DNA of 64,000 bases from Leeuwenhoekiella palythoae (GTDB taxonomy: Bacteria; Bacteroidota; Bacteroidia; Flavobacteriales; Flavobacteriaceae), in the NCBI RefSeq assembly GCF_900130045.1, contig NZ_FQXT01000002.1, positions 248,001 through 312,000 on the forward strand, read 5' to 3'. The notes beneath the pieces were generated by a model. The model worked only from the letters and a program-made list of their open reading frames with translations, did no database searches and was not told where the DNA came from. The position numbers and the translations under genes were made by a program. Each line of letters opens with the position of its first letter. The stretch's first letter is position 1. Positions 1 through 64,000 of the stretch are shown piece by piece.

Positions 1-1557
1 ACCGCTAATATCGTTCCAAACTTTAAGGTTCTCTGCACTTACTCCGGGAAATTTGCGTGCGATCTTCCATAGACTATCTCCTTTGCGCACCACATATTTC
101 TTCTGAGAACTCCCAGAGCTGCTTTGCGATGAAGCCACTGAAGCTGACGGTTTACTGGGATACAAGGTTAATCGCTGCCCTATACGTAAGTTGTTAGAGC
201 GTAAATTATTCCAGCGTTTGATCTGAGAAACACCAACTCCATAACGCTCTGCAATTTTTCCTAGATAATCACCGCTGCGCACTCTGTAACTAATGCTTGA
301 CGGAACTTCCAGATATTCAGGCAATGTTTTTTCATCGCGTTCTAATTCTTTTTTAGCTGTTTGATAAATATTATTTTCATTCGCTACAAAAGGTCCAATC
401 GCGGTGATAGGTAAGCGCAAATAATAGTTTTCATCTGCTACAAACGGGATTACATCCAGTTTATATGCTGGATTTAAAAACTGAATTTCTTCAAGGGAAA
501 CACCGGTATATGACGAAACTTGCTGTAAAGTAATGGTCTCTTTCACCTTGATGGTATCAGTTTCAAAATAATTGACATCAGGTTGTGCCGGGTGATAGCC
601 GTGTTCTTCAGCATATTCAAAGATATACATGGTTGCTAAAAATGCCGGAATATACCCTGCTGTCTCGCGAGGAAGATGATGCCTGATATTCCAATAATTG
701 GTTCTTCCGCCACTACGACGAATGGCTTTGCTCACATTTCCGGGTCCTGAATTATAACTTGCTAACGCCAGATCCCAATCGCCAAAAATCTCATATAACT
801 TAGATAAGTATTGTGCGGCAGCTTCAGTAGAAAGAATAGGATCCATACGCTCATCAACGTACGAACTGATATCTAGACCATACAATTTTCCTGTATTGAA
901 CATAAATTGCCACATGCCCGTAGCTCCAACTCTGGATTTAGCTCTGGGACGTAATGCCGATTCTACGATTGCCAAATATTTAAGCTCAAGCGGCATATCG
1001 TATTTATCAAAGGTTTGCTCAAACCCGGGGAAATAAAACTGGGACAAACCCATTAAACGCTCTAACGTGGGTTTGTGCCGCTTTAAATATCCTTTAATGA
1101 CATTTTCTAAGGAAGGATTATACTCAACATTAAACGGAGTGCGCGCATTAAGGTCTGCTAAACGCTTTTTAAGCGTTTCTGTGGTGAGTTCGGGATAATC
1201 TACCTCTTCATAGTTTGTATCTTCCACTAAAGCCGCCATATCGTCGTATAGCGTGTTTGTGGTAAGTTCTTCTAACCAAAGTTTATCAACCTTAGCCGGA
1301 AATTTACGGTCGTTGAGTTTTTTTGAAGTGCTGTCCCACTTAACTTCTTTAAAAAGAAAAGGCTCAGGAACTTTTTGAACCACATGAGCATTAGCGCTGT
1401 TAAGTTCGCGCATGAGATTCTTGAGTTCTACCGTATCTACAATGGGTAGGGATTGAGAAATTTGCAGTGTTGCTGCATTAGGGTTTTTCTTCTGGGCGTA
1501 AGATGCCAACGAGGTCATGATCGCAAAAGCATAACCGAGACAATAACGTTTTTTCAT
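1..1557 (-). CDS. Lytic transglycosylase with LysM repeats, MltD-like (3' end cut off by window)
   Basis: Reading leftward from ATG at 1557, the frame is open to the window edge (519 codons), so the C-terminus is missing. A signal peptide (MKKRYCLGYAFAIMTSLASYAQ) is followed by an N-terminal linker. A GH23/SLT domain carries the catalytic Glu in IVESALRPRAKS, the GATGMWQFM motif and the ASYNSGPGNV motif. Two LysM modules come next (starting YRVRSGDYLGKIAERYG and KYVVRKGDSLWKIARKF); a third may lie outside. The family cleaves the glycan strand of peptidoglycan in the periplasm to give 1,6-anhydromuropeptides, and LysM binds GlcNAc. The neighbouring pgk gene reads the same way but is 85 bp away and needs no functional link. 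Family assignment is firm; the exact MltD subtype is inferred. Confidence 0.93.
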   Translation of the reverse strand, partial: MKKRYCLGYAFAIMTSLASYAQKKNPNAATLQISQSLPIVDTVELKNLMRELNSANAHVVQKVPEPFLFKEVKWDSTSKKLNDRKFPAKVDKLWLEELTTNTLYDDMAALVEDTNYEEVDYPELTTETLKKRLADLNARTPFNVEYNPSLENVIKGYLKRHKPTLERLMGLSQFYFPGFEQTFDKYDMPLELKYLAIVESALRPRAKSRVGATGMWQFMFNTGKLYGLDISSYVDERMDPILSTEAAAQYLSKLYEIFGDWDLALASYNSGPGNVSKAIRRSGGRTNYWNIRHHLPRETAGYIPAFLATMYIFEYAEEHGYHPAQPDVNYFETDTIKVKETITLQQVSSYTGVSLEEIQFLNPAYKLDVIPFVADENYYLRLPITAIGPFVANENNIYQTAKKELERDEKTLPEYLEVPSSISYRVRSGDYLGKIAERYGVGVSQIKRWNNLRSNNLRIGQRLTLYPSKPSASVASSQSSSGSSQKKYVVRKGDSLWKIARKFPGVSAENLKVWNDISG

Positions 1558-1642
1558 ATGTGTTTACAACGATGCAAACGCTAAAGTCGTATTTTTTAAT
1601 TAAAATCTAAAACGCCCGGAAGAAAGCCTAAATCATTTTATA

Positions 1643-2830
1643 CTATTCTTTGATAGCTGCTATACCGGGAAGTTCTTTACCCTCAAGCATTTCTAGCATC
1701 GCACCGCCACCGGTAGACACATAACTTACTTTATTTTCAAAGCCAAATTGTTTTACAGCAGCAACACTATCACCTCCTCCAACAAGAGAGAACGTACCAT
1801 TGCTAGTCGCTTCAGCGATTGCATCACCTAGTGCGATGGTTCCTTTAGCAAAAGGCTCCATTTCAAAAACACCTAAAGGTCCGTTCCAAAGAATGGTTTT
1901 GCTGTTTTTTACAACCTGAGCAAAATTCTCTAAAGATTTTGGTCCTGCATCAAGACCTTGCCATCCATCAGGAATCTTGTCAATAGGCTCCACTTTAGTA
2001 TTCGCAAATTCTGAAAAACTATCTGCGGCTAAAACATCAACCGGTAAATGAACATTTACATTCTTTTCTTTAGCTTTTTTCAGTATATCTAAAGCAAGTT
2101 CTTGTTTATCATCTTCACAGATCGAACTCCCAATTTGACCTCCTTGTGCTTTGATAAATGTATACGCCATTCCACCTCCAAGAATCAAATCGTCAACTTT
2201 ATCAAGAACATTCTCGATCACGGTGATTTTTGAAGAAACTTTTGCGCCTCCTAAAATGGCTAAGACCGGACTCTCACTGTCGTGAAGTACTTTATCTATA
2301 CTCTCAATTTCTTTTGCTAAAAGGTAGCCAAAGCATTTATTTTCAGGAAAAAACTGTGCTACAATAGTCGTTGAAGCGTGTGCTCTGTGCGCTGTACCAA
2401 AGGCATCATTCACATAAATGTCTCCTAACTGAGCCAATTGCTCTGCAAAACCTTTATCTCCAGCGGTTTCCTCATCGTGATAACGTAGGTTCTCTAGAAG
2501 TAAAATTTCCCCAGGTTCCAATTCTGAAGCTGCTTTCTCGGCAGCAGCACCAACACAATTTTCAACAAATTTTACCTGTACACCAATGATTTCAGAAACT
2601 TTGGCAACAATATGTTTTAAAGAAAATTCAGGTTCGTTGTTTTTTGGTCTTCCTAAGTGAGACATTAAAATCGCAGATCCACCATCTTCTAAAACCTTTA
2701 AAATTGTGGGTTTTGCGGCTTCAATACGTGTAGTATCTGTTACCTGATGATTATCATCTAAAGGCACATTAAAATCTACACGGATTAATGCTTTTTTATT
2801 CTCAAAATTAAAATCGTCGATGGTTTTCAT
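1643..2830 (-). CDS. pgk: Phosphoglycerate kinase
   Basis: This 395-residue protein has the normal bacterial PGK length. It catalyses the reversible transfer of phosphate from 1,3-bisphosphoglycerate to ADP in glycolysis, in the cytosol. The N-terminal signature RVDFNVPL is at about residues 17-24, SHLGRPK follows near 58-64, and the C-terminal nucleotide loop shows GGGDSVAAV. The ATG at 2830 gives the conserved start MKTIDDF. It is divergent from holB, with a 139-bp gap that holds a -7 box for each direction. It appears monocistronic. No oddity seen. Confidence 0.98.
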
Positions 2831-2915
2831 GTAATCTTTATTATTTGTGATTTTGGTAATTAATTAGTTGGTTGTGTTACTAAGCAGCACCGCATTTAAG
2901 GCTGTACTGAACAAA

Positions 2916-2923
2916 CAAATATA
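2916..2923 (-). promoter_or_regulatory. -7 box of pgk promoter
   Basis: TATATTTG on the minus strand matches the Bacteroidota -7 consensus TAnnTTTG and lies about 85 nt upstream of the pgk ATG. No good TTG -33 element was seen at the usual 17-19 nt spacing. Confidence 0.55.
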
Positions 2924-2957
2924 ACGGATAGCGCCAAAAAATACGTTACATTTCTGT

Positions 2958-2965
2958 TATATTTG
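2958..2965 (+). promoter_or_regulatory. -7 box directly before holB ATG
   Basis: TATATTTG matches TAnnTTTG. Only four bases (GCCA) separate it from the holB ATG at 2970, so transcription from it would begin at or beside the start codon, giving a leaderless message. The -33 element is not obvious. Confidence 0.5.
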
Positions 2966-2969
2966 GCCA

Positions 2970-4118
2970 ATGCAATTTCAATCAATTCTCGGTCAAAATT
3001 TCATTAAAAAACATCTCACCACCAGTGTAGATCGTGGTCGTGTTGCTCACGCTCAATTGTTTGTAGGGCCTAGTGGTAGCGGTGTTTTACCGTGCGCGCT
3101 TGCCTATGCGCAATACTTGATCTGTAATAATGTTGACGGTGAAAATTCTGGAGGCTCATCTGCCTGTAATCTTAAGTTTGATCATCTTGCTCATCCAGAT
3201 TTGCATTTTGCCTATCCTGTAGCGCCTAACGAAAATGTAAAATCACATCCTGTCTCTGACAACTTTGCTAAGGAATGGCGTGCTTTTATTCAAGAAAATC
3301 CATATGGTAGCTTATACGATTGGCACCGACACATAGGGATTGAAAAAAAACAAGGGAAAATTGGCGTCGATGAAGCCCAAGATATTGTAAAAAAACTTTC
3401 GCTTAAATCATATGAAGGCGGATTTAAAGTAATGATTATTTGGATGGCAGATAAGTTGAATAATGCTGCATCAAACAAGCTTTTAAAACTTATTGAAGAA
3501 CCGCCAAAAAAAACCGTTTTTATACTCATTGCCGAAAATGAAGATCAAATCTTAGACACGATTAAGTCAAGGTGTCAAGTGTTGCGCTTTCCTCCGCTTG
3601 CTGCCGAAGCTTTAGAAGAAGCGCTGATAAATACACACCATTGCAATCCTTCTGAGGCAAAAAAACTAGCTATTAAAGCGCACGGCGATTACAATCTGGC
3701 GCTACATCTATTAGATCATAGCAGCGACGAAGAAGAGTTTGAAACTTGGTTTGTAAGTTGGGTACGTACAGCTTTTAAAGCCCGCGGAAACAAAAAAGCC
3801 ATTATAGATTTAATCGCGTGGAGTGAAAATATTGCTTCCAAAGGAAGAGAGACACAAAAGAGTTTTTTAGGCTACTGTGAAGATTTTTTTAGGCAAGCCA
3901 TGTTCCTGAATTACAAAGCAGATCAATTAGTGTATCTTCAGCCGGTTACGCAATTTGAGCTCGCTAAATTTGCACCTTTCATTCACGGAAATAATATAAT
4001 AGCCATCATTGAGGAGCTTCAAACTGCTGCGTATCATATTGAGCGCAACGGAAATGCAAAAATTGTTCTTACTGATTTATCTATAAAATTAACCCGCCTA
4101 CTTCATACTAAAGCATAA
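2970..4118 (+). CDS. holB: DNA polymerase III subunit delta' (clamp-loader)
   Basis: This 382-residue AAA+ family protein starts MQFQSILGQNFIKKHL, the usual opening of Bacteroidota delta' subunits. Delta' is a structural part of the clamp loader that places the sliding clamp on DNA. The P-loop position reads GPSGSGVLPCA and lacks the Lys of a working Walker A, as expected for a subunit that does not hydrolyse ATP. Cysteines at the zinc-module position (CNN...SACNLKF) are partly kept. The motifs KLLKLIEEPPKKTVFILIAEN and TIKSRCQ (the SRC arginine-finger motif) are typical. It is convergent with the ompH-like gene across a strong terminator. Confidence 0.93.
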   Translation: MQFQSILGQNFIKKHLTTSVDRGRVAHAQLFVGPSGSGVLPCALAYAQYLICNNVDGENSGGSSACNLKFDHLAHPDLHFAYPVAPNENVKSHPVSDNFAKEWRAFIQENPYGSLYDWHRHIGIEKKQGKIGVDEAQDIVKKLSLKSYEGGFKVMIIWMADKLNNAASNKLLKLIEEPPKKTVFILIAENEDQILDTIKSRCQVLRFPPLAAEALEEALINTHHCNPSEAKKLAIKAHGDYNLALHLLDHSSDEEEFETWFVSWVRTAFKARGNKKAIIDLIAWSENIASKGRETQKSFLGYCEDFFRQAMFLNYKADQLVYLQPVTQFELAKFAPFIHGNNIIAIIEELQTAAYHIERNGNAKIVLTDLSIKLTRLLHTKA

Positions 4119-4145
4119 AAAAAGCAACCCGCGGGTTGCTTTTTA
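4117..4145. terminator. Bidirectional rho-independent terminator holB / ompH-like
   Basis: A-run, stem AAGCAACCC, two-base loop GC, stem GGGTTGCTT, T-run. It can serve both convergent genes. Confidence 0.9.
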
Positions 4146-4165
4146 CTTATTCTAATATTCACTGT

Positions 4166-4741
4166 TTATTCAGCGGAAACCGTATCACTTTCTTCTTCTT
4201 GCGCCTCAGATGTCGAAGTCGTTTCACCTGAACTGTAAGAGGTATTCAAAGCCTTAAGAATATCATCAGTGATATCTAATTCTTTATTTCCATAGAGTAC
4301 GTTACCGCTTTCATTTTTACCGTAAATAAAATCATAGCCGTTCTCCTCACCATAAGTATCTATAAACTTGCGCACCTTGCTGATGACAGAGTCTATTGCA
4401 GCTTGACTTTCCTGCTGAATCTGACCACCACGCGCTTGCTGCATTTGCTGAATTTCTTGTTGTAAAACTCCCAGTTCCTGCTCCTTTGATTGACGCTCAG
4501 CCGGACTCATAGTGCTTGCGTTTTTCTGATAAAGATCTACTTTAATTTGAAAGGCTTGTATTTTTGGCTGAAGCTCTTCACGCACTTCGTCTGTAAGTTT
4601 TGTATACTTATCTTGAACTTCTGTCATTTCAGAATATTCTTCAAAAAGCTTTTGTGTATCTACAAATGCAGATTTTGATTTTGTACAGCTTGCCAACGTA
4701 AATGCAACTGCAATTACAAAAAGACTCAATTTAGTTTTCAT
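4166..4741 (-). CDS. OmpH/Skp-family periplasmic chaperone-like lipoprotein
   Basis: 191 residues. The N-terminus has a lipoprotein signal with the lipobox LASC (Cys about 19), so the mature protein should be membrane anchored. The body matches the OmpH (Skp) pattern: a short beta start (AFVDTQKLFEEYSEM), a long helical hairpin rich in Gln and Glu (about residues 45-115), and a C-terminal strand region with YDFIYGKNESGNVLYGNKELDITDDIL. Skp proteins hold unfolded outer-membrane proteins during periplasmic transit. The acidic Ser/Thr/Glu tail looks disordered. Lipidation differs from soluble E. coli Skp but is seen in Bacteroidota homologues. Confidence 0.88.
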   Translation of the reverse strand: MKTKLSLFVIAVAFTLASCTKSKSAFVDTQKLFEEYSEMTEVQDKYTKLTDEVREELQPKIQAFQIKVDLYQKNASTMSPAERQSKEQELGVLQQEIQQMQQARGGQIQQESQAAIDSVISKVRKFIDTYGEENGYDFIYGKNESGNVLYGNKELDITDDILKALNTSYSSGETTSTSEAQEEESDTVSAE

Positions 4742-4763
4742 AAGAGATTTTAAGATTTTGGTA

Positions 4764-4771
4764 CAAATGTA
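4764..4771 (-). promoter_or_regulatory. -7 box of the ompH-like gene
   Basis: TACATTTG on the minus strand, 22 nt upstream of the ATG at 4741, matches TAnnTTTG. The -33 element is weak. Confidence 0.55.
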
Positions 4772-4800
4772 AATAGTTGCTCGAGATAAGCGCTCTTTTT

Positions 4801-4845
4801 ACTCAAATTCTTAAGTATTACAATAATCAATACTTAAACTTGAGT
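4801..4845. repeat. Two-tier inverted repeat between methyltransferase and ompH-like genes
   Basis: Inner arms TTAAGTATT (4811-4819) and AATACTTAA (4829-4837) enclose a 9-base loop. Outer arms ACTCAA (4801-4806) and TTGAGT (4840-4845) extend the fold after small asymmetric bulges. There is no T-run on the minus strand, so it is not a classic terminator for the methyltransferase gene, though it could be an mRNA 3' hairpin or an operator. Confidence 0.5.
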
Positions 4846-4944
4846 TCATCACTAATTCCTATTAAAATTGTATAAATATAAGACGTTCTTAGGCACTTTT
4901 ATAGAAAACCAATAATATCACAAAGGAGTGTTGCTTAAAAGCGC

Positions 4945-5817
4945 TTAAAACGTCTTATTTTGCGTATTTCTTGATTTAATGATATAAATTATAGAAGAAT
5001 ATTCTTTATTCTGTTGTGCTCTCCAATTTGACCGCAATCCGATCATAAAAGCGGAAACTGGTTTTATTAAAGAAGTAGACTTATATTTTTCGGAAAGTAA
5101 ACTGACATAGAACGAATCAAAAATCAGTGGTTTTTGTTCTATTAAATTAAAACCATTTGTTTCAAAAAGCGTTTTGATGCTCTTGGATGAAAAATGATGC
5201 AGGTGTCTAGGAACATCCCAAGCAGCCCAAAAACTTTTGTAATACTTAGCGTCGTAAGAATTGAAGTTGGGAACTGCTACAATCAAAACTCCGTCAGTCG
5301 ATAAATGATTTTTGATCCATTCAATTTGCTTTTCTACATCTGGTACATGTTCTAAAACATGCCACATAGTAATTACATCAAATTTCCGATCTCCTACTTC
5401 TGCCTCCTCTTCAAATAAATTAATCCCTTTTTCAAAAGCTCGTTTTCTTGCCGCAGGTGATGGTTCTATTCCTGTAACTTTCCAACCGGATTTTTTAGCT
5501 TGATTTAAAAAATCACCGGTTCCGGCGCCAATATCTAAAAGTGTACCTTTTTCCACATAGGATGAAATCAGCTTCACCTTTTTCTTAAGCATATAATTTT
5601 TAACCCACTGATACACTTTTTCAAAAAGTCCGTCATTCGAATCGGTATGAGAAATGTAATTTTCGCTCAAGTAATACTTTCCTAAATTATCCGGAACTGG
5701 ATCAGTCGAAAACATATCTAATACTTCATCATAAACCAAAGTAAATTCTTCTTGAGAAATTGAATAATCTTTGATTTTCAGATTAGCTTTTTTAGTCAAC
5801 GAATTAAATTTTTTCAA
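4945..5817 (-). CDS. Class I SAM-dependent methyltransferase
   Basis: 290 residues. The Rossmann SAM-binding motif I reads LLDIGAGTGDFL (about residues 94-105), followed by an acidic residue in VTGIEPSP and the motif ITMWHVLEHVPD, as in the Methyltransf_23/UbiG-like group. The substrate cannot be told from sequence; homologues of this kind modify small molecules, lipids or sugars. It lies just downstream of mnmG in the same direction (34-bp gap containing a parS-like site), as the last gene of the DUF4175-ybeY-mnmG run. The C-terminal 60 residues are less conserved in character and may be substrate binding. Confidence 0.85.
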   Translation of the reverse strand: MKKFNSLTKKANLKIKDYSISQEEFTLVYDEVLDMFSTDPVPDNLGKYYLSENYISHTDSNDGLFEKVYQWVKNYMLKKKVKLISSYVEKGTLLDIGAGTGDFLNQAKKSGWKVTGIEPSPAARKRAFEKGINLFEEEAEVGDRKFDVITMWHVLEHVPDVEKQIEWIKNHLSTDGVLIVAVPNFNSYDAKYYKSFWAAWDVPRHLHHFSSKSIKTLFETNGFNLIEQKPLIFDSFYVSLLSEKYKSTSLIKPVSAFMIGLRSNWRAQQNKEYSSIIYIIKSRNTQNKTF

Positions 5818-5830
5818 AATGAATTAAAAG

Positions 5831-5846
5831 TGTTTCACGTGGAACT
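5831..5846. promoter_or_regulatory. parS-like site (right after mnmG)
   Basis: TGTTTCACGTGGAACT matches the bacterial parS consensus TGTTTCACGTGAAACA at 14 of 16 positions, including the central CACGTG. It fills half of the 34-bp gap between mnmG and the methyltransferase gene. parS is bound by ParB/Spo0J for origin segregation. Confidence 0.65.
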
Positions 5847-5851
5847 AAAAA

Positions 5852-7729
5852 TTAGCGTCCCATATAAACTAACATTACAGAAATATCACTTGGCGATACT
5901 CCACTAACACGTGAAGCTTGCGAAATAGTTGTAGGTTGGATTTTAGATAGTTTTTCGCGGGCCTCGTAAGAAAGCGATTTCAGTTTACTGTAATCAAAAT
6001 TATCTGGAATTTTAATATTCTCTAAGCGCTGTAATTTATCAGCATTGGCTTTTTCCTTTTCGATATAACCCGAATATTTAATTCTTATTTCCGCTTGTTC
6101 TAAAACTTCAGTATCCAGATCGTGTTCCGCGACATATTCTTTTACATCCTTAAAAGAAAGCATGTCGTCTAAAGCAATTTGAGGACGGCTAAAAATCTTA
6201 ACCATTTTATCAGATTGCTTCATCGGAGTTGTTCCTTTTTCGGCCAAAACTGGGTTTGCTTCTTCTGGCTGAATACTTGTAGTATTAAAAAATTCAACAA
6301 GATTTACCGCTTGCGCTTCCTTTTTCTCCAGAGCGCGCATACGTTCTTCACTCGCCAATCCCACTTCAAAAGAACGCGGTGTAAGACGTGCATCAGCATT
6401 GTCCTGGCGTAATAAGGTTCTATATTCTGCACGAGAAGTAAACATTCGGTAAGGTTCTTTAGTCCCTTTTGTAATTAGATCATCTACTAAAACACCTATA
6501 TAAGCTTCATCTCTTTTTAGAATAAACGGATCCTTTTCTTGAACTTTTAAACTCGCATTTACCCCGGCAACCAATCCTTGGGAAGCTGCTTCTTCATAAC
6601 CGGTAGTTCCATTAATTTGACCGGCAAAATATAATCCAGCAACCAGTTTTGTTTCTAGCGTGTGCTTCAATTGCGTGGGTGGAAAATAATCATATTCGAT
6701 CGCGTAACCCGGTCTAAAGAATTTGACATTTTCAAAGCCTGCTACCTGACGTAATGCTTTAAACTGAACTTCTTCCGGTAAAGATGTAGAAAACCCGTTT
6801 ACATAATACTCAATAGTATTCCATCCTTCAGGCTCTACAAATAATTGATGCCGATCTTTATCTGCAAAGCGATTGATTTTATCTTCTATTGAAGGGCAAT
6901 ATCTGGGTCCGGTACTTTTAATTCGACCATTAAACATAGGTGAACGGTCAAAACCTTCGCGCAATAAATTGTGCACTTCAGGACTTGTATAACTCATTTG
7001 ACAAGACCGTTGTTTTGTGAGCGGTTTTGTCACATCACTGTAACTAAATTTTTGTGGATCATCATCACCTGGTTGCTCGATCATTTTAGAAAAATCTAGA
7101 CTCCTACCATCTACACGTGGTGGCGTTCCAGTTTTCATCCTTCCCGAATCAAAACCTAAATCTACCAACTGTTCGGTAATACCAGTTGCTTTTCGCTCCC
7201 CTGCTCTACCTCCACCAAATTGTTTCTCGCCAATATGAATTAAACCATTAAGAAAAGTTCCATTAGTCAGTACAACGGATTTACCTTTAATCTCAATTCC
7301 TAAAGAAGTGCGTACCCCGGCAACACGATCACCTTCGATCAAAAGACCGTTTACCATCTCCTGATAGAAATCTAAATTAGGAGTATTCTCGAGCATCAAA
7401 CGCCATTCTTCTGCGAAACGCATACGGTCACTTTGCACGCGTGGACTCCACATTGCAGGTCCTTTACTTTTATTGAGCATCTTAAACTGTATCGCGGTCT
7501 TATCTGAAACAATCCCGCTATAACCTCCCAATGCGTCAATCTCTCGAACGATCTGACCTTTTGCAATACCTCCCATCGCGGGATTACACGACATCTGTGC
7601 AATAGTTTGCAGATTCATCGTAACCAACAAGGTTTTACTTCCTGTATTTGCTGCCGCCGCCGCCGCCTCACATCCTGCGTGGCCACCACCAACTACAATT
7701 ACATCGTATATATCTTCAAAAAAACTCAT
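5852..7729 (-). CDS. mnmG: tRNA uridine 5-carboxymethylaminomethyl modification enzyme MnmG (GidA)
   Basis: 625 residues, full family length. With MnmE, MnmG installs the cmnm5 group at U34 of certain tRNAs, using FAD, methylene-THF and glycine. The FAD motif GGGHAGCEAA lies near residues 13-22. The two MnmG signatures are visible: a GRA/SGR-type segment with GPRYCPSIEDKI and GLYFAGQINGTTGYEEAA. A conserved Cys occurs in MSCNPAMGG. It reads in the same direction as ybeY (78-bp gap) and has its own -7 box. Both flanking gaps carry parS-like sites, the arrangement found where gidA sits beside a replication origin. Confidence 0.98.
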   Translation of the reverse strand: MSFFEDIYDVIVVGGGHAGCEAAAAAANTGSKTLLVTMNLQTIAQMSCNPAMGGIAKGQIVREIDALGGYSGIVSDKTAIQFKMLNKSKGPAMWSPRVQSDRMRFAEEWRLMLENTPNLDFYQEMVNGLLIEGDRVAGVRTSLGIEIKGKSVVLTNGTFLNGLIHIGEKQFGGGRAGERKATGITEQLVDLGFDSGRMKTGTPPRVDGRSLDFSKMIEQPGDDDPQKFSYSDVTKPLTKQRSCQMSYTSPEVHNLLREGFDRSPMFNGRIKSTGPRYCPSIEDKINRFADKDRHQLFVEPEGWNTIEYYVNGFSTSLPEEVQFKALRQVAGFENVKFFRPGYAIEYDYFPPTQLKHTLETKLVAGLYFAGQINGTTGYEEAASQGLVAGVNASLKVQEKDPFILKRDEAYIGVLVDDLITKGTKEPYRMFTSRAEYRTLLRQDNADARLTPRSFEVGLASEERMRALEKKEAQAVNLVEFFNTTSIQPEEANPVLAEKGTTPMKQSDKMVKIFSRPQIALDDMLSFKDVKEYVAEHDLDTEVLEQAEIRIKYSGYIEKEKANADKLQRLENIKIPDNFDYSKLKSLSYEAREKLSKIQPTTISQASRVSGVSPSDISVMLVYMGR

Positions 7730-7745
7730 TGTTCCACGTGAAACA
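7730..7745. promoter_or_regulatory. parS-like site abutting the mnmG start codon
   Basis: TGTTCCACGTGAAACA matches the parS consensus at 15 of 16 positions. It touches the mnmG ATG (7729), so it occupies the place of the ribosome-binding site and lies in the mnmG leader. The same core CACGTG occurs at 5831-5846 on the other side of the gene. Confidence 0.75.
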
Positions 7746-7773
7746 TTTAATTACACTTCCTTAAAAATGGGCG

Positions 7774-7781
7774 CAAAGGTA
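7774..7781 (-). promoter_or_regulatory. -7 box of mnmG promoter
   Basis: TACCTTTG on the minus strand matches TAnnTTTG, 45 nt upstream of the mnmG ATG. A transcript from here would carry the parS-like site in its leader. Confidence 0.55.
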
Positions 7782-7807
7782 CTCAAAATTAAACGCCTAA
7801 CCATAGC

Positions 7808-8221
7808 TTATGCATTCCATAAGACAAGATACTCATCCTCCTTAGCACGCATCATTTCTTTCTCCTCGTAAGTCTTATCACCGTAACCGCACATATGCAA
7901 TAAACCGTGTATGATGACACGCCTTAATTCTACATCAAAGCCAACATTAAAATCCTTAGCATTATCGGCAACGCGATCTGTGCTTATATAAATTTCCCCA
8001 TTGAGAATCTTCCCTTCTGTATAATCAAAAGTCACAATATCTGTAAGTGTATCGTGATCTAAAAATTGTTTATTGATTTCCAACAGAAAATCATCAGAGC
8101 AAAAGACATAACCCAAACTTTCTATGCCAAAAGATTCCTTCACAGCAGCAGCTTTTAGCCAATGCTCAACACGCTCTTCGTCTTCTAAATTAAAATCATT
8201 TTGGCTACTAAATTCAATCAT
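7808..8221 (-). CDS. ybeY: rRNA maturation endoribonuclease YbeY
   Basis: 137 residues. YbeY is a zinc-dependent endonuclease needed for 16S rRNA 3' maturation and ribosome quality control. The domain spans nearly the whole protein: INKQFLDHDTLTDIVTFDY and the metal motif IIHGLLHMCGYGDKTYEE. Two His ligands of the H-x3-H core are present; the third His of the standard motif (HxxxHxxGxxH) is replaced, the position reading GYGDK. The start overlaps the end of the DUF4175 gene by 8 bp (ATGATTGA), so translation is probably coupled. Confidence 0.93.
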   Translation of the reverse strand: MIEFSSQNDFNLEDEERVEHWLKAAAVKESFGIESLGYVFCSDDFLLEINKQFLDHDTLTDIVTFDYTEGKILNGEIYISTDRVADNAKDFNVGFDVELRRVIIHGLLHMCGYGDKTYEEKEMMRAKEDEYLVLWNA

Positions 8222-11200
8222 CCTGCCTCTGAAAATATTGTTTAACTTTAATCTTATACTGTTCCTGCAGCGGAAGTTTATCCCGATTCAAAATCTCCTT
8301 TGCATTGAAATAACGCTTCGCGTCAGGAATGCTGTTTGACGTGTTATTATTAAATTCCTTACGATTAGCATTTGCTTCACGCTGGGTATTCTTATCCTTT
8401 TCTTGTTCGGCTTCTTCAAGCTTTAAGAATTGCTGAATAACATTATTCATTCTTCTCCGCGCTGTCTCAGCATTTCCATTCAATAGATCATTTTCTACTG
8501 CTTCAATACTTCTTAATAAACGCTCAGTCTCTTCAGTGGATCCTGAACCTTGCAACAAATTCTCCAATTGATTGCGGATCGCTTCCTGTTGCTTATAAAT
8601 CTCATATTGTCTAGCCAATTCGCTTTCCGAAGTTCCTTCTCCACTATCTCCATTTCCGTCACCTTCTCCAAATGGCTTGCCAGAGTCCCCTTGACTTCCA
8701 GAATTTCCTTCTTTGCCATTCTCACCTTCTTGACCAGATTTACCATCCTTCTTACCTTCTCCCAATTGCTCCTGCAGTTCCTTTTGAGACATAATAATAT
8801 CAGATAACTGTTTACCACTACCCTGTCCGCCACTTGGCATGGGCATGGGCATACCGGAACTCCCTGATCCCATCGCAAAAGACAATTGCGCTTGCATATT
8901 ATCTAAAATATCAGATAACATATCTGCAAGGGTATTGGCGCCGGCAAAAACGTATTGCTCACTCGCAACGCCTTTGATAATATCATTGTCAGCTAAACGC
9001 TCTAAACTCTGATCTAAATTATAGGTGATTTCCGTTAACTGCTCATTAATATCTTCTTGCAACATAGGATTCCGTAAGGACAGAACAAATAAACTATCGT
9101 CTATATGCTCAAAATTGTCGCGTAATTCATTCTGCTTAACAAGATATTTTGAGAACGACGGATTGCCATTATCTATACTTGAAAATTTGTCTTTTAACGC
9201 TTCTTGATCAAATGAGAAAATAACCAAATTATCTAAAATCTGTCTGAGCATTTCAACATCTTCTTGCAACTGTTCGACATCTCCACCACCACCGCTAGAC
9301 ATTTGCTGCATCATCTTTTGACCCATTTGCTGCATCTTCTTACCGGCTTTCTGCTGATTAGATTTAGCATTTTCTTGCGCTTTTGAATCTTCTTGTTTCT
9401 GTAAATTTTCTTCTGCCGATTTTTGTTCCTGACTGATTTCTTCTTCAGTCTTTGAATCTTCGGGAATATCTATAGGTTTATTTAACTGCTTATTTTCATC
9501 CTTTAAATTTTCAAGTTCTTCTTTCAAATTTTCAAAAGATTCTGACAATTCCTTTTGCCTGTTCAATTCCGGGTTTTGCTTCTTACTTTCTTCCTCTTGA
9601 TCCTGGCCTAATTTATCAAGCGCTCTACCAATACGCTCCCCCTTGGTTTGTACAAAAAAACGCTTTGTAAGTTCCAGCAATTGTTGCATCGATCTGCTGG
9701 AATTCTTTGATTTTTTAGATAATTCGTCAAGCTTTTCCTTAAGCTCTTCATCGTCCATTAAACCCTGGAGTTTATTTAATTCTTCAACCAATTTTTCCTG
9801 TTCTTTAAGTTGCTCCTCATTCTTTTCTAACCGGTTTTTGAGCAACTCATTCTTCTCCGATTTAGATTCCGAAAGTTCATCTAATGCATTAATACTCTTT
9901 TTTAATTTTTCAGAATAATTCTGCATCATTTGTTCTTGCGCTTTCTGACGTTCAAGAAAGGATTGAATTCTACGTTTGTCATTAAAATCAAGTGCATTCT
10001 TTTCCTTCTGAAGATTTTGAAGTTCTTTTAAATCGCGTTCCTGTTCTTGCATTTGCTTTACAGATCTATCCAAACCTTGCAACGAGTTTTCTTGTATCTC
10101 AAGCTGTTTATCAACAGCCTCTTCTGTGGTTAAAGATTGAAACGAAAATGTTTCAGAACGTGTTGCTTTATGCCCGTGTAACACATCATTATCACGCACT
10201 TCAAAATAGTAAGAGTAACTTACGCCAGCTGATAAATCTAAATTTCCCGGAAATGCGTAATAAAATTGATCTACGGTAGAAGAATTCACAGGAATACTTA
10301 CTTTTTTACTATTATCTATTTGATTTTCAGTATAATAAATCAAGTTAAGATCATATAAGCCATAATCATCAGCCAAATTTCCTTGAAAATATGTTTCAGC
10401 ATCATCTAGACTGTCTTTTCGTACCTCGAGATTCATTTCAGGATAAGCATCCTTAATGACAGCCAACTCATAATTTAGCCGTTCAAAGCGTTTGAGATGA
10501 GCATTACTTGTAGCGATACTATAAGCAGTTGGATTAAAGAACCGTTCTGAAAAACTGAACTGTTGATTCTCTTTTTCAAATTGGAATACGGTATCGCTTA
10601 TCCACTCTACTAAATTCGTTTGCTCTGTAGCTAAAAGCCAACGCACCTGCGTGCCTTCAGGAATGGTAATATTTCCGGTATTCTCTATAATCTCATCAGT
10701 ACGATTAAGATACTTAGGATAGTTCAATTCGATTTTAAATTCTGAAATTCTAGGCGTATTGATCAATTCAAATTGATACTGATCAGAAACAAAACCATTT
10801 CCTTCAAAATATACATTTAGATCTTCAGTAGGCTGTTCTACAGTATAACTAAAATTACCTCCTCCCCTATTTTTCATAAAATAAGAAACTTCATTTAGCG
10901 AAACCTCAACTTCCTCAGGTAATTCTTGCCCGTTCACTTTTGCACTAATTTCTAAGGTTTGACCCTCAACGATAGAAGTGTTTTCATTTTGTAATTCAAA
11001 AGAAAAAGGTGCAGGCGGCGCATAAACCCGTTTATAATCCATCACCCGAGTTGCACTCTCTTTAAAAAACGTAGTTCCCTTACTCAGGCTAATTCCTAAA
11101 AAGATGCAAACTGGAATCAACGCATATTTTAAGTATTTCAGATTTTTCCTGTAATCAATAGCAAGTGAAAACGGGATAGGTTCTAATTCTTTGGATTTTT

Positions 11201-11579
11201 GCAGAATACTGGCTTGAACCAAATCAGAATTGCTCGCACTTGTTTGTAGTTGTAGCGTATTTAACAATTTGTCCTGAACTTCGGGGAAATGATTTCCGAT
11301 CAATCTAGAAGCTTGAGTATAATCTATACCTTTTGAAAGCTTAAACAGCCGTGCTATAGGAATCAACACAAATCTAAACAGCAACAAACCGGCGAGGCCC
11401 ACAAATGACCAAAATAGAAATGCCCTGCCCCACGTACTCAACCAGAAAAAATATTCGATCACTAAAACTAAAAGGACATAAGCCAGACCGATCGCAACAA
11501 AAAATAAGAGTCCTCTAAGGAGTTCATCCTTATAATATTTACGAATAAAACGCTCTAATTTGGCTTCTAATTCTTGCAA
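8214..11579 (-). CDS. DUF4175-family giant membrane protein with coiled coils and Gly/Ser-rich tail
   Basis: 1121 residues. The N-terminus has two membrane helices (about 22-45 and 52-75) and another near 150-165, followed by a region with beta-sandwich character (about 190-470). A very long Glu/Lys/Gln-rich coiled coil follows (about 480-760), broken by KMQQMGQKMMQQMSSGGGGD, then helical segments and a Gly/Ser/Glu/Asp low-complexity stretch near 900-960 (GEGKKDGKSGQEGENGKEGN and onward), and a C-terminal helical part. It resembles the DUF4175 family found in Bacteroidota and alphaproteobacteria, whose function is not established. It is the first gene of the operon with ybeY and mnmG. Most of the protein probably lies outside the cytosol. 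Confidence 0.8.
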   Translation of the reverse strand: MQELEAKLERFIRKYYKDELLRGLLFFVAIGLAYVLLVLVIEYFFWLSTWGRAFLFWSFVGLAGLLLFRFVLIPIARLFKLSKGIDYTQASRLIGNHFPEVQDKLLNTLQLQTSASNSDLVQASILQKSKELEPIPFSLAIDYRKNLKYLKYALIPVCIFLGISLSKGTTFFKESATRVMDYKRVYAPPAPFSFELQNENTSIVEGQTLEISAKVNGQELPEEVEVSLNEVSYFMKNRGGGNFSYTVEQPTEDLNVYFEGNGFVSDQYQFELINTPRISEFKIELNYPKYLNRTDEIIENTGNITIPEGTQVRWLLATEQTNLVEWISDTVFQFEKENQQFSFSERFFNPTAYSIATSNAHLKRFERLNYELAVIKDAYPEMNLEVRKDSLDDAETYFQGNLADDYGLYDLNLIYYTENQIDNSKKVSIPVNSSTVDQFYYAFPGNLDLSAGVSYSYYFEVRDNDVLHGHKATRSETFSFQSLTTEEAVDKQLEIQENSLQGLDRSVKQMQEQERDLKELQNLQKEKNALDFNDKRRIQSFLERQKAQEQMMQNYSEKLKKSINALDELSESKSEKNELLKNRLEKNEEQLKEQEKLVEELNKLQGLMDDEELKEKLDELSKKSKNSSRSMQQLLELTKRFFVQTKGERIGRALDKLGQDQEEESKKQNPELNRQKELSESFENLKEELENLKDENKQLNKPIDIPEDSKTEEEISQEQKSAEENLQKQEDSKAQENAKSNQQKAGKKMQQMGQKMMQQMSSGGGGDVEQLQEDVEMLRQILDNLVIFSFDQEALKDKFSSIDNGNPSFSKYLVKQNELRDNFEHIDDSLFVLSLRNPMLQEDINEQLTEITYNLDQSLERLADNDIIKGVASEQYVFAGANTLADMLSDILDNMQAQLSFAMGSGSSGMPMPMPSGGQGSGKQLSDIIMSQKELQEQLGEGKKDGKSGQEGENGKEGNSGSQGDSGKPFGEGDGNGDSGEGTSESELARQYEIYKQQEAIRNQLENLLQGSGSTEETERLLRSIEAVENDLLNGNAETARRRMNNVIQQFLKLEEAEQEKDKNTQREANANRKEFNNNTSNSIPDAKRYFNAKEILNRDKLPLQEQYKIKVKQYFQRQDD

Positions 11580-11736
11580 AAGTACCTTGATTTTAAACCT
11601 GTGTTATTTCAATAACTAAAACTACAACAATATATTATAGCTGCTACAGGCTTAACATACAAGCCTAAAATGATTTTGACTAAAAACAGCTATTGAAACC
11701 CCAAAAATGTAATGTGTGTCACATTCTCATATTGAG

Positions 11737-11744
11737 TACCTTTG
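11737..11744 (+). promoter_or_regulatory. -7 box of gltX promoter
   Basis: TACCTTTG matches TAnnTTTG and ends 17 nt before the gltX ATG, predicting a short leader. TGTGTGTCACA lies just upstream of it. Confidence 0.6.
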
Positions 11745-11761
11745 CAGCCTAAAATTTTACT

Positions 11762-13276
11762 ATGCATCAAAATGTACGCGTGCGTTTCGCACCAAGCCCT
11801 ACCGGACCTTTGCACATAGGCGGTGTAAGAACGGCACTTTATAATTATTTATTTGCTAAAAAACACGGCGGAACCTTTGTACTTAGAATTGAAGATACTG
11901 ATCAAAATAGATACGTTGAAGGTGCCGAAGATTATATTGTTGAAGCGCTAAACTGGTGTGGAATACCTTATGATGAAGGCCCGGGCAAAGAAGGTGGTTT
12001 TGGTCCTTATCGGCAAAGTGAACGCAAGGATAAATATTTTGCTTTTGCCGAAAAATTAATTGCTTCGGGTGATGCTTATTATGCTTTTGACACTGCCGAA
12101 GCTTTAGATGCACATCGTAAATCTCACGAAGATGAAGGTAAAACCTTTATTTACAACTGGCACAATCGCGAGAAGTTAGATAATTCATTAAACCTTTCTG
12201 CGGAAGAAACCCAGAAACGTATTGATGCAGGTGAGGATTATGTAATTCGATTTAAATCGCCGCAAAGCGAAATTCTTGAACTTGATGACATCATTCGCGG
12301 CGCTGTTGAAGTAGATACGAGTTTGCTTGATGATAAGGTTTTATTCAAAGCAGATGGTATGCCCACCTATCATTTAGCTAATATTGTTGATGATCATCTT
12401 ATGGAAATCACGCACGTAATTCGTGGAGAAGAGTGGCTTCCATCGCTAGCATTACACGTGATGCTTTACCGTGCATTTGGCTGGGAAGCACCTCAATTTG
12501 CACATTTACCGCTGATTATGAAACCTGTAGGAAAAGGCAAACTAAGTAAACGCGATGGCGATAAAATGGGCTTCCCGGTATTTCCATTAGAATGGAAAGA
12601 TCCTAAATCTGGCGACATCGCTTCGGGATATCGCGAAGATGGTTATTTACCGGAAGCGGTTATCAATATGCTTGCATTTTTAGGATGGAATCCTGGTACT
12701 GAAAAGGAAATTTATACGCTTGAAGAACTGGTACAAGATTTTGAATTGACTCGTGTGCATAAATCTGGTGCTAAATTTGATCCTGAAAAAACAAAATGGT
12801 TTCAACAACAGCACTTGCAACTAGCTTCTGATGCTTCTCTGGTTTCTGGTCTACAAGGTATTTTGAAAGAAAAACACTTGGATTACGATGATGCTTATGT
12901 AAAGCAGATCATTCATTTAGTAAAAGAGCGTGCGGTTTTTGTTTCTGATTTATTTGATCAAGGAAGTTTCTTTTTTGAAAGACCAACTTCTTACGACGAA
13001 AAAGCAGCTAAAAAAGCCTGGAAAGATGATACCGGTGAAATCATGATCAACCTTTCTAAAATCATATCAGAAACCGAAGATTTTTCTGCCGAAAATCTTT
13101 CAGCTAATGTAAAAGGCTGGATTCAGAATGAAGGTTTAGGATTCGGTAAAGTAATGCAACCTTTACGCCTTAGCCTAGTAGGCTCTATGTCTGGCCCAGA
13201 TGTTTTTGATATTGCTTCAACAATTGGTAAAGCAAAGACTTTAGAGCGCATTCGCTTTGCAATAGAAACCTTATAA
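11762..13276 (+). CDS. gltX: Glutamyl-tRNA synthetase
   Basis: 504 residues. It charges tRNA-Glu with glutamate. The class I HIGH motif is HIGG at residues 18-21 within FAPSPTGPLHIGGVRTALYN, and the KMSKS-type loop is KLSKRDG near 260. The C-terminal helical anticodon-binding domain follows. The zinc-finger cysteines found in some GluRS are not evident. It is convergent with the beta-barrel gene and overlaps its end by 6 bp. No separate discriminating or non-discriminating call can be made from sequence alone, but a glnS gene is present in this window. Confidence 0.97.
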   Translation: MHQNVRVRFAPSPTGPLHIGGVRTALYNYLFAKKHGGTFVLRIEDTDQNRYVEGAEDYIVEALNWCGIPYDEGPGKEGGFGPYRQSERKDKYFAFAEKLIASGDAYYAFDTAEALDAHRKSHEDEGKTFIYNWHNREKLDNSLNLSAEETQKRIDAGEDYVIRFKSPQSEILELDDIIRGAVEVDTSLLDDKVLFKADGMPTYHLANIVDDHLMEITHVIRGEEWLPSLALHVMLYRAFGWEAPQFAHLPLIMKPVGKGKLSKRDGDKMGFPVFPLEWKDPKSGDIASGYREDGYLPEAVINMLAFLGWNPGTEKEIYTLEELVQDFELTRVHKSGAKFDPEKTKWFQQQHLQLASDASLVSGLQGILKEKHLDYDDAYVKQIIHLVKERAVFVSDLFDQGSFFFERPTSYDEKAAKKAWKDDTGEIMINLSKIISETEDFSAENLSANVKGWIQNEGLGFGKVMQPLRLSLVGSMSGPDVFDIASTIGKAKTLERIRFAIETL

Positions 13277-13936
13277 ATACAACACGATTCCTGCAGTAAT
13301 AAGTCCCAGATTTCCTTTAAAATTTGTTGCTGCAGGATCTTTTAAGGTCAATCCTTCATCATTTAATCTCTTTAGCGCATTGGTAAAACCGTATTGATAA
13401 TTTGCTGTAAATCTAACGCGTGTAAATCCGGCGCTCAATCCCAAGGTTACTAAACCATTCACACGCGACCACTCTTGAATATCTTCTGCTCGTAAGCTGG
13501 TGTAACCATCTAGTACCAGCGCACGTTGATTCTCATCATTTAACTCCATTTTACCATTAACCTGAAAAATGGGTCCAAATTCGACGCTAAAATGATCCCC
13601 TGCAATCAGGTAACTCAATAACATTTTTACCTGCGCCCCACTCCACGTATACTTTACTTTTTCAATTTCAGAAGCGGCACCACTAGCATTTAGACTTAGT
13701 GAAGTTTGCATAAAATCTACACCAAAGATCAAATCGAAGTTGTTATAAAATGCAGAACGTTTAGATAATCCGGCTAAAAATCCAGCTTCTTGATTGGTAT
13801 GAAAGTTTGAGGTGTTGAGATCCAAAAGCGCGTATTGCCCTTGTACGCCAATACGGTTTGAAGCATATTTAGAATTACGCTGTGCATTTGCTGCAAACGT
13901 TGTTGATATCAATAGGAATAATAAAAAATGCTTCAA
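13271..13936 (-). CDS. Outer membrane beta-barrel protein (small, PorT/OMP_b-brl-like)
   Basis: The protein shows a signal peptide followed by alternating hydrophobic/polar strands and a C-terminal aromatic/leucine strand (LGLITAGIVLYL), typical of an 8-stranded outer-membrane barrel of the OMP_b-brl family. The frame stays open to 14008, but I prefer the TTG at 13936, which yields a clean signal peptide (KHFLLFLLISTTFAANAQ). It also lies 28 nt downstream of a -7 box (13964-13971) that the longer version would overlap. Function is unknown; barrels of this class include T9SS-associated PorT-like proteins, which is only a loose comparison. Confidence 0.7.
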   Translation of the reverse strand: MKHFLLFLLISTTFAANAQRNSKYASNRIGVQGQYALLDLNTSNFHTNQEAGFLAGLSKRSAFYNNFDLIFGVDFMQTSLSLNASGAASEIEKVKYTWSGAQVKMLLSYLIAGDHFSVEFGPIFQVNGKMELNDENQRALVLDGYTSLRAEDIQEWSRVNGLVTLGLSAGFTRVRFTANYQYGFTNALKRLNDEGLTLKDPAATNFKGNLGLITAGIVLYL

Positions 13937-13963
13937 AGTGTTACGAATTTTTAAAATGGGCGA

Positions 13964-13971
13964 CAAATGTA
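13964..13971 (-). promoter_or_regulatory. -7 box of the beta-barrel gene
   Basis: TACATTTG on the minus strand matches TAnnTTTG. It supports the shorter TTG start at 13936, since it would lie inside the longer reading frame. Confidence 0.5.
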
Positions 13972-14026
13972 TTGTATTTTTAATAGTCAGTACCCGTATA
14001 CTTTTCAAATAATTAAAACTTAAAAT

Positions 14027-15034
14027 ATGACTTACTTCCTTCCGATTTTGCTGTTTTTTGGGATCATTATCCTAATCTCAGCAGTATTTATTGTAAAGCA
14101 ACAGACTGCCGCAATTATTGAACGCTTCGGTAAATTTACCAGTGTTAGAAATTCAGGAATTCAGATAAAAATTCCATTAATTGATAAGGTTGCCGGTCGT
14201 GTAAACTTGCGTATTCAGCAGTTAGATGTGATCGTCGAAACCAAAACTAAAGATGATGTTTTTGTTCGTTTAAAGATTTCGGTACAGTTTCAGGTGGTGA
14301 AATCTAATGTGTATGACGCATTTTACAAATTAGAAGATCCGCAAAACCAGATCACTTCTTATGTCTTTGATGTAGTACGTTCTGAAGTTCCTAAGATGAA
14401 ACTGGATGACGTTTTTGAGCGTAAAGATGATATTGCAATTGCTGTTAAAAGCGAATTGAATCAATCGATGACCGATTATGGTTATGATATCATCAAAACT
14501 CTCGTTACCGATATTGATCCTGATCAGCAGGTAAAAATTGCAATGAACCGTATTAACGCTTCAGAACGTGAAAAAGTAGCTGCAGAGTACGAAGCCGAAG
14601 CAGAACGTATTAAAATCGTTGCTAAGGCACGCGCAGAGGCCGAAAGTAAGCGTTTACAGGGTCAAGGTATAGCAGACCAGCGTAGAGAGATTGCACGCGG
14701 TCTAGAGGAGTCTGTAGAGGTTTTAAATAATGTGGGAATTAATTCTCAAGAAGCTTCTGCCCTAATCGTGGTTACTCAGCATTACGACACCTTACAATCT
14801 ATAGGTGAAGAAACTAATAGTAATTTAATTCTATTACCTAATTCTCCACAAGCAGGTAGCGATATGTTGAATAATATGATCGCAAGTTTTGTGGCTTCAA
14901 ATCAAATAGGTGAAGAGATGAAAAAACGTAACGAACAATTGGGTTTAAAGACACCTAAGAAAAAAGACAAGCCAAAACAAGAATCAGGTTATGATGATGA
15001 CTTTGATGCAGACGACGATCTTTCTACTTTGTAG
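14027..15034 (+). CDS. SPFH/Band 7 family membrane protease-associated protein (paraslipin-like)
   Basis: 335 residues. One N-terminal membrane helix (about 3-25) is followed by the SPFH domain (QQTAAIIERFGKFTSVRNSGIQIKIPLIDKVAGRVNLR), an Ala/Glu-rich coiled coil (about 180-220, EREKVAAEYEAEAERIKI), and a C-terminal region with SALIVVTQHYDTLQ and an acidic tail. SPFH proteins form ring or cage oligomers on membranes and often partner with proteases. No NfeD-like partner lies next to it. A strong terminator follows at 15081. Confidence 0.9.
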   Translation: MTYFLPILLFFGIIILISAVFIVKQQTAAIIERFGKFTSVRNSGIQIKIPLIDKVAGRVNLRIQQLDVIVETKTKDDVFVRLKISVQFQVVKSNVYDAFYKLEDPQNQITSYVFDVVRSEVPKMKLDDVFERKDDIAIAVKSELNQSMTDYGYDIIKTLVTDIDPDQQVKIAMNRINASEREKVAAEYEAEAERIKIVAKARAEAESKRLQGQGIADQRREIARGLEESVEVLNNVGINSQEASALIVVTQHYDTLQSIGEETNSNLILLPNSPQAGSDMLNNMIASFVASNQIGEEMKKRNEQLGLKTPKKKDKPKQESGYDDDFDADDDLSTL

Positions 15035-15080
15035 ACTGAAAAGCAAATTCAAGGTGTTCTAAACCTTGATACGGACAATA

Positions 15081-15112
15081 AAAAAACCGGAGCACAAACT
15101 CCGGTTTTTTTT
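15081..15112. terminator. Bidirectional terminator after SPFH gene
   Basis: A-run, stem ACCGGAG, loop CACAAA, stem CTCCGGT, T-run. It serves the SPFH gene and the convergent ytxH module. Confidence 0.9.
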
Positions 15113-15134
15113 ATTTTTCTTTTTCTATAACAAT

Positions 15135-15377
15135 TTATTTGTTGTCGTCTATATTTTTAACCTTGACTTTTTTAATACCTAAAATCTTGTTCACAGCTTT
15201 AAGAACGATGGTTTTTTGAACGATTGCTCCTACTGATCCCGCAACTAAACTTACCGGAGAAAATGCTGCTTTAGTATCATTTATACTTAGTTTAAGTTGC
15301 TCTTCATCAATCTGCTGTTGCAACTTTAATATTCTAAGATCTTGTTCTATCTGATCAAATGATTTGTATACTTTCAT
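15135..15377 (-). CDS. Small conserved protein, last gene of ytxH module
   Basis: 80 residues: an N-terminal amphipathic coiled-coil stretch (about 5-32), then a Gly/Val-containing hydrophobic patch (SLVAGSVGAIVQKTIVLKAV) and a very basic tail. It lies 2 bp downstream of the holin-like gene, so it belongs to the same transcript. I do not recognise a named family. Size and composition fit a membrane-peripheral accessory protein of the YtxH/holin stress cluster. Confidence 0.7.
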   Translation of the reverse strand: MKVYKSFDQIEQDLRILKLQQQIDEEQLKLSINDTKAAFSPVSLVAGSVGAIVQKTIVLKAVNKILGIKKVKVKNIDDNK

Positions 15378-15379
15378 AA

Positions 15380-15778
15380 CTATTCTTGTAAGTGTTTAAA
15401 TTCTTCATCTAACACATCTTCTTGAGAAGATTCATTGAAAAATACTTTAGAATATTTTCTGAGTACAATTTCAGTAATAAATGGTTTACCAAATAATTTA
15501 TACAGCACATAAATCACAAGATAAATACCTGCTACGATAAAATAACCATAGCTCAAACTACCCAGTGATTCTCCAATTACTATAGCAACTCCAACCGAGA
15601 TAAAAAGTATAAAAATTAAAAAGATGCTGCCGCTAACCATTAGATTTACTAAGGATACAGCACCATCCATCATCTTTTTAAAACTATCTAATTTGTAGTA
15701 TTCTAGACTACTGTTTAGATACTTTTTAGCATCGTCTGATACTTTACTAATATGTTCTGAAAGATTAAATATAGACAT
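15380..15778 (-). CDS. Phage-holin-III/DUF1469-like membrane protein
   Basis: 132 residues. An N-terminal amphipathic helix (1-40) is followed by two membrane helices (about 42-72 and 76-95) separated by a short turn, then a charged tail ending LDEEFKHLQE. This layout fits the Phage_holin_3_6 (DUF1469) family, which in free-living bacteria commonly sits beside YtxH genes and is not a phage gene. It lies 6 bp downstream of ytxH. No lysis gene is present, so a phage role is unlikely. Confidence 0.75.
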   Translation of the reverse strand: MSIFNLSEHISKVSDDAKKYLNSSLEYYKLDSFKKMMDGAVSLVNLMVSGSIFLIFILFISVGVAIVIGESLGSLSYGYFIVAGIYLVIYVLYKLFGKPFITEIVLRKYSKVFFNESSQEDVLDEEFKHLQE

Positions 15779-15784
15779 GCACCC

Positions 15785-16159
15785 TTATGCTTTTGCAGTT
15801 GGTACATCAATATCTTTTACTTCCTCAACTACTTCTGTAGTCGCTTTAGCATTTTTCTTTCTTAATTCTTCAAGCTTCTTTTCCATAGAAACTAAAATGT
15901 TATCTGCCTTTGAGCTCGCAGTCTTTAAAGTATCTTCAAGCTTAGCGTCAAAAGATTTTTTAGCCTCTTTTGCTGATGCAGATAAATGATCTGAAGTTTC
16001 CTGAATCTGCTTTTCTAATTTCTTTTTAGCTTCTTTGGCATTTTTAGAAATTTTCTTTCTTGTTTTATCGCCGCTTTCCGGTGCATATAATAAGCCAAGT
16101 CCTGCTCCAATTGCTGCTCCCGTTACTAATGCTAAAATGGTATTACTTGTTTTTGACAT
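15785..16159 (-). CDS. YtxH domain-containing protein
   Basis: 124 residues. The N-terminal hydrophobic helix with the YtxH signature (LVTGAAIGAGLGLLYAPESGDKTRKKI, about 9-36) is followed by a long Lys/Glu/Ala-rich helix (about 36-105) and an acidic tail. YtxH proteins are small membrane-anchored general-stress proteins of unclear mechanism. It is the first gene of a three-gene run with the holin-like and 80-residue genes. The upstream region carries a -7 box and direct repeats of GTTAATAA. Confidence 0.85.
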   Translation of the reverse strand: MSKTSNTILALVTGAAIGAGLGLLYAPESGDKTRKKISKNAKEAKKKLEKQIQETSDHLSASAKEAKKSFDAKLEDTLKTASSKADNILVSMEKKLEELRKKNAKATTEVVEEVKDIDVPTAKA

Positions 16160-16181
16160 GGTGATTGTTTTTTGTTATGCT

Positions 16182-16189
16182 CAAAAGTA
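16182..16189 (-). promoter_or_regulatory. -7 box of ytxH operon
   Basis: TACTTTTG on the minus strand matches TAnnTTTG, 22 nt upstream of the ATG at 16159. Confidence 0.55.
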
Positions 16190-16211
16190 ATAATGTTAAA
16201 ATCTAATCTCC

Positions 16212-16244
16212 GTTAATAACCGGTTAATAAATTGACTATTAACC
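16212..16244. repeat. GTTAATAA direct repeats upstream of ytxH
   Basis: GTTAATAA occurs at 16212-16219 and 16223-16230 (11-bp period, one helical turn), followed by an inverted CTATTAACC at 16236-16244. The cluster sits 23 bp upstream of the ytxH -7 box, where an activator or repressor could bind. Confidence 0.4.
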
Positions 16245-16255
16245 TTAAAGGTATG

Positions 16256-16283
16256 CTAAAAAAGGGCCACGAGGGCCCTTTTT
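16256..16283 (-). terminator. Terminator of glnS
   Basis: Stem AAAAAGGGCC, loop ACGAG, stem GGCCCTTTTT. On the minus strand the T-run follows the stem, fitting the end of glnS. Confidence 0.85.
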
Positions 16284-16305
16284 CTATAACTATGCTTAGA
16301 TAATA

Positions 16306-18336
16306 TTATAGGTTGTTAACCGAATTTTCTAAGAGTTCATTTCCTGAGGTTTTCATTTCTTCAAGATAAGCTGCCACTTCTTCATTCTTTTGGTCAACTT
16401 TATTCAACTGAATTAAAACAATCAAGGTTTCTAAAACCGCTAGACGGGTACCTATCTTCTTAGCTGAAGTATTAAACAACTCTTTAAGTTCTTCATAATG
16501 CACATCTTTAGCTAGTTCGCGAATTCTCGCAATCGCTTTTACCCGCTTTTCATCTGGAATTTGCGCCAGCTTCTTCCCTACTTTTTTGATTTCGTTTAAC
16601 GCAGGGATTTGTGGAATTTGCTTTTTTGGTGCCGCTTTAGGCTGCTCTTTTTTTGTTGATTTTGATTCAACCTTTGCCCAAGTATCGCGTAATCCCACAG
16701 TTTTATTGAAGACTAAATGTTCTGGAGTACTATCTTTATCAACATTAAAATAGCCTAAGCGCTGAAACTGAAAAATATCCATCGGCTCTACCTCGCTAAG
16801 ACTTGGCTCTAAATATCCGGTAATAGTTTCTAAAGAATTAGGATTAAGATGCTCCATAAAATCAACCTCTTTATCACCATCGGGAGACTCGTGATTGAAC
16901 AGACGATCATACAAACGCACCTCAGCTTTAATAGCGTGCTTAATTGAAACCCAATGCAAGGTTCCTTTTACTTTACGCAGACTTGCTTCGGTACCGCTTC
17001 CACTTCGAGAATCGGCATCGTATGTACAGTGAATTTCAGTAATGTTTCCGTTAGCATCCTTAACTACAGATTCTCCTTTGATGATATACGCATTCTTTAA
17101 ACGCACTTCCTTACCTAAAGTAAGTCTGAAGTATTTGCTGTTTGCATTTTCTTTAAAATCATCCTTCTCGATGTATAATTCTTTGGAAAAAGGCACTTTT
17201 CTATAGCCTGCATTTTCATCTTCCTGATTATTTTCAGCTTCTAGCCATTCTTCCTGATCTTCAGGATAGTTGGTGATTACCAATTTTACCGGATCCAAAA
17301 CGGCCATTACACGTGGCGCTGTTTTATTAAGATCTTCACGTACATTGAATTCCAAAAGCGAAACATCAATCACATTGTCGCGTTTTGCAACTCCTACAGC
17401 ATCTATAAAATTACGTATCGCAGCCGGCGTATACCCACGTCTTCTGATCCCCGAAATGGTAGGCATTCTAGGATCATCCCAACCGCTTACAATACCTTCT
17501 TGCACGAGCTTAAGCAACTTACGCTTGCTCATAATCGTATAGCTTAGGTTTAAGCGCGCAAATTCGCGTTGTTTTGGTTTGATACCGTTTGTATACACAT
17601 TATCCACAAACCACTCATAAAGCGGTCTGTGCGGCTTAAATTCAAGCGAACACAAACTGTGTGAAACTTGCTCTACATAATCGCTCTCTCCGTGTGCCCA
17701 GTCATACATTGGATAAATATTCCAGGTATTACCTGTACGGTGGTGCGCTTTGTTAATAACGCGATACATTATAGGATCACGCAATAACATATTAGGCGAT
17801 TGCATATCTATTTTGGCCCGTAGAACGTGTACACCTTCGGCAAATTCACCTTTTGCCATTTTCTCAAACAGCTCTAAATTTTCTTCTACGGAACGCTCCC
17901 GGTACGGACTGTTAGTTCCGGGTTCTGTAGGGGTTCCTTTTTGCTCAGCCATGGCTTCACTAGACTGTGAATCAATATACGCTTTGCCATCTTTTATAAG
18001 CTGAATCGCCCAATCGTATAACTGCTGAAAATAGTCTGAAGAATAACAAACTTTATCCCACTTGAAGCCTAACCATTTTATATCTTCCTGAATCGCATCT
18101 ACATATTCCTGCTCTTCCTTAGAAGGATTAGTATCATCAAATCTTAAGTTTACCGGAGCGTTGTACTTCTCCCCCAGTCCAAAACTGATGCAAATAGCCT
18201 TGCAATGCCCAATGTGTAAATAACCATTAGGTTCCGGTGGAAATCTAAAGCGTAAATCTTCTTGGGGAAATCCGTTTGTAATATCTTCTTCTACTATTTG
18301 CTCTAAAAAATTAAGAGCTACATAATCTTCTGCCAT
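16306..18336 (-). CDS. glnS: Glutaminyl-tRNA synthetase with additional C-terminal helical domain
   Basis: 676 residues, against 554 for E. coli GlnRS. It charges tRNA-Gln. Class I motifs: HIGH at about 43-46 in RFPPEPNGYLHIGHCKAIC, and the KMSKS-type loop MSKRKLLKLV. The two anticodon-binding beta-barrels extend to about residue 555. From about 559 there is a Lys/Pro/Ala linker (KKEQPKAAPKKQIPQIP) and then a roughly 90-residue, mainly helical domain (VKAIARIRELAKDVHYEELK and beyond). This tail differs in appearance from the YqeY extension known in Deinococcus. Its upstream gap is shared with the divergent folB. Confidence 0.96.
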   Translation of the reverse strand: MAEDYVALNFLEQIVEEDITNGFPQEDLRFRFPPEPNGYLHIGHCKAICISFGLGEKYNAPVNLRFDDTNPSKEEQEYVDAIQEDIKWLGFKWDKVCYSSDYFQQLYDWAIQLIKDGKAYIDSQSSEAMAEQKGTPTEPGTNSPYRERSVEENLELFEKMAKGEFAEGVHVLRAKIDMQSPNMLLRDPIMYRVINKAHHRTGNTWNIYPMYDWAHGESDYVEQVSHSLCSLEFKPHRPLYEWFVDNVYTNGIKPKQREFARLNLSYTIMSKRKLLKLVQEGIVSGWDDPRMPTISGIRRRGYTPAAIRNFIDAVGVAKRDNVIDVSLLEFNVREDLNKTAPRVMAVLDPVKLVITNYPEDQEEWLEAENNQEDENAGYRKVPFSKELYIEKDDFKENANSKYFRLTLGKEVRLKNAYIIKGESVVKDANGNITEIHCTYDADSRSGSGTEASLRKVKGTLHWVSIKHAIKAEVRLYDRLFNHESPDGDKEVDFMEHLNPNSLETITGYLEPSLSEVEPMDIFQFQRLGYFNVDKDSTPEHLVFNKTVGLRDTWAKVESKSTKKEQPKAAPKKQIPQIPALNEIKKVGKKLAQIPDEKRVKAIARIRELAKDVHYEELKELFNTSAKKIGTRLAVLETLIVLIQLNKVDQKNEEVAAYLEEMKTSGNELLENSVNNL

Positions 18337-18365
18337 AGCTTAATAAATGCTGAAAAATAGAATTA

Positions 18366-18491
18366 CTCGTCTATCGAGCTTAAACTGCAGTACACTATTG
18401 TTTAAATAATATACCCTATAAGTTGCCAAAAATACTAAAAATACGTGTGCTGAAACGTGATTAACAACCTATTTAAACCTCGATAATCAAG
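18366..18491. promoter_or_regulatory. Pair of 13-bp palindromic motifs between glnS and folB
   Basis: CTCGTCTATCGAG (18366-18378) and CTCGATAATCAAG (18479-18491), starts 113 bp apart. Both resemble the palindrome CTCGATWATCRAG, of which a second pair lies at 34433 and 34551. The first copy falls in the glnS leader, the second upstream of folB. Confidence 0.45.
18427..18434 (-). promoter_or_regulatory. -7 box of glnS promoter
   Basis: TATTTTTG on the minus strand matches TAnnTTTG, giving a leader of roughly 85 nt before the glnS ATG. Confidence 0.45.
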
Positions 18492-18542
18492 TTCCTGCTC
18501 TGCTTTATAAATAATATCTTTACCCTATAAAATGAAGTTGTA

Positions 18543-18899
18543 ATGGGCGTTATAAAACTCAATCGCGTAAAAGTATATGCATACCACGGCTGTCTGGTAG
18601 AAGAAGGTCAGATAGGCTCTGATTATCTCGTAGATCTAAAAATAAATACAGACCTATCCATACCGGCTCAATCTGATAACTTGAGCGATACCGTAGATTA
18701 TGTACATCTCAATAAAATTATTAAAGAAGAAATGGCGCATCGTTCTAAGCTCTTAGAGCACGTATGCGATCGTATTTTAAATCGTTCTTTATCAGAGATT
18801 TCAACAATTACCAAAGCTAAAGTTACTGTGCGTAAAATCAATCCGCCGATTGGTGGTGATGTTGCTTCGGTAGGCGTTTCAATGACTAAAAAACGTTAA
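18543..18899 (+). CDS. folB: Dihydroneopterin aldolase
   Basis: 118 residues, the usual FolB length. It converts 7,8-dihydroneopterin to 6-hydroxymethyl-dihydropterin and glycolaldehyde in folate synthesis. The FolB pattern is clear: VKVYAYHGCLVEEGQIGSDY near the start with the catalytic Glu, SDTVDYVHLNKIIKEEM in the middle and VTVRKINPPIGG near the end. A near-consensus -7 box (TATCTTTA) lies shortly upstream. It is followed by tRNA-Cys, which has its own -7 box. Confidence 0.95.
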   Translation: MGVIKLNRVKVYAYHGCLVEEGQIGSDYLVDLKINTDLSIPAQSDNLSDTVDYVHLNKIIKEEMAHRSKLLEHVCDRILNRSLSEISTITKAKVTVRKINPPIGGDVASVGVSMTKKR

Positions 18900-18925
18900 T
18901 AGCTTTTATATCTAAAGAAAAACCT

Positions 18926-18933
18926 TAAATTTG
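18926..18933 (+). promoter_or_regulatory. -7 box of tRNA-Cys
   Basis: TAAATTTG matches TAnnTTTG, 17 nt before the mature tRNA 5' end. Confidence 0.6.
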
Positions 18934-18950
18934 CAGTCCTAATTAAAAAG

Positions 18951-19021
18951 GGTGTCGTGGCCGAGTGGCTAGGCAGTGGTCTGCAACACCATCTACAGCG
19001 GTTCGAATCCGCTCGACACCT
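18951..19021 (+). tRNA. tRNA-Cys (GCA)
   Basis: Acceptor arms GGTGTCG and CGACACC pair over 7 bp. The anticodon loop CTGCAAC presents GCA, and the T-arm reads GCGGTTCGAATCCGC. The discriminator is T (U73), the Cys identity base. CCA is not fully encoded. Confidence 0.95.
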
Positions 19022-19025
19022 CAAC

Positions 19026-19055
19026 AAAGACTCTTCAATTGAAGGGTCTTTTTTT
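19026..19055. terminator. Terminator after tRNA-Cys
   Basis: Stem AAAGACTCTTC, loop AATT, stem GAAGGGTCTTT with one G-T wobble, then T-run. It may also end the convergent LysE-family transcript. Confidence 0.85.
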
Positions 19056-19078
19056 ATGACTTGATTTTTCAAAGAATT

Positions 19079-19792
19079 CTAAAACGGAATCGTATCTCCT
19101 TCGATAAACTCATTCTCTGGCGCAATTTCCTCAATACGCTTTTCAATCTGATGAATTTTTGAAGGAAATAAACCTTTTGAGATCAATAACAAACCGAATA
19201 AGAACATCAACACGCTTATAATTTGCTTAATTATAGCAATACGTGTTGGCGTTAGTTTGCTGCGTAATTTTTTAGCAAGTAGAATTTTAATAATATCAAT
19301 GATTAGATAAGTGAGCAAAATGGTACCAAAGAATACCGTTAATCGCTCTGAATTCATATCTAACTGTGGCCCGGCTGAAATAAGAATTACCAACCAAAAC
19401 CCTAGTACTCCAATGTTAATAAAGTTGAGTAAAAAACCTTTTACAAAAAGCCCAAAATAGTTGCGTTTACTCATCACAACAGTAGGGTGCTCATCATCAT
19501 CAAGTTTGTTCTTTTTAACCCTTAAGAATGACATAATCCCATAAACTGCTAGTAACATCCCACCAAAAATATAAAGTGCAGGATCGTCTTTAAGTTTATC
19601 AAGTAGCTGATTAGTACTAAAGTACGCTATAAAAATAAATAAGGTATCTGCAGTAACGACACCTATATCAAATAGAACAGCTGCTCTAAAACCCTTTAGA
19701 GCAGCTGTTTCTAATAGTACAAAAAACACAGGTCCTACAAGAAAGGCAAGTAGAAAACCCAGTGGTATTGCTGTTGAAATGTCTTGTAGCAT
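19079..19792 (-). CDS. LysE/RhtB-family transporter
   Basis: 237 residues with about six membrane helices. The N-terminus IPLGFLLAFLVGPVFFVLLETAALKGFRAA is the LysE family signature (GPVFF...). Members export amino acids or related small metabolites; the substrate cannot be told here. The C-terminal 25 residues are hydrophilic. The upstream gap has the perfect palindrome CGGTTATTAACCG at 19878-19890, a possible operator. No adjacent regulator gene is seen. Confidence 0.88.
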   Translation of the reverse strand: MLQDISTAIPLGFLLAFLVGPVFFVLLETAALKGFRAAVLFDIGVVTADTLFIFIAYFSTNQLLDKLKDDPALYIFGGMLLAVYGIMSFLRVKKNKLDDDEHPTVVMSKRNYFGLFVKGFLLNFINIGVLGFWLVILISAGPQLDMNSERLTVFFGTILLTYLIIDIIKILLAKKLRSKLTPTRIAIIKQIISVLMFLFGLLLISKGLFPSKIHQIEKRIEEIAPENEFIEGDTIPF

Positions 19793-19877
19793 TTAGAAGT
19801 AGGAAGTCTTTTTACTTATTAGTAAACTAGATCTTCTAGAAATAGCACTATGAAGTATTTTATTAAGATTCTACCCC

Positions 19878-19890
19878 CGGTTATTAACCG
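19878..19890. promoter_or_regulatory. Palindrome upstream of LysE-family gene
   Basis: CGGTTATTAACCG is a perfect 13-bp palindrome about 86 bp upstream of the transporter start. A 12-base part (CCGGTTATTAAC) also occurs, reversed, in the ytxH upstream repeats at 16212-16223. Confidence 0.35.
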
Positions 19891-19926
19891 ACGATTAGAT
19901 TACAAAAGTAACCAAATTGAACTAAA

Positions 19927-20598
19927 CTACTTCATCACACGTACGCGACCCCCTATAAATTTATCTTTGATGAGCTCTGTGGGATTTCCGTAAACGTCTA
20001 CGTCACCACCAGCTCTGATCTTAACTTCGGCAGTTCTTCGGGCAAAAATATCTGCTTCTCCCCCCGCCTGAATGCGTATCGTGGTATCAGTAGTTTCTAG
20101 AGATTTTCCTTCAAAAACTCCACCTGTATTTACTTCTACATTTTGATTTACAGCGCTTCCGCTTGCGGTAATAATTCCACCGGTTACAGCACGCATTTCG
20201 GCATTTTCTACCTTTAGACCTGCAGTGACTTGAGCGCCTTCTTGTACTCTAATCTCAATTTTAGGTTGTTTAAGCAATTCGTTTACCACAATTTCGGCGC
20301 CTTCATTACCGTCAATAACTCTTAGGTTGTTATAATGAACTTCAACAAAAGTCTCGTTACCATCAAAGATCTTATCCAGATCCATACGTATTTTTAAAAC
20401 GCCGTCTTTATTAACAAGTTCTATATAATCAGTGTCTTTACCTTTTAAATAAACTTTGTTTTCAGAATCTTTAATAAGATTGACGCGCATGCGATCAAAA
20501 ACTTTTACTTCGGTAAAATCGCCAACGTCTTTGGTATCGTCTTGTGCATACGTTGCACCTGCAGCTACAAATAGCACTGCCATGATTAGTTTTTTCAT
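19927..20598 (-). CDS. Head GIN domain (DUF2807) secreted protein
   Basis: 223 residues. A signal peptide (MKKLIMAVLFVAAGATYAQ) is followed by the DUF2807 beta-solenoid: repeated short strands such as VKVFDRMRVNLIKDSENKVYLKG, LKVENAEMRAVTGGIITASGSAVNQNVEVNTGG and GGEADIFARRTAEVKIRAGGDVDVYG. These auto-transporter-adhesin-like solenoids are common and numerous in Bacteroidota, located in the periplasm or on the surface, with no defined biochemical function. It lies 60 bp after rnr in the same direction and may be co-transcribed. Confidence 0.87.
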   Translation of the reverse strand: MKKLIMAVLFVAAGATYAQDDTKDVGDFTEVKVFDRMRVNLIKDSENKVYLKGKDTDYIELVNKDGVLKIRMDLDKIFDGNETFVEVHYNNLRVIDGNEGAEIVVNELLKQPKIEIRVQEGAQVTAGLKVENAEMRAVTGGIITASGSAVNQNVEVNTGGVFEGKSLETTDTTIRIQAGGEADIFARRTAEVKIRAGGDVDVYGNPTELIKDKFIGGRVRVMK

Positions 20599-20658
20599 AA
20601 GAATTGATTTTTCGTATTTAAAAGACCAATCGGTTTTGGATTTGTTACAGTAGCTATC

Positions 20659-22866
20659 TTATTGAATCGCCTCTTTAACGTCAACCAAAGTAAAATCCAA
20701 GTGTTTTTTAACAAGATCTGCTTCTTTTACTTTTACATAAACCTCGTCCCCAAGAGTAATCGTGGCTCCGGTTTTGCGACCTACAATAGCATATTTCTCC
20801 TGATCAAAATCAAAATGATCGCCTTTAATGTCTCTTAAACGAATCATCCCCTCACATTTATTGTCTATGATCTCTACATAAATACCCCATTCGGTTACTC
20901 CGGAAATCACACCTAAAAAGGTTTCATCTTTATGATCTTGCATAAACTTCACTTGCATATACTTGATAGAATCGCGCTCAGCACTAGTAGCCAGATATTC
21001 CATATCGCTACTATGTTTACATTTAGATTCGTATTCTTCTTCTGAAGCAGATTTACCTTGATCTAGATAATGCTGTAAAAGGCGATGTACCATTAAATCA
21101 GGATAACGGCGTATTGGCGAAGTAAAATGCGTATAATACTCAAAAGCCAACCCATAGTGTCCAATATTGTCTGTACTATATACCGCTTTGCTCATCGTAC
21201 GAATAGCAAGTGTGTCTATCAGGTTCTGTTCTTTTTTACCAACAACATCAGTAAGAAGGTTATTTAAAGAAGCGGTTGTACTTTTTCTATCTTTAAGATT
21301 CATTTTATAACCAAAACGACCTGCGATGGTTTGCAAAGCTGCAAGCTTCTCGTCATTGGGTTCGTCGTGAATACGATAAACAAATGTTTTCTTTGGGGAT
21401 TGCTTTCCTATAAACTCAGCTACTTTTCTATTGGCTAAAAGCATAAATTCTTCAATTAGCTTATTAGCATCTTTTGAAGTTTTAAAGAAAACTCCAACCG
21501 GATCATTCTCTTGATCGAGTTCAAATTTTACTTCCACTTTATCAAAAGAAATCGCACCATCTTTCATACGTTGCCTACGCATAATTTTTGCGATTCTGTC
21601 TAGTTCTAAAGTAGCTTTTACAATAGCAGGATCTACGTTATATGACTTTCCGGTAAGCGAAATGTCCTCAGGAATCAATCCTTCTCTGGTTTCTATGATT
21701 TGTTGCGCTTCTTCATAAGCAAATCGTGCATCACTATAAGTTACTGTGCGCCCAAACCATTGCTTTTTAACTTTACCCGAAGATTTGTCTAATTCAAATA
21801 CTGCAGAAAAGGTATATTTCTCTTCGTTAGGTCGTAACGAACAAGCGTTATTAGATAAGATCTCGGGTAGCATAGGCACTACGCGATCTACCAAATACAC
21901 CGAAGTCGCACGTTCATACGCCTCCTCATCCAATATAGTTCCCGGAATAACATAGTGCGAAACATCTGCAATGTGAATTCCTACCTCGTAGTTTCCATTT
22001 TCTAAAACCTGAAAACTCAACGCATCATCAAAATCCTTTGCATCTTTAGGATCAATAGTAAATGTGAGCACCTCCCGCATGTCGCGACGCTTAGCAATCT
22101 CCTCTGCTTTTATGCTTGTATCAATGTTATTAGCATAGGCTTCAACCTCTTCAGGGAAATCATGGGGCAAGCCGTACTGCGCTAAAATAGAATGAATTTC
22201 TGTATTATGTTCGCCTGGTAAGCCCAGTACTTTAATAACTTTTCCGAAGGGCGAATCTGCTTTCTCCGGCCAATCTTCAATCTTTACGAGCACTTTTTCA
22301 CCATCCTGTGCTCCATTCAATTTATTCTTCGGAACAAAAATATCGGTACGCATTTTTCCTTCTGCGGAAGTATTTACAAAAGCAAAGTTCTTTTGCATCT
22401 GCACTACACCTACGAATTCGTCTGTTTTGCGTTCCAGAATTTCTACAATCTCCCCTTCGTGCTTTTTGCTTCGGCGTTGTTTGTAAACATATACTTTTAC
22501 CGTATCACCGTGCAAAGCCTTATTCATGTTGTTCTTAGGAATATAAATATCCTGTTCCATTCCTTCTACAACAACATAACCATCTCCACGAGATGTAGCA
22601 TCTAGTGTTCCTGTATGATAATGAGAGGTCGCGTTAAAGCTGTATTTGCCACGCTCTTTCTCTTCGATATGTTTTTTTGCAGTAAGTTGTGAGAGCTTTT
22701 TTACGATCTCGTTACGGCTGTTGGGGTCATCCACTTGAAGTTTAGCCGCAATTTGTTTATGATTGAATAATTTACCGGGTTCTCTTTTTAAAATTTTTAA
22801 AATCTTTTGAGTGAGATCACCGATTTGAGTATTTGATCTTCTTCTTCTCTTTTTATTTGGCATCAA
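20659..22866 (-). CDS. rnr: Ribonuclease R
   Basis: 735 residues. A 3'-5' exoribonuclease that degrades structured RNA. Domains in order: an N-terminal helix-turn-helix (about 10-75), cold-shock/OB domains (about 80-240), the RNB catalytic domain with the Asp cluster TIDPKDAKDFDDALSF (about 270-285) and SPIRRYPDLMVHRLL, and a C-terminal S1 domain (about 640-725). It has its own -7 box. It is divergent from the unannotated 34-residue ORF at 23068. Confidence 0.97.
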   Translation of the reverse strand: MMPNKKRRRRSNTQIGDLTQKILKILKREPGKLFNHKQIAAKLQVDDPNSRNEIVKKLSQLTAKKHIEEKERGKYSFNATSHYHTGTLDATSRGDGYVVVEGMEQDIYIPKNNMNKALHGDTVKVYVYKQRRSKKHEGEIVEILERKTDEFVGVVQMQKNFAFVNTSAEGKMRTDIFVPKNKLNGAQDGEKVLVKIEDWPEKADSPFGKVIKVLGLPGEHNTEIHSILAQYGLPHDFPEEVEAYANNIDTSIKAEEIAKRRDMREVLTFTIDPKDAKDFDDALSFQVLENGNYEVGIHIADVSHYVIPGTILDEEAYERATSVYLVDRVVPMLPEILSNNACSLRPNEEKYTFSAVFELDKSSGKVKKQWFGRTVTYSDARFAYEEAQQIIETREGLIPEDISLTGKSYNVDPAIVKATLELDRIAKIMRRQRMKDGAISFDKVEVKFELDQENDPVGVFFKTSKDANKLIEEFMLLANRKVAEFIGKQSPKKTFVYRIHDEPNDEKLAALQTIAGRFGYKMNLKDRKSTTASLNNLLTDVVGKKEQNLIDTLAIRTMSKAVYSTDNIGHYGLAFEYYTHFTSPIRRYPDLMVHRLLQHYLDQGKSASEEEYESKCKHSSDMEYLATSAERDSIKYMQVKFMQDHKDETFLGVISGVTEWGIYVEIIDNKCEGMIRLRDIKGDHFDFDQEKYAIVGRKTGATITLGDEVYVKVKEADLVKKHLDFTLVDVKEAIQ

Positions 22867-22885
22867 ATGCTTTTATTAATTAGTG

Positions 22886-22893
22886 CAAAATTA
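22886..22893 (-). promoter_or_regulatory. -7 box of rnr promoter
   Basis: TAATTTTG on the minus strand matches TAnnTTTG, 19 nt upstream of the rnr ATG. Confidence 0.55.
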
Positions 22894-23010
22894 GCGTTAA
22901 TCGTATTAACATAAGTCGTGTTTAGGTGAACTTTTAGTTAATCTTAGTATTTCATTATCAAACAAATACATATTTAACAGTAACATGACCAAGATTTAAT
23001 TTCAAAACAA

Positions 23011-23039
23011 TTGTTTTTGTTAAAAAAACCTTAATTTTG
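23011..23039 (+). promoter_or_regulatory. Full promoter (TTG-N18-TAATTTTG) of the 34-residue ORF
   Basis: TTG at 23011-23013 and TAATTTTG at 23032-23039 are 18 nt apart, matching the Bacteroidota -33/-7 promoter TTG-N17-19-TAnnTTTG. The ATG at 23068 is 28 nt downstream. Confidence 0.7.
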
Positions 23040-23067
23040 TTCTATTCATTAATCAAAACTTTTCTTT

Positions 23068-23172
23068 ATGAAAACGTTTAAATTGAAACGCTATAGAATA
23101 GCACTGCTCTTTATAGGAATATTCATCCTAGGATTCGTAGCTGTTTTATCCTACGTCAATTCAATTTTTTAA
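23068..23172 (+). CDS. 34-residue single-pass membrane protein (unannotated small ORF)
   Basis: The product has a basic N-terminus (MKTFKLKRYRI) followed by a single membrane helix (ALLFIGIFILGFVAVLSYV) and a short tail NSIF. Evidence that it is a real gene: a full promoter 28 nt upstream, a start in good context, an N-in/positive-inside topology, and a strong rho-independent terminator 27 bp after the stop. It stands alone between rnr (divergent) and the AT-rich gap. I do not recognise the family. It is too short for usual gene finders. It could be a small membrane regulator or a stress peptide; a toxin is possible but nothing shows an antitoxin RNA. Confidence 0.7.
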   Translation: MKTFKLKRYRIALLFIGIFILGFVAVLSYVNSIF

Positions 23173-23198
23173 TACAATCAATCACTTTTAAAAGTACT

Positions 23199-23228
23199 AA
23201 AGGAACTCTAAAAAGGGTTCCTTTTTTA
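23199..23228 (+). terminator. Terminator of the 34-residue ORF
   Basis: Stem AAAGGAACTC, loop TAAAAA, stem GGGTTCCTTT with one wobble pair, then T-run. Confidence 0.88.
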
Positions 23229-23958
23229 TTATAAATACATTTCAAGTAGAGTAAGCTAAGTTTCCCAATTCAAAATAGTCTTCAAAAACAGTTTTCAACA
23301 GTATACATATATATCATTTTTTTTTTAAAAATTTAAATTAAAATTGATGGTTATTATAGTCTGTTAATAGCGGTATAACTTGGGGATCTTAAAATTTGGT
23401 TTTTTAATTATGGGTAGATATTAACGCTTTATTCCATACTTTTAAATACAACTTTTACTTGATTTATAAGCTTTTAGTAAACACTGTTAACAATTGTTGA
23501 TAACCTGAATTAAATGCATTTTTTGAATAAAACGTTATCAACACTTATTAAAAATGAATTCTTTTTATGCTCATAATTTGAAAAGAAAATTCTACAAGAT
23601 TTTCTTGCAAGATATTACTTAAGATCTGCTTTGTAATTTTTTCTCATTTAAGCAATTTTCATTTTACTTTTTTGACGACAACTTATAAACAGTCATGTTA
23701 ACTAAATGTTAACTTATTGAAAACGAGCACTATCACGTGTTTTGTAAACTGCATTGTATTCTTAATCAGATAGCTTACTATTTTTTAATGTTCAACCGCT
23801 AATAACAGTCTGCTTTTTGGGTTTGTTTTGGAGCTTTAATCATATCTATAAAGCGAGCTTTTGAAAGTTTTCATCAAAGGATTCGAAGATATGAAGCTAG
23901 ATAAAGAAGTTCTCTCTAAAAATTAGATATTGCAACAAAACTAAAACTTAGAACCCCA
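23229..23958. other. 730-bp AT-rich non-coding region, candidate replication origin
   Basis: No credible gene is seen on either strand. The left part holds an A/T tract (23303-23345) that looks like an unwinding element. An inverted pair of TTATCAACA 9-mers (minus 23495-23503, plus 23535-23543), one base off the DnaA-box consensus TTATNCACA, lies 31 bp apart. TGTTAAC occurs at 23485, 23696 and 23707. mnmG with parS-like sites and rnpA lie within 16 kb and 4 kb. This fits an origin, but GC skew could not be computed. Confidence 0.45.
23495..23543. promoter_or_regulatory. Inverted pair of DnaA-box-like sites
   Basis: TTATCAACA on the minus strand (23495-23503) and on the plus strand (23535-23543). 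Each differs from TTATCCACA at one position. AACAATTGTT, a perfect palindrome, overlaps the left site. Confidence 0.4.
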
Positions 23959-24402
23959 ATGATGACTATTGAAATTAAAGCGTTTAATGAGCTTACCTTA
24001 AACAGTTTATACGAAGTACTCCAATTGCGCACTGAAGTATTTGTGGTAGAACAAAATTGCCCATATCAAGATGTTGACGGTAAAGATCAAAAGGCCATGC
24101 ACATTCTAGGTTATCATAAGGAGCAACTGGTAGCCTATACTAGGGTTTTTAAACCCGGATATTATTTTGATAACGCTAGCATAGGTCGCGTTGTTGTAAA
24201 AGAAAATGCGAGACAATACGGTTTTGGAAAAGATATTATGAAAGCTTCTATTGCCTTTATTGAAGATACCTTAGATCTGAGCACGATAGAATTGTCTGCA
24301 CAGACCTATTTAAAGAAGTTTTATAATGACCTTGGATTTCAAGAAATTGGAGAAGGTTATCTAGAAGATGATATTCCGCATATACGTATGATAAAAAAAT
24401 AA
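23959..24402 (+). CDS. GNAT family N-acetyltransferase, ElaA-like
   Basis: 147 residues. The ElaA-type GNAT pattern is clear: LYEVLQLRTEVFVVEQNCPYQDVDGKD near the N-terminus, ASIGRVVVKENARQYGFGKDIM as the acetyl-CoA loop (R/Q-x-x-G-x-G/A) and LSAQTYLKKFYNDLGFQEIGEGYLEDDIPHIRM at the end. It acetylates an unknown small-molecule or protein amine. The message starts after the AT-rich gap. Two consecutive ATG codons occur at 23959 and 23962; either could be used. Confidence 0.9.
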   Translation: MMTIEIKAFNELTLNSLYEVLQLRTEVFVVEQNCPYQDVDGKDQKAMHILGYHKEQLVAYTRVFKPGYYFDNASIGRVVVKENARQYGFGKDIMKASIAFIEDTLDLSTIELSAQTYLKKFYNDLGFQEIGEGYLEDDIPHIRMIKK

Positions 24403-24442
24403 ACGACTAAGAAATCCTATATCTTTCGCCACCGCCAATAAA

Positions 24443-24465
24443 AAAAGCCGCAATACGCGGCTTTT
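24443..24465. terminator. Bidirectional terminator
   Basis: Stem AAAAGCCGC, loop AATAC, stem GCGGCTTTT between the convergent GNAT gene and the 125-residue gene. Confidence 0.88.
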
Positions 24466-24488
24466 AATATGTTTATAACTGGGGATGT

Positions 24489-24866
24489 TTAAATCTTCAC
24501 CGGAGTCATATCAAGATTGATACTATTCAAGGTATCATCGGTAAATTTATAATGACCTCTAGTGGTAAAGATTTTAAACTTAAAATTCTTCATCGAACTC
24601 AAAGTATCTAAAAATAACCATTTTGACTTCAGTAGTCTAGGTTTTTTAGATTTTAAACTCAGTTCAAAAATATGTTTTTCGCCATCACGTTCCGCTACAA
24701 TATCTGGTGTGATTGATACTTCGCTTCCGCGTCTGATATACGATTTAGGAGACTCAAAACCGTCTGTATCGGCTTTGATATTTTCATATCCTCGGTCTTC
24801 TAAATAGCTTATCGCTGTTCCTAAAATTTCTGTGTTCTTATCGGTATCCTTATCTATAGTTATCAT
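24489..24866 (-). CDS. Conserved small protein with restriction-endonuclease-like features
   Basis: 125 residues, no signal peptide, Lys-rich. The order of elements resembles a PD-(D/E)xK fold: an N-terminal helix (TEILGTAISYLEDRGYE), a short strand with ITPDIVAERDGEKHIFELSLK (PD, then Glu and Lys on the next strand), and a helix and strands afterwards (KSKWLFLDTLSSM, FKIFTTRGHYKF). The last motif reads E-L-S-L-K rather than the canonical E-x-K, so catalysis is uncertain. It stands alone, transcribed leftward, and has no neighbours that explain it. I do not assign a function. Confidence 0.65.
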   Translation of the reverse strand: MITIDKDTDKNTEILGTAISYLEDRGYENIKADTDGFESPKSYIRRGSEVSITPDIVAERDGEKHIFELSLKSKKPRLLKSKWLFLDTLSSMKNFKFKIFTTRGHYKFTDDTLNSINLDMTPVKI

Positions 24867-25017
24867 ACATATAACATAAGAGATAGCGATTAAATTACTA
24901 CTAATTTAAAGTTAAAGAACTGGTTATTAATGTTAAACCATTTCTTAAATGTAGTATTTTGTAGTAAAATAATAGTATATTAAAGATTTTTGGTTAATTA
25001 AGTATAACCCTGAAAAT

Positions 25018-26643
25018 CTATCGGTTAAGAATTTTTGCATAGCGCTGTGGATCTTGGAGTACTTTTTTAGCCTCTTCAATTTCCTCATTGTGTGAAAGTT
25101 GATATTCATACAAACCTTCGCGATAAAAATACCGCTTTACAAGTTCGTCAATGATCAATTTAGAAATCTCACGTTCTTTTCTATTCAGTTGCTCCTTTTT
25201 AGCAACATCAATGGTACGCATTAAGTTAGCGTACTCACTGCTGATATCATCCTGTAAATTATCTTTAGATGCGTCTAGGTAAACTTCTTCAAGATCTTTT
25301 TCAGTTTGGGTTTGATACTCAAAACCTTGCTTGTCTAAGTACGTTTTAAATGCCGTATAATCTGCATTGGTGAATTTAAAATCAGAGATGTCGTTATACT
25401 TATGTTTATAAAAATAATCAGTAGCAAAATCAAATATCGCCTGATCGCGTAGTAGTGCTTCGGTGATCGCGCTCATTCTTGCTGATTCAATTTGAATATC
25501 GGGCAAAATTCCGCCGCCATCATAGACTTTGCGACCGGTACTCGTTTTAAATTCGTTGTAATCTTCGGCATTTGTGCGTATCGCATTACCGTTATCATCC
25601 CGATTCCAATAATCTAAAGCTTGAATACATCTACCACTTGGGGTGTAATATCTAGAGATGGTGATCTTTAATTGCGTGCCGTAAGTAAGCTCTTTGGGCC
25701 GCTGCACCAAACCTTTACCAAAACTACGTGCACCCACCACCACTGCTCTATCATAATCTTGTAATGAGCCTGATACAATCTCGCTCGCCGATGCACTGCG
25801 ACCATTGATCAAAACTGCCACCGGAATTTCCGTATCCAACGGCTCTTTTGGCGTATAATATTCCTGATTGTATTTCTCAATAACCGATTTTGTGTTGGTG
25901 ATCAATTTACCCTTCGGAAGAAATAAATTACTCACATTTATCGCTTCGGTTAAAAGTCCGCCGGGATTACCTCTCAAGTCTAAAATAAGCGAAGTTGCTC
26001 CTTGCTCTTTTAAATCCTTAATGGCTGCAGCAGTCTCTGATGAAGCTTTTTTATTAAATTTTGATAGCACTACATACCCTATTTTTCCATCAATAAGCGT
26101 GTAATACGGCACCGCGTTGATATCAATTTCTTCTCTGGTCAGACTGGTGGTTTGAAGTTTACCTTGACGTTTGTAGGTGATAGGAATACTTGTTCCCGGA
26201 GCTCCTTGTAACAGATCACCGGCATCTTCTTCAAAGTCTGCGATGTTGATATCTCCTATCTTTATCAACTCATCTCCCGCTTGTAAACCGGCTTTATCAG
26301 CAGGATAATCTTTATAAGCTTCTAAAATTGTGATGGTTTTATTACGCGTTAACACCGAAGCGCCAATCCCCGTATATTCTCCACTGTTACTTATACGCGC
26401 ATCTTCAACCTCTTGCTCTGTCCAGTATTTAGTATAAGGATCCAAATCTGCCAGCATTCCTTCAATAGCGCTATCCATTAGCTCCGCCGGATTTACCTCA
26501 TCTACATAATTCATATTGAGCTCTTTGAACAAAGTGGTAAAGATTTCTATCTGCTTGGCGATTTCAAAAAAGTCACTTTTAAAACTTACGGTTGTAAATA
26601 AAATGAGGACCGCTGTTACTGAGATGAGTATGCGCTTTTTCAT
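25018..26643 (-). CDS. S41 family C-terminal processing peptidase
   Basis: 541 residues. An N-terminal signal/anchor (about 4-20) leads to a helical segment, a PDZ domain (about 90-165, GIGASVLTRNKTITI...ADKAGLQAGDEL), and the S41 catalytic core with GRSASASE (281-288, nucleophile Ser) and the general-base Lys in SFGKG (Lys310). A C-terminal helical domain (about 400-541) is rich in Lys/Glu. Such peptidases trim proteins in the periplasm. It is the third gene of the run M1 peptidase - rnpA - S41, 54 bp after rnpA. Confidence 0.93.
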   Translation of the reverse strand: MKKRILISVTAVLILFTTVSFKSDFFEIAKQIEIFTTLFKELNMNYVDEVNPAELMDSAIEGMLADLDPYTKYWTEQEVEDARISNSGEYTGIGASVLTRNKTITILEAYKDYPADKAGLQAGDELIKIGDINIADFEEDAGDLLQGAPGTSIPITYKRQGKLQTTSLTREEIDINAVPYYTLIDGKIGYVVLSKFNKKASSETAAAIKDLKEQGATSLILDLRGNPGGLLTEAINVSNLFLPKGKLITNTKSVIEKYNQEYYTPKEPLDTEIPVAVLINGRSASASEIVSGSLQDYDRAVVVGARSFGKGLVQRPKELTYGTQLKITISRYYTPSGRCIQALDYWNRDDNGNAIRTNAEDYNEFKTSTGRKVYDGGGILPDIQIESARMSAITEALLRDQAIFDFATDYFYKHKYNDISDFKFTNADYTAFKTYLDKQGFEYQTQTEKDLEEVYLDASKDNLQDDISSEYANLMRTIDVAKKEQLNRKEREISKLIIDELVKRYFYREGLYEYQLSHNEEIEEAKKVLQDPQRYAKILNR

Positions 26644-26697
26644 AGAAATTATTTTTTAGGTATTGCTTTTAGAAAGATACTAAGAAAGCAAAGAAAT

Positions 26698-27093
26698 TTA
26701 AAAACCGGCCTCTTGATCTGTTGCGGCTGTTTTAGCATTAAACTTTGCAATAAGCTTCAACATGGCTTTTTCTAATTCGGTATAAGAAGCTATTTCTTTG
26801 CCGGTATAGATAAACATAAACGCAAAAGTCTTATCATTTGTTTGAAACTGTGTTTTGTTTTTTCGATAAACTTCGCGCATTAAGCGCTTTAACCTATTGC
26901 GTGTTACCGCTTTTTTATGATTGCGTTTTGCTACAGAAACGCCGGCTTGTATGGGTACCTGTTCTTCTGGCAAAGCCGTTGGGACGTAAAACAATAACAG
27001 CGGATAACTGTTTATCTTTTGACCTTCGGAAAATAATTTATCCAGCAGTTTTTTACGTTTTAAATGCTCCTTTTTAGGGAAAGTTTGATCCAT
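26698..27093 (-). CDS. rnpA: Ribonuclease P protein component
   Basis: 131 residues, slightly longer than the usual 110-125. It is the protein subunit of RNase P, which removes the 5' leader of tRNAs. The RNP motif region reads AGVSVAKRNHKKAVTRNRLKRLMREVYR, with the conserved basic KxxAVxRNRxKR core. The usual partner rpmH is not next to it; instead it lies 6 bp downstream of an M1 peptidase gene and 54 bp upstream of the S41 gene. rnpA near the origin is a common bacterial arrangement. Confidence 0.95.
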   Translation of the reverse strand: MDQTFPKKEHLKRKKLLDKLFSEGQKINSYPLLLFYVPTALPEEQVPIQAGVSVAKRNHKKAVTRNRLKRLMREVYRKNKTQFQTNDKTFAFMFIYTGKEIASYTELEKAMLKLIAKFNAKTAATDQEAGF

Positions 27094-27099
27094 AACTTT

Positions 27100-29673
27100 T
27101 TAATTTTCTAAAGAAGCTTGCATCACGTGCACACGTTCGAGATCATCAGTGGCTTGTAATAATTTGTTTTTGAGCACCTTGTTGAGGTCAGGATGTGCTT
27201 TTAAATAATTTTCTCTAATGGTATATGCTTCTGCTGAAGAATAACGCCCAATGGTAGCATTTAACCAATTTTTTGGAAAGAAAATATCTCCTGTTAGTTG
27301 TATTTCTTCGAGCAATTCTAAAGACGTTTTAAGGTGTTTTAAACCACTTTCTTGTCTCAATGGATGATTGATATAACCTAATGCTGAAAGTACCCAGGAT
27401 TCTTTCTCTCTGTTTTTAGCATCCTGTAAACTGTTTACAAAGTTGGCGCGGGTAGATTCGTCAGAAGACAGTGTGGGTTGTAAAAACTCAAATCTGCGTT
27501 TTTTATCAGGATTGGTAATGGCGGCTGCAGCTTCTTTGAGAATGATATCGGTATGCTCATGCCCAAATAATGCAAGTTGCATAGCGATGCCGGTATAATC
27601 ATCTTCGTTGAGTTTTAGGTTATTTATCTGTGTTTCTTTATTCCATATTGCATATAAGCGGTCTTTACCTGAAGGTGAATAGGCAATAGATTCAAAAAGC
27701 CCAAAAAATGTTTTTTTAATATTCGCCGGAAGCGCTTGCTGCAACTGATTATACACCAGATCTTCCAACTCTTTCTGATGTGATTCGCGTTGTATATCGG
27801 TGAGGTAGGTCCAGTATAAATTTTGCATCTGACTACTAATTCGGTTTAAGATCAATGCATTTTTTTCGTTAACCAAGCCTTTTTTATACAGTTCAAATAC
27901 TGAAATAGGATTAAGACCTGCATTTAATAAATTTTCATGAACATTGATATAGCTGTATCCTCTGGCCACCTCATCTTGAACCTGCGGAAGACTTTGAAGC
28001 AAATCATCTTTCTGCGGAAAAATACCATAACCCATTCCGTCGTAATTGTAGATAATTTGCTGAGGTTTTGGCAAACCTTGAGCACCTTCTAGAAGTAAGC
28101 GTTTTTCTTTAAAAGCAGCTGTGAGTATGTGGGTAGAGTCGGCATATACAAGCCCAATTTTAAAGGTTTGCGGCCAAATTTTAGCACTTCCGTCTTCAGC
28201 ACTTTGAATGAGTTGAAGTTTTTCAATAGTATTCTGAGCATCATAGGTAATTTCTTCAGAAAACACAGGGCGACTGCTTTGATTAACCCAGACTTCACTC
28301 CATTTTTTGAGGTCTAAATTTGTTTTAGTATCTAAAATAGAAACCAGATCATCCCACACAGCATTATCATAAGCATAGGTCTTTATGTATTCTTGAATAC
28401 CTTCTTGAAAAGCTTTTTTACCCGTAGCAAGCTCAAGCTGACGCATCATAATAGGTGCTTTGTGATAGATGATTCCGCCGTAAAGAGAACCGGCATTTTT
28501 TAAATTATCAAGCTCTTGCCGTATGGGGTTAGCACCTTTTGTGCGGTCTTCACCATAAGCACTGGGGTAATGACTCAATACAAATAGCAAGTCGTGATTT
28601 ACCTCAGGAAATTCGGGATTAACGATCTTATCTGCCATAAAATTGGCAAAAACTTCTTTCATCCAAACATCATTAAACCAGTTCATCGTGACCAAATCGC
28701 CAAACCACATATGCGAGGTTTCATGCGCGATGAGTTTGGCTCTGCTTAACAACTGACTTTCGGTAGCGGTCTGATCTAAAAACAAGGTAGATTCCCGGTA
28801 TTGAATAGCGCCCACGTGCTCCATTCCGCCATATTGAAAAATGGGAATCGTAGCAAAATCAAGCTTTTGAAACGGAAAAGAATATGCAGTATAGTCCTCT
28901 AAATAATCTACCGCGCCTTTATGCAATTCAAAAATTGGATCAAGACTAGATTGCACTTTGGTACTGTCTGTCTCGCGATAAAGTAACTTCATATCAAATC
29001 CTGAAAGATCTTTTGTTGCGGTTTTAAATTTTCCGGCTACAAAAGAGAATAAATAGGTACTCATCAAGTCTGAAGTGGCAAAGGTATGCGTGATGAAATT
29101 TCCATTTTTTGATTGCTCTTGCTCCGGTGCTCCGGCCAGAACTTCCCAATCCTGGGGTGCGGTGATGCTTAAATTATAAGTTGCCTTTACATTAGGTTGA
29201 TCAAAGCAAGGAAATAAGGTACTTGCCCTATCAGGAACCAAGAGCGTGTATAAAAAATCTTCGTTTCTGTTAAGAGATTGCTCGCCGGCAGTAAATGCTA
29301 TTTCAATATGATTTTTACCTTCTTTTAAATATTCTGAAGGAATGATCACATGCTCCTGCTCGTGAATAATATCAATGGCTTCGGTATTGGCTATAACATT
29401 ACTTACGTGACCTTTTTCCACATTAAAATCAAGATAAAGCGGTTGAGAACTATCGTGAATGGTAAGCGTAAGATCTAGAGAGGCGGGTATCGAATCTTCT
29501 AATTTTTCAGGGATAGAGAAATTGAGATCATAAACAATATCGCTGAGCTGTTGCTTTCTAAAATCGGCTAATTCTCTTGAAATTCCTGTACTGAGTAAAT
29601 TATAATCTTCGGTTGAAGGTTTACAAGAGAAAAGACTCAGTACCAAAATGGAGACAAATACGCGTGTGGTCAT
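27100..29673 (-). CDS. M1 family aminopeptidase (lipoprotein)
   Basis: 857 residues from the ATG at 29673. A longer frame to 29757 adds 28 residues that overlap the upstream terminator, so I prefer the internal ATG, which starts a lipoprotein signal (MTTRVFVSILVLSLFSCKP). The exopeptidase GGMEH motif is at about 282-286. The zinc site HETSH is at 317-321 with the second Glu near 340 (MKEVFANF). An N-terminal beta-domain and a long C-terminal helical domain complete the ERAP/aminopeptidase N architecture. It releases N-terminal residues from peptides at the membrane face. rnpA follows 6 bp later. Confidence 0.93.
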   Translation of the reverse strand: MTTRVFVSILVLSLFSCKPSTEDYNLLSTGISRELADFRKQQLSDIVYDLNFSIPEKLEDSIPASLDLTLTIHDSSQPLYLDFNVEKGHVSNVIANTEAIDIIHEQEHVIIPSEYLKEGKNHIEIAFTAGEQSLNRNEDFLYTLLVPDRASTLFPCFDQPNVKATYNLSITAPQDWEVLAGAPEQEQSKNGNFITHTFATSDLMSTYLFSFVAGKFKTATKDLSGFDMKLLYRETDSTKVQSSLDPIFELHKGAVDYLEDYTAYSFPFQKLDFATIPIFQYGGMEHVGAIQYRESTLFLDQTATESQLLSRAKLIAHETSHMWFGDLVTMNWFNDVWMKEVFANFMADKIVNPEFPEVNHDLLFVLSHYPSAYGEDRTKGANPIRQELDNLKNAGSLYGGIIYHKAPIMMRQLELATGKKAFQEGIQEYIKTYAYDNAVWDDLVSILDTKTNLDLKKWSEVWVNQSSRPVFSEEITYDAQNTIEKLQLIQSAEDGSAKIWPQTFKIGLVYADSTHILTAAFKEKRLLLEGAQGLPKPQQIIYNYDGMGYGIFPQKDDLLQSLPQVQDEVARGYSYINVHENLLNAGLNPISVFELYKKGLVNEKNALILNRISSQMQNLYWTYLTDIQRESHQKELEDLVYNQLQQALPANIKKTFFGLFESIAYSPSGKDRLYAIWNKETQINNLKLNEDDYTGIAMQLALFGHEHTDIILKEAAAAITNPDKKRRFEFLQPTLSSDESTRANFVNSLQDAKNREKESWVLSALGYINHPLRQESGLKHLKTSLELLEEIQLTGDIFFPKNWLNATIGRYSSAEAYTIRENYLKAHPDLNKVLKNKLLQATDDLERVHVMQASLEN

Positions 29674-29743
29674 TAAAGGGTGCTTGATATTTGAAAGGTT
29701 AAATATCGGGAAAACGCTGCAATGCATGCCAATGCCTATAAAA

Positions 29744-29774
29744 AAAGCCGTTTTCAAAAGGTGAAAACGGCTTT
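29744..29774 (-). terminator. Terminator after the second M1 gene
   Basis: Stem AAAGCCGTTTTC, loop, stem GAAAACGGCTTT. On the minus strand the T-run follows, so it ends transcription of the gene at 29836-31680. Confidence 0.9.
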
Positions 29775-29835
29775 AATTACTTCTTTTTTGGCATCACCAA
29801 AGGATATATAATCCTAAGGAATTAGGCTTCAAGAT

Positions 29836-31680
29836 TTATTCAGCATCTTTAGACCAGCTGTTGTTGCTTCGGTCTATGTCAGCCATTAACTGTTGTGCGT
29901 CTATAGTCATCGCTTTAATTTCAGAAAGCGGCTTGTCTATCGTAAAAGTATACGTTGGGTACGCCCACGGCCAGTCTTCTAACTGCGTGCGTGGCATAGT
30001 AGGAAACGGATTTACCTTGCTTGCGCGCATCATACGTAACGGAATGTAATAGGCTTCTGTAGCATCATCTGTTGTGTTGATATAGAAATCTACCGGCATT
30101 GGCATTAAGCCTTTACGCTCTAAAGTAACTTGAGTTTTTCCATCAACTTCTTCAACGTTTTTTATTGCGTAATCAATGGTATTGGTAGTTTCTGTCCAGT
30201 CTACTAAATACCAGTCAAGCTGCATACCGCTTACTTTTTCTGCAACACGCTTAAAGTCGTTAGGCGTAGGATGTTTAAAATGCCATTCATCAAAATATCT
30301 TGTTAGCGTTTTTGCTAAATTCTCCTGACCAATGACATAACCTAATTGTGCTAAAAACACAGCACCTTTAGAATACGCCGAAGCACCATATGCAGCATTC
30401 AGTGCATAACGGTCTGCATAGGTGGTTTGCGGTTGTTCTATACCGCTGGTTGCTAATCTGAAGTAAGAAGAATAATTACCCGCTTGAGGATTTTCTTTCT
30501 TCTCTCCCATTACCACATTTTCTGCTTCGGTAGAGATGTAGGTGGTAAAACCTTCATCCATCCACTCGTATTTTTGCTCATTGGTAGCCATTAAAAACTG
30601 AAACCAACTGTGAGCAAATTCGTGCGCGGTTACCCCTACTAAACTTCCAAAACTACGTTCACCGGTAATTAAAGTACACATTGCATACTCCATACCACCA
30701 TCACCACCTTGAATCACTGAGTACTGATCGTAAGGATATTGGCCTACGTGCTTGTTATAAAAAGCTAAAAGCTCTGCTGTTTTAGGCTGAAGATTTTTCC
30801 AGTTTTCAATGATTTCCTTGTTGTCTTTGTAAAAGAAATGCAAGATCGTACCGTCTTCTGCTGTGATTTTATCGTGAATATAATCAGGATCAGCTGCCCA
30901 AGTAAAATCGTGTACGTTAGGCGCCACAAAATGCCAGGTGTATTTTCCTTTTGTTGGCTTGACAGGTTTTTGATCAGGTGCTCCATATCCATGGCCTATT
31001 TCAGGATTTTGTAGATAACCGGTACCACCAATGGTATAGTCTGCATCGATGCTGATTTTCACATCAAAGTCTCCCCAAACGCCATGAAATTCACGTGCGA
31101 TGTAAGGATCTGCGTGCCAACCCTGAAAATCATATTCAGCTAATTTAGGATACCACTGTGTCATAGACAGGGCTACTCCTTCGGCATTATTGCGACCGCT
31201 TCTTCTGATCTGTACCGGTACTTGACCGTTAAAATCCATGTTGAAGGTGGTGCTTTCGCCCGGAGCAATAGGCTCTGCAAGACTTACTTCAAGTACAGTC
31301 CCAGCTACGTTGTACGTTAGTGCGGTTCCATCTTGAGTCAATGTACTTACTTTTAAGAAGCCGATCTCATCTGGTTCTAATTTTGAAATGCGATCTACCA
31401 CGCGACGATCAGGATCTTGAATAGTTAAAGAACGCACATCCATCTCGCTTCCCGGTTGAAAAGCATTAAAATAAAGATGATAAAAAACCTGATCTAGAGT
31501 ATCAGGCGAATTATTAGTGTACACCAATTCTTGTTTACCGGTGTAATTGTAATCTTCAACATTCATATCAACCTCCATGGTATAATCAACATGTTGTTGC
31601 CAGTATGAAGTATTGTTTTGTGCTTGTGCAAAGCTAAAAAAGCCTAAGATTGAAAGACCTACTAGAGTTTTTAAGTTCAT
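29836..31680 (-). CDS. M1 family metallopeptidase (secreted)
   Basis: 614 residues. Signal peptide MNLKTLVGLSILGFFSFAQAQ. The zinc site is HEFAH (353-357) with the second Glu at about 376 (MDEGFTTYIS), preceded by GDGGMEYAM, the exopeptidase motif. An N-terminal beta-sandwich (about 30-270) and a short C-terminal region are present, without the large C-terminal domain of the other M1 protein. Predicted periplasmic or surface zinc peptidase. It is a separate transcript, closed by a terminator. Confidence 0.93.
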   Translation of the reverse strand: MNLKTLVGLSILGFFSFAQAQNNTSYWQQHVDYTMEVDMNVEDYNYTGKQELVYTNNSPDTLDQVFYHLYFNAFQPGSEMDVRSLTIQDPDRRVVDRISKLEPDEIGFLKVSTLTQDGTALTYNVAGTVLEVSLAEPIAPGESTTFNMDFNGQVPVQIRRSGRNNAEGVALSMTQWYPKLAEYDFQGWHADPYIAREFHGVWGDFDVKISIDADYTIGGTGYLQNPEIGHGYGAPDQKPVKPTKGKYTWHFVAPNVHDFTWAADPDYIHDKITAEDGTILHFFYKDNKEIIENWKNLQPKTAELLAFYNKHVGQYPYDQYSVIQGGDGGMEYAMCTLITGERSFGSLVGVTAHEFAHSWFQFLMATNEQKYEWMDEGFTTYISTEAENVVMGEKKENPQAGNYSSYFRLATSGIEQPQTTYADRYALNAAYGASAYSKGAVFLAQLGYVIGQENLAKTLTRYFDEWHFKHPTPNDFKRVAEKVSGMQLDWYLVDWTETTNTIDYAIKNVEEVDGKTQVTLERKGLMPMPVDFYINTTDDATEAYYIPLRMMRASKVNPFPTMPRTQLEDWPWAYPTYTFTIDKPLSEIKAMTIDAQQLMADIDRSNNSWSKDAE

Positions 31681-31711
31681 ATTTTAGTTTAGTTTTTACG
31701 CAATAAACGAT

Positions 31712-31768
31712 AAAAAATGCTCGAAACACCCATTATTGGAACCACCAAGAAATGTGGTATCTCGAGCA
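31712..31768 (-). terminator. Terminator of the S8 peptidase gene
   Basis: Outer stem TGCTCGA/TCGAGCA with an inner ACCAC/GTGGT hairpin. On the minus strand the last arm is followed by T6. Confidence 0.75.
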
Positions 31769-31775
31769 GTGTTAA

Positions 31776-33431
31776 TTACTTACTTGATAATTCGGCCATT
31801 TTAAAGGCGTTATACATATTAACCATTTTTCCTGATTTAGAAAGCTGAGAAAATGATTTTACGTTTTCTGGATCACCGCCTGCAGAAACCTGAATGTTTG
31901 TGCTTACACCAGTTTGCAGGATGATCTGTTTGATCTGTGCTGCGCTAAATTGTGGAAAATAGGATCTCAACATTGCTGCAACTCCAGCAACTTCTGGAGA
32001 AGCCATTGAAGTTCCTTGCAAAAATTCATATTCATTACCCGGTACGGTTGAATAGATCTGAACACCCGGAGCAAAAACATCAACGTTTGATTTACCGTAG
32101 TTTGAGAAACTAGCAACTAGTTTACCGCCGTAGGTTTCATTAAGTGCACCTACAGAAATTAAATTATCTGCAAATTCAGTTTCGTTATCCAATTGATCAT
32201 TAGGATAAACCGTGTCACCGGTATCTAAATCTATACCTTCATTACCTGCAGCGTTTACGATCAAAACATCCTTTTTTGCTGCGTATTTGATAGCGTCATA
32301 AACCCATTCAGGATTTGTGGCGAAGTATTTTCCAAAGCTAGTATTGATCACTTTTGCACCGTTATCTACAGCATAACGTATAGCAAGAGCAATATCTTTA
32401 TCGCGCTCATCACCATCAGGAACCGCGCGTACTACCATAATTTTTACATTGTTGGCAACGCCATCCATACCAATACCATTATTACGTTCTGCAGCGATAA
32501 TACCGGCTACGTGAGTACCATGTCTGGCAGCATCAGGATCAGGACCTATAACATTATTATTTCCGTAATCAGTGTCTTTAATGTCGTCTGGATCATCACC
32601 AACTACTGCTCTGTAATTACCCTCAAGATTGTAGTTGTGATTAATTTGATTCGTCATACTTTCTAGCTGCTCGTTGATCATTACCAGAAATTCTGGAATA
32701 GAATCTTCATAATTAAGCATCTGAGTCAGTATAGCCTTGTTGCGCTGATCCATTTCGGTGGTTGTTTCAAGAGCCTGAAGTTCTTCTGCAGTATAATCTT
32801 CTTTTCCTAACTTTTGAGAAACCGCAGTATGTGCGCTTTTTACCGCTGCAACGATCTGATCGTATTGCATTTTTTGCTGAATAAGTTCGTCTTTTTCAGT
32901 TTCTACTTGCTTTTTAGCTTCGGTATAAGTCTTAAAAAGTTCTTTTTGAGCAGCAGGAATTTGATCTAAAGTTTTACCCTTAAACTGTGCATCATATTTT
33001 TGAACAATACGGCTTTTTTCTAATTGCTCATTTACAACGTCGCCTAGAAAATTCCATCCATGTACATCATCGATGTAGCCATTTTTATCGTCGTCTATTC
33101 CGTTATTGGGAATTTCATCTTCATTGGTCCAGATCACTCCGTCAAGATCTTCGTGCTCAATGTCTACCCCGCTATCTATAACCGCCACGATTACTGAAGA
33201 TCCGGTACCTTTAATGATCTCATCATAGGTTTTAGCTACACTCATACCGGGAATGGTATCTGCCGTAATATCTTTTGTAGGCCAGGCTTTTTCTTGAGTT
33301 TCGTTAAGCTCAGAAACTTTTAAAGGAAGTTGGTCTACATTTTCAGCAGGAATACTGATTAATGGCGCTGTGGAATCACAACTTGAGAGAAGCAATGCAG
33401 CTCCAAAAGCTGCAAGAACTATTTTTTTCAT
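31776..33431 (-). CDS. Subtilisin-like S8 peptidase lipoprotein with large insertion
   Basis: 551 residues. Lipobox LLSSC (Cys18) predicts a lipoprotein. The catalytic triad is Asp86 (VIDSGVD), His304 (RHGTHVAG) and Ser475 (GTSMASPE). Between Asp and His there is an insertion of about 170 residues (131-300), mostly charged helix (KKQVETEKDELIQQ and onward), absent from ordinary subtilisins. No C-terminal sorting domain is present. Expected to be anchored in the periplasm or exposed on the surface, degrading proteins. Confidence 0.93.
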   Translation of the reverse strand: MKKIVLAAFGAALLLSSCDSTAPLISIPAENVDQLPLKVSELNETQEKAWPTKDITADTIPGMSVAKTYDEIIKGTGSSVIVAVIDSGVDIEHEDLDGVIWTNEDEIPNNGIDDDKNGYIDDVHGWNFLGDVVNEQLEKSRIVQKYDAQFKGKTLDQIPAAQKELFKTYTEAKKQVETEKDELIQQKMQYDQIVAAVKSAHTAVSQKLGKEDYTAEELQALETTTEMDQRNKAILTQMLNYEDSIPEFLVMINEQLESMTNQINHNYNLEGNYRAVVGDDPDDIKDTDYGNNNVIGPDPDAARHGTHVAGIIAAERNNGIGMDGVANNVKIMVVRAVPDGDERDKDIALAIRYAVDNGAKVINTSFGKYFATNPEWVYDAIKYAAKKDVLIVNAAGNEGIDLDTGDTVYPNDQLDNETEFADNLISVGALNETYGGKLVASFSNYGKSNVDVFAPGVQIYSTVPGNEYEFLQGTSMASPEVAGVAAMLRSYFPQFSAAQIKQIILQTGVSTNIQVSAGGDPENVKSFSQLSKSGKMVNMYNAFKMAELSSK

Positions 33432-33512
33432 ATTTAGGAGTTATTTTATGTTGTGGCATTGCTGCCGGGTTGCTGAGGAAATGGGTTATAACTATTCTTT
33501 AATTCCTCAGGT

Positions 33513-34370
33513 TTAAAGAATATCTGCAATATTAAATTTTTCATTCAAGCGCACGCCCTTTTCTGTGTGTTTTACCGTAATAATAGGATTGTGCGCATCG
33601 TGTTGAAGCCATAAATAATAGTTTTTATCAGCAGCATCTTTTAAAAAGTTTTCTTTTTCGCCAAGTGTTAATAGCGGACGCGTATCAAACCCCATCACAT
33701 ACGGCAATGGCAAATGTCCTGCGGTAGGCAAGAGATCTGCTGCAAATACAATGGTTTTGCCCTGATATTCAATATGCGGAATCATTTGTTTATCAGTATG
33801 ACCATCTACAAACAAAATACCAAAGTCTAACGCCGATGTTGCAGTAAATGCCGTATCAGGTCTATCAACAAATCTCAACAGACCACTTTCTTCAATAGGC
33901 AGAATGTTTTCTTTTAAAAAGGAGGCTTTCTCACGAGCGTTGGGTTTGGTCGCCCATTCCCAATGGTCTTTATTACTCCAGTAGGTTGCATTTTTAAAAA
34001 CAGGCACCAAGGTTTTACCATCTTTAGCCCATTTTATACAACCCCCACTGTGATCAAAGTGCAAGTGTGTAAGAAAAACATCGGTCACATCATCTGGATG
34101 AAATCCTTTTTCTAGCAACGAATTTTCAAGAGTTGCACCTCCCCAAGGATGATAATGGCTGAAAAATTTTTCGCTTTGCTTATCTCCCATTCCTGTATCT
34201 ATTAAAATCAGGCGATCACCTTCTTCAATAAGCATACAGCGTGCGCCAATATCAATCATATTGTTAGCATCTGCGGGGTTAGTGCGCGTCCATAATGATT
34301 TTGGAACTACACCAAACATAGCACCGCCGTCAAGCTTAAAACTGCCGGCATCTATAGCGTGTATTGTCAT
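33513..34370 (-). CDS. Metallo-beta-lactamase fold hydrolase
   Basis: 285 residues. The metal motif HLHFDH is at residues 102-107, with further ligands in DGHTDK and FAADLLP and near the end QHDAHN. No signal peptide. This is the lactonase/glyoxalase-like MBL class (AHL-lactonase-like layout), but the substrate is unknown. It is divergent from the CPA1 antiporter across a 331-bp gap. A weak hairpin with arms CTGAGGAA/TTCCTCAG lies downstream at 33473-33510. Confidence 0.88.
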   Translation of the reverse strand: MTIHAIDAGSFKLDGGAMFGVVPKSLWTRTNPADANNMIDIGARCMLIEEGDRLILIDTGMGDKQSEKFFSHYHPWGGATLENSLLEKGFHPDDVTDVFLTHLHFDHSGGCIKWAKDGKTLVPVFKNATYWSNKDHWEWATKPNAREKASFLKENILPIEESGLLRFVDRPDTAFTATSALDFGILFVDGHTDKQMIPHIEYQGKTIVFAADLLPTAGHLPLPYVMGFDTRPLLTLGEKENFLKDAADKNYYLWLQHDAHNPIITVKHTEKGVRLNEKFNIADIL

Positions 34371-34701
34371 AAATTTTTAATCTTAAACGTTTTGAGTCAA
34401 ATACTTTGTGGTAAGGCTTTGAAGCATTAAATCTCGATTATCGAGTAAAACGTTCCTAAAGGAAATTTGTAATAGATTCATTTAGCTTCAGGTCCCACGG
34501 TAAAGAATTTCAACTTCATCTGGCTTAATAAAGCAGACAAATAATGTAAACTCGATTATCAAGACGCGTCTTGCAAATTACTAAAAGCACGTTAAATCAA
34601 ATTTTTTGCCCCGAGTAATTAAGCTATATTTAACAAAGAATCGCTAGTCAGGGCTTTAGCATCATACAATAAAGCCGTATCATAGCAAAAAAATTGAATT
34701 C
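34371..34701. other. 331-bp divergent intergenic region
   Basis: Non-coding gap between the MBL gene and the antiporter gene. The only structure I found is the pair of 13-bp palindromic motifs at 34433 and 34551. I see no clear TAnnTTTG box, tRNA or open frame. Confidence 0.6.
34433..34563. promoter_or_regulatory. Pair of 13-bp palindromic motifs upstream of the antiporter
   Basis: CTCGATTATCGAG (34433-34445, perfect palindrome) and CTCGATTATCAAG (34551-34563), starts 118 bp apart. A closely similar pair lies between glnS and folB with starts 113 bp apart. Confidence 0.5.
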
Positions 34702-36579
34702 ATGTTAGAACTGGGAGGAATCATCATTCTTGGTATTTTGGCGCAATGGGTCGCCTGGAAATTTAAAATACCGGCCATCTTACCCTTAATCTTAATTGGG
34801 CTCTTTGTGGGGCCTATTTCTACGTTGTTTACCTACGATGGTTCAAAGTGGATTGAACCCATCTGGGACGGAGAAGTAGGTATTTTTCCGGGAGAGCGGC
34901 TCTTTAACTTTGTATCGCTTGCCATTGGGATCATCCTTTTTGAAGGGGGTCTTACCTTACGCTTTAGCGAGATAAAAAATGTAGGTCCAGTAATTACAAA
35001 GTTGATCATTATTGGTTCTCTGGTAACCTTTTTTGGTGCTGGGGCTGCGGCCTATTATATTTTTGATCTAAGCCTGCGTATCTCGTTTTTGTTTGCTGCT
35101 TTGATCATCGTTACAGGACCTACAGTGATCACACCGATCTTACGTAATATTCCACTGAAGAAAGATATTTCTGCCATCCTTAAATGGGAAGGTATTCTTA
35201 TTGATCCCATTGGAGCTTTAGTGGCGGTATTGGTATTTGAATTTATTAGCGTTGGTGCCGGAAGCGAATTTACCCTTACAGCGCTTGAAGAGTTTGGTAA
35301 GATTGTATTATTTGGTTTTACTTTCGGATTCACTTTTGCGCACGCACTAGCGATTTGTATCAAACGAAACATCATTCCGCATTATTTATTAAATGTTTTT
35401 ACCTTAGCCTGTGTACTGGGTGTTTTTGTGCTTTCAGACCTTTTTGCACACGAGAGTGGATTACTTTCTGTAGTGGTGATGGGTATGGTGATGGGTAATA
35501 TGAAACTTCCTAACATTAAAGAATTACTGTACTTTAAAGAATCATTGAGTGTATTGTTGATCTCGCTACTTTTTATTTTGCTTTCGGCAAATATTGAAAT
35601 GCAAGATCTGTATTTGGTTTACACCTGGAAGGCAGCCTTACTATTTGCTGTAGTGGTTTTTGTACTGCGACCTATTGGAGTTTTTCTCAGCGCAAAAGGT
35701 TCGGGCTTAAAATTTAATGAAAAACTTTTTGTGAGCTGGGTGGGACCACGTGGTATTGTTGCCGCGGGTATTGCATCGCTCTTTGGATTACAGTTGGTGA
35801 GTGAAGGCGTTGAAGGTGCAGAATATATTACGCCTTTGGTATTTATGATCGTGCTGGGTACAGTTTTGCTCAATGCTACTACAGCCCGGTTGTTTGCTAA
35901 AATTGTTGGCGTATTCCTTAAAGAATCTAAAGGAATTGTCATTATCGGTGCTTCTAAAGCCTCACGAATTATTGGCGAGTATTTAATGCAAAATGGGCGT
36001 CACGTGGTGCTTGTAGATAGCAATAGTTATAATATTGAAAAAGCTAAAGATCGTGGCCTCGAAGCTATTGAAGAAAGTATTTATTCAGACAGCTTGATGA
36101 ATAATATTGAATTGAATGACGTAGGCTATTTAATGGCGTTGACGGGTAATGGGGACATCAATGAATACGCGATCAATCGCTTTAAAAATATATTTGGAGA
36201 AAATGGTTCGTTCAGACTTATTACTCCTGATGAAATGCGAAGTCCACAGGCATCTCCACACGAAGGGCTCTTCTCTCCTACTGATGATTTTATTCGCCTA
36301 ACTGAAGTCGCGCGGGCACACCCTACTATTCAGGAAATTGATATTGAATCTAAGGAAGCCTTTGTTAAACTGGTTAAAAGCACCCGTGCCGATGAAAATA
36401 TCGTTCCTATTTTTCTGAAAAAGGAATCGGGCGAACTAGAAATTTTAAAGTCAAATCTTGATGAGGTTGATGTTGAAAGTTTTGCTAATACCAAGTTGGT
36501 TTACTTAGGGAAACCTTTTGATCCAGAAGAAGTCGCTGTCGCTAAAAAAGAAGCTGAAGAGACAGAGACTGAAGATTAA
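34702..36579 (+). CDS. CPA1-family Na+/H+ antiporter with TrkA-N domain
   Basis: 625 residues. The first 410 hold about 12-13 membrane helices of the Na_H_Exchanger family (IILFEGGLTLRF, VTGPTVITPILRN, and the conserved WVGPRGIVAAG). From about 412 there is a TrkA-N/RCK-type nucleotide-binding domain (GIVIIGASKASRIIGEYLMQ), then a further C-terminal domain. It exchanges Na+ or K+ for protons in the inner membrane, with gating by a nucleotide likely. The Gly-rich loop (GASKAS) departs from the usual GxGxxG. A terminator follows at 36598. Confidence 0.93.
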   Translation: MLELGGIIILGILAQWVAWKFKIPAILPLILIGLFVGPISTLFTYDGSKWIEPIWDGEVGIFPGERLFNFVSLAIGIILFEGGLTLRFSEIKNVGPVITKLIIIGSLVTFFGAGAAAYYIFDLSLRISFLFAALIIVTGPTVITPILRNIPLKKDISAILKWEGILIDPIGALVAVLVFEFISVGAGSEFTLTALEEFGKIVLFGFTFGFTFAHALAICIKRNIIPHYLLNVFTLACVLGVFVLSDLFAHESGLLSVVVMGMVMGNMKLPNIKELLYFKESLSVLLISLLFILLSANIEMQDLYLVYTWKAALLFAVVVFVLRPIGVFLSAKGSGLKFNEKLFVSWVGPRGIVAAGIASLFGLQLVSEGVEGAEYITPLVFMIVLGTVLLNATTARLFAKIVGVFLKESKGIVIIGASKASRIIGEYLMQNGRHVVLVDSNSYNIEKAKDRGLEAIEESIYSDSLMNNIELNDVGYLMALTGNGDINEYAINRFKNIFGENGSFRLITPDEMRSPQASPHEGLFSPTDDFIRLTEVARAHPTIQEIDIESKEAFVKLVKSTRADENIVPIFLKKESGELEILKSNLDEVDVESFANTKLVYLGKPFDPEEVAVAKKEAEETETED

Positions 36580-36597
36580 AAGCCTTGTTGAAACACA

Positions 36598-36627
36598 AAA
36601 AAGGAGATCATTTTTGATCTCCTTTTT
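36598..36627 (+). terminator. Terminator of the antiporter gene
   Basis: Stem AAAAAGGAGATCA, loop TTTT, stem TGATCTCCTTTTT. Confidence 0.88.
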
Positions 36628-36729
36628 ATATGCTAAGTGCTATGATTACAGTCTATTAAAATTATACTAATGCGTTCTTTTTAAGAATTTTGTAAAAGAT
36701 TGTTCTGTAACTTTCTACAAAACATTCTT

Positions 36730-37824
36730 ATGAAAAACAGACGCAGCTTTCTCAAAACTACCGGTCTAGCGCTTGCCGCGAGCACTTTACCACTACCCCA
36801 TTTTGCTTATGGAAATCCTCAAATGAAACTTGGTGTTGCACTTTTAGGTTTAGGAGGTTATGCTACTAATAATCTGGCTCCTGCCCTTATGCAAACCAAG
36901 CATATTGAACTACGCGGAATCGTAACCGGAAGTCCGGAAAAAATACCGGTCTGGCAGGAGAAATACGGCATCAAAGATCAAAATATTTACAGTTATGAAA
37001 CGCTTCCTGAAATTGCTAATAATGAAGATATTGATGTAGTGTATATCGTTACTCCTACATTTTTGCATAAAAAATATGCGGTGATGGCTGCAAACGCTGG
37101 TAAGCATGTGTTTTGTGAAAAACCCATGGCGATGACTGTAAGTGAGTGTCAAGAAATCATAGACGCTTGTAAGAAGAATAATGTGCGCTTGGCGATAGGA
37201 TATCGTATGCAACACGAGCAAAACACCCAAACCATAATCAATTGGGCAGAAATCAATCCGTATGGTGCGTTGCAGAACGTTCATACCGAAGCCGGTTTTA
37301 GAATTGGAAGCTCGGGTGGTTGGCGTTTAGATGGTGCAAAAGGCGGCGGCGCTATCTATGATATGGGCGTTTACCCTATCAATGCTATGCGATACGCTAC
37401 GGGATTAGAGCCTATTTCGCTCACTGCTTCACACGAGACGCAAAGACCCAATCTATTTTTAAACGGAGCTCCTGAGATCACGTATTTTGATCTTGAATTT
37501 CCTAACGGAATTACTGCTAAAGGGCGCGTGACCTATGCTGATAATGTCAATTTTTTAAAAGTGAATTGCGCTGATGGAAATTATGAGTTGGCTCCTTTTC
37601 AAAGTTATAATGGCGTAAGCGGAAGCACGAGTGATGGTAAGTATTTGGCTCCTTGCGAGTGTAATCAACAAGCGATCCAGATGGATGATGACGCGCTTGC
37701 GATTATGAATGATAAACCTATGATCGCTCCGGGAATCGAAGGTTTACGCGATATACAAATTGTTGAAGCCGCTTTGGCTTCAGGCCGCAATAATGGCGAA
37801 AGAATAGCATTGAAACAGTATTAA
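36730..37824 (+). CDS. Gfo/Idh/MocA-family oxidoreductase with Tat-like signal
   Basis: 364 residues from the ATG at 36730; a longer frame adds 10 residues with no signal character. The start MKNRRSFLKTTGLALAASTLPLP has the twin-arginine motif RRSFLK, so export in folded form with its cofactor is likely. The NAD(P) loop reads LGLGGYATNN (GxGxxA-type) and the family motif EKP occurs in CEKPMAM. Such enzymes oxidise or reduce sugars and related alcohols, and flavobacterial members often include periplasmic glycosidase-like ones. The substrate is unknown. Confidence 0.88.
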   Translation: MKNRRSFLKTTGLALAASTLPLPHFAYGNPQMKLGVALLGLGGYATNNLAPALMQTKHIELRGIVTGSPEKIPVWQEKYGIKDQNIYSYETLPEIANNEDIDVVYIVTPTFLHKKYAVMAANAGKHVFCEKPMAMTVSECQEIIDACKKNNVRLAIGYRMQHEQNTQTIINWAEINPYGALQNVHTEAGFRIGSSGGWRLDGAKGGGAIYDMGVYPINAMRYATGLEPISLTASHETQRPNLFLNGAPEITYFDLEFPNGITAKGRVTYADNVNFLKVNCADGNYELAPFQSYNGVSGSTSDGKYLAPCECNQQAIQMDDDALAIMNDKPMIAPGIEGLRDIQIVEAALASGRNNGERIALKQY

Positions 37825-37827
37825 ACA

Positions 37828-37856
37828 AAAAACCTCGCAATTTATGCGAGGTTTTT
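37828..37856. terminator. Bidirectional terminator after oxidoreductase gene
   Basis: Stem AAAAACCTCGCA, loop ATTTA, stem TGCGAGGTTTTT. It serves the plus-strand oxidoreductase gene and the minus-strand lepA operon. Confidence 0.88.
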
Positions 37857-37862
37857 GATACG

Positions 37863-38033
37863 TTATTTTTTCTCTTTGGAAGTAAAATAGTCAGAGATTA
37901 CCATCAGGATTCCGGCGACGGCTCCTATTGCTAGCAACCAGACTAAAAACTGATTTTGTGTTGCGTTTGTATACTGACTGATCATTCCGCAGATAATGAT
38001 CAAGGCTAAACCTATAAACTGAATACGTTTCAT
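37863..38033 (-). CDS. 56-residue membrane protein abutting lepA
   Basis: A small ORF directly downstream of lepA; the lepA stop TAG is followed without gap by ATG. The product (MKRIQFIGLALIIICGMISQ ...) has two membrane helices, about residues 4-20 and 31-46, joined by a short polar loop (YTNATQNQF), and ends in a charged tail. Start/stop abutment and a terminator just after the stop suggest a real second cistron of the lepA operon with coupled translation. I do not recognise the family. Confidence 0.7.
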   Translation of the reverse strand: MKRIQFIGLALIIICGMISQYTNATQNQFLVWLLAIGAVAGILMVISDYFTSKEKK

Positions 38034-39830
38034 CTAGTCATTAAGTTTCAGTACCGCCATAAATGCTTCCTGAGGAATTTCAACATTACCTACCTGACGC
38101 ATACGCTTCTTCCCTTTTTTCTGCTTTTCTAAGAGTTTTCGCTTTCGCGAAATATCTCCACCATAACATTTTGCTGTAACGTCTTTACGAAGGGCCTTTA
38201 CAGTCTCTCTGGCGATGATCTTGGCTCCAATTGCAGCCTGAATAGGAATATCAAATTGCTGACGCGGAATAAGCTCTTTAAGCTTCTCACACATCTTTTT
38301 ACCAATATCGTAGGCGTTGTCTTTATGCAGCAAAGCAGAAAGTGCATCTACAGTGTTTCCGTTTAATAAAACATCTACTTTAACCAAGTGTGAAGCACGC
38401 ATACCTATAGGTGCGTAATCAAACGAAGCATAACCTTTAGAAACCGTTTTCAGACGATCATAAAAGTCAAAAACGATCTCGGCAAGCGGCATATCAAAAC
38501 TCAACTCCACACGCTCTGGTGTCAAATAAGTTTGGTTAGTGATCTGACCGCGTTTTTCGATACACAATGACATTACCGGACCAACAAAATCAGCTTTAGT
38601 AATGATCGAAGCTTTTATAAAAGGTTCTTCAACACGATCCATTCCCGCAGGATCTGGAAGATCTGAAGGATTATTCACCAAAATAGGTGTTTGCTTATCT
38701 TTTATGGTATAGGCCTGGTAAGATACGTTAGGAACCGTAGTGATCACTGTCATATCAAACTCACGCTCTAAACGTTCTTGAATGATCTCTAAGTGCAACA
38801 TTCCCAAAAACCCACAACGGAAACCAAAACCTAAAGCTGCTGAACTTTCCGGCTGAAAAACAAGTGACGCATCATTAAGCTGAAGCTTTTCCATCGATGA
38901 ACGTAAATCTTCATAATCTTCAGTATCTACAGGATAAATTCCTGCAAAAACCATAGGTTTCACATCCTCAAATCCTGAGATCATATTGGTTGTAGGGCTC
39001 TTCGCATCTGTGATAGTATCACCAACTTTTACTTCTTTGGCCTCTTTGATTCCGGTAATTAAATAACCTACATCACCGGTTTTGATAACTTTTTTAGGAG
39101 ATTGTTTGAGGTTTAATGTCCCTACTTCATCTGCGTGATAATCCTTTCCGGTCGCCATAAATTTAATATGCTGACCTTTTGTGATCTCACCGTTAATAAC
39201 TCTAAAATAGGTCTCAACTCCTCTAAACGGGTTGTAAACCGAATCAAAAATAAGTGCTTGTAACGGCTCATCGGGATTTCCTTTTGGCGCCGGAATACGC
39301 GTAATGATCGCATCAAGAATTTCTTGAATTCCTATACCAGTTTTTGCACTAGCCGGAATTACATCTGCTGCATCGCAACCTAGAAGATCAACAATATCGT
39401 CTGTAACTTCCTCAGGGTTTGCACTAGGTAGATCTACTTTATTCAATACCGGAATGATCTCAAGATCATTCTCTAATGCCAAATACAGGTTAGAAATGGT
39501 TTGCGCTTGAATACTTTGAGCAGCATCAACCACAAGTAAGGCTCCTTCACAAGCAGCAATACTACGCGAAACCTCATAAGAGAAATCCACGTGGCCCGGA
39601 GTGTCGATTAGATTTAAAATAAACGGCTCTCCATTATGGATATAATTCATCTGTATCGCGTGCGATTTAATGGTAATACCACGCTCGCGCTCCAGATCCA
39701 TATTATCTAAAAGTTGCTCTTGTTTTTCACGTTCGGTTACCGAACCGGTAAAATCAAGTAAGCGGTCTGCCAGCGTACTTTTTCCGTGATCAATGTGAGC
39801 GATAATGCAAAAATTGCGAATGTTCTTCAT
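38034..39830 (-). CDS. lepA: Elongation factor 4 (LepA)
   Basis: 598 residues, the normal LepA length. A GTPase that acts on stalled or mis-translocated ribosomes and in 30S biogenesis. G1 is AHIDHGKST (11-19); G3 is DTPGHVD and G4 NKVD. The LepA-specific C-terminal domain is present ([17 protein letters not shown]), and it lacks the EF-G domain IV. It has its own -7 box and shares a transcript with the 56-residue membrane protein. Confidence 0.98.
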
Positions 39831-39873
39831 AAACGTACTTCATCAATGTTCGCAGTAAGCGAACTTTAGCCTG

Positions 39874-39881
39874 CAAATATA
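39874..39881 (-). promoter_or_regulatory. -7 box of lepA promoter
   Basis: TATATTTG on the minus strand matches TAnnTTTG, 43 nt before the lepA ATG. Confidence 0.6.
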
Positions 39882-39984
39882 CAGTTTAGGTTATGCATTT
39901 TCTAATAAATAAATTTTAGTTCAAACAATAGGCTTTCAACAGAAATTCTTTTCTTTTAAATTTATTTTAACAAAGATTTTACAT

Positions 39985-39992
39985 TAGTTTTG
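39985..39992 (+). promoter_or_regulatory. -7 box just before the TonB-receptor ATG
   Basis: TAGTTTTG matches TAnnTTTG and is only 7 nt from the ATG at 40000, predicting a very short or absent leader. Confidence 0.55.
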
Positions 39993-39999
39993 AGCATAT

Positions 40000-42420
40000 A
40001 TGAAGCACCCGATATTACTCTCCGTTTTATTATTCTCATTTGTATCTGTTGCTCAGACCGGAAGTATAACCGGTAAAATTGTTGACACCAATAAACAAGA
40101 GGTGTCTTATGCTAACGTCTTGTTGCTTAAAGCAGCAGATTCTACGTTTGTAAAAGGAGCGGTGAGTGAAGAAAATGGTGCAATTCTTTTTGCTGAAATA
40201 CCTTCCGGAAGGTATTTGATCAAAGCCAGTTTTGTTGGTTTTAAAGATGGTTACAGCAGTTCGTTTGAGCTGAAAGATGAAATTCGTATCTCAGATTTAA
40301 TACTTCAAGAAAACTCTGAAGCTTTAGAGGCTGTCACGGTTAACTATAGAAAACCTACCATCGTACGCGGGATAGACCGAATGGTTTTTAATGTGGAGAA
40401 TACTGCGATTTCTTCAGGTACCACGTATGATATTTTACAGCGAACTCCCGGGGTGGTTGTCAATCAGGGGCAACTCCTGGTAAAAAATAGACCTGCGCAG
40501 GTTTATATCAATGACCGTAAGGTGTATTTGACTAATGAAGAATTGCAGCAACTACTAGAAGGTTTTGCCGGAGTTAACATAAAATCAGTTGAAGTGATTA
40601 CCAATCCACCGGCGAGGTATGATGCTGAAGGTGGCGCGATTTTAAATATTGTAACCTCAAAAAACCTTTCCATAGGATATAAAGGAAGCATCAACGCTTC
40701 AAATACGGTTGGGATCAAACCCAAATACAATGCAGGAACCAGCCAATATTATAAAACCGATTGGTTAAATGCATTTGCGAGTTATAATTTCAATTCGCGT
40801 TTTGATGTCAAAACCGATGAAGGATTTGTTCAATTTTACAACCCTAACGGAAGTGAAAAAGCAACTTGGGAAGATTTATTCCAGCGAGAAACCCGAACCA
40901 TTTCGCACAGTTTAAATACGATCTTAGATTTCACATTAAGTGAGACAGAACTGTTGAGTTTTACGGCTAATATTCTGCATACGCCAAAAGCCAATTCAGA
41001 CATTAGCGGAAGAACGGAAACCTATAATCCGCAAGGTCAATTAGATTCTCTTTATACCACGCAAAGCCGATTAGAAAACCAGCGTGACAATTTGCTTTTC
41101 AATTTAAATTATGAGAAGCAGTTGGGCGAAAATGGAGCAACGCTTTCGGCCAACGCCAATTACATAGATTATACAGACGATCAAATGCAAGCTGTGGCTA
41201 CGCGTTACGTTTCGGCTCAAGGCAATCTTTCAAATTCTAATGCATTCAACACCATCCCAACTCAAAAATCCCAGATATATACGGGGCAATTAGATTATTT
41301 AGGTAATTTGGGAAGCTGGGCATTTGAGGCCGGAGCAAAATATTCTGGGATCAATTCTGAAAGTAGACAGGAGTTCTTCAATACTGCAGGAAATGTAAGC
41401 GATGCTGATGCGATCTTGAATGACCATTTTGATTATACCGAAGCTATTTATGCATCATATTTCAGCGTTGCTAAGGATTGGGAAAAATGGAGTTTTAAAG
41501 CCGGTCTGCGTGGAGAATACACAGATGCTAATGGGAACTCGAGAACCTTAGGCGTTGTGAATACGCAGGAATATTTAGAGTTGTTTCCTACGGTTTACTT
41601 GATGCATAATCCTTTTGATAATCATTCTTTTGGCATAGACTACAGCAGAAGAATTGATCGTCCTCGTTTTCAAAGTTTAAATCCGTTTCGCTATTTTTTA
41701 AATGAAAACAACTTTCAAGAAGGAAACCCCAATATTCAACCGGCAATTGCAAACAGGGTTAATTTTAATTACACGTATAAAAACAAGTTGAGTTTTGACC
41801 TTTATTGGGATCGTATCGACAATGCGATGAGTAGATTACCCTTTCAGGACAATGAAAATTTAACCTTGAGAAGTGTAAATACCAACCTCAATTATGAGCA
41901 ACAATACAGTCTGGACGTTAGCTATTCAGAATTTGTTAATAACTGGATGTGGATGAGTATCTATGCATCCTTCTTTAATATGCAGAATGAATTTACCAGT
42001 CTAGATGGAAATCAAAGTAAAATTGAAAATGAGATAAATGGATTTTTCTTTCAAAGCGTAAACTATCTCATTATCAATTCTACCCTTAATGTGACTATTT
42101 CAAATAATTTCACCACAAATTATCTTGTGGGCTCTTATGAATATGATCGTCCTCAATACCGTCTTAATGTCGATATTCAGAAGCGTTTTTTAGATGGGCG
42201 CTTGATACTTAATTTAAGTTCTGAAGATGTATTCAATACGATGAAAACACCCCTTAAGTCGCGTTATTTAAATCAAAACAACACCTTCTTTGCAATGCCG
42301 GAGTTCCAAAAGATTCGTGTAGGATTGCGGTATAACTTCGGAAACTTTAAGCTAAGTGATAATAACAGAGAAACTTCAGTTGATGAAGAATCCAGATTAC
42401 AAGAACTCGGTGCTAACTAA
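40000..42420 (+). CDS. TonB-dependent receptor family outer-membrane protein (CarboxypepD_reg + OMP_b-brl_3)
   Basis: 806 residues. Signal peptide MKHPILLSVLLFSFVSVAQ. Domain order: CarboxypepD_reg-like beta-sandwich (about 20-100, GSITGKIVDTNKQEVSYANVLLL), a TonB plug domain (about 125-220, TYDILQRTPGVVVNQGQLLV), then an OMP_b-brl_3 barrel to the end. No SusD partner is next to it, so a polysaccharide PUL role is not indicated. The ligand is unknown; iron complexes or peptides are possible. Confidence 0.88.
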   Translation: MKHPILLSVLLFSFVSVAQTGSITGKIVDTNKQEVSYANVLLLKAADSTFVKGAVSEENGAILFAEIPSGRYLIKASFVGFKDGYSSSFELKDEIRISDLILQENSEALEAVTVNYRKPTIVRGIDRMVFNVENTAISSGTTYDILQRTPGVVVNQGQLLVKNRPAQVYINDRKVYLTNEELQQLLEGFAGVNIKSVEVITNPPARYDAEGGAILNIVTSKNLSIGYKGSINASNTVGIKPKYNAGTSQYYKTDWLNAFASYNFNSRFDVKTDEGFVQFYNPNGSEKATWEDLFQRETRTISHSLNTILDFTLSETELLSFTANILHTPKANSDISGRTETYNPQGQLDSLYTTQSRLENQRDNLLFNLNYEKQLGENGATLSANANYIDYTDDQMQAVATRYVSAQGNLSNSNAFNTIPTQKSQIYTGQLDYLGNLGSWAFEAGAKYSGINSESRQEFFNTAGNVSDADAILNDHFDYTEAIYASYFSVAKDWEKWSFKAGLRGEYTDANGNSRTLGVVNTQEYLELFPTVYLMHNPFDNHSFGIDYSRRIDRPRFQSLNPFRYFLNENNFQEGNPNIQPAIANRVNFNYTYKNKLSFDLYWDRIDNAMSRLPFQDNENLTLRSVNTNLNYEQQYSLDVSYSEFVNNWMWMSIYASFFNMQNEFTSLDGNQSKIENEINGFFFQSVNYLIINSTLNVTISNNFTTNYLVGSYEYDRPQYRLNVDIQKRFLDGRLILNLSSEDVFNTMKTPLKSRYLNQNNTFFAMPEFQKIRVGLRYNFGNFKLSDNNRETSVDEESRLQELGAN

Positions 42421-42447
42421 CGGCATACTACTTAATAAACTATTCCT

Positions 42448-42455
42448 TAATTTTG
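42448..42455 (+). promoter_or_regulatory. -7 box of dus promoter
   Basis: TAATTTTG matches TAnnTTTG, 73 nt before the TTG start of the dihydrouridine synthase gene. Confidence 0.45.
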
Positions 42456-42528
42456 CCCCAGAAAGTCTTGGACAAACCTGACTGAAATTTTTTAAGTATT
42501 CCAAGAATTTATTTTAAAAAGTATTGCT

Positions 42529-43533
42529 TTGGCTAAAATAGGAGATATAGATGTAGGAGACTTCCCGTTGCTTTTAGCACCTATGGAAGATGTGAGTGAC
42601 CCACCTTTTCGCGCGCTGTGCAAAGAGCAGGGGGCAGATGTGGTATATACCGAGTTCATCTCGAGTGAAGGCCTCATACGTGACGCTGCAAAAAGTGTGA
42701 TGAAGCTTGATATTTATGAGAAAGAACGTCCTGTGGGTATTCAGATATTTGGAGCCAATCTCGAGTCGATGCTTCAAAGTGTTGAAATTGTCGAAGCTTC
42801 AAAGCCAGATATTATTGATATCAACTTTGGCTGTCCGGTAAAGAAAGTAGTTTCTAAAGGTGCCGGCGCCGGAATTTTAAAAGACATTGATCTGATGGTT
42901 TCGCTTACGAAAGCCATGGTTAAACATACTAACTTACCAATTACCGTTAAAACCCGTTTAGGCTGGGATCACGACTCGATCAAAATCGTTGAGGTTGCCG
43001 AACGTTTGCAAGACGTAGGTTGTAAGGCGATTGCGATTCACGGAAGAACGCGAGCGCAGATGTACAAAGGCAATGCCGACTGGAAACCTATTGCTGAAGT
43101 AAAAAATAATCAGCGTATGCATATTCCTGTTTTTGGAAACGGTGATGTTGACACTCCCGAGCGTGCTGTAGAAATGCGAGATCACTATGGACTTGACGGT
43201 GCGATGATAGGTCGGGCAAGTATTGGTTATCCTTGGTTTTTTAGAGAGGTAAAACACTTTTTCAACACCGGTGAGCATATGGCGCCACCAACCATGCAAG
43301 AGCGTGTGGATGCTGCTCGCAGACATTTACAAATGTCTATAGATTGGAAGGGGGAAAAACTAGGCGTATTTGAGACGCGCCGTCACTACACAAATTACTT
43401 TAAAGGAATTCCCGGGTTTAAGCCGTATCGTATGAAAATGGTAACCAGCGATGCGCCGGAGGATGTTTTTGCTGCTTTTGATGAGGTTGAAGAACTGTTT
43501 GCTGATTATGATTTTGCACAACAAACGTACTAG
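42529..43533 (+). CDS. dusB: tRNA-dihydrouridine synthase (DusB-like)
   Basis: 334 residues. It reduces uridines in the D-loop of tRNA using FMN and NADPH. The start codon is TTG at 42529, giving MAKIGDIDVGDFPLLLAPME; no in-frame ATG lies near and the family starts here. The catalytic Cys is Cys102 in NFGCPVKKV. FMN-binding residues occur in IAIHGRTRAQMYKG and VFGNGDVDTPERA. It is convergent with the LolC/E-like gene with only 13 bp between. DusB versus DusA subtype is inferred from general similarity. Confidence 0.92.
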   Translation: MAKIGDIDVGDFPLLLAPMEDVSDPPFRALCKEQGADVVYTEFISSEGLIRDAAKSVMKLDIYEKERPVGIQIFGANLESMLQSVEIVEASKPDIIDINFGCPVKKVVSKGAGAGILKDIDLMVSLTKAMVKHTNLPITVKTRLGWDHDSIKIVEVAERLQDVGCKAIAIHGRTRAQMYKGNADWKPIAEVKNNQRMHIPVFGNGDVDTPERAVEMRDHYGLDGAMIGRASIGYPWFFREVKHFFNTGEHMAPPTMQERVDAARRHLQMSIDWKGEKLGVFETRRHYTNYFKGIPGFKPYRMKMVTSDAPEDVFAAFDEVEELFADYDFAQQTY

Positions 43534-43546
43534 AGTAGAGAACGCA

Positions 43547-44749
43547 TTAATCATCTAAAAGCTTCGGTCTAATGGTCGAAGCTGCGAGGTAGGATGCTAA
43601 AATTCCCAAAACAGAAATAGTTAAGAAAACCGCTAAGAAATTTACGAGTGTAAATTCCATGGGATAGGGAAGTGTTGGCGTGATCATTTTAAGCTGAAAC
43701 TGCAATTGCGCTCCCACAATCAAACTCCCCAAAACCAAGCCGATTATACCGCCAAAAACACTCATCATCGCTCCTTGTAAAAAGTAAATCTTTTTGATGT
43801 CTTTTAAAGACGCGCCTAGGCTATGCAGCGTTTTAATATTGGCTTTTTTATCGATGATGATCATAATGATGCTTCCTACCAGATTGAAAAGCGCTATGAT
43901 CAATACCAAGGTAAAAATTAAGTAAACGGCTAAATTTTCAGCATTCAGCATTTTGTAAAGCTTATCATTTAGCTGAAACCTTGTTTTTACTTGGGTTGTA
44001 GGACCAAAAATTTGCTGAACTTCACGCTGAACCTTTAAAGGATCTGCATTAGGATTGATTTTAATTTCGATAGCACTTAAGGTCGTATCCTTGTAGTTGA
44101 GCAGTTTACGGGCGTAATTAATATTGGTAAATATATATTTCTGATCAAGTTCTTCATTTACTTGAAAAATATCAGAAACGACCAATTGCGAACTATTAAA
44201 AGCTTGCGTAGGATCTGTGATTTGACCGGTTCCGGGTCTGGGCACCATCACACGAAGCAAGTCGGTATAATTATTTACTCCTAATGAAAGAATGCGAGAA
44301 ATCCCAAAGCCTATGGCGGCTACAGGCTCTTCGGGAGTGATCCAATTACCATAAAGTAAGGTGCTGTCAATACTATTTACGCTTCGGTAATTTTCATCAA
44401 CACCTTTAATATAGGCGATGTGGTTTTTCCCTCTAAATTCTAAAAAAGCGCGTTCTTCAATAACCTGAGTATAGCTAGCGATATCAGGATTATCTTCAAG
44501 TTCAGTAGCTTGCTCTGAAGTGAATTTTATGGTTTTTCCGCTTGCGGGAAGCACTTTTAAATCTGGATCAAAAATGGACGCAAAAGACAAACTAAAATCC
44601 TTTAAGCCCGAAAATCCGGAAAGTACGACAAACAAGGCCGCTGAACCTGCAATAATACTTATCGCCGAAATAAGTGTTATGATATTTATAGCATTATTAC
44701 TGCTCTTAGTAAACAGGTAACGTTTTGCTATAAATACAGGAAATTTCAA
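43547..44749 (-). CDS. FtsX-type ABC transporter permease (LolC/E-like)
   Basis: 400 residues. Helix 1 at about 20-45 (AINIITLISAISIIAGSAALFVVLSGF), a large periplasmic MacB_PCD domain (about 50-265), then three helices near 280-300, 320-345 and 370-395 that form FtsX (NLVGSIIMIIIDKKANIKTLHSLGAS). LolCE extracts lipoproteins from the inner membrane toward the outer membrane. Transcribed with rbfA (12-bp gap). The LolD ATPase is not in this window. Confidence 0.88.
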   Translation of the reverse strand: MKFPVFIAKRYLFTKSSNNAINIITLISAISIIAGSAALFVVLSGFSGLKDFSLSFASIFDPDLKVLPASGKTIKFTSEQATELEDNPDIASYTQVIEERAFLEFRGKNHIAYIKGVDENYRSVNSIDSTLLYGNWITPEEPVAAIGFGISRILSLGVNNYTDLLRVMVPRPGTGQITDPTQAFNSSQLVVSDIFQVNEELDQKYIFTNINYARKLLNYKDTTLSAIEIKINPNADPLKVQREVQQIFGPTTQVKTRFQLNDKLYKMLNAENLAVYLIFTLVLIIALFNLVGSIIMIIIDKKANIKTLHSLGASLKDIKKIYFLQGAMMSVFGGIIGLVLGSLIVGAQLQFQLKMITPTLPYPMEFTLVNFLAVFLTISVLGILASYLAASTIRPKLLDD

Positions 44750-44761
44750 TAGTGAGGTGAC

Positions 44762-45154
44762 TTATGATTTTTTTCTTCGCGGAAGTAAATCTGGATTTTG
44801 AATTGGATCTTCAGAGCCTTTAAGAGATTTGTCTATCCCATCTATATATTCTAGAGAATCGTCAACATAAAATTGCAATTCAGGCATACGACGCAATTGA
44901 TGACGCGTACGATTTGCGATCTCATGTTTTATAAAAGGCTTTACGGCACTGACTTCTTTTAAGATTTCAGAAGCTTTATCGTGAGGAAAAATACTTAGAT
45001 AGACTTTGGCCTGTGACAGATCTGTAGTTACATTTACTTTACTCACAGAGACAATAATATTTTTTACACCTGCCTGCATCAATGCCTTTTGAATAATATC
45101 AACCAAATCGCGTTGAAGTACTCCGGCTACTTTCTTTTGTCTATTTGTTTCCAT
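44762..45154 (-). CDS. rbfA: Ribosome-binding factor A
   Basis: 130 residues from the ATG at 45154. The KH-type RNA-binding fold is the RbfA pattern: RQKKVAGVLQRDLVDIIQKAL at the N-terminus and RTRHQLRRMPELQFYVDDSLEY at the C-terminus. RbfA helps mature the 16S rRNA 5' end. A longer ATG at 45169 lies inside the -7 box (45159-45166), so I chose the internal start; four bases separate the box and the ATG. Confidence 0.96.
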   Translation of the reverse strand: METNRQKKVAGVLQRDLVDIIQKALMQAGVKNIIVSVSKVNVTTDLSQAKVYLSIFPHDKASEILKEVSAVKPFIKHEIANRTRHQLRRMPELQFYVDDSLEYIDGIDKSLKGSEDPIQNPDLLPRRKKS

Positions 45155-45158
45155 ACGG

Positions 45159-45166
45159 CAAAAATA
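45159..45166 (-). promoter_or_regulatory. -7 box directly before rbfA ATG
   Basis: TATTTTTG on the minus strand matches TAnnTTTG, with only CCGT between it and the ATG. This predicts a leaderless rbfA message and rules out the longer start. Confidence 0.55.
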
Positions 45167-45240
45167 CATTTTTTATAAATGCGCTACCTTTAGCATGAGA
45201 TGGAAATGCATACCGCATAAAATAGAATGAAACTTTAATA

Positions 45241-45642
45241 ATGAAAAAAATAGAACATATAGGAATTGCAGTTAAAAGTCTGCAAGATTCTAATGAAATG
45301 TATACGAAGCTATTTGGAAAGCAACCTTACAAAACCGAAGCCGTAGCTTCTGAAGCTGTAAATACTTCATTTTTTGAAATGGGTGATTCAAAAATTGAAT
45401 TGCTTGAAGCAACTAAAGAAGATAGTCCTATTGCCAAGTTTCTTGAAAAGCGGGGAGAGGGTATACATCATATCGCTTATGCGGTTGACGATATCAAAGC
45501 CGAAATAAATAGATTGAAATCTGAAGGCTTTACCATTTTAAACGAAACCCCAAAAAAAGGCGCTGATAATAAGTGGGTCGTTTTTTTGCATCCCAAAACA
45601 ACAGGAGGTGTTTTAATAGAGTTATGTCAGGATATTGACTAG
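45241..45642 (+). CDS. mce: Methylmalonyl-CoA epimerase
   Basis: 133 residues, VOC fold. It interconverts (2R)- and (2S)-methylmalonyl-CoA, linking propionyl-CoA catabolism to succinyl-CoA. Metal ligands can be seen: His6 in EHIGIAV, His in GIHHIAYAVDDI and Glu in VLIELCQD. The partner methylmalonyl-CoA mutase is not in this window. A near-consensus -7 box (TACCTTTA) lies just upstream. Confidence 0.94.
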   Translation: MKKIEHIGIAVKSLQDSNEMYTKLFGKQPYKTEAVASEAVNTSFFEMGDSKIELLEATKEDSPIAKFLEKRGEGIHHIAYAVDDIKAEINRLKSEGFTILNETPKKGADNKWVVFLHPKTTGGVLIELCQDID

Positions 45643-45691
45643 CTCAGAGCCGAGCCGTGATAAAATGCTTGTGACAAATAAAAATTAATCT

Positions 45692-45699
45692 TATTTTTG
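45692..45699 (+). promoter_or_regulatory. -7 box of the CAU tRNA
   Basis: TATTTTTG matches TAnnTTTG. A TTG at 45669-45671 lies 20 nt upstream, slightly longer than the usual spacing. The mature tRNA starts 34 nt downstream. Confidence 0.6.
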
Positions 45700-45733
45700 C
45701 GCCCGCTTTAATGTCTAATTGATATTGAAAGCC

Positions 45734-45807
45734 GGTCCTATAGCTCAGTTGGTTAGAGCACCTGACTCATAATCAGGTGGTCCCTGGTTCGAGCCCAGGT
45801 GGGACCA
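45734..45807 (+). tRNA. tRNA with CAU anticodon, probably tRNA-Ile2
   Basis: Acceptor arms GGTCCTA/TGGGACC, D-arm GCTCAGTTGGTTAGAGC, anticodon loop CTCATAA (anticodon CAU), T-arm CCTGGTTCGAGCCCAGG, discriminator A. Not an initiator tRNA, since 1-72 pairs as G-C. C4-G69 and C5-G68 in the acceptor favour lysidine-modified tRNA-Ile2 over elongator Met, but TilS dependence cannot be seen. CCA is not encoded. Confidence 0.9.
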
Positions 45808-45820
45808 CAAGTAAACACTA

Positions 45821-45854
45821 AGCCTCAGAAGATTTTGTCTTCTGAGGCTTTTTT
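45821..45854 (+). terminator. Terminator after the CAU tRNA
   Basis: Perfect 12-bp stem AGCCTCAGAAGA / TCTTCTGAGGCT with a 5-base loop, then T-run. Confidence 0.92.
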
Positions 45855-46051
45855 AATTTGCAAGTAATTTATTTAAAGTCATTTAGGGTTTATATGTAAA
45901 ATGCACAAGGTGTTATTCTAGAATCGGTTAATTTAGCATATTATTAAGGTTAAAAACCTACAATGGCCGATAAAATGTAGTGTTAATTAGTTGAAATAAT
46001 GTATTTTTTCTTAATATTGCGCTGTTCATTCAACTGAAGCCCCCATCTTCT

Positions 46052-46291
46052 ATGCGTTCAAAACTATATACATATGTAGTTACGTTAATCCTCATTGCAG
46101 GTGCTGCGCATATTGGTTATGGTCAAGGAGCTAAAGAACCTCCTGAGCCTCAAGTAAGAACTGGCGATGCTCCTCCGTTTGGACTTCCGACACCAATAGA
46201 CGACTATATTCCGCATCTTTTGATATTTGGCGTTTTTATGGGTGGGTATTTCTTTTATAAAGCAGAGCGTCAAAAAGTTACAAATTCATAA
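46052..46291 (+). CDS. Small signal-peptide protein with C-terminal anchor helix
   Basis: 79 residues. An N-terminal signal peptide (about 1-24, YVVTLILIAGAAHIGYGQ) is followed by a Pro-rich stretch (KEPPEPQVRTGDAPPFGLP), then PIDDYIPHLLIFGVFMGGYFFYKA, a C-terminal membrane helix ending in a charged tail. Small proteins with a Pro-rich linker, a G-L-P-x-P-I-D type motif and a terminal helix recur in flavobacteria. Function unknown. Its last 14 bp overlap the end of the convergent ribE gene. Confidence 0.7.
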   Translation: MRSKLYTYVVTLILIAGAAHIGYGQGAKEPPEPQVRTGDAPPFGLPTPIDDYIPHLLIFGVFMGGYFFYKAERQKVTNS

Positions 46292-46862
46292 GGCGCTTTA
46301 CATATTTCCCTATTACGTCAAATTCTAAATTTACTTCTGTGTTTTTTTGAATGAATTTAAATGTGGTATGTTCATAAGTATAAGGGATAATAGCGACACT
46401 AAATTCATTGATTTTAGAGTTCACTACAGTGAGACTTACTCCATTGATGGTTATAGATCCTTTTTCAATGGTAACGTTATTTAAATCAGGATTATAACTG
46501 AATGTAAATATCCAGCTTCCATCTTTATTTTCTTTATTTATACAAGTAGCAGTTTGATCCACATGACCCTGAACAATATGGCCATCTAAGCGGCTGCCTA
46601 GAATCATAGCACGTTCTAGATTCACAAGATCTTGCTCTTTAAGCTCGTTAAGATTAGTCTTATTCAGCGTTTCTTCAATTGCAGTAACGGTGTACGAATT
46701 ATCGTTCAAACTTACTACGGTCAGACACACTCCATTGTGTGCAACACTCTGATCAATTTTCAGTTCGGCGGTAAGCCTACTAGAAACTGTAATATGTAAA
46801 TTATCTCCCTCGCGTTCTAATTTTTCAACCTTCCCTAAATCTTCAATAATGCCGGTAAACAT
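46278..46862 (-). CDS. ribE: Riboflavin synthase alpha subunit
   Basis: 194 residues. It dismutates two 6,7-dimethyl-8-ribityllumazines into riboflavin. Two lumazine-binding repeats: MFTGIIEDLGKVEKL ... HNGVCLTVVSL (1-95) and the second with GSITINGVSLTVVNS (about 100-194). The start MFTGIIE is the family signature. It overlaps the convergent small gene by 14 bp. No FMN riboswitch is apparent upstream. Confidence 0.96.
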   Translation of the reverse strand: MFTGIIEDLGKVEKLEREGDNLHITVSSRLTAELKIDQSVAHNGVCLTVVSLNDNSYTVTAIEETLNKTNLNELKEQDLVNLERAMILGSRLDGHIVQGHVDQTATCINKENKDGSWIFTFSYNPDLNNVTIEKGSITINGVSLTVVNSKINEFSVAIIPYTYEHTTFKFIQKNTEVNLEFDVIGKYVKRLMNL

Positions 46863-46925
46863 GTTTGCGTTTTAATTAAGTACTTTTACATTATAATTTA
46901 CAAAAGAAAACCAAAGCGGTTTCAC

Positions 46926-47996
46926 ATGAAAGAACAAAGCATAAAATTAGGAATTAGCATAGGAGATTTAAATGGAATTGGCGGAGAGGTTGTTCTCAAA
47001 ACTTTTGAAGACGCAAGAATGCTTGATTTCTGTACACCTGTGATTTTTGCTTCGGCTAAAACAGTAAGTTTCCTTCTGAAACATTTTGAATTGGATATAA
47101 ACTTTCAAGGAGTGAAAGAAGCAAGCAATGTGATCGAAGGTAAAATCAACGTGGTCAACGTTTGGAAAGATAATCCTAGAATTAATTTTGGTTCAGAAAC
47201 TCCTGAAGCGGGTAGTTATGCGATAAAATCGTTGAAAGCAGCGGTAACTGCATTGAAGTCAGGAGAAATCGATGCCTTGGTGACCGCACCTATCAATAAA
47301 GCAAATATTCAGGGAGAGGAATTCAATTTCCCGGGACATACCGATTATTTGAATCAGGAGTTAGAAGGTCATAGCCTTATGTTTATGGTATCACAAAAAC
47401 TCAAGGTTGGTTTACTTACAGACCATGTGCCTGTGAAAGATGTGACTACTAAAATTACAGCCAATTTGATCAAACAGAAGTTTAAAACAATTCATCATTC
47501 GCTGGTTCAAGATTTTGGCGTGAGTAAACCTAAAATCGCATTCTTAGGAATCAACCCGCATGTTGGAGATAACGGCGTCATCGGTAAGGAAGATGATGAG
47601 GTTCTGATTCCTACATTAGAAGAACTGCGCGATCAAGGAAATCTGACGTATGGGCCCTATGCTGCAGATAGTTTCTTCGGAAGCGGAAACTATAAGAATT
47701 TCGATGCGATCATTGCAGCCTATCATGATCAGGGCTTAATTCCTTTTAAAACATTAGCTTTTGGAAAAGGGGTTAATTACACGGCCGGATTGAACAAAGT
47801 ACGTACTTCTCCAGATCACGGAACCGCATTTGAAATTGCCGGAAAAGGCACTGCTGACATCAATTCGTTTAAAGAAGCAGTATATATGGCGTTAGATATT
47901 TATAAGAAAAGAGAAGAATATGCTGTCTTGACCGAAAATATTTTGCAAAAACAACCGCGAAAAAAACAATATTCCGGTCGCTCTCGTGGAAAATAA
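46926..47996 (+). CDS. pdxA: 4-hydroxythreonine-4-phosphate dehydrogenase
   Basis: 356 residues. It oxidises 4-phosphohydroxy-L-threonine in the pyridoxal 5'-phosphate pathway. Metal-binding histidines can be placed in NFPGHTDYLNQ, LLTDHVPVKDV and AAYHDQGLIPFKTL, all PdxA marker motifs. The C-terminus is basic (KQPRKKQYSGRSRGK). It leads into the DUF177-rpmF-fabH-accB-accC cluster, a Bacteroidota arrangement, but the next gene has its own promoter. Confidence 0.96.
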   Translation: MKEQSIKLGISIGDLNGIGGEVVLKTFEDARMLDFCTPVIFASAKTVSFLLKHFELDINFQGVKEASNVIEGKINVVNVWKDNPRINFGSETPEAGSYAIKSLKAAVTALKSGEIDALVTAPINKANIQGEEFNFPGHTDYLNQELEGHSLMFMVSQKLKVGLLTDHVPVKDVTTKITANLIKQKFKTIHHSLVQDFGVSKPKIAFLGINPHVGDNGVIGKEDDEVLIPTLEELRDQGNLTYGPYAADSFFGSGNYKNFDAIIAAYHDQGLIPFKTLAFGKGVNYTAGLNKVRTSPDHGTAFEIAGKGTADINSFKEAVYMALDIYKKREEYAVLTENILQKQPRKKQYSGRSRGK

Positions 47997-48011
47997 ACAT
48001 ATTTAAAAAAT

Positions 48012-48020
48012 TTATCCACA
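48012..48020 (+). other. Perfect DnaA-box sequence TTATCCACA upstream of the DUF177-rpmF promoter
   Basis: TTATCCACA is the consensus DnaA box. It lies 27 bp before the -7 box at 48048. A 9-mer can occur by chance in 64 kb, so regulation by DnaA is only a possibility. Confidence 0.25.
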
Positions 48021-48047
48021 CTTAATTAACAGCTAAATAAAAATTTA

Positions 48048-48055
48048 TATCTTTG
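48048..48055 (+). promoter_or_regulatory. -7 box of the DUF177-rpmF operon
   Basis: TATCTTTG matches TAnnTTTG, 45 nt upstream of the ATG at 48101. It overlaps a spurious TTG at 48053, which rules out the longer frame. Confidence 0.65.
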
Positions 48056-48100
48056 CACCCGCCTTTTGCGGAAGTGGAGATTTTAGGAAAGAGAAAGGTA

Positions 48101-48652
48101 ATGAAGCATTTGAAAACGTATACCATACAATTTGTTGGTTTAAAACAAGGGGAACACGATTTTCAATATGATATTGACAATACGTTCTTTGAGCATTTTG
48201 ATTATGATGACTTCAATAGCATCGCAGTAGACTTAAAGGTAACTTTGATTAAAAAGTCAACCTTGATGGAGTTTTACTTTGATGCTGAAGGTACTGTAAA
48301 TGTAAATTGTGATTTAACTAATGAACCTTACGATAATCCATTAGAAACTTCGTATAAGTTGGTGGTTAAGTTTGGTCAGGAGTACAATGATGAGATTGAT
48401 GATATTTTAATTTTGCCACACGGTGAATACGAAGTGAATATCGCACAGTACATTTATGAAACTTTGGTTCTGGCGATGCCTGCAAAAAGAGTGCATCCGG
48501 GAGTTGAAGACGGTACTTTAAAGTCAGACATATTAGATAAACTTGAAGAATTAAGTATAAAAGATAATCAAGAGGAAGAGGAACAAGAACCTCAACCAAA
48601 AGAAATAGATCCCCGTTGGGACAAACTAAAAGATTTTTTAACAGATAATTAA
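48101..48652 (+). CDS. DUF177 (YceD) family protein
   Basis: 183 residues from ATG 48101 (MKHLKTYTIQFVGLKQGEHDF). A longer frame starts at a TTG inside the -7 box, so I discard it. YceD-family proteins sit next to rpmF across bacteria and take part in 23S rRNA or ribosomal-protein expression in ways not settled. The cysteine motif of E. coli homologues (C-x-R-C) is reduced to NCDLT. The C-terminus is acidic, with KEIDPRWDKLKDFLTDN typical of the Bacteroidota form. rpmF follows 12 bp later. Confidence 0.88.
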   Translation: MKHLKTYTIQFVGLKQGEHDFQYDIDNTFFEHFDYDDFNSIAVDLKVTLIKKSTLMEFYFDAEGTVNVNCDLTNEPYDNPLETSYKLVVKFGQEYNDEIDDILILPHGEYEVNIAQYIYETLVLAMPAKRVHPGVEDGTLKSDILDKLEELSIKDNQEEEEQEPQPKEIDPRWDKLKDFLTDN

Positions 48653-48664
48653 TAATTAACGGTA

Positions 48665-48865
48665 ATGGCACATCCTAAGAGAAAAATCTCGAAAACAAGA
48701 AGAGATAAGAGAAGAACACATTACAAAGCTGCAATGCCTAAAATTGGTGTAGACGCCACTACTGGTGAAGCTCACCTTTATCACCGTGCACACTGGCACG
48801 AGGGCAAACTTTATTACAGAGGGCAGGTTGTAATTGATGCAACAGCTGGCGAAGAAGTTGCTTAA
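48665..48865 (+). CDS. rpmF: 50S ribosomal protein L32 (zinc-free form)
   Basis: 66 residues, [20 protein letters not shown] start. It carries no cysteine at all, so it is the C-minus form that does not bind zinc. Typical second half [20 protein letters not shown]. It is 12 bp downstream of the DUF177 gene in the same transcript, with a terminator right after it. Confidence 0.97.
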
Positions 48866-48885
48866 CAAAGACTTATAAAAAGATT

Positions 48886-48914
48886 AAACTCCCATCAAAG
48901 TGGGAGTTTTTTTT
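48886..48914 (+). terminator. Terminator of rpmF
   Basis: Stem AAACTCCCA, loop TCAAAG, stem TGGGAGTTT, then T-run. Confidence 0.92.
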
Positions 48915-49028
48915 ATTTTTTAGAAGGAGCAAAAAACGTTAATTGTAGGCTTTAATTGTTCTATTTTTAGTACTTTTCCTCCCATTTTTTAAGCGAAAAA
49001 CTTGTTTTTTCGTAGAAACCAGATTTAT

Positions 49029-50024
49029 ATGAGTAAAATCACTGCAGCCATAACTGCTGTTGGCGCTTATGTGCCAGAATATGTGCTTACCAATGAAATT
49101 TTGGAAACCATGGTTGAGACCAATGATGAATGGATCACAACCAGAACAGGAATTAAAGAGCGCAGAATCCTAAAAGATCCCGATAAAGGAACTTCTTTTT
49201 TAGGTATTAAAGCTGCCGAAGACCTGATCAACAAAAGCGGTATTGAACCATCAGAAATTGATATGGTGATTATGGCTACCGCAACTCCCGACTTACCCGT
49301 AGCATCTACCGCAGCTTATGTTGCCACACAAATAGGTGCAACAAATGCATTTTCTTACGATTTACAAGCTGCGTGTTCTAGCTTTTTATATGGAATGTCT
49401 ACAGCTTCTGCATATGTAGCTTCAGGAAAATACAAAAAAGTACTTTTAATAGGAGCAGATAAAATGTCTTCTATTATAGACTATACAGATCGTACTACCT
49501 GCATCATTTTTGGTGATGGCGGTGGCGCTGTCCTTTTTGAACCTAATGAAGAAGGCCTAGGACTTCAAGACGAATTTTTACGTTCTGATGGTATAGGAAG
49601 AGATTTCTTGCGTATTGAAGCGGGAGGATCCTTGATGCCGGCTTCAGAAGAAACGGTAGCAAACAAAAAACACTACGTTTTTCAAGACGGTAAAACAGTA
49701 TTTAAATTTGCCGTATCAAACATGGCAGATGTGAGCGAGCGCATTATGCAGCGCAATAATTTGAGTCACGATGATGTTAGTTGGCTTGTAGCACACCAGG
49801 CAAACAAACGTATTATTGACGCAACTGCCCGACGTATGGGGCTTGACGACAGTAAAGTGCTGATGAATATTGCACGTTACGGAAATACAACATCTGCGAC
49901 ACTTCCCTTGCTTTTAAGCGATTTTGAAAAGCAGTTTAAAAAAGGGGATAATTTAATATTTGCCGCTTTTGGAGGCGGTTTTACTTGGGGTTCCATTTAT
50001 TTGAAATGGGCCTACAATGCTTAA
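49029..50024 (+). CDS. fabH: Beta-ketoacyl-ACP synthase III
   Basis: 331 residues from ATG 49029; an upstream TTG at 49002 is less likely. It condenses acetyl-CoA (or a branched starter) with malonyl-ACP to start fatty acid synthesis. The catalytic Cys is Cys116 (DLQAACSSF), with His in VAHQANKRI and Asn in YGNTTSAT near 290. It sits upstream of accB and accC, so the genes supply both malonyl-CoA and the initiation step. No regulator gene is nearby. Confidence 0.97.
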   Translation: MSKITAAITAVGAYVPEYVLTNEILETMVETNDEWITTRTGIKERRILKDPDKGTSFLGIKAAEDLINKSGIEPSEIDMVIMATATPDLPVASTAAYVATQIGATNAFSYDLQAACSSFLYGMSTASAYVASGKYKKVLLIGADKMSSIIDYTDRTTCIIFGDGGGAVLFEPNEEGLGLQDEFLRSDGIGRDFLRIEAGGSLMPASEETVANKKHYVFQDGKTVFKFAVSNMADVSERIMQRNNLSHDDVSWLVAHQANKRIIDATARRMGLDDSKVLMNIARYGNTTSATLPLLLSDFEKQFKKGDNLIFAAFGGGFTWGSIYLKWAYNA

Positions 50025-50051
50025 TTTTTAATCTAACTAACGTTATTAATT

Positions 50052-50552
50052 ATGGATTTAAAAGAAATTCAGAATCTTATCAAGTTTGTTGCTAAATCTG
50101 GCGCAAGCGAGGTTAAACTTGAGATGGACGATGTGAAAATCACCATTAGAACTGGTGAAGACAGTAAAGGTGAGACCACAATCCTTCAGCAAGTACCTAT
50201 GATGGGTTCTGCAATGCCACAGCAAGCAGCTCCTGCAGCACAACCAGCAGCACCGGCACCTGCCCCTGTAGCTCCAGAAGCTGAAAAGCCTAAGGCAGAT
50301 GATAGTGACAAATACATTACTGTAAAGTCGCCAATCATTGGTACATTCTACCGTAAACCAGCACCAGACAAACCTACTTTTGTTGAAGTTGGAGCAAGTA
50401 TCAAAGAAGGTGACGTACTTTGCGTTATTGAAGCAATGAAATTATTCAACGAGATCGAAAGTGAAGTTAGCGGTAAGATCGTTAAAGTTCTTGTTGATGA
50501 TTCTTCTCCGGTTGAATTTGACCAACCATTATTCTTGGTAGACCCTGCATAA
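50052..50552 (+). CDS. accB: Biotin carboxyl carrier protein of acetyl-CoA carboxylase
   Basis: 166 residues. An N-terminal helical part (about 1-50) is linked by a Pro/Ala hinge (QQAAPAAQPAAPAPAPVAPE, about 58-77) to the biotinyl domain with Lys130 in EAMKLFNE. BCCP carries biotin between the carboxylase and the transferase. It is 27 bp after fabH and 116 bp before accC, with a structured spacer between accB and accC. Confidence 0.97.
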   Translation: MDLKEIQNLIKFVAKSGASEVKLEMDDVKITIRTGEDSKGETTILQQVPMMGSAMPQQAAPAAQPAAPAPAPVAPEAEKPKADDSDKYITVKSPIIGTFYRKPAPDKPTFVEVGASIKEGDVLCVIEAMKLFNEIESEVSGKIVKVLVDDSSPVEFDQPLFLVDPA

Positions 50553-50668
50553 TTATTTATTTGATCTAAAGTTTCCATTAATGGTAAGCATACGCTGAAA
50601 CTCGGCGTTTAAAAAGATCAAATACTATAGATTAAAGCCTTATGGCTTAAACTATAAAGACAACAGAT
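50553..50668 (+). other. Structured accB-accC spacer
   Basis: 116 bp with four inverted repeats in order: outer arms ATTTGATC (50559) / GATCAAAT (50616), a CCATTAATGG palindrome, a 7-bp hairpin ACGCTGA/TCGGCGT, and AAGCC/GGCTT around TTAT before accC. No T-run, so not a clear terminator. It may be an RNA processing or translation-control element of the operon. Confidence 0.45.
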
Positions 50669-52021
50669 ATGTTTAAAAAGATACTTATAGCAAACAGAGG
50701 GGAGATTGCACTACGTGTAATACGAACTTGTAAAGAAATGGGCATCAAAACTGTAGCGGTTTATTCTACTGCAGATGCCGAAAGTTTGCACGTACGTTTT
50801 GCAGATGAAGCGGTTTGTATTGGGCCGGCTCCAAGTAGTGAATCGTATTTGAAAATCGCAAATATTATGGCTGCTGCCGAAATTACAAATGCAGACGCCA
50901 TTCACCCGGGTTACGGATTCCTTTCTGAAAATGCTCGTTTTTCAAAAATTTGTCAAGAGCACGATGTGAAATTCATCGGAGCTTCTCCGGATATGATTTC
51001 AAAGATGGGAGACAAGGCAACCGCAAAAGCTACGATGAAAGCAGCCGGAGTTCCTTGTGTTCCAGGAAGTGACGGGATTATTGAAGATTTTGAATCTTGT
51101 GAGCGCATCGCAGAAGAGACTGGATATCCTGTAATGCTTAAAGCTACTGCCGGTGGTGGTGGTAAAGGTATGCGTGCGGTTTGGAAAAAAGAAGACTTGC
51201 GTAAAGCTTGGGATTCTGCGCGTCAGGAAGCTTCTGCATCTTTCGGAAATGACGGGATGTATATGGAAAAGCTTATTGAAGAGCCACGCCATATCGAGAT
51301 TCAGGTTGTAGGAGACAGCAACGGTAAGGCGTGTCACCTTTCTGAGCGTGATTGTTCCGTTCAGCGTCGTCACCAAAAACTTACCGAAGAAACACCTTCA
51401 CCATTTATGACCGATGAACTTCGTGAGAAAATGGGAGCTGCAGCCGTTCGTGCCGCAGAATTTATTAAATATGAAGGAGCCGGTACTGTAGAATTTTTGG
51501 TAGATAAGCATCGCAATTTCTACTTTATGGAAATGAATACGCGTATTCAGGTGGAGCACCCTATTACCGAGCAAGTAGTAGATTATGACTTGATTCGCGA
51601 GCAAATTCTGGTTGCTGCTGGAGTTGCGATTTCTGGTAAAAACTACTATCCGCAATTGCATTCTATCGAGTGCCGTATCAACGCGGAAGATCCTTATAAC
51701 AACTTTAGACCTTCACCGGGTAAGATAACTAACTTACACGCGCCGGGCGGTCACGGGGTTCGTATCGATACGCACGTTTACAGCGGGTATTCAATAGTTC
51801 CTAACTACGATTCTATGATCGCAAAATTGATCACTACCGCGCAAACCCGTGAAGAGGCGATCAATAAAATGAAGCGTGCTTTAGATGAGTTTGTTATTGA
51901 AGGAATTAAAACAACGATCCCATTCCACAGACAGTTGATGGATGATCCTGCATACATTTCAGGAAACTACACCACTGCCTTTATGGATGATTTTAAAATG
52001 AATCCACCTGTAGAAGAATAA
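50669..52021 (+). CDS. accC: Biotin carboxylase, acetyl-CoA carboxylase subunit
   Basis: 450 residues, full length. ATP-dependent carboxylation of BCCP-biotin. Starts [25 protein letters not shown]; the Gly-rich ATP loop is [12 protein letters not shown], and the ATP-grasp core shows [16 protein letters not shown] with the catalytic residues. A strong terminator follows. accA and accD are not in this window. Confidence 0.98.
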
Positions 52022-52043
52022 CGTCTACCTTTCAATAGATATC

Positions 52044-52072
52044 AACCCTGAACGTTTGTTCGGGGTTTTTTT
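52044..52072 (+). terminator. Terminator of accC
   Basis: Stem AACCCTGAAC, loop GTTT, stem GTTCGGGGTT with one wobble, then T-run. Confidence 0.9.
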
Positions 52073-52114
52073 ATGGGTATTTACAAAGGGTTTTGTACCT
52101 TAAAGAAGTTTCAT

Positions 52115-52213
52115 TTGGGCATTACCTGCGCTAGCGCTTAGGTCGGGCTTTCAGGACTCGCTTTCTGCCGAAGGGGTCAGAAGAGCTCAAACAAATCCTT
52201 CAATCCTTAATGC
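52115..52213. repeat. Dispersed palindromic repeat, degenerate copy
   Basis: About 99 bp bounded by GGGCATTA and TTAATGC (inverted ends GCATTA/TAATGC), with the palindrome GCGCTAGCGC and the block GGTCGGGCTTTC inside. I recall similar elements dispersed in intergenic spaces of Bacteroidota genomes (ends like GGGCGTTA / TAACGC, with TCGGGCTTTC). Non-coding, GC-richer than its surroundings. The identification rests on memory of that pattern, not on a search. Confidence 0.5.
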
Positions 52214-52238
52214 AAAATTCTGCTATCTTTAAGCAGTT

Positions 52239-53390
52239 ATGCAAGAACCCTATTCTAATCTCTCGTATTGGGAATACAAATCCTGGCTAGCAGACGTCGA
52301 CTTTACTATTGTGGGAAGTGGCATTACCGGACTCAATTGTGCATTGCAGCTGCGTAAACGCTTTCCCGAGGCAAAAATTCTAATTCTTGAGCGCGGAAGT
52401 CTTCCGCAGGGAGCGAGTACAAAGAATGCTGGTTTCGCTTGTTTCGGGAGCGTTTCTGAGCTTTTGTCAGATTTAGAACGGCATAGCGAAGACGAAGTTT
52501 TAAAACTGGTTAAAATGCGCGTAGAGGGGCTGAAGGTTTTGAGAGAAACCCTTGGCGATCGCGCTATCGATTTTCAGAAGTGTGGCGGCTACGAACTATT
52601 TCTAAATACAAACCTTGAGCTTTTTGAAAACTGCCTCAGTCAGATCGAATATCTAAATGAATTGCTTGCACCGGTTTTTGAAAAGCCCGTTTTCAGTAGT
52701 GTTGCGAACAGATTTCATTTTAAGAATGTTCAAGATAGATTGTTATTTAATGCTGAAGAAGGTGCGATAGACACGGGCAAAATGATGCAAGGTCTGCTTC
52801 AAAAAGCACTTCGGCAAAATATTCTGATCTTAAATAATTGGACGGTTACCGGTTTTGAAACGCTATCGAACAGCGTAGAAGTCCGAGCAAATTCCATCTC
52901 ATTCAAAACAAAAAAGCTGTTTATAGCAACCAATGGTTTTGCAGCACATTTGGGAATTACTCAAGTACAGCCTGCGCGCAATCAAGTATTGGTGACCAAA
53001 CCTATCCCCGATTTAAAAATCAAAGGTACATTTCACCTGGATAAGGGCTATACCTATTTCAGAAATATCGATAACCGAATCCTTTTAGGAGGCGGCCGTA
53101 ACCTGGATTTAACCGGGGAACAAACCGATGCGCTCGGCACGTCTGCAATCATTCAAGCGCATTTAGAAAAGAAACTCAGTCAAATAATTCTACCGCAAAC
53201 TCAAGTTGAAATCGACTATCGCTGGAGCGGAATTCTGGGTGTTGGAGCTCAAAAGAAGCCCATCCTAAAACCGCTTTCAGAACACGTTTTTTGCGGTGTT
53301 CGACTAGGAGGAATGGGTGTAGCTATTGGCAGCCAGATAGGGAAGGAGCTGGCTGATTTATTGGACCCGCCAAAAAATATGAAAGTATAG
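52239..53390 (+). CDS. FAD-dependent oxidoreductase of the DAO family
   Basis: 383 residues. The FAD dinucleotide motif is GSGITG (26-31) within FTIVGSGITGLNCALQLRK, with the acidic residue after beta-2 (ILILERG). The C-terminal part reads YRWSGILGVGAQKKPIL and RLGGMGVAIGSQIGKELADLL, typical of glycine-oxidase/D-amino-acid-dehydrogenase-like proteins. The substrate, an amine or amino acid, is not defined. It is convergent with the ABC ATPase gene, 7 bp apart. Confidence 0.9.
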   Translation: MQEPYSNLSYWEYKSWLADVDFTIVGSGITGLNCALQLRKRFPEAKILILERGSLPQGASTKNAGFACFGSVSELLSDLERHSEDEVLKLVKMRVEGLKVLRETLGDRAIDFQKCGGYELFLNTNLELFENCLSQIEYLNELLAPVFEKPVFSSVANRFHFKNVQDRLLFNAEEGAIDTGKMMQGLLQKALRQNILILNNWTVTGFETLSNSVEVRANSISFKTKKLFIATNGFAAHLGITQVQPARNQVLVTKPIPDLKIKGTFHLDKGYTYFRNIDNRILLGGGRNLDLTGEQTDALGTSAIIQAHLEKKLSQIILPQTQVEIDYRWSGILGVGAQKKPILKPLSEHVFCGVRLGGMGVAIGSQIGKELADLLDPPKNMKV

Positions 53391-53397
53391 CGCTAGA

Positions 53398-54324
53398 TTA
53401 GAGCTTCAGTTTTAAATAAACAAAAGTGTCTTTATCTAAATCATCAACAGTATTAAAGTAGATCTTTTGTCCTTGAGCTTCAGCTTCCACGAGATAGTAA
53501 CTTCCTTTAAAATACGATTTAATCACGGTGGCTTTTAAACCGGTTTCAGATTCAGAAACCTCAAGTTGATGCGGCATAATCAAATGTTTTTCACCATCAA
53601 GTTCTAGCGTATTCACATCACCAAAAAACGAAGCGACATAAGCATTCTTTGGATTTTCAAACAAAGCTTCCGGAGTTGCGGTTTGTATAAATTGGCCTTC
53701 ACGCATCATTTTAATTTCGTCTGAAAATGAAAGTGCTTCTTCGCTGTCGTGCGTGGCAGTAATGCAGGTAATATTTTCTTTTTTTAGATACGCGTAGAGA
53801 TTTCGGCGTAAGGCATTCCGTCTAAAGTTGTCGATGTGGCTAAAGGGTTCGTCCAGCAAAAGCAATTCAGGTTCTTTGGCAATCGCACGCGCGAGTGCAA
53901 CACGCTGTTTTTGCCCGCCGCTCAGTAATTTTACGTGTACATCTGCAAAAGCGGTCATATCAACCACTTCAAGAAGTTCGTTGATGCGTTCTTCCCGCTG
54001 CCGCATAAAACGACGCGACAGATGTTTCCCAATATTATCTGCCACAGAAATATAGGGCATCAAGTCAAAATCCTGAGCGAGATATTTGATAAAAGGCTCT
54101 CCCGGGACCAAGTTAAAGTTGGGGCCTAAAAGTTCGATGTCGTTCCAGAAAACAGTCCCGTTTTCAACGTGAAGCAAGCCATAGATGATTTTGAGCAAAG
54201 TGCTTTTTCCGCAGCCACTTTCCCCTAAAATAGAAATGTGCTTTCCTTTTTCTACCGTGAAATCAAGGTTTTTTAAAACGGTTTTTTCGGTATAGCCGAA
54301 GTCGGTTATGTCTACTTTTAGCAT
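53398..54324 (-). CDS. ABC transporter ATP-binding protein (PotA/iron-type)
   Basis: 308 residues from the ATG at 54324; a longer frame adds 11 residues over the upstream hairpin. Walker A GESGCGKST (about 34-42), Q-loop region, signature LLSGGQKQRVALARA, Walker B LLLLDEPFSHID and the switch His in TATHDSEEA. A C-terminal extension of about 80 residues looks like a TOBE-type regulatory domain. No permease or substrate-binding gene is next to it. Substrate unknown. Confidence 0.9.
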   Translation of the reverse strand: MLKVDITDFGYTEKTVLKNLDFTVEKGKHISILGESGCGKSTLLKIIYGLLHVENGTVFWNDIELLGPNFNLVPGEPFIKYLAQDFDLMPYISVADNIGKHLSRRFMRQREERINELLEVVDMTAFADVHVKLLSGGQKQRVALARAIAKEPELLLLDEPFSHIDNFRRNALRRNLYAYLKKENITCITATHDSEEALSFSDEIKMMREGQFIQTATPEALFENPKNAYVASFFGDVNTLELDGEKHLIMPHQLEVSESETGLKATVIKSYFKGSYYLVEAEAQGQKIYFNTVDDLDKDTFVYLKLKL

Positions 54325-54334
54325 AATAGAATAT

Positions 54335-54372
54335 AAAAAGACCTCAAAAGTTATCAAAGCCTTTGAGGTCTT
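54335..54372 (-). terminator. Terminator of the prolyl oligopeptidase gene
   Basis: Stem AAGACCTCAAA / TTTGAGGTCTT; the minus strand continues into a T-run. Confidence 0.85.
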
Positions 54373-54401
54373 AATTTAAGTGGTTACAAGAGGCTCTGCA
54401 G

Positions 54402-56567
54402 TTAGCCTTTAATCTCTGATTTAGTTTTTTCAGGAAGCACGTCAAATCCCATATTATAAAGCGTAAAGGCAAAAATATCTGCTGTTTGCTCAATTTGCTT
54501 GCTTACCGGAGTTCCGGCACCGTGGCCGGCATCTGTCTCAATACGTATTAAAACAGGTGCGTCACCGGCTTGTTTTTCTTGCAATTCTGCAGCAAATTTA
54601 AAACTATGTGCAGGAACCACACGATCATCGTGATCTCCTGTTGTTACTAAAGTGGCAGGATATTCAGTTCCGGCTTTTACATTATGAACAGGAGAATAAC
54701 CTTTAATGTACTCAAACATTTCTTTGCTGTCTTCTGAAGTTCCGTAGTCGTACGCCCAGCCAGCTCCAGCGGTGAATGTATGATAACGCAGCATATCCAT
54801 CACGCCCACTGCAGGAAGCGCTACCTTCATTAAATCGGGTCTTTGTGTCATTGTTGCACCCACGAGCAAACCGCCGTTAGAACCCCCGCGAACTGCCAAA
54901 TAATCGCTTGACGTATAGTTTTCTGAAATCAGGTATTCTGCGGCAGCGATAAAGTCATCAAAGACGTTTTGTTTTTGCATTTTGGTACCAGCGTCGTGCC
55001 ATTCTTTACCATATTCTCCACCACCACGCAGGTTAGGCACGGCATACACACCGCCCATTTCCATCCAGATCGCATTAGTGATGCTGAATGAAGGCGTAAG
55101 CGAAATATTAAAGCCACCATAACCATAAAGAATGGTTGGGTTCTTTCCGTTAAGTTCTAAACCTTTTTTAAAGGTGATGATCATAGGAACTTTTGTACCG
55201 TCTTTTGAGGTATAAAATACTTGCTTGCTCTCGTAATTTTCAGGATCGAAATTGATCGCCGGTTTACGGAACAATTCAGAAGCTCCAGACTTGATGTCGT
55301 ATTTGTAAATACTTCCTGGAGTGGTATAGTTGGTAAAGCTGTAATAAAGTTCTTTATCTTCTTTTTTAGCTCCAAAACCGCCTGCGCTTCCGATACCGGG
55401 AAGTTCTACTTCACGTACAAGTTTACCCTCATAATCGTATTGTTTTACTTGCGAAACGGCATCAACCATATACTCTGCAAAAAAGTAACCACCACCGGTA
55501 GAAGGCGAAAGCACATTTTCGGTTTCCGGAATAAAATCCTCCCAGTTTTCGGGAGTTGGGTTAGCAGCGTCAACGGTAACGATCTTGCGGTTGGGCGCAT
55601 CTTTATCGGTCACAATGTAAAGTTTAGAGCCTACATTTTCGATCACAGAAGTATTGGTCTCTTCCGTATCAACAATCGCAACAAAATCGGCATTTGGCTT
55701 GCTCAGATCTTTGATATAAAGCTTGTTTCCTGAAGTTGCATTACTAGCGCTTAAGATCAAGTATTTATTGTCTTCTGTAGTTCCGGCACCAATGTAGCGA
55801 TGCTTTTGCTCAGGCGTACCGCCAAAGATCAGTTTGTCTTCCTTTTGAGCCGTATTCAGCTTGTGATAATACACTTTGTGCTGATCTGTTTTTGCTGAAA
55901 GTTCGCTGCCGTCTGGCTTGTCATAACTCGAGTAGTAAAAACCGTCATTCTCGCGCCAAGAGATTCCGCTAAATTTAATATCGACCAAAGTATCTTCGGT
56001 GATCTCTTTGGTTTCAGCATCCATTACTAAAACCTTTCTCCAGTCGCTTCCACCTTCAGAAATACTATACGCAGCCAGTTTTCCATTATCTGAAAAACTA
56101 AGACCGCCTAGTGAAACCGTACCGTCTTCGGCAAAGGTGTTAGGATCCAAAAATACTTCTGCAGTTGAAGGATCTTCACCGGTTTTATAACGGTAAATCA
56201 CATATTGATTTTGCAGTCCGTCATTTTTGTAGAAATAGGTGTAATCACCTTCTTTAAAAGGAGCGCCAATTTTCTCGTAGTTCCAGATTTTCTCAAGCTT
56301 TTGCTTGATTTCATCTTTAAACGGAATCTTATCTAAATAGCCAAACGTAGCCTTGTTTTCTGCTTTTACCCAAGCCTCAGTCTCGGCACTGCGATCGTCT
56401 TCGAGCCAGCGATACGGGTCGGGAACTTCGGTGCCGAAATAGGTGTCAACGGTATCAACCTTTTTCGTTTCAGGATAAGTTACTGCCATTTCAGGGGATT
56501 TTTTTTCATTGGTTTCACAGGCGCTGAAGAGAATCGTAAGTGCGCCCACATACGCTATTTTTTTCAT
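54402..56567 (-). CDS. Prolyl oligopeptidase, S9A family (lipoprotein)
   Basis: 721 residues from ATG 56567. Lipobox LFSAC at the N-terminus. A seven-bladed propeller-type region (about 60-430) covers the alpha/beta-hydrolase domain. Catalytic Ser in [12 protein letters not shown], Asp in [12 protein letters not shown] and His in DAGHGAG. The family cuts short peptides after proline. It is expected in the periplasm, anchored to a membrane. Confidence 0.94.
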
Positions 56568-56662
56568 TTGAAACAAAATTGAATTCTTCCAAATATAGTC
56601 AGTAAACTACCTCAGAGCAAGCCCTTGAGGCATTGCTTGGAAACGAATTTTCAATTTCGAGG

Positions 56663-56684
56663 CATCCCGATAGCTATCGGGATG
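56663..56684. repeat. 22-bp perfect palindrome
   Basis: Perfect dyad of 22 bp centred on the AGCT at 56672-56675, core CCCGATAGCTATCGGG. It lies between the peptidase and asd genes. This core recurs in intergenic spaces of several flavobacterial genomes, to my knowledge; here I see a single copy. Confidence 0.7.
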
Positions 56685-56712
56685 GAGTATTAAACCCTTT
56701 GGCGGTGCCAAT

Positions 56713-56747
56713 AAAAAAACCTCCGAAACGCCAGGTCTCAGAGGTTT
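56713..56747 (-). terminator. Terminator of asd
   Basis: Stem AAACCTC/GAGGTTT with a 17-base loop; on the minus strand a T7 run follows. Confidence 0.75.
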
Positions 56748-56771
56748 GTGAAATTATTAGGTTCTTTTAAA

Positions 56772-57761
56772 CTAAACCAATTCTTTAGCTGCTAGATATT
56801 CAGCGATTTGAACCGCATTGGTTGCTGCGCCTTTTCTTAGGTTATCTGCAACGACCCACATATTTAAAGTGTTTTCTTGAGAAAAATCACGACGTATACG
56901 ACCTACAAACACATCATTTTTACCTTCAGCATAAATAGGCATTGGGTAGGTATTGGTATCCGGGTTATCTTGAACGGTAACTCCATCTTGCGCTTGAAGC
57001 AGTTGGCGAACTTCCGCCAGGTCAAAATCATTTTCAAACTGCACGTTGATCGCTTCAGAATGGCCACCCACAACCGGGATGCGCACCGCTGTAGCAGTAA
57101 CTGCAATCGTGTTATCACCTAAGATTTTCTGAGTCTCGTTAACGAGTTTCATTTCTTCTTTAGTGTAACCGTTTTCGGTAAATACATCACAAGCGGGGAT
57201 TGCATTGCGGTGAATAGGATACGCGTAAGCCATATCACCTTGCTCACCTTTGTATTCATTTTCTAACTGCTGAACCGCTTTAACTCCGGTTCCTGTAATC
57301 GACTGATAGGTAGAAATCACAAGACGTTTGATCTTATATTTCTTGTGTAAAGGCGCCAAAGCCAAAACCATCTGAATGGTAGAACAGTTAGGATTAGCGA
57401 TAATTTTATCTGAATCTTCTAATTCTGAAGCGTTGATCTCAGGAACAATAAGTTTTTTGTCAGGATCCATTCTCCACGCAGAAGAGTTGTCTACAACGGT
57501 AGTACCTACCTCAGCAAACTTAGGAGCAAACTCTAACGAAGTCCCACCACCTGCTGAAAAAATCGCAATATCAGGACGTGCTGCGATTGCATCTTCCATA
57601 GAACTAATGGTGTATTCTTTGTCTTTATAGGTAACCGTTTTACCTACTGAGCGTGCGCTGGCAACAGGTATTAATTCGGTTATGGGGAAGTTGCGTTCTG
57701 CTAATACTTGCAACATTACGTGGCCTACCATCCCGGTGGCACCTACAACAGCTACTTTCAT
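56772..57761 (-). CDS. asd: Aspartate-semialdehyde dehydrogenase
   Basis: 329 residues. It reduces aspartyl phosphate to the semialdehyde for lysine, diaminopimelate, threonine and methionine. NADP motif GATGMVGHVM (8-17), active-site Cys126 in NPNCSTIQM and His in VGGHSEAI. The start MKVAVVGATG is standard. It is a lone transcript closed by a terminator. Confidence 0.97.
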   Translation of the reverse strand: MKVAVVGATGMVGHVMLQVLAERNFPITELIPVASARSVGKTVTYKDKEYTISSMEDAIAARPDIAIFSAGGGTSLEFAPKFAEVGTTVVDNSSAWRMDPDKKLIVPEINASELEDSDKIIANPNCSTIQMVLALAPLHKKYKIKRLVISTYQSITGTGVKAVQQLENEYKGEQGDMAYAYPIHRNAIPACDVFTENGYTKEEMKLVNETQKILGDNTIAVTATAVRIPVVGGHSEAINVQFENDFDLAEVRQLLQAQDGVTVQDNPDTNTYPMPIYAEGKNDVFVGRIRRDFSQENTLNMWVVADNLRKGAATNAVQIAEYLAAKELV

Positions 57762-58058
57762 AATTTTAATCTTTAGCGTGTGTCAATCTCAATATCGTTG
57801 AGAAAATTTAGTTTGTTAGTTCCGCTGAAAATCAGCCAGCCTGAAGGCTTTTAGCTTGCGGACGCCAAAAGTAGCAACACTTTATAAAAAAGCAGACTAT
57901 CTTATTAAAAATATACACATTTGTTTAAAAAGTGACATTTTGTATGTTTTATAAACATTATGTTATTTATATAACAAAAAGAACCCCCGAATTTCTTCGA
58001 GGGTTTAGTTAAAATTAGTCTGCAGTGCAGCGGTTTGTGCCTCAAGGCACACGAGTCA
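57762..58058. other. 297-bp gap upstream of asd
   Basis: The gap contains the mscL terminator (57976-58005) and an AT-rich stretch near 57890-57975. I see no gene, no clear TAnnTTTG box and no riboswitch-like fold such as a lysine element. Confidence 0.5.
57976..58005 (-). terminator. Terminator of mscL
   Basis: Stem AACCCCCGAA / TTCGAGGGTT with one mismatch, loop TTTC; T-run on the minus strand. Confidence 0.85.
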
Positions 58059-58478
58059 TTATTTCTTTCTCAATTCGTCGCGAATTTCTATAAGTAATTC
58101 TTCTTGAGTAGGTCCTTTAGGAGCAGCTGGTTTAGGCTCTTCTTTTTTCTTGGTTTTCTCATAACCTTTCAATAACCAGAAGATCACAAAACCAATGATG
58201 ATAAAATCAATCACAGCTTGCAGGAAGTTACCGTAGGTCATAATTGCTCCTCCGGCTTCAATGGCAGCGTCAACCGTTTCATATTCTCCTCCATCCAGAG
58301 AAAAGAAGAGGTTGTTAACGTTTTTACCTCCCATAATCACACCTATTACGGGCATAATCACATCTTTAACTAAGGAGCCTACAATTTTGTTGAATGCTCC
58401 ACCTATAATTACCGCAGTTGCTAGAGCAACGATGTCACCTTTCATTAAAAAGGCTTTAAAATCTTTAAAAAATGCCAT
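58059..58478 (-). CDS. mscL: Large-conductance mechanosensitive channel
   Basis: 139 residues, close to 136 for E. coli. The N-terminal amphipathic helix and helix 1 read FKAFLMKGDIVALATAVIIGGAFNKIVGSLV; helix 2 is FLQAVIDFIIIGFVIFWLLKGY; the C-terminal bundle ends in EELLIEIRDELRKK. It opens on membrane stretch to release solutes during osmotic downshock. Single gene with its own terminator. Confidence 0.97.
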   Translation of the reverse strand: MAFFKDFKAFLMKGDIVALATAVIIGGAFNKIVGSLVKDVIMPVIGVIMGGKNVNNLFFSLDGGEYETVDAAIEAGGAIMTYGNFLQAVIDFIIIGFVIFWLLKGYEKTKKKEEPKPAAPKGPTQEELLIEIRDELRKK

Positions 58479-58555
58479 TATTTCGTTGGTTTAAGTAGTT
58501 AAATAAAGTTCTAATATAGGTAAATATTAAAAAGACTAAAAGCAGAAGCTGTTAG

Positions 58556-59653
58556 TTATTCTATAATTTTTCGTTGAACGCGTTGAGAGATCGCTGTAAT
58601 TAACTCATACGGAATACTTTTTATGCGTGCTGTTAAGGCTACTGCCGAAGCATCCTTCCCAAAAATAATCACTTCGTCACCTTCTTCGCAATCAATCTTG
58701 GTAACATCAACCATGATCATATCCATACACACATTGCCTATGATTGGTGCTTTCTTTCCTTTGATCATCACATAGCCGCGACCTTTACCGTAAGCGCGAG
58801 AAATACCGTCAGCGTGGCCAATAGGTAGTGTTGCGCTTCGGCCTAGTTTTGCAGCAGTATGCGCACGATTGTATCCTACCGTTTCTCCAATGGCAATATC
58901 ATGAATTTGCGAAATAACCGTTTTTAAGGTAGCCACCGGTTTTAGTTTTAAATCTTCAGCTTGAATGTTTCCGTAGCCATAAAGGCCTATTCCGGTGCGC
59001 ACCATATCAAACTGTGCCTGAGGATAATTTATAATCGCCGAAGTATTGCTTTGATGCAACATTGGGGTATAGCCTAAACCGGCAATCATATGTTTTGCGT
59101 TGCTTTCAAAGGCGTCAATTTGCTGCTGGGTAAACGTGCGCTCATTCAGATCTTCACTAGCTACAAGATGTGAGAACAGCGATTTAACCTTTAGTGCTTC
59201 AGTGGCGTGCAATTGTTCTAGGATATCTTTCTCATTCACATCTTTAAACCCTAGCCGGTTTAAACCGGTATTGAATTTTATATGAATGGGATAATCTTTT
59301 AAACCTTTTGACTCAGCGATCTCGGTAAAAGCTTTTAGTACTCTAAAACTATAAATACTTGGCTCTAGTTTATGCTCAATCACCTGATCAAAATTTTCAA
59401 TCTGCGGGTGTAAAACAAGAATAGGTGTTTTAATTCCTGCATCGCGTAAAGCAACACCTTCTGGGGTATAAGCGACAGCAAAATAATCTATACCTTTTTC
59501 TTCCAGTTTGCGGGCAACAGCTACAGACTCGCTTCCGTAAGCATAAGCCTTTACAACAGCGAGCATTTTTACATCTGGTTCTAGTTTAGACCGTAGATAG
59601 TCATAATTATGGCTTAAGGCATTTAGGTCTATTTCGAGAACAGTGTGCGGCAT
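58556..59653 (-). CDS. alr: Alanine racemase
   Basis: 365 residues, PLP enzyme. It provides D-Ala for peptidoglycan. PLP-binding Lys35 in AVVKAYAYGSE and the catalytic Tyr in TVGYNRAHTA. The start ATG follows the tdk stop TAA without gap (TAAATG), so tdk and alr form one coupled unit. The order tdk-alr puts nucleotide salvage with cell-wall supply. Confidence 0.97.
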   Translation of the reverse strand: MPHTVLEIDLNALSHNYDYLRSKLEPDVKMLAVVKAYAYGSESVAVARKLEEKGIDYFAVAYTPEGVALRDAGIKTPILVLHPQIENFDQVIEHKLEPSIYSFRVLKAFTEIAESKGLKDYPIHIKFNTGLNRLGFKDVNEKDILEQLHATEALKVKSLFSHLVASEDLNERTFTQQQIDAFESNAKHMIAGLGYTPMLHQSNTSAIINYPQAQFDMVRTGIGLYGYGNIQAEDLKLKPVATLKTVISQIHDIAIGETVGYNRAHTAAKLGRSATLPIGHADGISRAYGKGRGYVMIKGKKAPIIGNVCMDMIMVDVTKIDCEEGDEVIIFGKDASAVALTARIKSIPYELITAISQRVQRKIIE

Positions 59654-60295
59654 TTAGTCTTTTGTTTTTGGGTTTTTAAGTTCTTCGGGGTCCTTAACTT
59701 CTATAGTTTTTAGACGCTCTCGAAGCATTGCTTTATAATAAGCACTACGGCTTAGGGGTTCGTATTCTTCGGTTTCACCCAGCAATACAAGATCATCGCT
59801 GGTAGCCTTTCTGTAGCTGAATTGCGCCAGATTTCCCGTACGTGTACACACAGCGTGTACTTTAGTGACATACTCGGCGGTAGCCATAAGCGCAGGCATT
59901 GGGCCAAAAGGATTTCCTTTAAAATCCATGTCAAGTCCGGCAACTATGACTCTGATTCCGCGATTGGCAAGGTCATTACACACCTTTACGATTTCTTCAT
60001 CAAAAAATTGTGCCTCATCAATACCTATCACGTCGCAACCGTCTGCAAGAATAGGAATATTAGCAGCGGCAGGTACCGGAGTAGATCTGATTTCGTTAGC
60101 ATCATGAGAGATGACCAGCTCGTCATCATAGCGGGTATCTATTGCAGGTTTGAAGATCTCAACCTTTTGTTTAGCAAACTTGGCGCGTTTTAGTCGGCGA
60201 ATTAATTCTTCGGTTTTACCCGAGAACATAGAGCCGCATATGACTTCTATCCATCCAAATTGCTCTTTATGATTAACGGTATTTTCGAGAAACAT
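59654..60295 (-). CDS. tdk: Thymidine kinase (type II)
   Basis: 213 residues. It phosphorylates thymidine to dTMP. P-loop GSMFSGKT (21-28), the DEAQFFDEE segment and the [18 protein letters not shown] lasso. Of the four zinc cysteines in the C-terminal lasso, only one remains (VCTRT, and [10 protein letters not shown] in place of the second pair), so zinc binding is probably lost or altered. Coupled to alr. Confidence 0.93.
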
Positions 60296-60396
60296 TTCGT
60301 ACTTTTCAACCTCTTAAAGGGCAAAGGTGCTATTCTTAGAGGGCTTAGCAAATTTATTAAAAACCCCAGCAAATAAACAGAGCAAACAAAAAACTT

Positions 60397-61275
60397 ATGA
60401 AGAAGAAATTAAAATCTGACTTGGTGAGCCTGGCGCACAAGATTTTAAAACTTGACTCAGAGAGTGATTACGAGACCCTAAAAATTGAAGCTCAGAAGAT
60501 TTATGAAGCACTATCAATTTTAGCTTATGTAGAAGCGCATTTTGACACTGCAAAACCCACCATAGGCAAAGCCGAAATCATCAAAGCTTTAGAGGAAGAA
60601 GATAGCGAAGTGATTGCTGAAAGTATTCAGGAAATTCAACAAGAGCAAGTTGAAGAAACTCCGGCTGAAGCACCTCAAAAAGAAGAAACCGAATTAGAGC
60701 GTATTGCGCGTATAGCCGCTGCTAACGAAGAACTCTTTGAGCGCTTAAGAACACCACAAGAAACACAGCCTAAAGCAGAAGACCCTGAACCGAAAAAACA
60801 AAAAGAGCCCAAGATCAATCAGGCTTCGTTACACGAGCCGGTGATTGAAAAGATCAAAGATATTGTCGCTCAAATGCCGCCTGAAGCAGATGCTATTGAG
60901 GCGATGTTTCAGCAAATCACCCAAAAACCTGATGTGGTTAAAAACGATAAAGACGAGATTGGTGAATATGGTCGAATTGCCGAGTTTGAAGACGATGCAA
61001 AACCACAGGAAAGCAAGCCTAGAAAACTGAACGACCGTATCTCTCGCGGACTTTCTTTTGGCCTTAATGACCGCATTGCATTTATAAAACATCTTTTTAA
61101 CGGAAGCGATACGGATTATAATCGGGTGCTTTCACAACTCAACACGGCAAATTCTGAAGAAGAAGCGTTTACCCTTATCGACCAGATGGTAAAACCAGAC
61201 TATAACAATTGGGACGGAAAAGAGATGTATGAGACACGCTTTAAAGAGCTGGTAGCCCGCAAATTTGACTCCTAA
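60397..61275 (+). CDS. Conserved protein of unknown function, acidic central region
   Basis: 292 residues, no signal peptide or membrane helix. N-terminal helices (about 1-50, DLVSLAHKILKLD) are followed by a highly acidic disordered part (about 60-160, EEEDSEVIAE, EEQVEETPAEAPQKEETELE) and a helical C-terminal half with RGLSFGLNDRIAFIKHLFNG and WDGKEMYETRFKELVARKFDS. The stop TAA overlaps the ATG of rsmI by one base (TAATG), so translation is coupled. I do not recognise a function; the linkage with rsmI suggests a translation-related or housekeeping role. Confidence 0.75.
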   Translation: MKKKLKSDLVSLAHKILKLDSESDYETLKIEAQKIYEALSILAYVEAHFDTAKPTIGKAEIIKALEEEDSEVIAESIQEIQQEQVEETPAEAPQKEETELERIARIAAANEELFERLRTPQETQPKAEDPEPKKQKEPKINQASLHEPVIEKIKDIVAQMPPEADAIEAMFQQITQKPDVVKNDKDEIGEYGRIAEFEDDAKPQESKPRKLNDRISRGLSFGLNDRIAFIKHLFNGSDTDYNRVLSQLNTANSEEEAFTLIDQMVKPDYNNWDGKEMYETRFKELVARKFDS

Positions 61276-61952
61276 TGGGTAAACTATTTCTTGTACCCAC
61301 ACCCATTGGCAATCTGGAGGATATGACCTTTAGAGCAGTTAAAGTACTGCAAGAGGCAGATCTTATTCTTGCCGAAGATACCCGCACTAGTGGAAAGTTG
61401 CTTAAGCATTTTGAGATCACCACACAGATGCACTCCCATCATATGCACAACGAGCATAAAACGGTTGAAGGTCTTGTAGACCGTATCAAAAACGGGCAAA
61501 CTCTTGCTTTGATAAGTGATGCAGGAACTCCGGCGATTTCAGATCCGGGATTTTTATTAACACGCGCTTGTGTAGAAGCAGGTATGGAGGTTGATTGTTT
61601 GCCGGGTGCTACTGCTTTTGTTCCGGCGTTGGTTAATAGCGGTTTACCTAATGATAAATTTGTTTTTGAAGGATTTCTTCCGGTAAAAAAGGGGCGACAA
61701 ACCCGATTTTTACTTTTGGCGGAAGAAGAGCGCACGATGATCTTTTATGAAAGTCCGCATAAGCTGGTAAAGACCTTAAAAAATATGGTAGAATTTTTTG
61801 GCGAAGACCGAAGCATTTCGGTTTCCAGAGAGATCTCAAAACTTCATGAAGAAACCGTGCGTGGTACTGCAGCTGAGGTGTTAAAACATTTTGAGGCCAA
61901 AGCACCTAAGGGAGAAATTGTGATCATCGTAGGAGGGAAGCCTAAAGGCTAA
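61275..61952 (+). CDS. rsmI: 16S rRNA (cytidine-2'-O)-methyltransferase RsmI
   Basis: 225 residues. It methylates the 2'-OH of C1402 in 16S rRNA. Tetrapyrrole-methylase fold: PTPIGNLEDMTFRA at the start, LAEDTRTSGKLL, LISDAGTPAISDPGF and CLPGATAFVPALVNSGLP. It ends 4 bp inside the stop of the convergent gene. It begins inside the previous gene's stop codon. Confidence 0.96.
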   Translation: MGKLFLVPTPIGNLEDMTFRAVKVLQEADLILAEDTRTSGKLLKHFEITTQMHSHHMHNEHKTVEGLVDRIKNGQTLALISDAGTPAISDPGFLLTRACVEAGMEVDCLPGATAFVPALVNSGLPNDKFVFEGFLPVKKGRQTRFLLLAEEERTMIFYESPHKLVKTLKNMVEFFGEDRSISVSREISKLHEETVRGTAAEVLKHFEAKAPKGEIVIIVGGKPKG

Positions 61953-62368
61953 ACGGTTTCCGCGGTGTGTTCAGTTTCGGGCTGTAATAAGTCTAGAAGT
62001 CGGTTTAGGTCAGCTTTTGCATAACCTTTAATCCTGACTTTTTCAGACTTCTTTCTTGAGGTATAAATGACCAAACGATCTTCGTAAGCCTCCACATATT
62101 TTATTTGAGAAAACCTGTAGTGGTAACTTCCGCCTTTTTCTAATTTAAAGGAAATCATCCGCCTGGTAAACCGTACATAGTTCTTCAGCTTAAAAGGAAT
62201 AAAATGCGGAACAAACATAAGCAGCATACCCAGAGGTTGAATCACCATCCCTAATGCAGTTTCTTTTAAAGCAAGCATTCCCACTAAAAACAGAACAAAA
62301 CCTACTGCAGGAACAGCTAGTCGCCAAGGCTCATTTTGATTGATAAATGTGATTTTCTTAGCGCTCAT
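61949..62368 (-). CDS. Two-helix membrane protein with PH-like domain (second of a pair)
   Basis: 139 residues. Two membrane helices (about 17-34, AVPAVGFVLFLVGMLALK, and 40-58, MVIQPLGMLLMFVPHFIPF) are followed by a beta-rich part (YVRFTRRMISFKLEKGGSYHY, QIKYVEAYEDRLVIYTS) and a terminal helix (LNRLLDLLQ), the outline of a bacterial PH domain. It overlaps the start of itself with the end of the next gene (ATGA). No named family is certain. It and its neighbour share the same layout. Confidence 0.7.
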   Translation of the reverse strand: MSAKKITFINQNEPWRLAVPAVGFVLFLVGMLALKETALGMVIQPLGMLLMFVPHFIPFKLKNYVRFTRRMISFKLEKGGSYHYRFSQIKYVEAYEDRLVIYTSRKKSEKVRIKGYAKADLNRLLDLLQPETEHTAETV

Positions 62369-62772
62369 GAATAGTTGTTTTTTAAAATCTTCTCGAAAAA
62401 AAGAACATCTTCAGTAGCGTAAGACTCGAGGTCGAGTACTAATCCCGGACTTGCTTTAAATAGGATTTCAATGGATTTTCCGTTTACTTTAATTTTTGAG
62501 ATCGCTTTTCTTTTTATGATTTGTTGAACCCCGGCGAGCTGCAGATTAATGCGTTTTTGGTCATATTGAACCCAATGTGCTTTTTGTTTGCGGTAACTAT
62601 AGATGATAACGGGCAGTACACTAACCAGGCTATTAATAATGACGTAGGTGCTTACATCTTCAGTTTCTGAAAAAAGAATTTTATAACTAGAAAAGCCCAT
62701 AGCCAGCAGAACGACTCCTAAAATAAGTAGATTGCTTGTAGACAAGGTTTTATAAAATTTAATGCGCTGCAT
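62365..62772 (-). CDS. Two-helix membrane protein with PH-like domain (first of a pair)
   Basis: 135 residues. Two membrane helices (about 14-32, LLILGVVLLAMGFSSYKIL, and 45-60, INSLVSVLPVIIYSYR), then a beta-rich segment (VQYDQKRINLQLAGVQQIIKRKAISKIKVNGKSIEILF in parts) and a terminal helix (VLFFEKIL). It ends with TGA overlapping the ATG of the next gene by 4 bp, so the two are coupled. Unknown function; layout suggests a paralogous partner. Confidence 0.7.
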   Translation of the reverse strand: MQRIKFYKTLSTSNLLILGVVLLAMGFSSYKILFSETEDVSTYVIINSLVSVLPVIIYSYRKQKAHWVQYDQKRINLQLAGVQQIIKRKAISKIKVNGKSIEILFKASPGLVLDLESYATEDVLFFEKILKNNYS

Positions 62773-62863
62773 CTGTATAGTATAGGTTTACAATTTACCT
62801 GATCTTGACCAAAAATAAAAGGGGTTATTTGTAACTTGGCGCAACTCTCATTAATCTGGCACT

Positions 62864-64000
62864 ATGCATATAAAATTACTCGTAAGCTTTTTGTTTTTTT
62901 CTGTTTTGAGTTTTGCTCAAGGAGTAGCTTTTAAAAAAGTAAATGAATTTTACTTAAAAGGCGATACACGAGTTATAGGCAATACTATTTTAGGCGATCA
63001 TCCTACCCGTGCTTATGTGCGTCCTAAGGGCTTAAACGATCGTACAGAAATGGTGTATGTTGACGTAGATAAAAATGCTGCCACCTTTAGTTCCAGTAGT
63101 GCCACGCTTACAATGCCTAAAGATGCCACTATTAAATATGCCGGGCTTTACTGGGTGGCTACGTATCCCGGAGAGCGCGGTAAACAACGTGTGCGCAATG
63201 ACCGTGTTGAATATAAACTCAATAAAAAACGAAGTAAACCTTTTGACCTTGTAAAACTACAGCTGCCCAACAGCAAAACCTACCATAGCATTCAAGGGGA
63301 AGTCTTATACGATGGGATGCGGGATGAAGTTATCGAACTACAGAATGCCGCGCCTTATGTGTGTTACAGCGAAATTACATCACTTTTAAAATCTCAAAAA
63401 GCTTCGTCAGGCACGTACACTCTTGCAAATGTGACTGCATTGGAAGGCTATATGTACGGCGGAAGTTCTGCCGGATGGATGCTGTATATTATTTATGAAG
63501 ATGCGCAAGCACCTTTGCAGTATTTTACGGGGTATCATGGGTTTAGTTTTATCAATCCGAATAATTCACAGGAGATAGACTTTAATAATTTTAGAGTAGT
63601 CGAAAGCGGTGCCGTAAAAACCTCGATCATGCTGGCGGCTTTAGAAGGTGATCTGGTATTGCCCGGAGATGCGGTTTCAATTTTTAGCGAACAAGAAAAC
63701 GAATATGTAGCGCTTCAGAGCCGGGTGCGTTATGCCAATAACTTTTTTAACAGCAGTATCACGGTCAAAGACAAAAAGTATGTAAACAGAACTCCTAAGA
63801 GCTCCAACACGTTAGGCTTTGATCTGGCTAAAGTGGATATTCCGAATGAAAACAATGCGTTGATTGCTAACGATGCAACCCAAGTAAAACTTCAGTTCAA
63901 AACAGAATCAGACCGATTGTTTGTGTTTTTTAATGCTTTTCAAACCGAAATAAGCCCTGCTTATTATCAGCGCGTGGTTGTAGAAGGGAAAGCTGATAGT
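62864..64000 (+). CDS. Secreted surface protein of gliding/adhesin type (3' end cut off)
   Basis: 379 codons open to the window end, so the C-terminus is missing. ATG 62864 starts a signal peptide (MHIKLLVSFLFFSVLSFAQ). The visible part has beta-sandwich segments: DATIKYAGLYWVATYPGERG, a repeat-poor stretch with VCYSEITSLLKSQKASSG, YTLANVTALEGYMYGGSSAGWMLYIIYED and YHGFSFINPNN. This resembles the N-terminal domain found in large flavobacterial extracellular proteins that carry DUF11 repeats and a T9SS sorting signal, but none of those lie within the window. Confidence 0.65.
   Translation, partial: MHIKLLVSFLFFSVLSFAQGVAFKKVNEFYLKGDTRVIGNTILGDHPTRAYVRPKGLNDRTEMVYVDVDKNAATFSSSSATLTMPKDATIKYAGLYWVATYPGERGKQRVRNDRVEYKLNKKRSKPFDLVKLQLPNSKTYHSIQGEVLYDGMRDEVIELQNAAPYVCYSEITSLLKSQKASSGTYTLANVTALEGYMYGGSSAGWMLYIIYEDAQAPLQYFTGYHGFSFINPNNSQEIDFNNFRVVESGAVKTSIMLAALEGDLVLPGDAVSIFSEQENEYVALQSRVRYANNFFNSSITVKDKKYVNRTPKSSNTLGFDLAKVDIPNENNALIANDATQVKLQFKTESDRLFVFFNAFQTEISPAYYQRVVVEGKADS

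Follow-up and report, generated by a model that had tools for sequence, protein, structure and literature searches.

A Predicted Chromosomal Replication Origin Beside rnr in Leeuwenhoekiella palythoae, with a Putative Unwinding Module Conserved in the Flavobacteriaceae

Introduction

The BUS of the Bacillus subtilis oriC, an origin unwinding system made of DnaA boxes and DnaA-trios, is among the closest described counterparts of the element reported here. For such unwinding modules the published rule, as worded in the available text of the survey, asks for a DnaA box followed, after no more than 16 nt of spacer, by three or more NAN units (PMC8287927). In Bacteroidetes, oriC commonly lies far from dnaA according to the accessible part of the Prevotella intermedia study, which cites DoriC for this (PMC4755523). 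Within the Flavobacteriaceae, dnaA was found to disagree with the skew in Mariniflexile, and Ori-Finder 2022 placed the oriC beside mnmG, the legend of the figure swapping the labels of the two sites relative to the text (PMC11278836). The oriC of Algorimicrobium was likewise assigned to mnmG (PMC12843772), while the record start of Lutibacter was set at dnaA (PMC5219744); these papers, too, are cited for the portions of their text at hand. Among the titles and abstract beginnings listed by searches of the open literature, none placed a flavobacterial origin at the rnr gap or described trios there, although a prior DoriC entry is possible.

The present analysis concerns a stretch of 64,000 nucleotides from Leeuwenhoekiella palythoae, hereafter the window, which corresponds to C5:248,001-312,000 in a genome of 4.03 Mb distributed over 14 contigs. 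A first-pass annotation, made from the letters alone, had proposed the AT-rich, gene-free gap at 23,229-23,958 (no strand) as a candidate chromosomal origin. We find that this gap is very probably the chromosomal replication origin (oriC) of the organism; the prediction is supported by a strand-corrected skew interval that holds the gap and by conservation at the genus and family level.

The Gap Between rnr and the GNAT Gene

The left neighbour of the gap is rnr (20,659-22,866, minus strand; TIGR02063, 741.3 bits), encoding a ribonuclease R that shares 93% identity with the Leeuwenhoekiella aestuarii enzyme, and the right neighbour is a gene for a GNAT acetyltransferase (23,959-24,402, plus strand; PRK10314-like, below the curated cut-off). 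Further right lies rnpA (26,698-27,093, minus strand; TIGR00188, over the cut-off). The gap is indeed gene-free, as from the start of rnr (about 22,866) to that of the GNAT gene (23,959) the ORF list has no ORF of at least 90 aa; since no such ORF interrupts it, the whole rnr-GNAT space measures 1,092 bp. The left third of this space holds an ORF of 34 codons (23,068-23,172, plus strand) and, behind it, a terminator-like hairpin with a T run (23,200-23,229, plus strand; read by eye from the sequence), and the 730 bp originally delimited start directly past this hairpin. The small ORF, MKTFKLKRYRIALLFIGIFILGFVAVLSYVNSIF, lies upstream of rnr on the opposite strand and has one membrane span by eye. 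With tblastn it was found full-length, at 41-97% identity, in 9 of 10 congener genomes and partially in G011 (G009 and G012 being excluded), and its product has the look of a small, conserved membrane protein with a single span.

The AT content of the gap is 74.2%, as against 61.6% for the window, and only 0.8% of 730-bp windows are equally AT-rich, those overlapping the gap counted. The motifs named in the first-pass annotation were found at their coordinates and above the level of dinucleotide shuffles of the gap. A cluster of DnaA boxes above chance was seen with TTATNNACA, of which three copies were observed (mean 0.37, P 0.006). TTATCAACA was observed twice (mean 0.02), a number reached in none of 1,000 shuffles, and TGTTAAC four times over both strands (mean 0.17; 0 of 1,000 shuffles), while the inverted TTATCAACA pair appeared in none of 5,000 shuffles. 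These P values are optimistic because the motifs had been picked after looking at the gap. Genome-wide, TTATCAACA has 88 copies as compared with 52 for the pattern read backwards, and two pairs lie less than 60 bp apart, the one in the gap and a direct pair on C11 (list read by eye). Across the whole 64 kb no enrichment was observed for TGTTAAC (8 observed, 11.2 expected) or for TTATNCACA with one mismatch (87 observed, 76 expected), and there is no perfect TTATNCACA box within the gap.

To the right of the unwinding module described below, motif scans and congener alignment place the inverted TTATCAACA boxes 31 bp apart at 23,495-23,503 (minus strand) and 23,535-23,543 (plus strand). This pair had been stressed in the first-pass annotation; it is present but only partly conserved, the left box being exact in 8 of 13 genus genomes and the right box kept in 2 of 13, and it was rejected as the defining feature of the locus. 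The three TGTTAAC copies start at 23,485, 23,696 and 23,707 on the plus strand. The first also reads on the minus strand at 23,486 and lies in the palindromic TGTTAACA (23,485-23,492, no strand) with which the string CTGTTAACAATTGTTGATAAC begins; the other two (23,696-23,702 and 23,707-23,713) form the repeats at 23,696-23,713. Next to them, the DnaA-box-like TTATAAACA (23,683-23,691, plus strand) reads TTATCCACA, TTATACACA or TTATGCACA in three divergent congeners, which is the behaviour expected of a DnaA box.

Two other identities of the gap were rejected. A scan of 22-25 kb against Rfam gave sub-threshold matches only and no family at gathering score, which does not suggest a known RNA element, and in a plasmid collection the gap was without match at distant sensitivity (E 1e-5), so a plasmid-like origin was dismissed.

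Unwinding Module

The most telling part of the gap, missed by the first-pass annotation, is a module of DnaA box, DnaA-trios and A/T tract at 23,292-23,378. The left edge of the module is the DnaA-box-like TTTTCAACA (23,292-23,300, plus strand), which reads TTATCAACA, TTATCCACA or TGTTAACA in some relatives. It is followed by the A/T-rich tract (23,308-23,343, no strand), the proposed unwinding site, and by five proposed DnaA-trios on the minus strand, 5'-TAT AAT AAC CAT CAA (23,344-23,358). Behind the trios, column conservation points to the trio-proximal DnaA box CTATTAACA (23,362-23,370, minus strand), a moderate box with three mismatches to TTATCCACA, and, together with congener alignment, to the weak tandem box-like TTATACCGC (23,370-23,378, minus strand), which has four. 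The order on the minus strand is TTATACCGC, CTATTAACA, a 3-nt spacer, TAT AAT AAC CAT CAA and then TTTTAATTTAAATTTTTAAAAAAA. With this spacer and five NAN units the window follows the rule for BUS and DnaA-trios, and the core, as predicted from its sequence, matches the published unwinding module BUS.

The nearest-neighbour stability scan put the lowest stability of any 50-bp segment in the 64 kb at 23,308-23,357, that is the A/T tract with the trios, so at the 50-bp scale the gap holds a low-stability region suited to unwinding. In windows of 80-200 bp the gap region comes second or third in instability and 24.8-25.0 kb comes first. The least stable 200 bp of the window, 24,821-25,020, lie just behind a prc-like protease gene and are without TTATNNACA.

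Column statistics were obtained from 61 family loci matched by a profile of the core (see below). The box consensus over these rows is (C/T)TAT(T/C)(A/C)ACA with the final ACA conserved at 98-100%, and the trio centres are A in 100, 100, 92, 100 and 100% of the rows; several other columns also exceed 90%. Box and 3-nt spacer are followed by three or more successive NAN units in 53 of the 61 rows, as compared with 3.6 of 61 when the letters of each row were shuffled, though the rows are related and do not count as 61 independent events. Within the genus, 62 of 65 trios over 13 genomes carry the central A (hand count).

Strand Composition

The first-pass annotation had held that a GC-skew minimum far from the gap would speak against an origin there. 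Over 860 of the 864 kb of C5 the cumulative minimum falls at C5:282,612, position 34,612 of the window and 11 kb right of the gap. Strand correction used a fit to fourfold sites with gene strand and side as its two terms. The support interval of the corrected switch, 18,336-27,100 of the window, has the gap inside, and the counter-evidence named beforehand did not materialize. The corrected fit is best with a break 3 kb to the right of the gap, with log-likelihood deficits of 1.3 for the gap, 6.4 for the raw minimum and 7.5 for mnmG. For the single-contig congener G003 it is best with a break 5 kb to the left of the element, the deficits being 1.0 for the element, 2.8 for parS and 4.7 for the raw minimum, and the support interval again contains the element. 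A replication-type switch of strand composition is therefore found at the locus. The gene bootstraps, searched up to 60 kb from the gap, give wide intervals (18.8-49.9 kb of the window; 4.165-4.231 Mb in G003) that take in the raw minimum and, for G003, parS; because of this width, composition alone points to a neighbourhood and not to a point.

The leftward bias of the genes to the left of the gap was recovered as a bias, at 13 of 17 non-nested ORFs of at least 90 aa, but not as the 15 of 20 first counted. Among leftward genes, the GC3 skew on the left side of the gap is +0.21 over the nearest 23 kb (10 genes) and +0.067 for all 106, whereas on the right it is -0.056 in the adjoining 10-kb block (5 genes) and -0.124 further right (181 genes). 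With a skew of -0.056, the leftward block right of the gap has the sign of head-on genes, though more weakly, and the 11-kb offset of the raw minimum fits an explanation by this block.

In G003 the core lies at 4,184,652-4,185,096 and the skew minimum at 4,196,646, an offset nearly the same as in the genome of the window; the raw minimum misses the element by 11-12 kb in both. The sampled skew maximum of this congener is near 2.06 Mb (51 sampled 20-kb stretches, spaced mostly by 100 kb), about half a chromosome from the element, which is at 4.185 of 4.245 Mb. From the family search with the core model (see below), ten single-contig genomes of other genera were selected among the best-scoring single-contig rows. 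Measured in 20-kb stretches at 130-150 kb from the element, the skew is negative on the left and positive on the right in 8 of the 10; G220 is reversed and in G168 the left value is just above zero.

parS, mnmG and dnaA

The parS-like sites noted earlier near mnmG (5,852-7,729, minus strand; TIGR00136, 839.7 bits) are real. Directly before the gene lies a perfect parS consensus (7,730-7,745, no strand), the sole perfect site of the genome, and behind it a motif scan gave a second site with one mismatch (5,831-5,846, no strand). Both are 15.5-17.5 kb left of the core, the perfect one at about 15.5 kb, so parS is found within tens of kb of the proposed origin. A perfect parS is present in 13 of 13 genus genomes, and in the 12 that have it on one contig with the core the distance is 14.5-16.4 kb. 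Among the ten single-contig genomes of other genera, nine contain perfect sites, 14 in all and each 3.6-54 kb from the core, while G080 has none; in four of the ten, two perfect sites stand about 1.9 kb apart. Contig C80 of G011 carries four further perfect palindromic parS (TGTTTCACGTGAAACA), perhaps from a plasmid or contamination (9% contamination is listed for G011). Near the perfect parS of the window, an ORF of 1,121 residues (8,214-11,579, minus strand) beside ybeY is without NCBIfam match.

The origin might instead be at mnmG itself, about 16 kb left, with the gap being something else. Ori-Finder 2022 called the origin there in two other Flavobacteriaceae, Mariniflexile litorale (PMC11278836) and Algorimicrobium (PMC12843772), and in the available part of a further source mnmG (gidA) adjoins oriC in other bacteria (PMC10225481). 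The gene is, moreover, flanked by the parS sites. We consider an origin at mnmG very improbable. ParB sites are expected near an origin rather than on it, and the BUS-like core sits at the gap. The corrected skew is worse for mnmG by 7.5 log-likelihood units in the genome of the window and by 2.8 in G003, though in the latter the position falls inside the bootstrap interval. Within 2 kb of the parS at 7,730 there is no TTATNNACA, but three TTATNCACA sites with one mismatch occur (5,549, 7,053 and 8,016).

Equally little credit can be given to an origin in the space between divergent genes at 34,371-34,701. The raw skew minimum at 34,612 falls in this space, and gene direction switches there, the non-nested ORFs of at least 90 aa at 24,489-34,370 being uniformly leftward up to it. 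However, the leftward genes before 34,371 have the GC3 skew sign of head-on genes, and the corrected fit at 34.4-34.7 kb is worse by 6.4 units here and by 4.7 in G003, yet still inside the bootstrap interval. No TTATNNACA is present between 32.4 and 41.9 kb, and 34,394-34,538 falls between the blocks aligned to G003, whereas the core of the gap aligns.

The proposed oriC in the gap has no dnaA beside it, although such adjacency is usual for bacterial chromosomal origins, if said to be uncommon in Bacteroidetes (PMC4755523). The gene is on contig C9 (near 403 kb), and in all 11 single-contig genomes (G003 and the ten of other genera) it is 0.9-2.1 Mb from the module, or 46-90% of half a chromosome by our own arithmetic with the records taken as circular. 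An origin at dnaA was rejected, as the dnaA of G003 at 1.854 Mb is near the sampled skew maximum. The recognition helix of DnaA in the genome of the window reads RDHATVLHA, and a DnaA signature pattern gave no match to this protein. DnaA of model bacteria has DHST or DHTT, with S or T in place of the A in RDHATVLHA. The DHAT helix might go with the relaxed box TTATCAACA.

Conservation and Reach

The first-pass annotation had suggested looking for the gap in relatives, and its conserved part was recovered at the genus and the family level. A conserved non-coding core at 23,284-23,727 (no strand) is matched in 13 of 13 genus genomes, the own genome counted, with partial matches of about 220-240 bp in G009 and G012; against G003 its identity is 84.7% over 445 columns. 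A profile of the core matches 61 of 80 family loci (E <0.001), all upstream of rnr and in one orientation; the distance from the gene runs from 61 to about 2,190 bp. The 80 loci had been retrieved with rnr as bait, and their reversed versions gave zero matches up to E 10. In 19 of the 80 there is no core match, and at least two of these (L046 and L051) have less than 250 bp upstream of rnr. CGGTATAA was rejected as a universal signature, since many family loci do not have it as such upstream of rnr; the columns of box and trios hold up better across the family.

A sequence-only core model of 112 positions was built from 55 genus and family sequences. It matches 258 of 299 sampled family genomes (230 of 249 good-quality ones; 206 of 236 genera), figures that are partly by construction because the model was trained on the same family, and 41 of the 299 are without match. 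In a class sample 19 of 295 genomes match, namely 8 of 9 listed family members and 11 others at no more than 30.5 bits; since the weakest family match (G143) has 25.7 bits, family and non-family scores overlap.

DnaA boxes in gene-free DNA can serve titration or reactivation, as in datA and DARS, the DnaA-binding regulatory loci of E. coli, and the gap could in principle be such a locus close to, and not at, the origin. This is a far-fetched reading of the gap, as the trio array and the 50-bp stability minimum of the window are features of unwinding and nearly every genome among the rows listed has one copy of the core, with two in G066, G085, G088, G213 and G285. A role of the conserved block as 5' leader or promoter for rnr or the GNAT gene is just as hard to credit: although it stands upstream of rnr in the 61 of 80 loci found with rnr as bait, its distance from rnr ranges over the 61 to about 2,190 bp given above, the conserved small ORF and terminator-like hairpin separate the two here, rnr is within 1.5 kb of the core in 22 of the 30 best family loci and was not found there in 8, and 22-25 kb has no Rfam family at gathering score.

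Proposed Mechanism and Implications

The neighbourhood, the conservation and the anatomy of the module come from computation; DnaA binding, melting, helicase loading and the action of ParB are what we infer. DnaA, made from its distant gene, would bind the DnaA boxes within 23,292-23,691. A DnaA-ATP filament would then start at the tandem boxes (23,362-23,378) and extend on the minus strand across the trios (23,344-23,358), melting the A/T tract (23,308-23,343). The helicase would be loaded at the melted tract and two forks would depart, while ParB on the parS sites 15.5-17.5 kb to the left may hold the new origins.

We also put forward, tentatively and at somewhat less than an even chance, that most Flavobacteriaceae have one origin core in common, about 110 bp long, which is kept beside rnr with dnaA far off, and that the DnaA of these bacteria reads a relaxed box, with A replacing the C of the sixth position, by way of the DHAT helix. 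The core would consist of the box TTWTCAACA, the A/T tract, five trios and the tandem boxes CTATTAACA/TTATACCGC. If a single core of this kind holds family-wide, assignments of the origin to mnmG or dnaA in this family are off. The kind of object is ordinary, a chromosomal origin, and existing calls made by gene may miss its place by about 16 kb or more. The short signature would locate the origin in most of the genomes sampled from a large family, in which dnaA-start records and published mnmG calls point elsewhere. For the DnaA-trio model of unwinding, deep conservation lends backing in Bacteroidota beyond that of a motif search alone. For specialists, the use may lie in an unwinding module conserved across the family, and the locus could serve studies of initiation control at an origin whose dnaA is distant.

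Comparison with Known Systems

The mnmG calls made by Ori-Finder 2022 in Mariniflexile and Algorimicrobium, as far as the available text of the two papers describes them, probably concern the same chromosomal neighbourhood (PMC11278836, PMC12843772). In the window, mnmG is about 16 kb from the module, and this comparison is by gene name and not by coordinates. The predicted oriC of Prevotella intermedia, in the accessible part of its description, is similar in being a DnaA-box-rich locus at a skew transition and far from dnaA (PMC4755523); the origin proposed here differs in that it is defined by a conserved module beside rnr and not by box counting.

A further likeness is to the BUS of the Bacillus subtilis oriC. 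On the available text of the survey, both have DnaA boxes, a short spacer, at least three trinucleotides with a central A and an A/T region proposed to melt (PMC8287927). The better box is the trio-proximal one in the window, whereas in the survey it tends to be the upstream one, and the consensus 3'-GAT-5' does not occur among the five trios of the window. As compared with Bacillus subtilis, the two boxes of the window overlap by one base and dnaA is not beside the module (PMC8287927).
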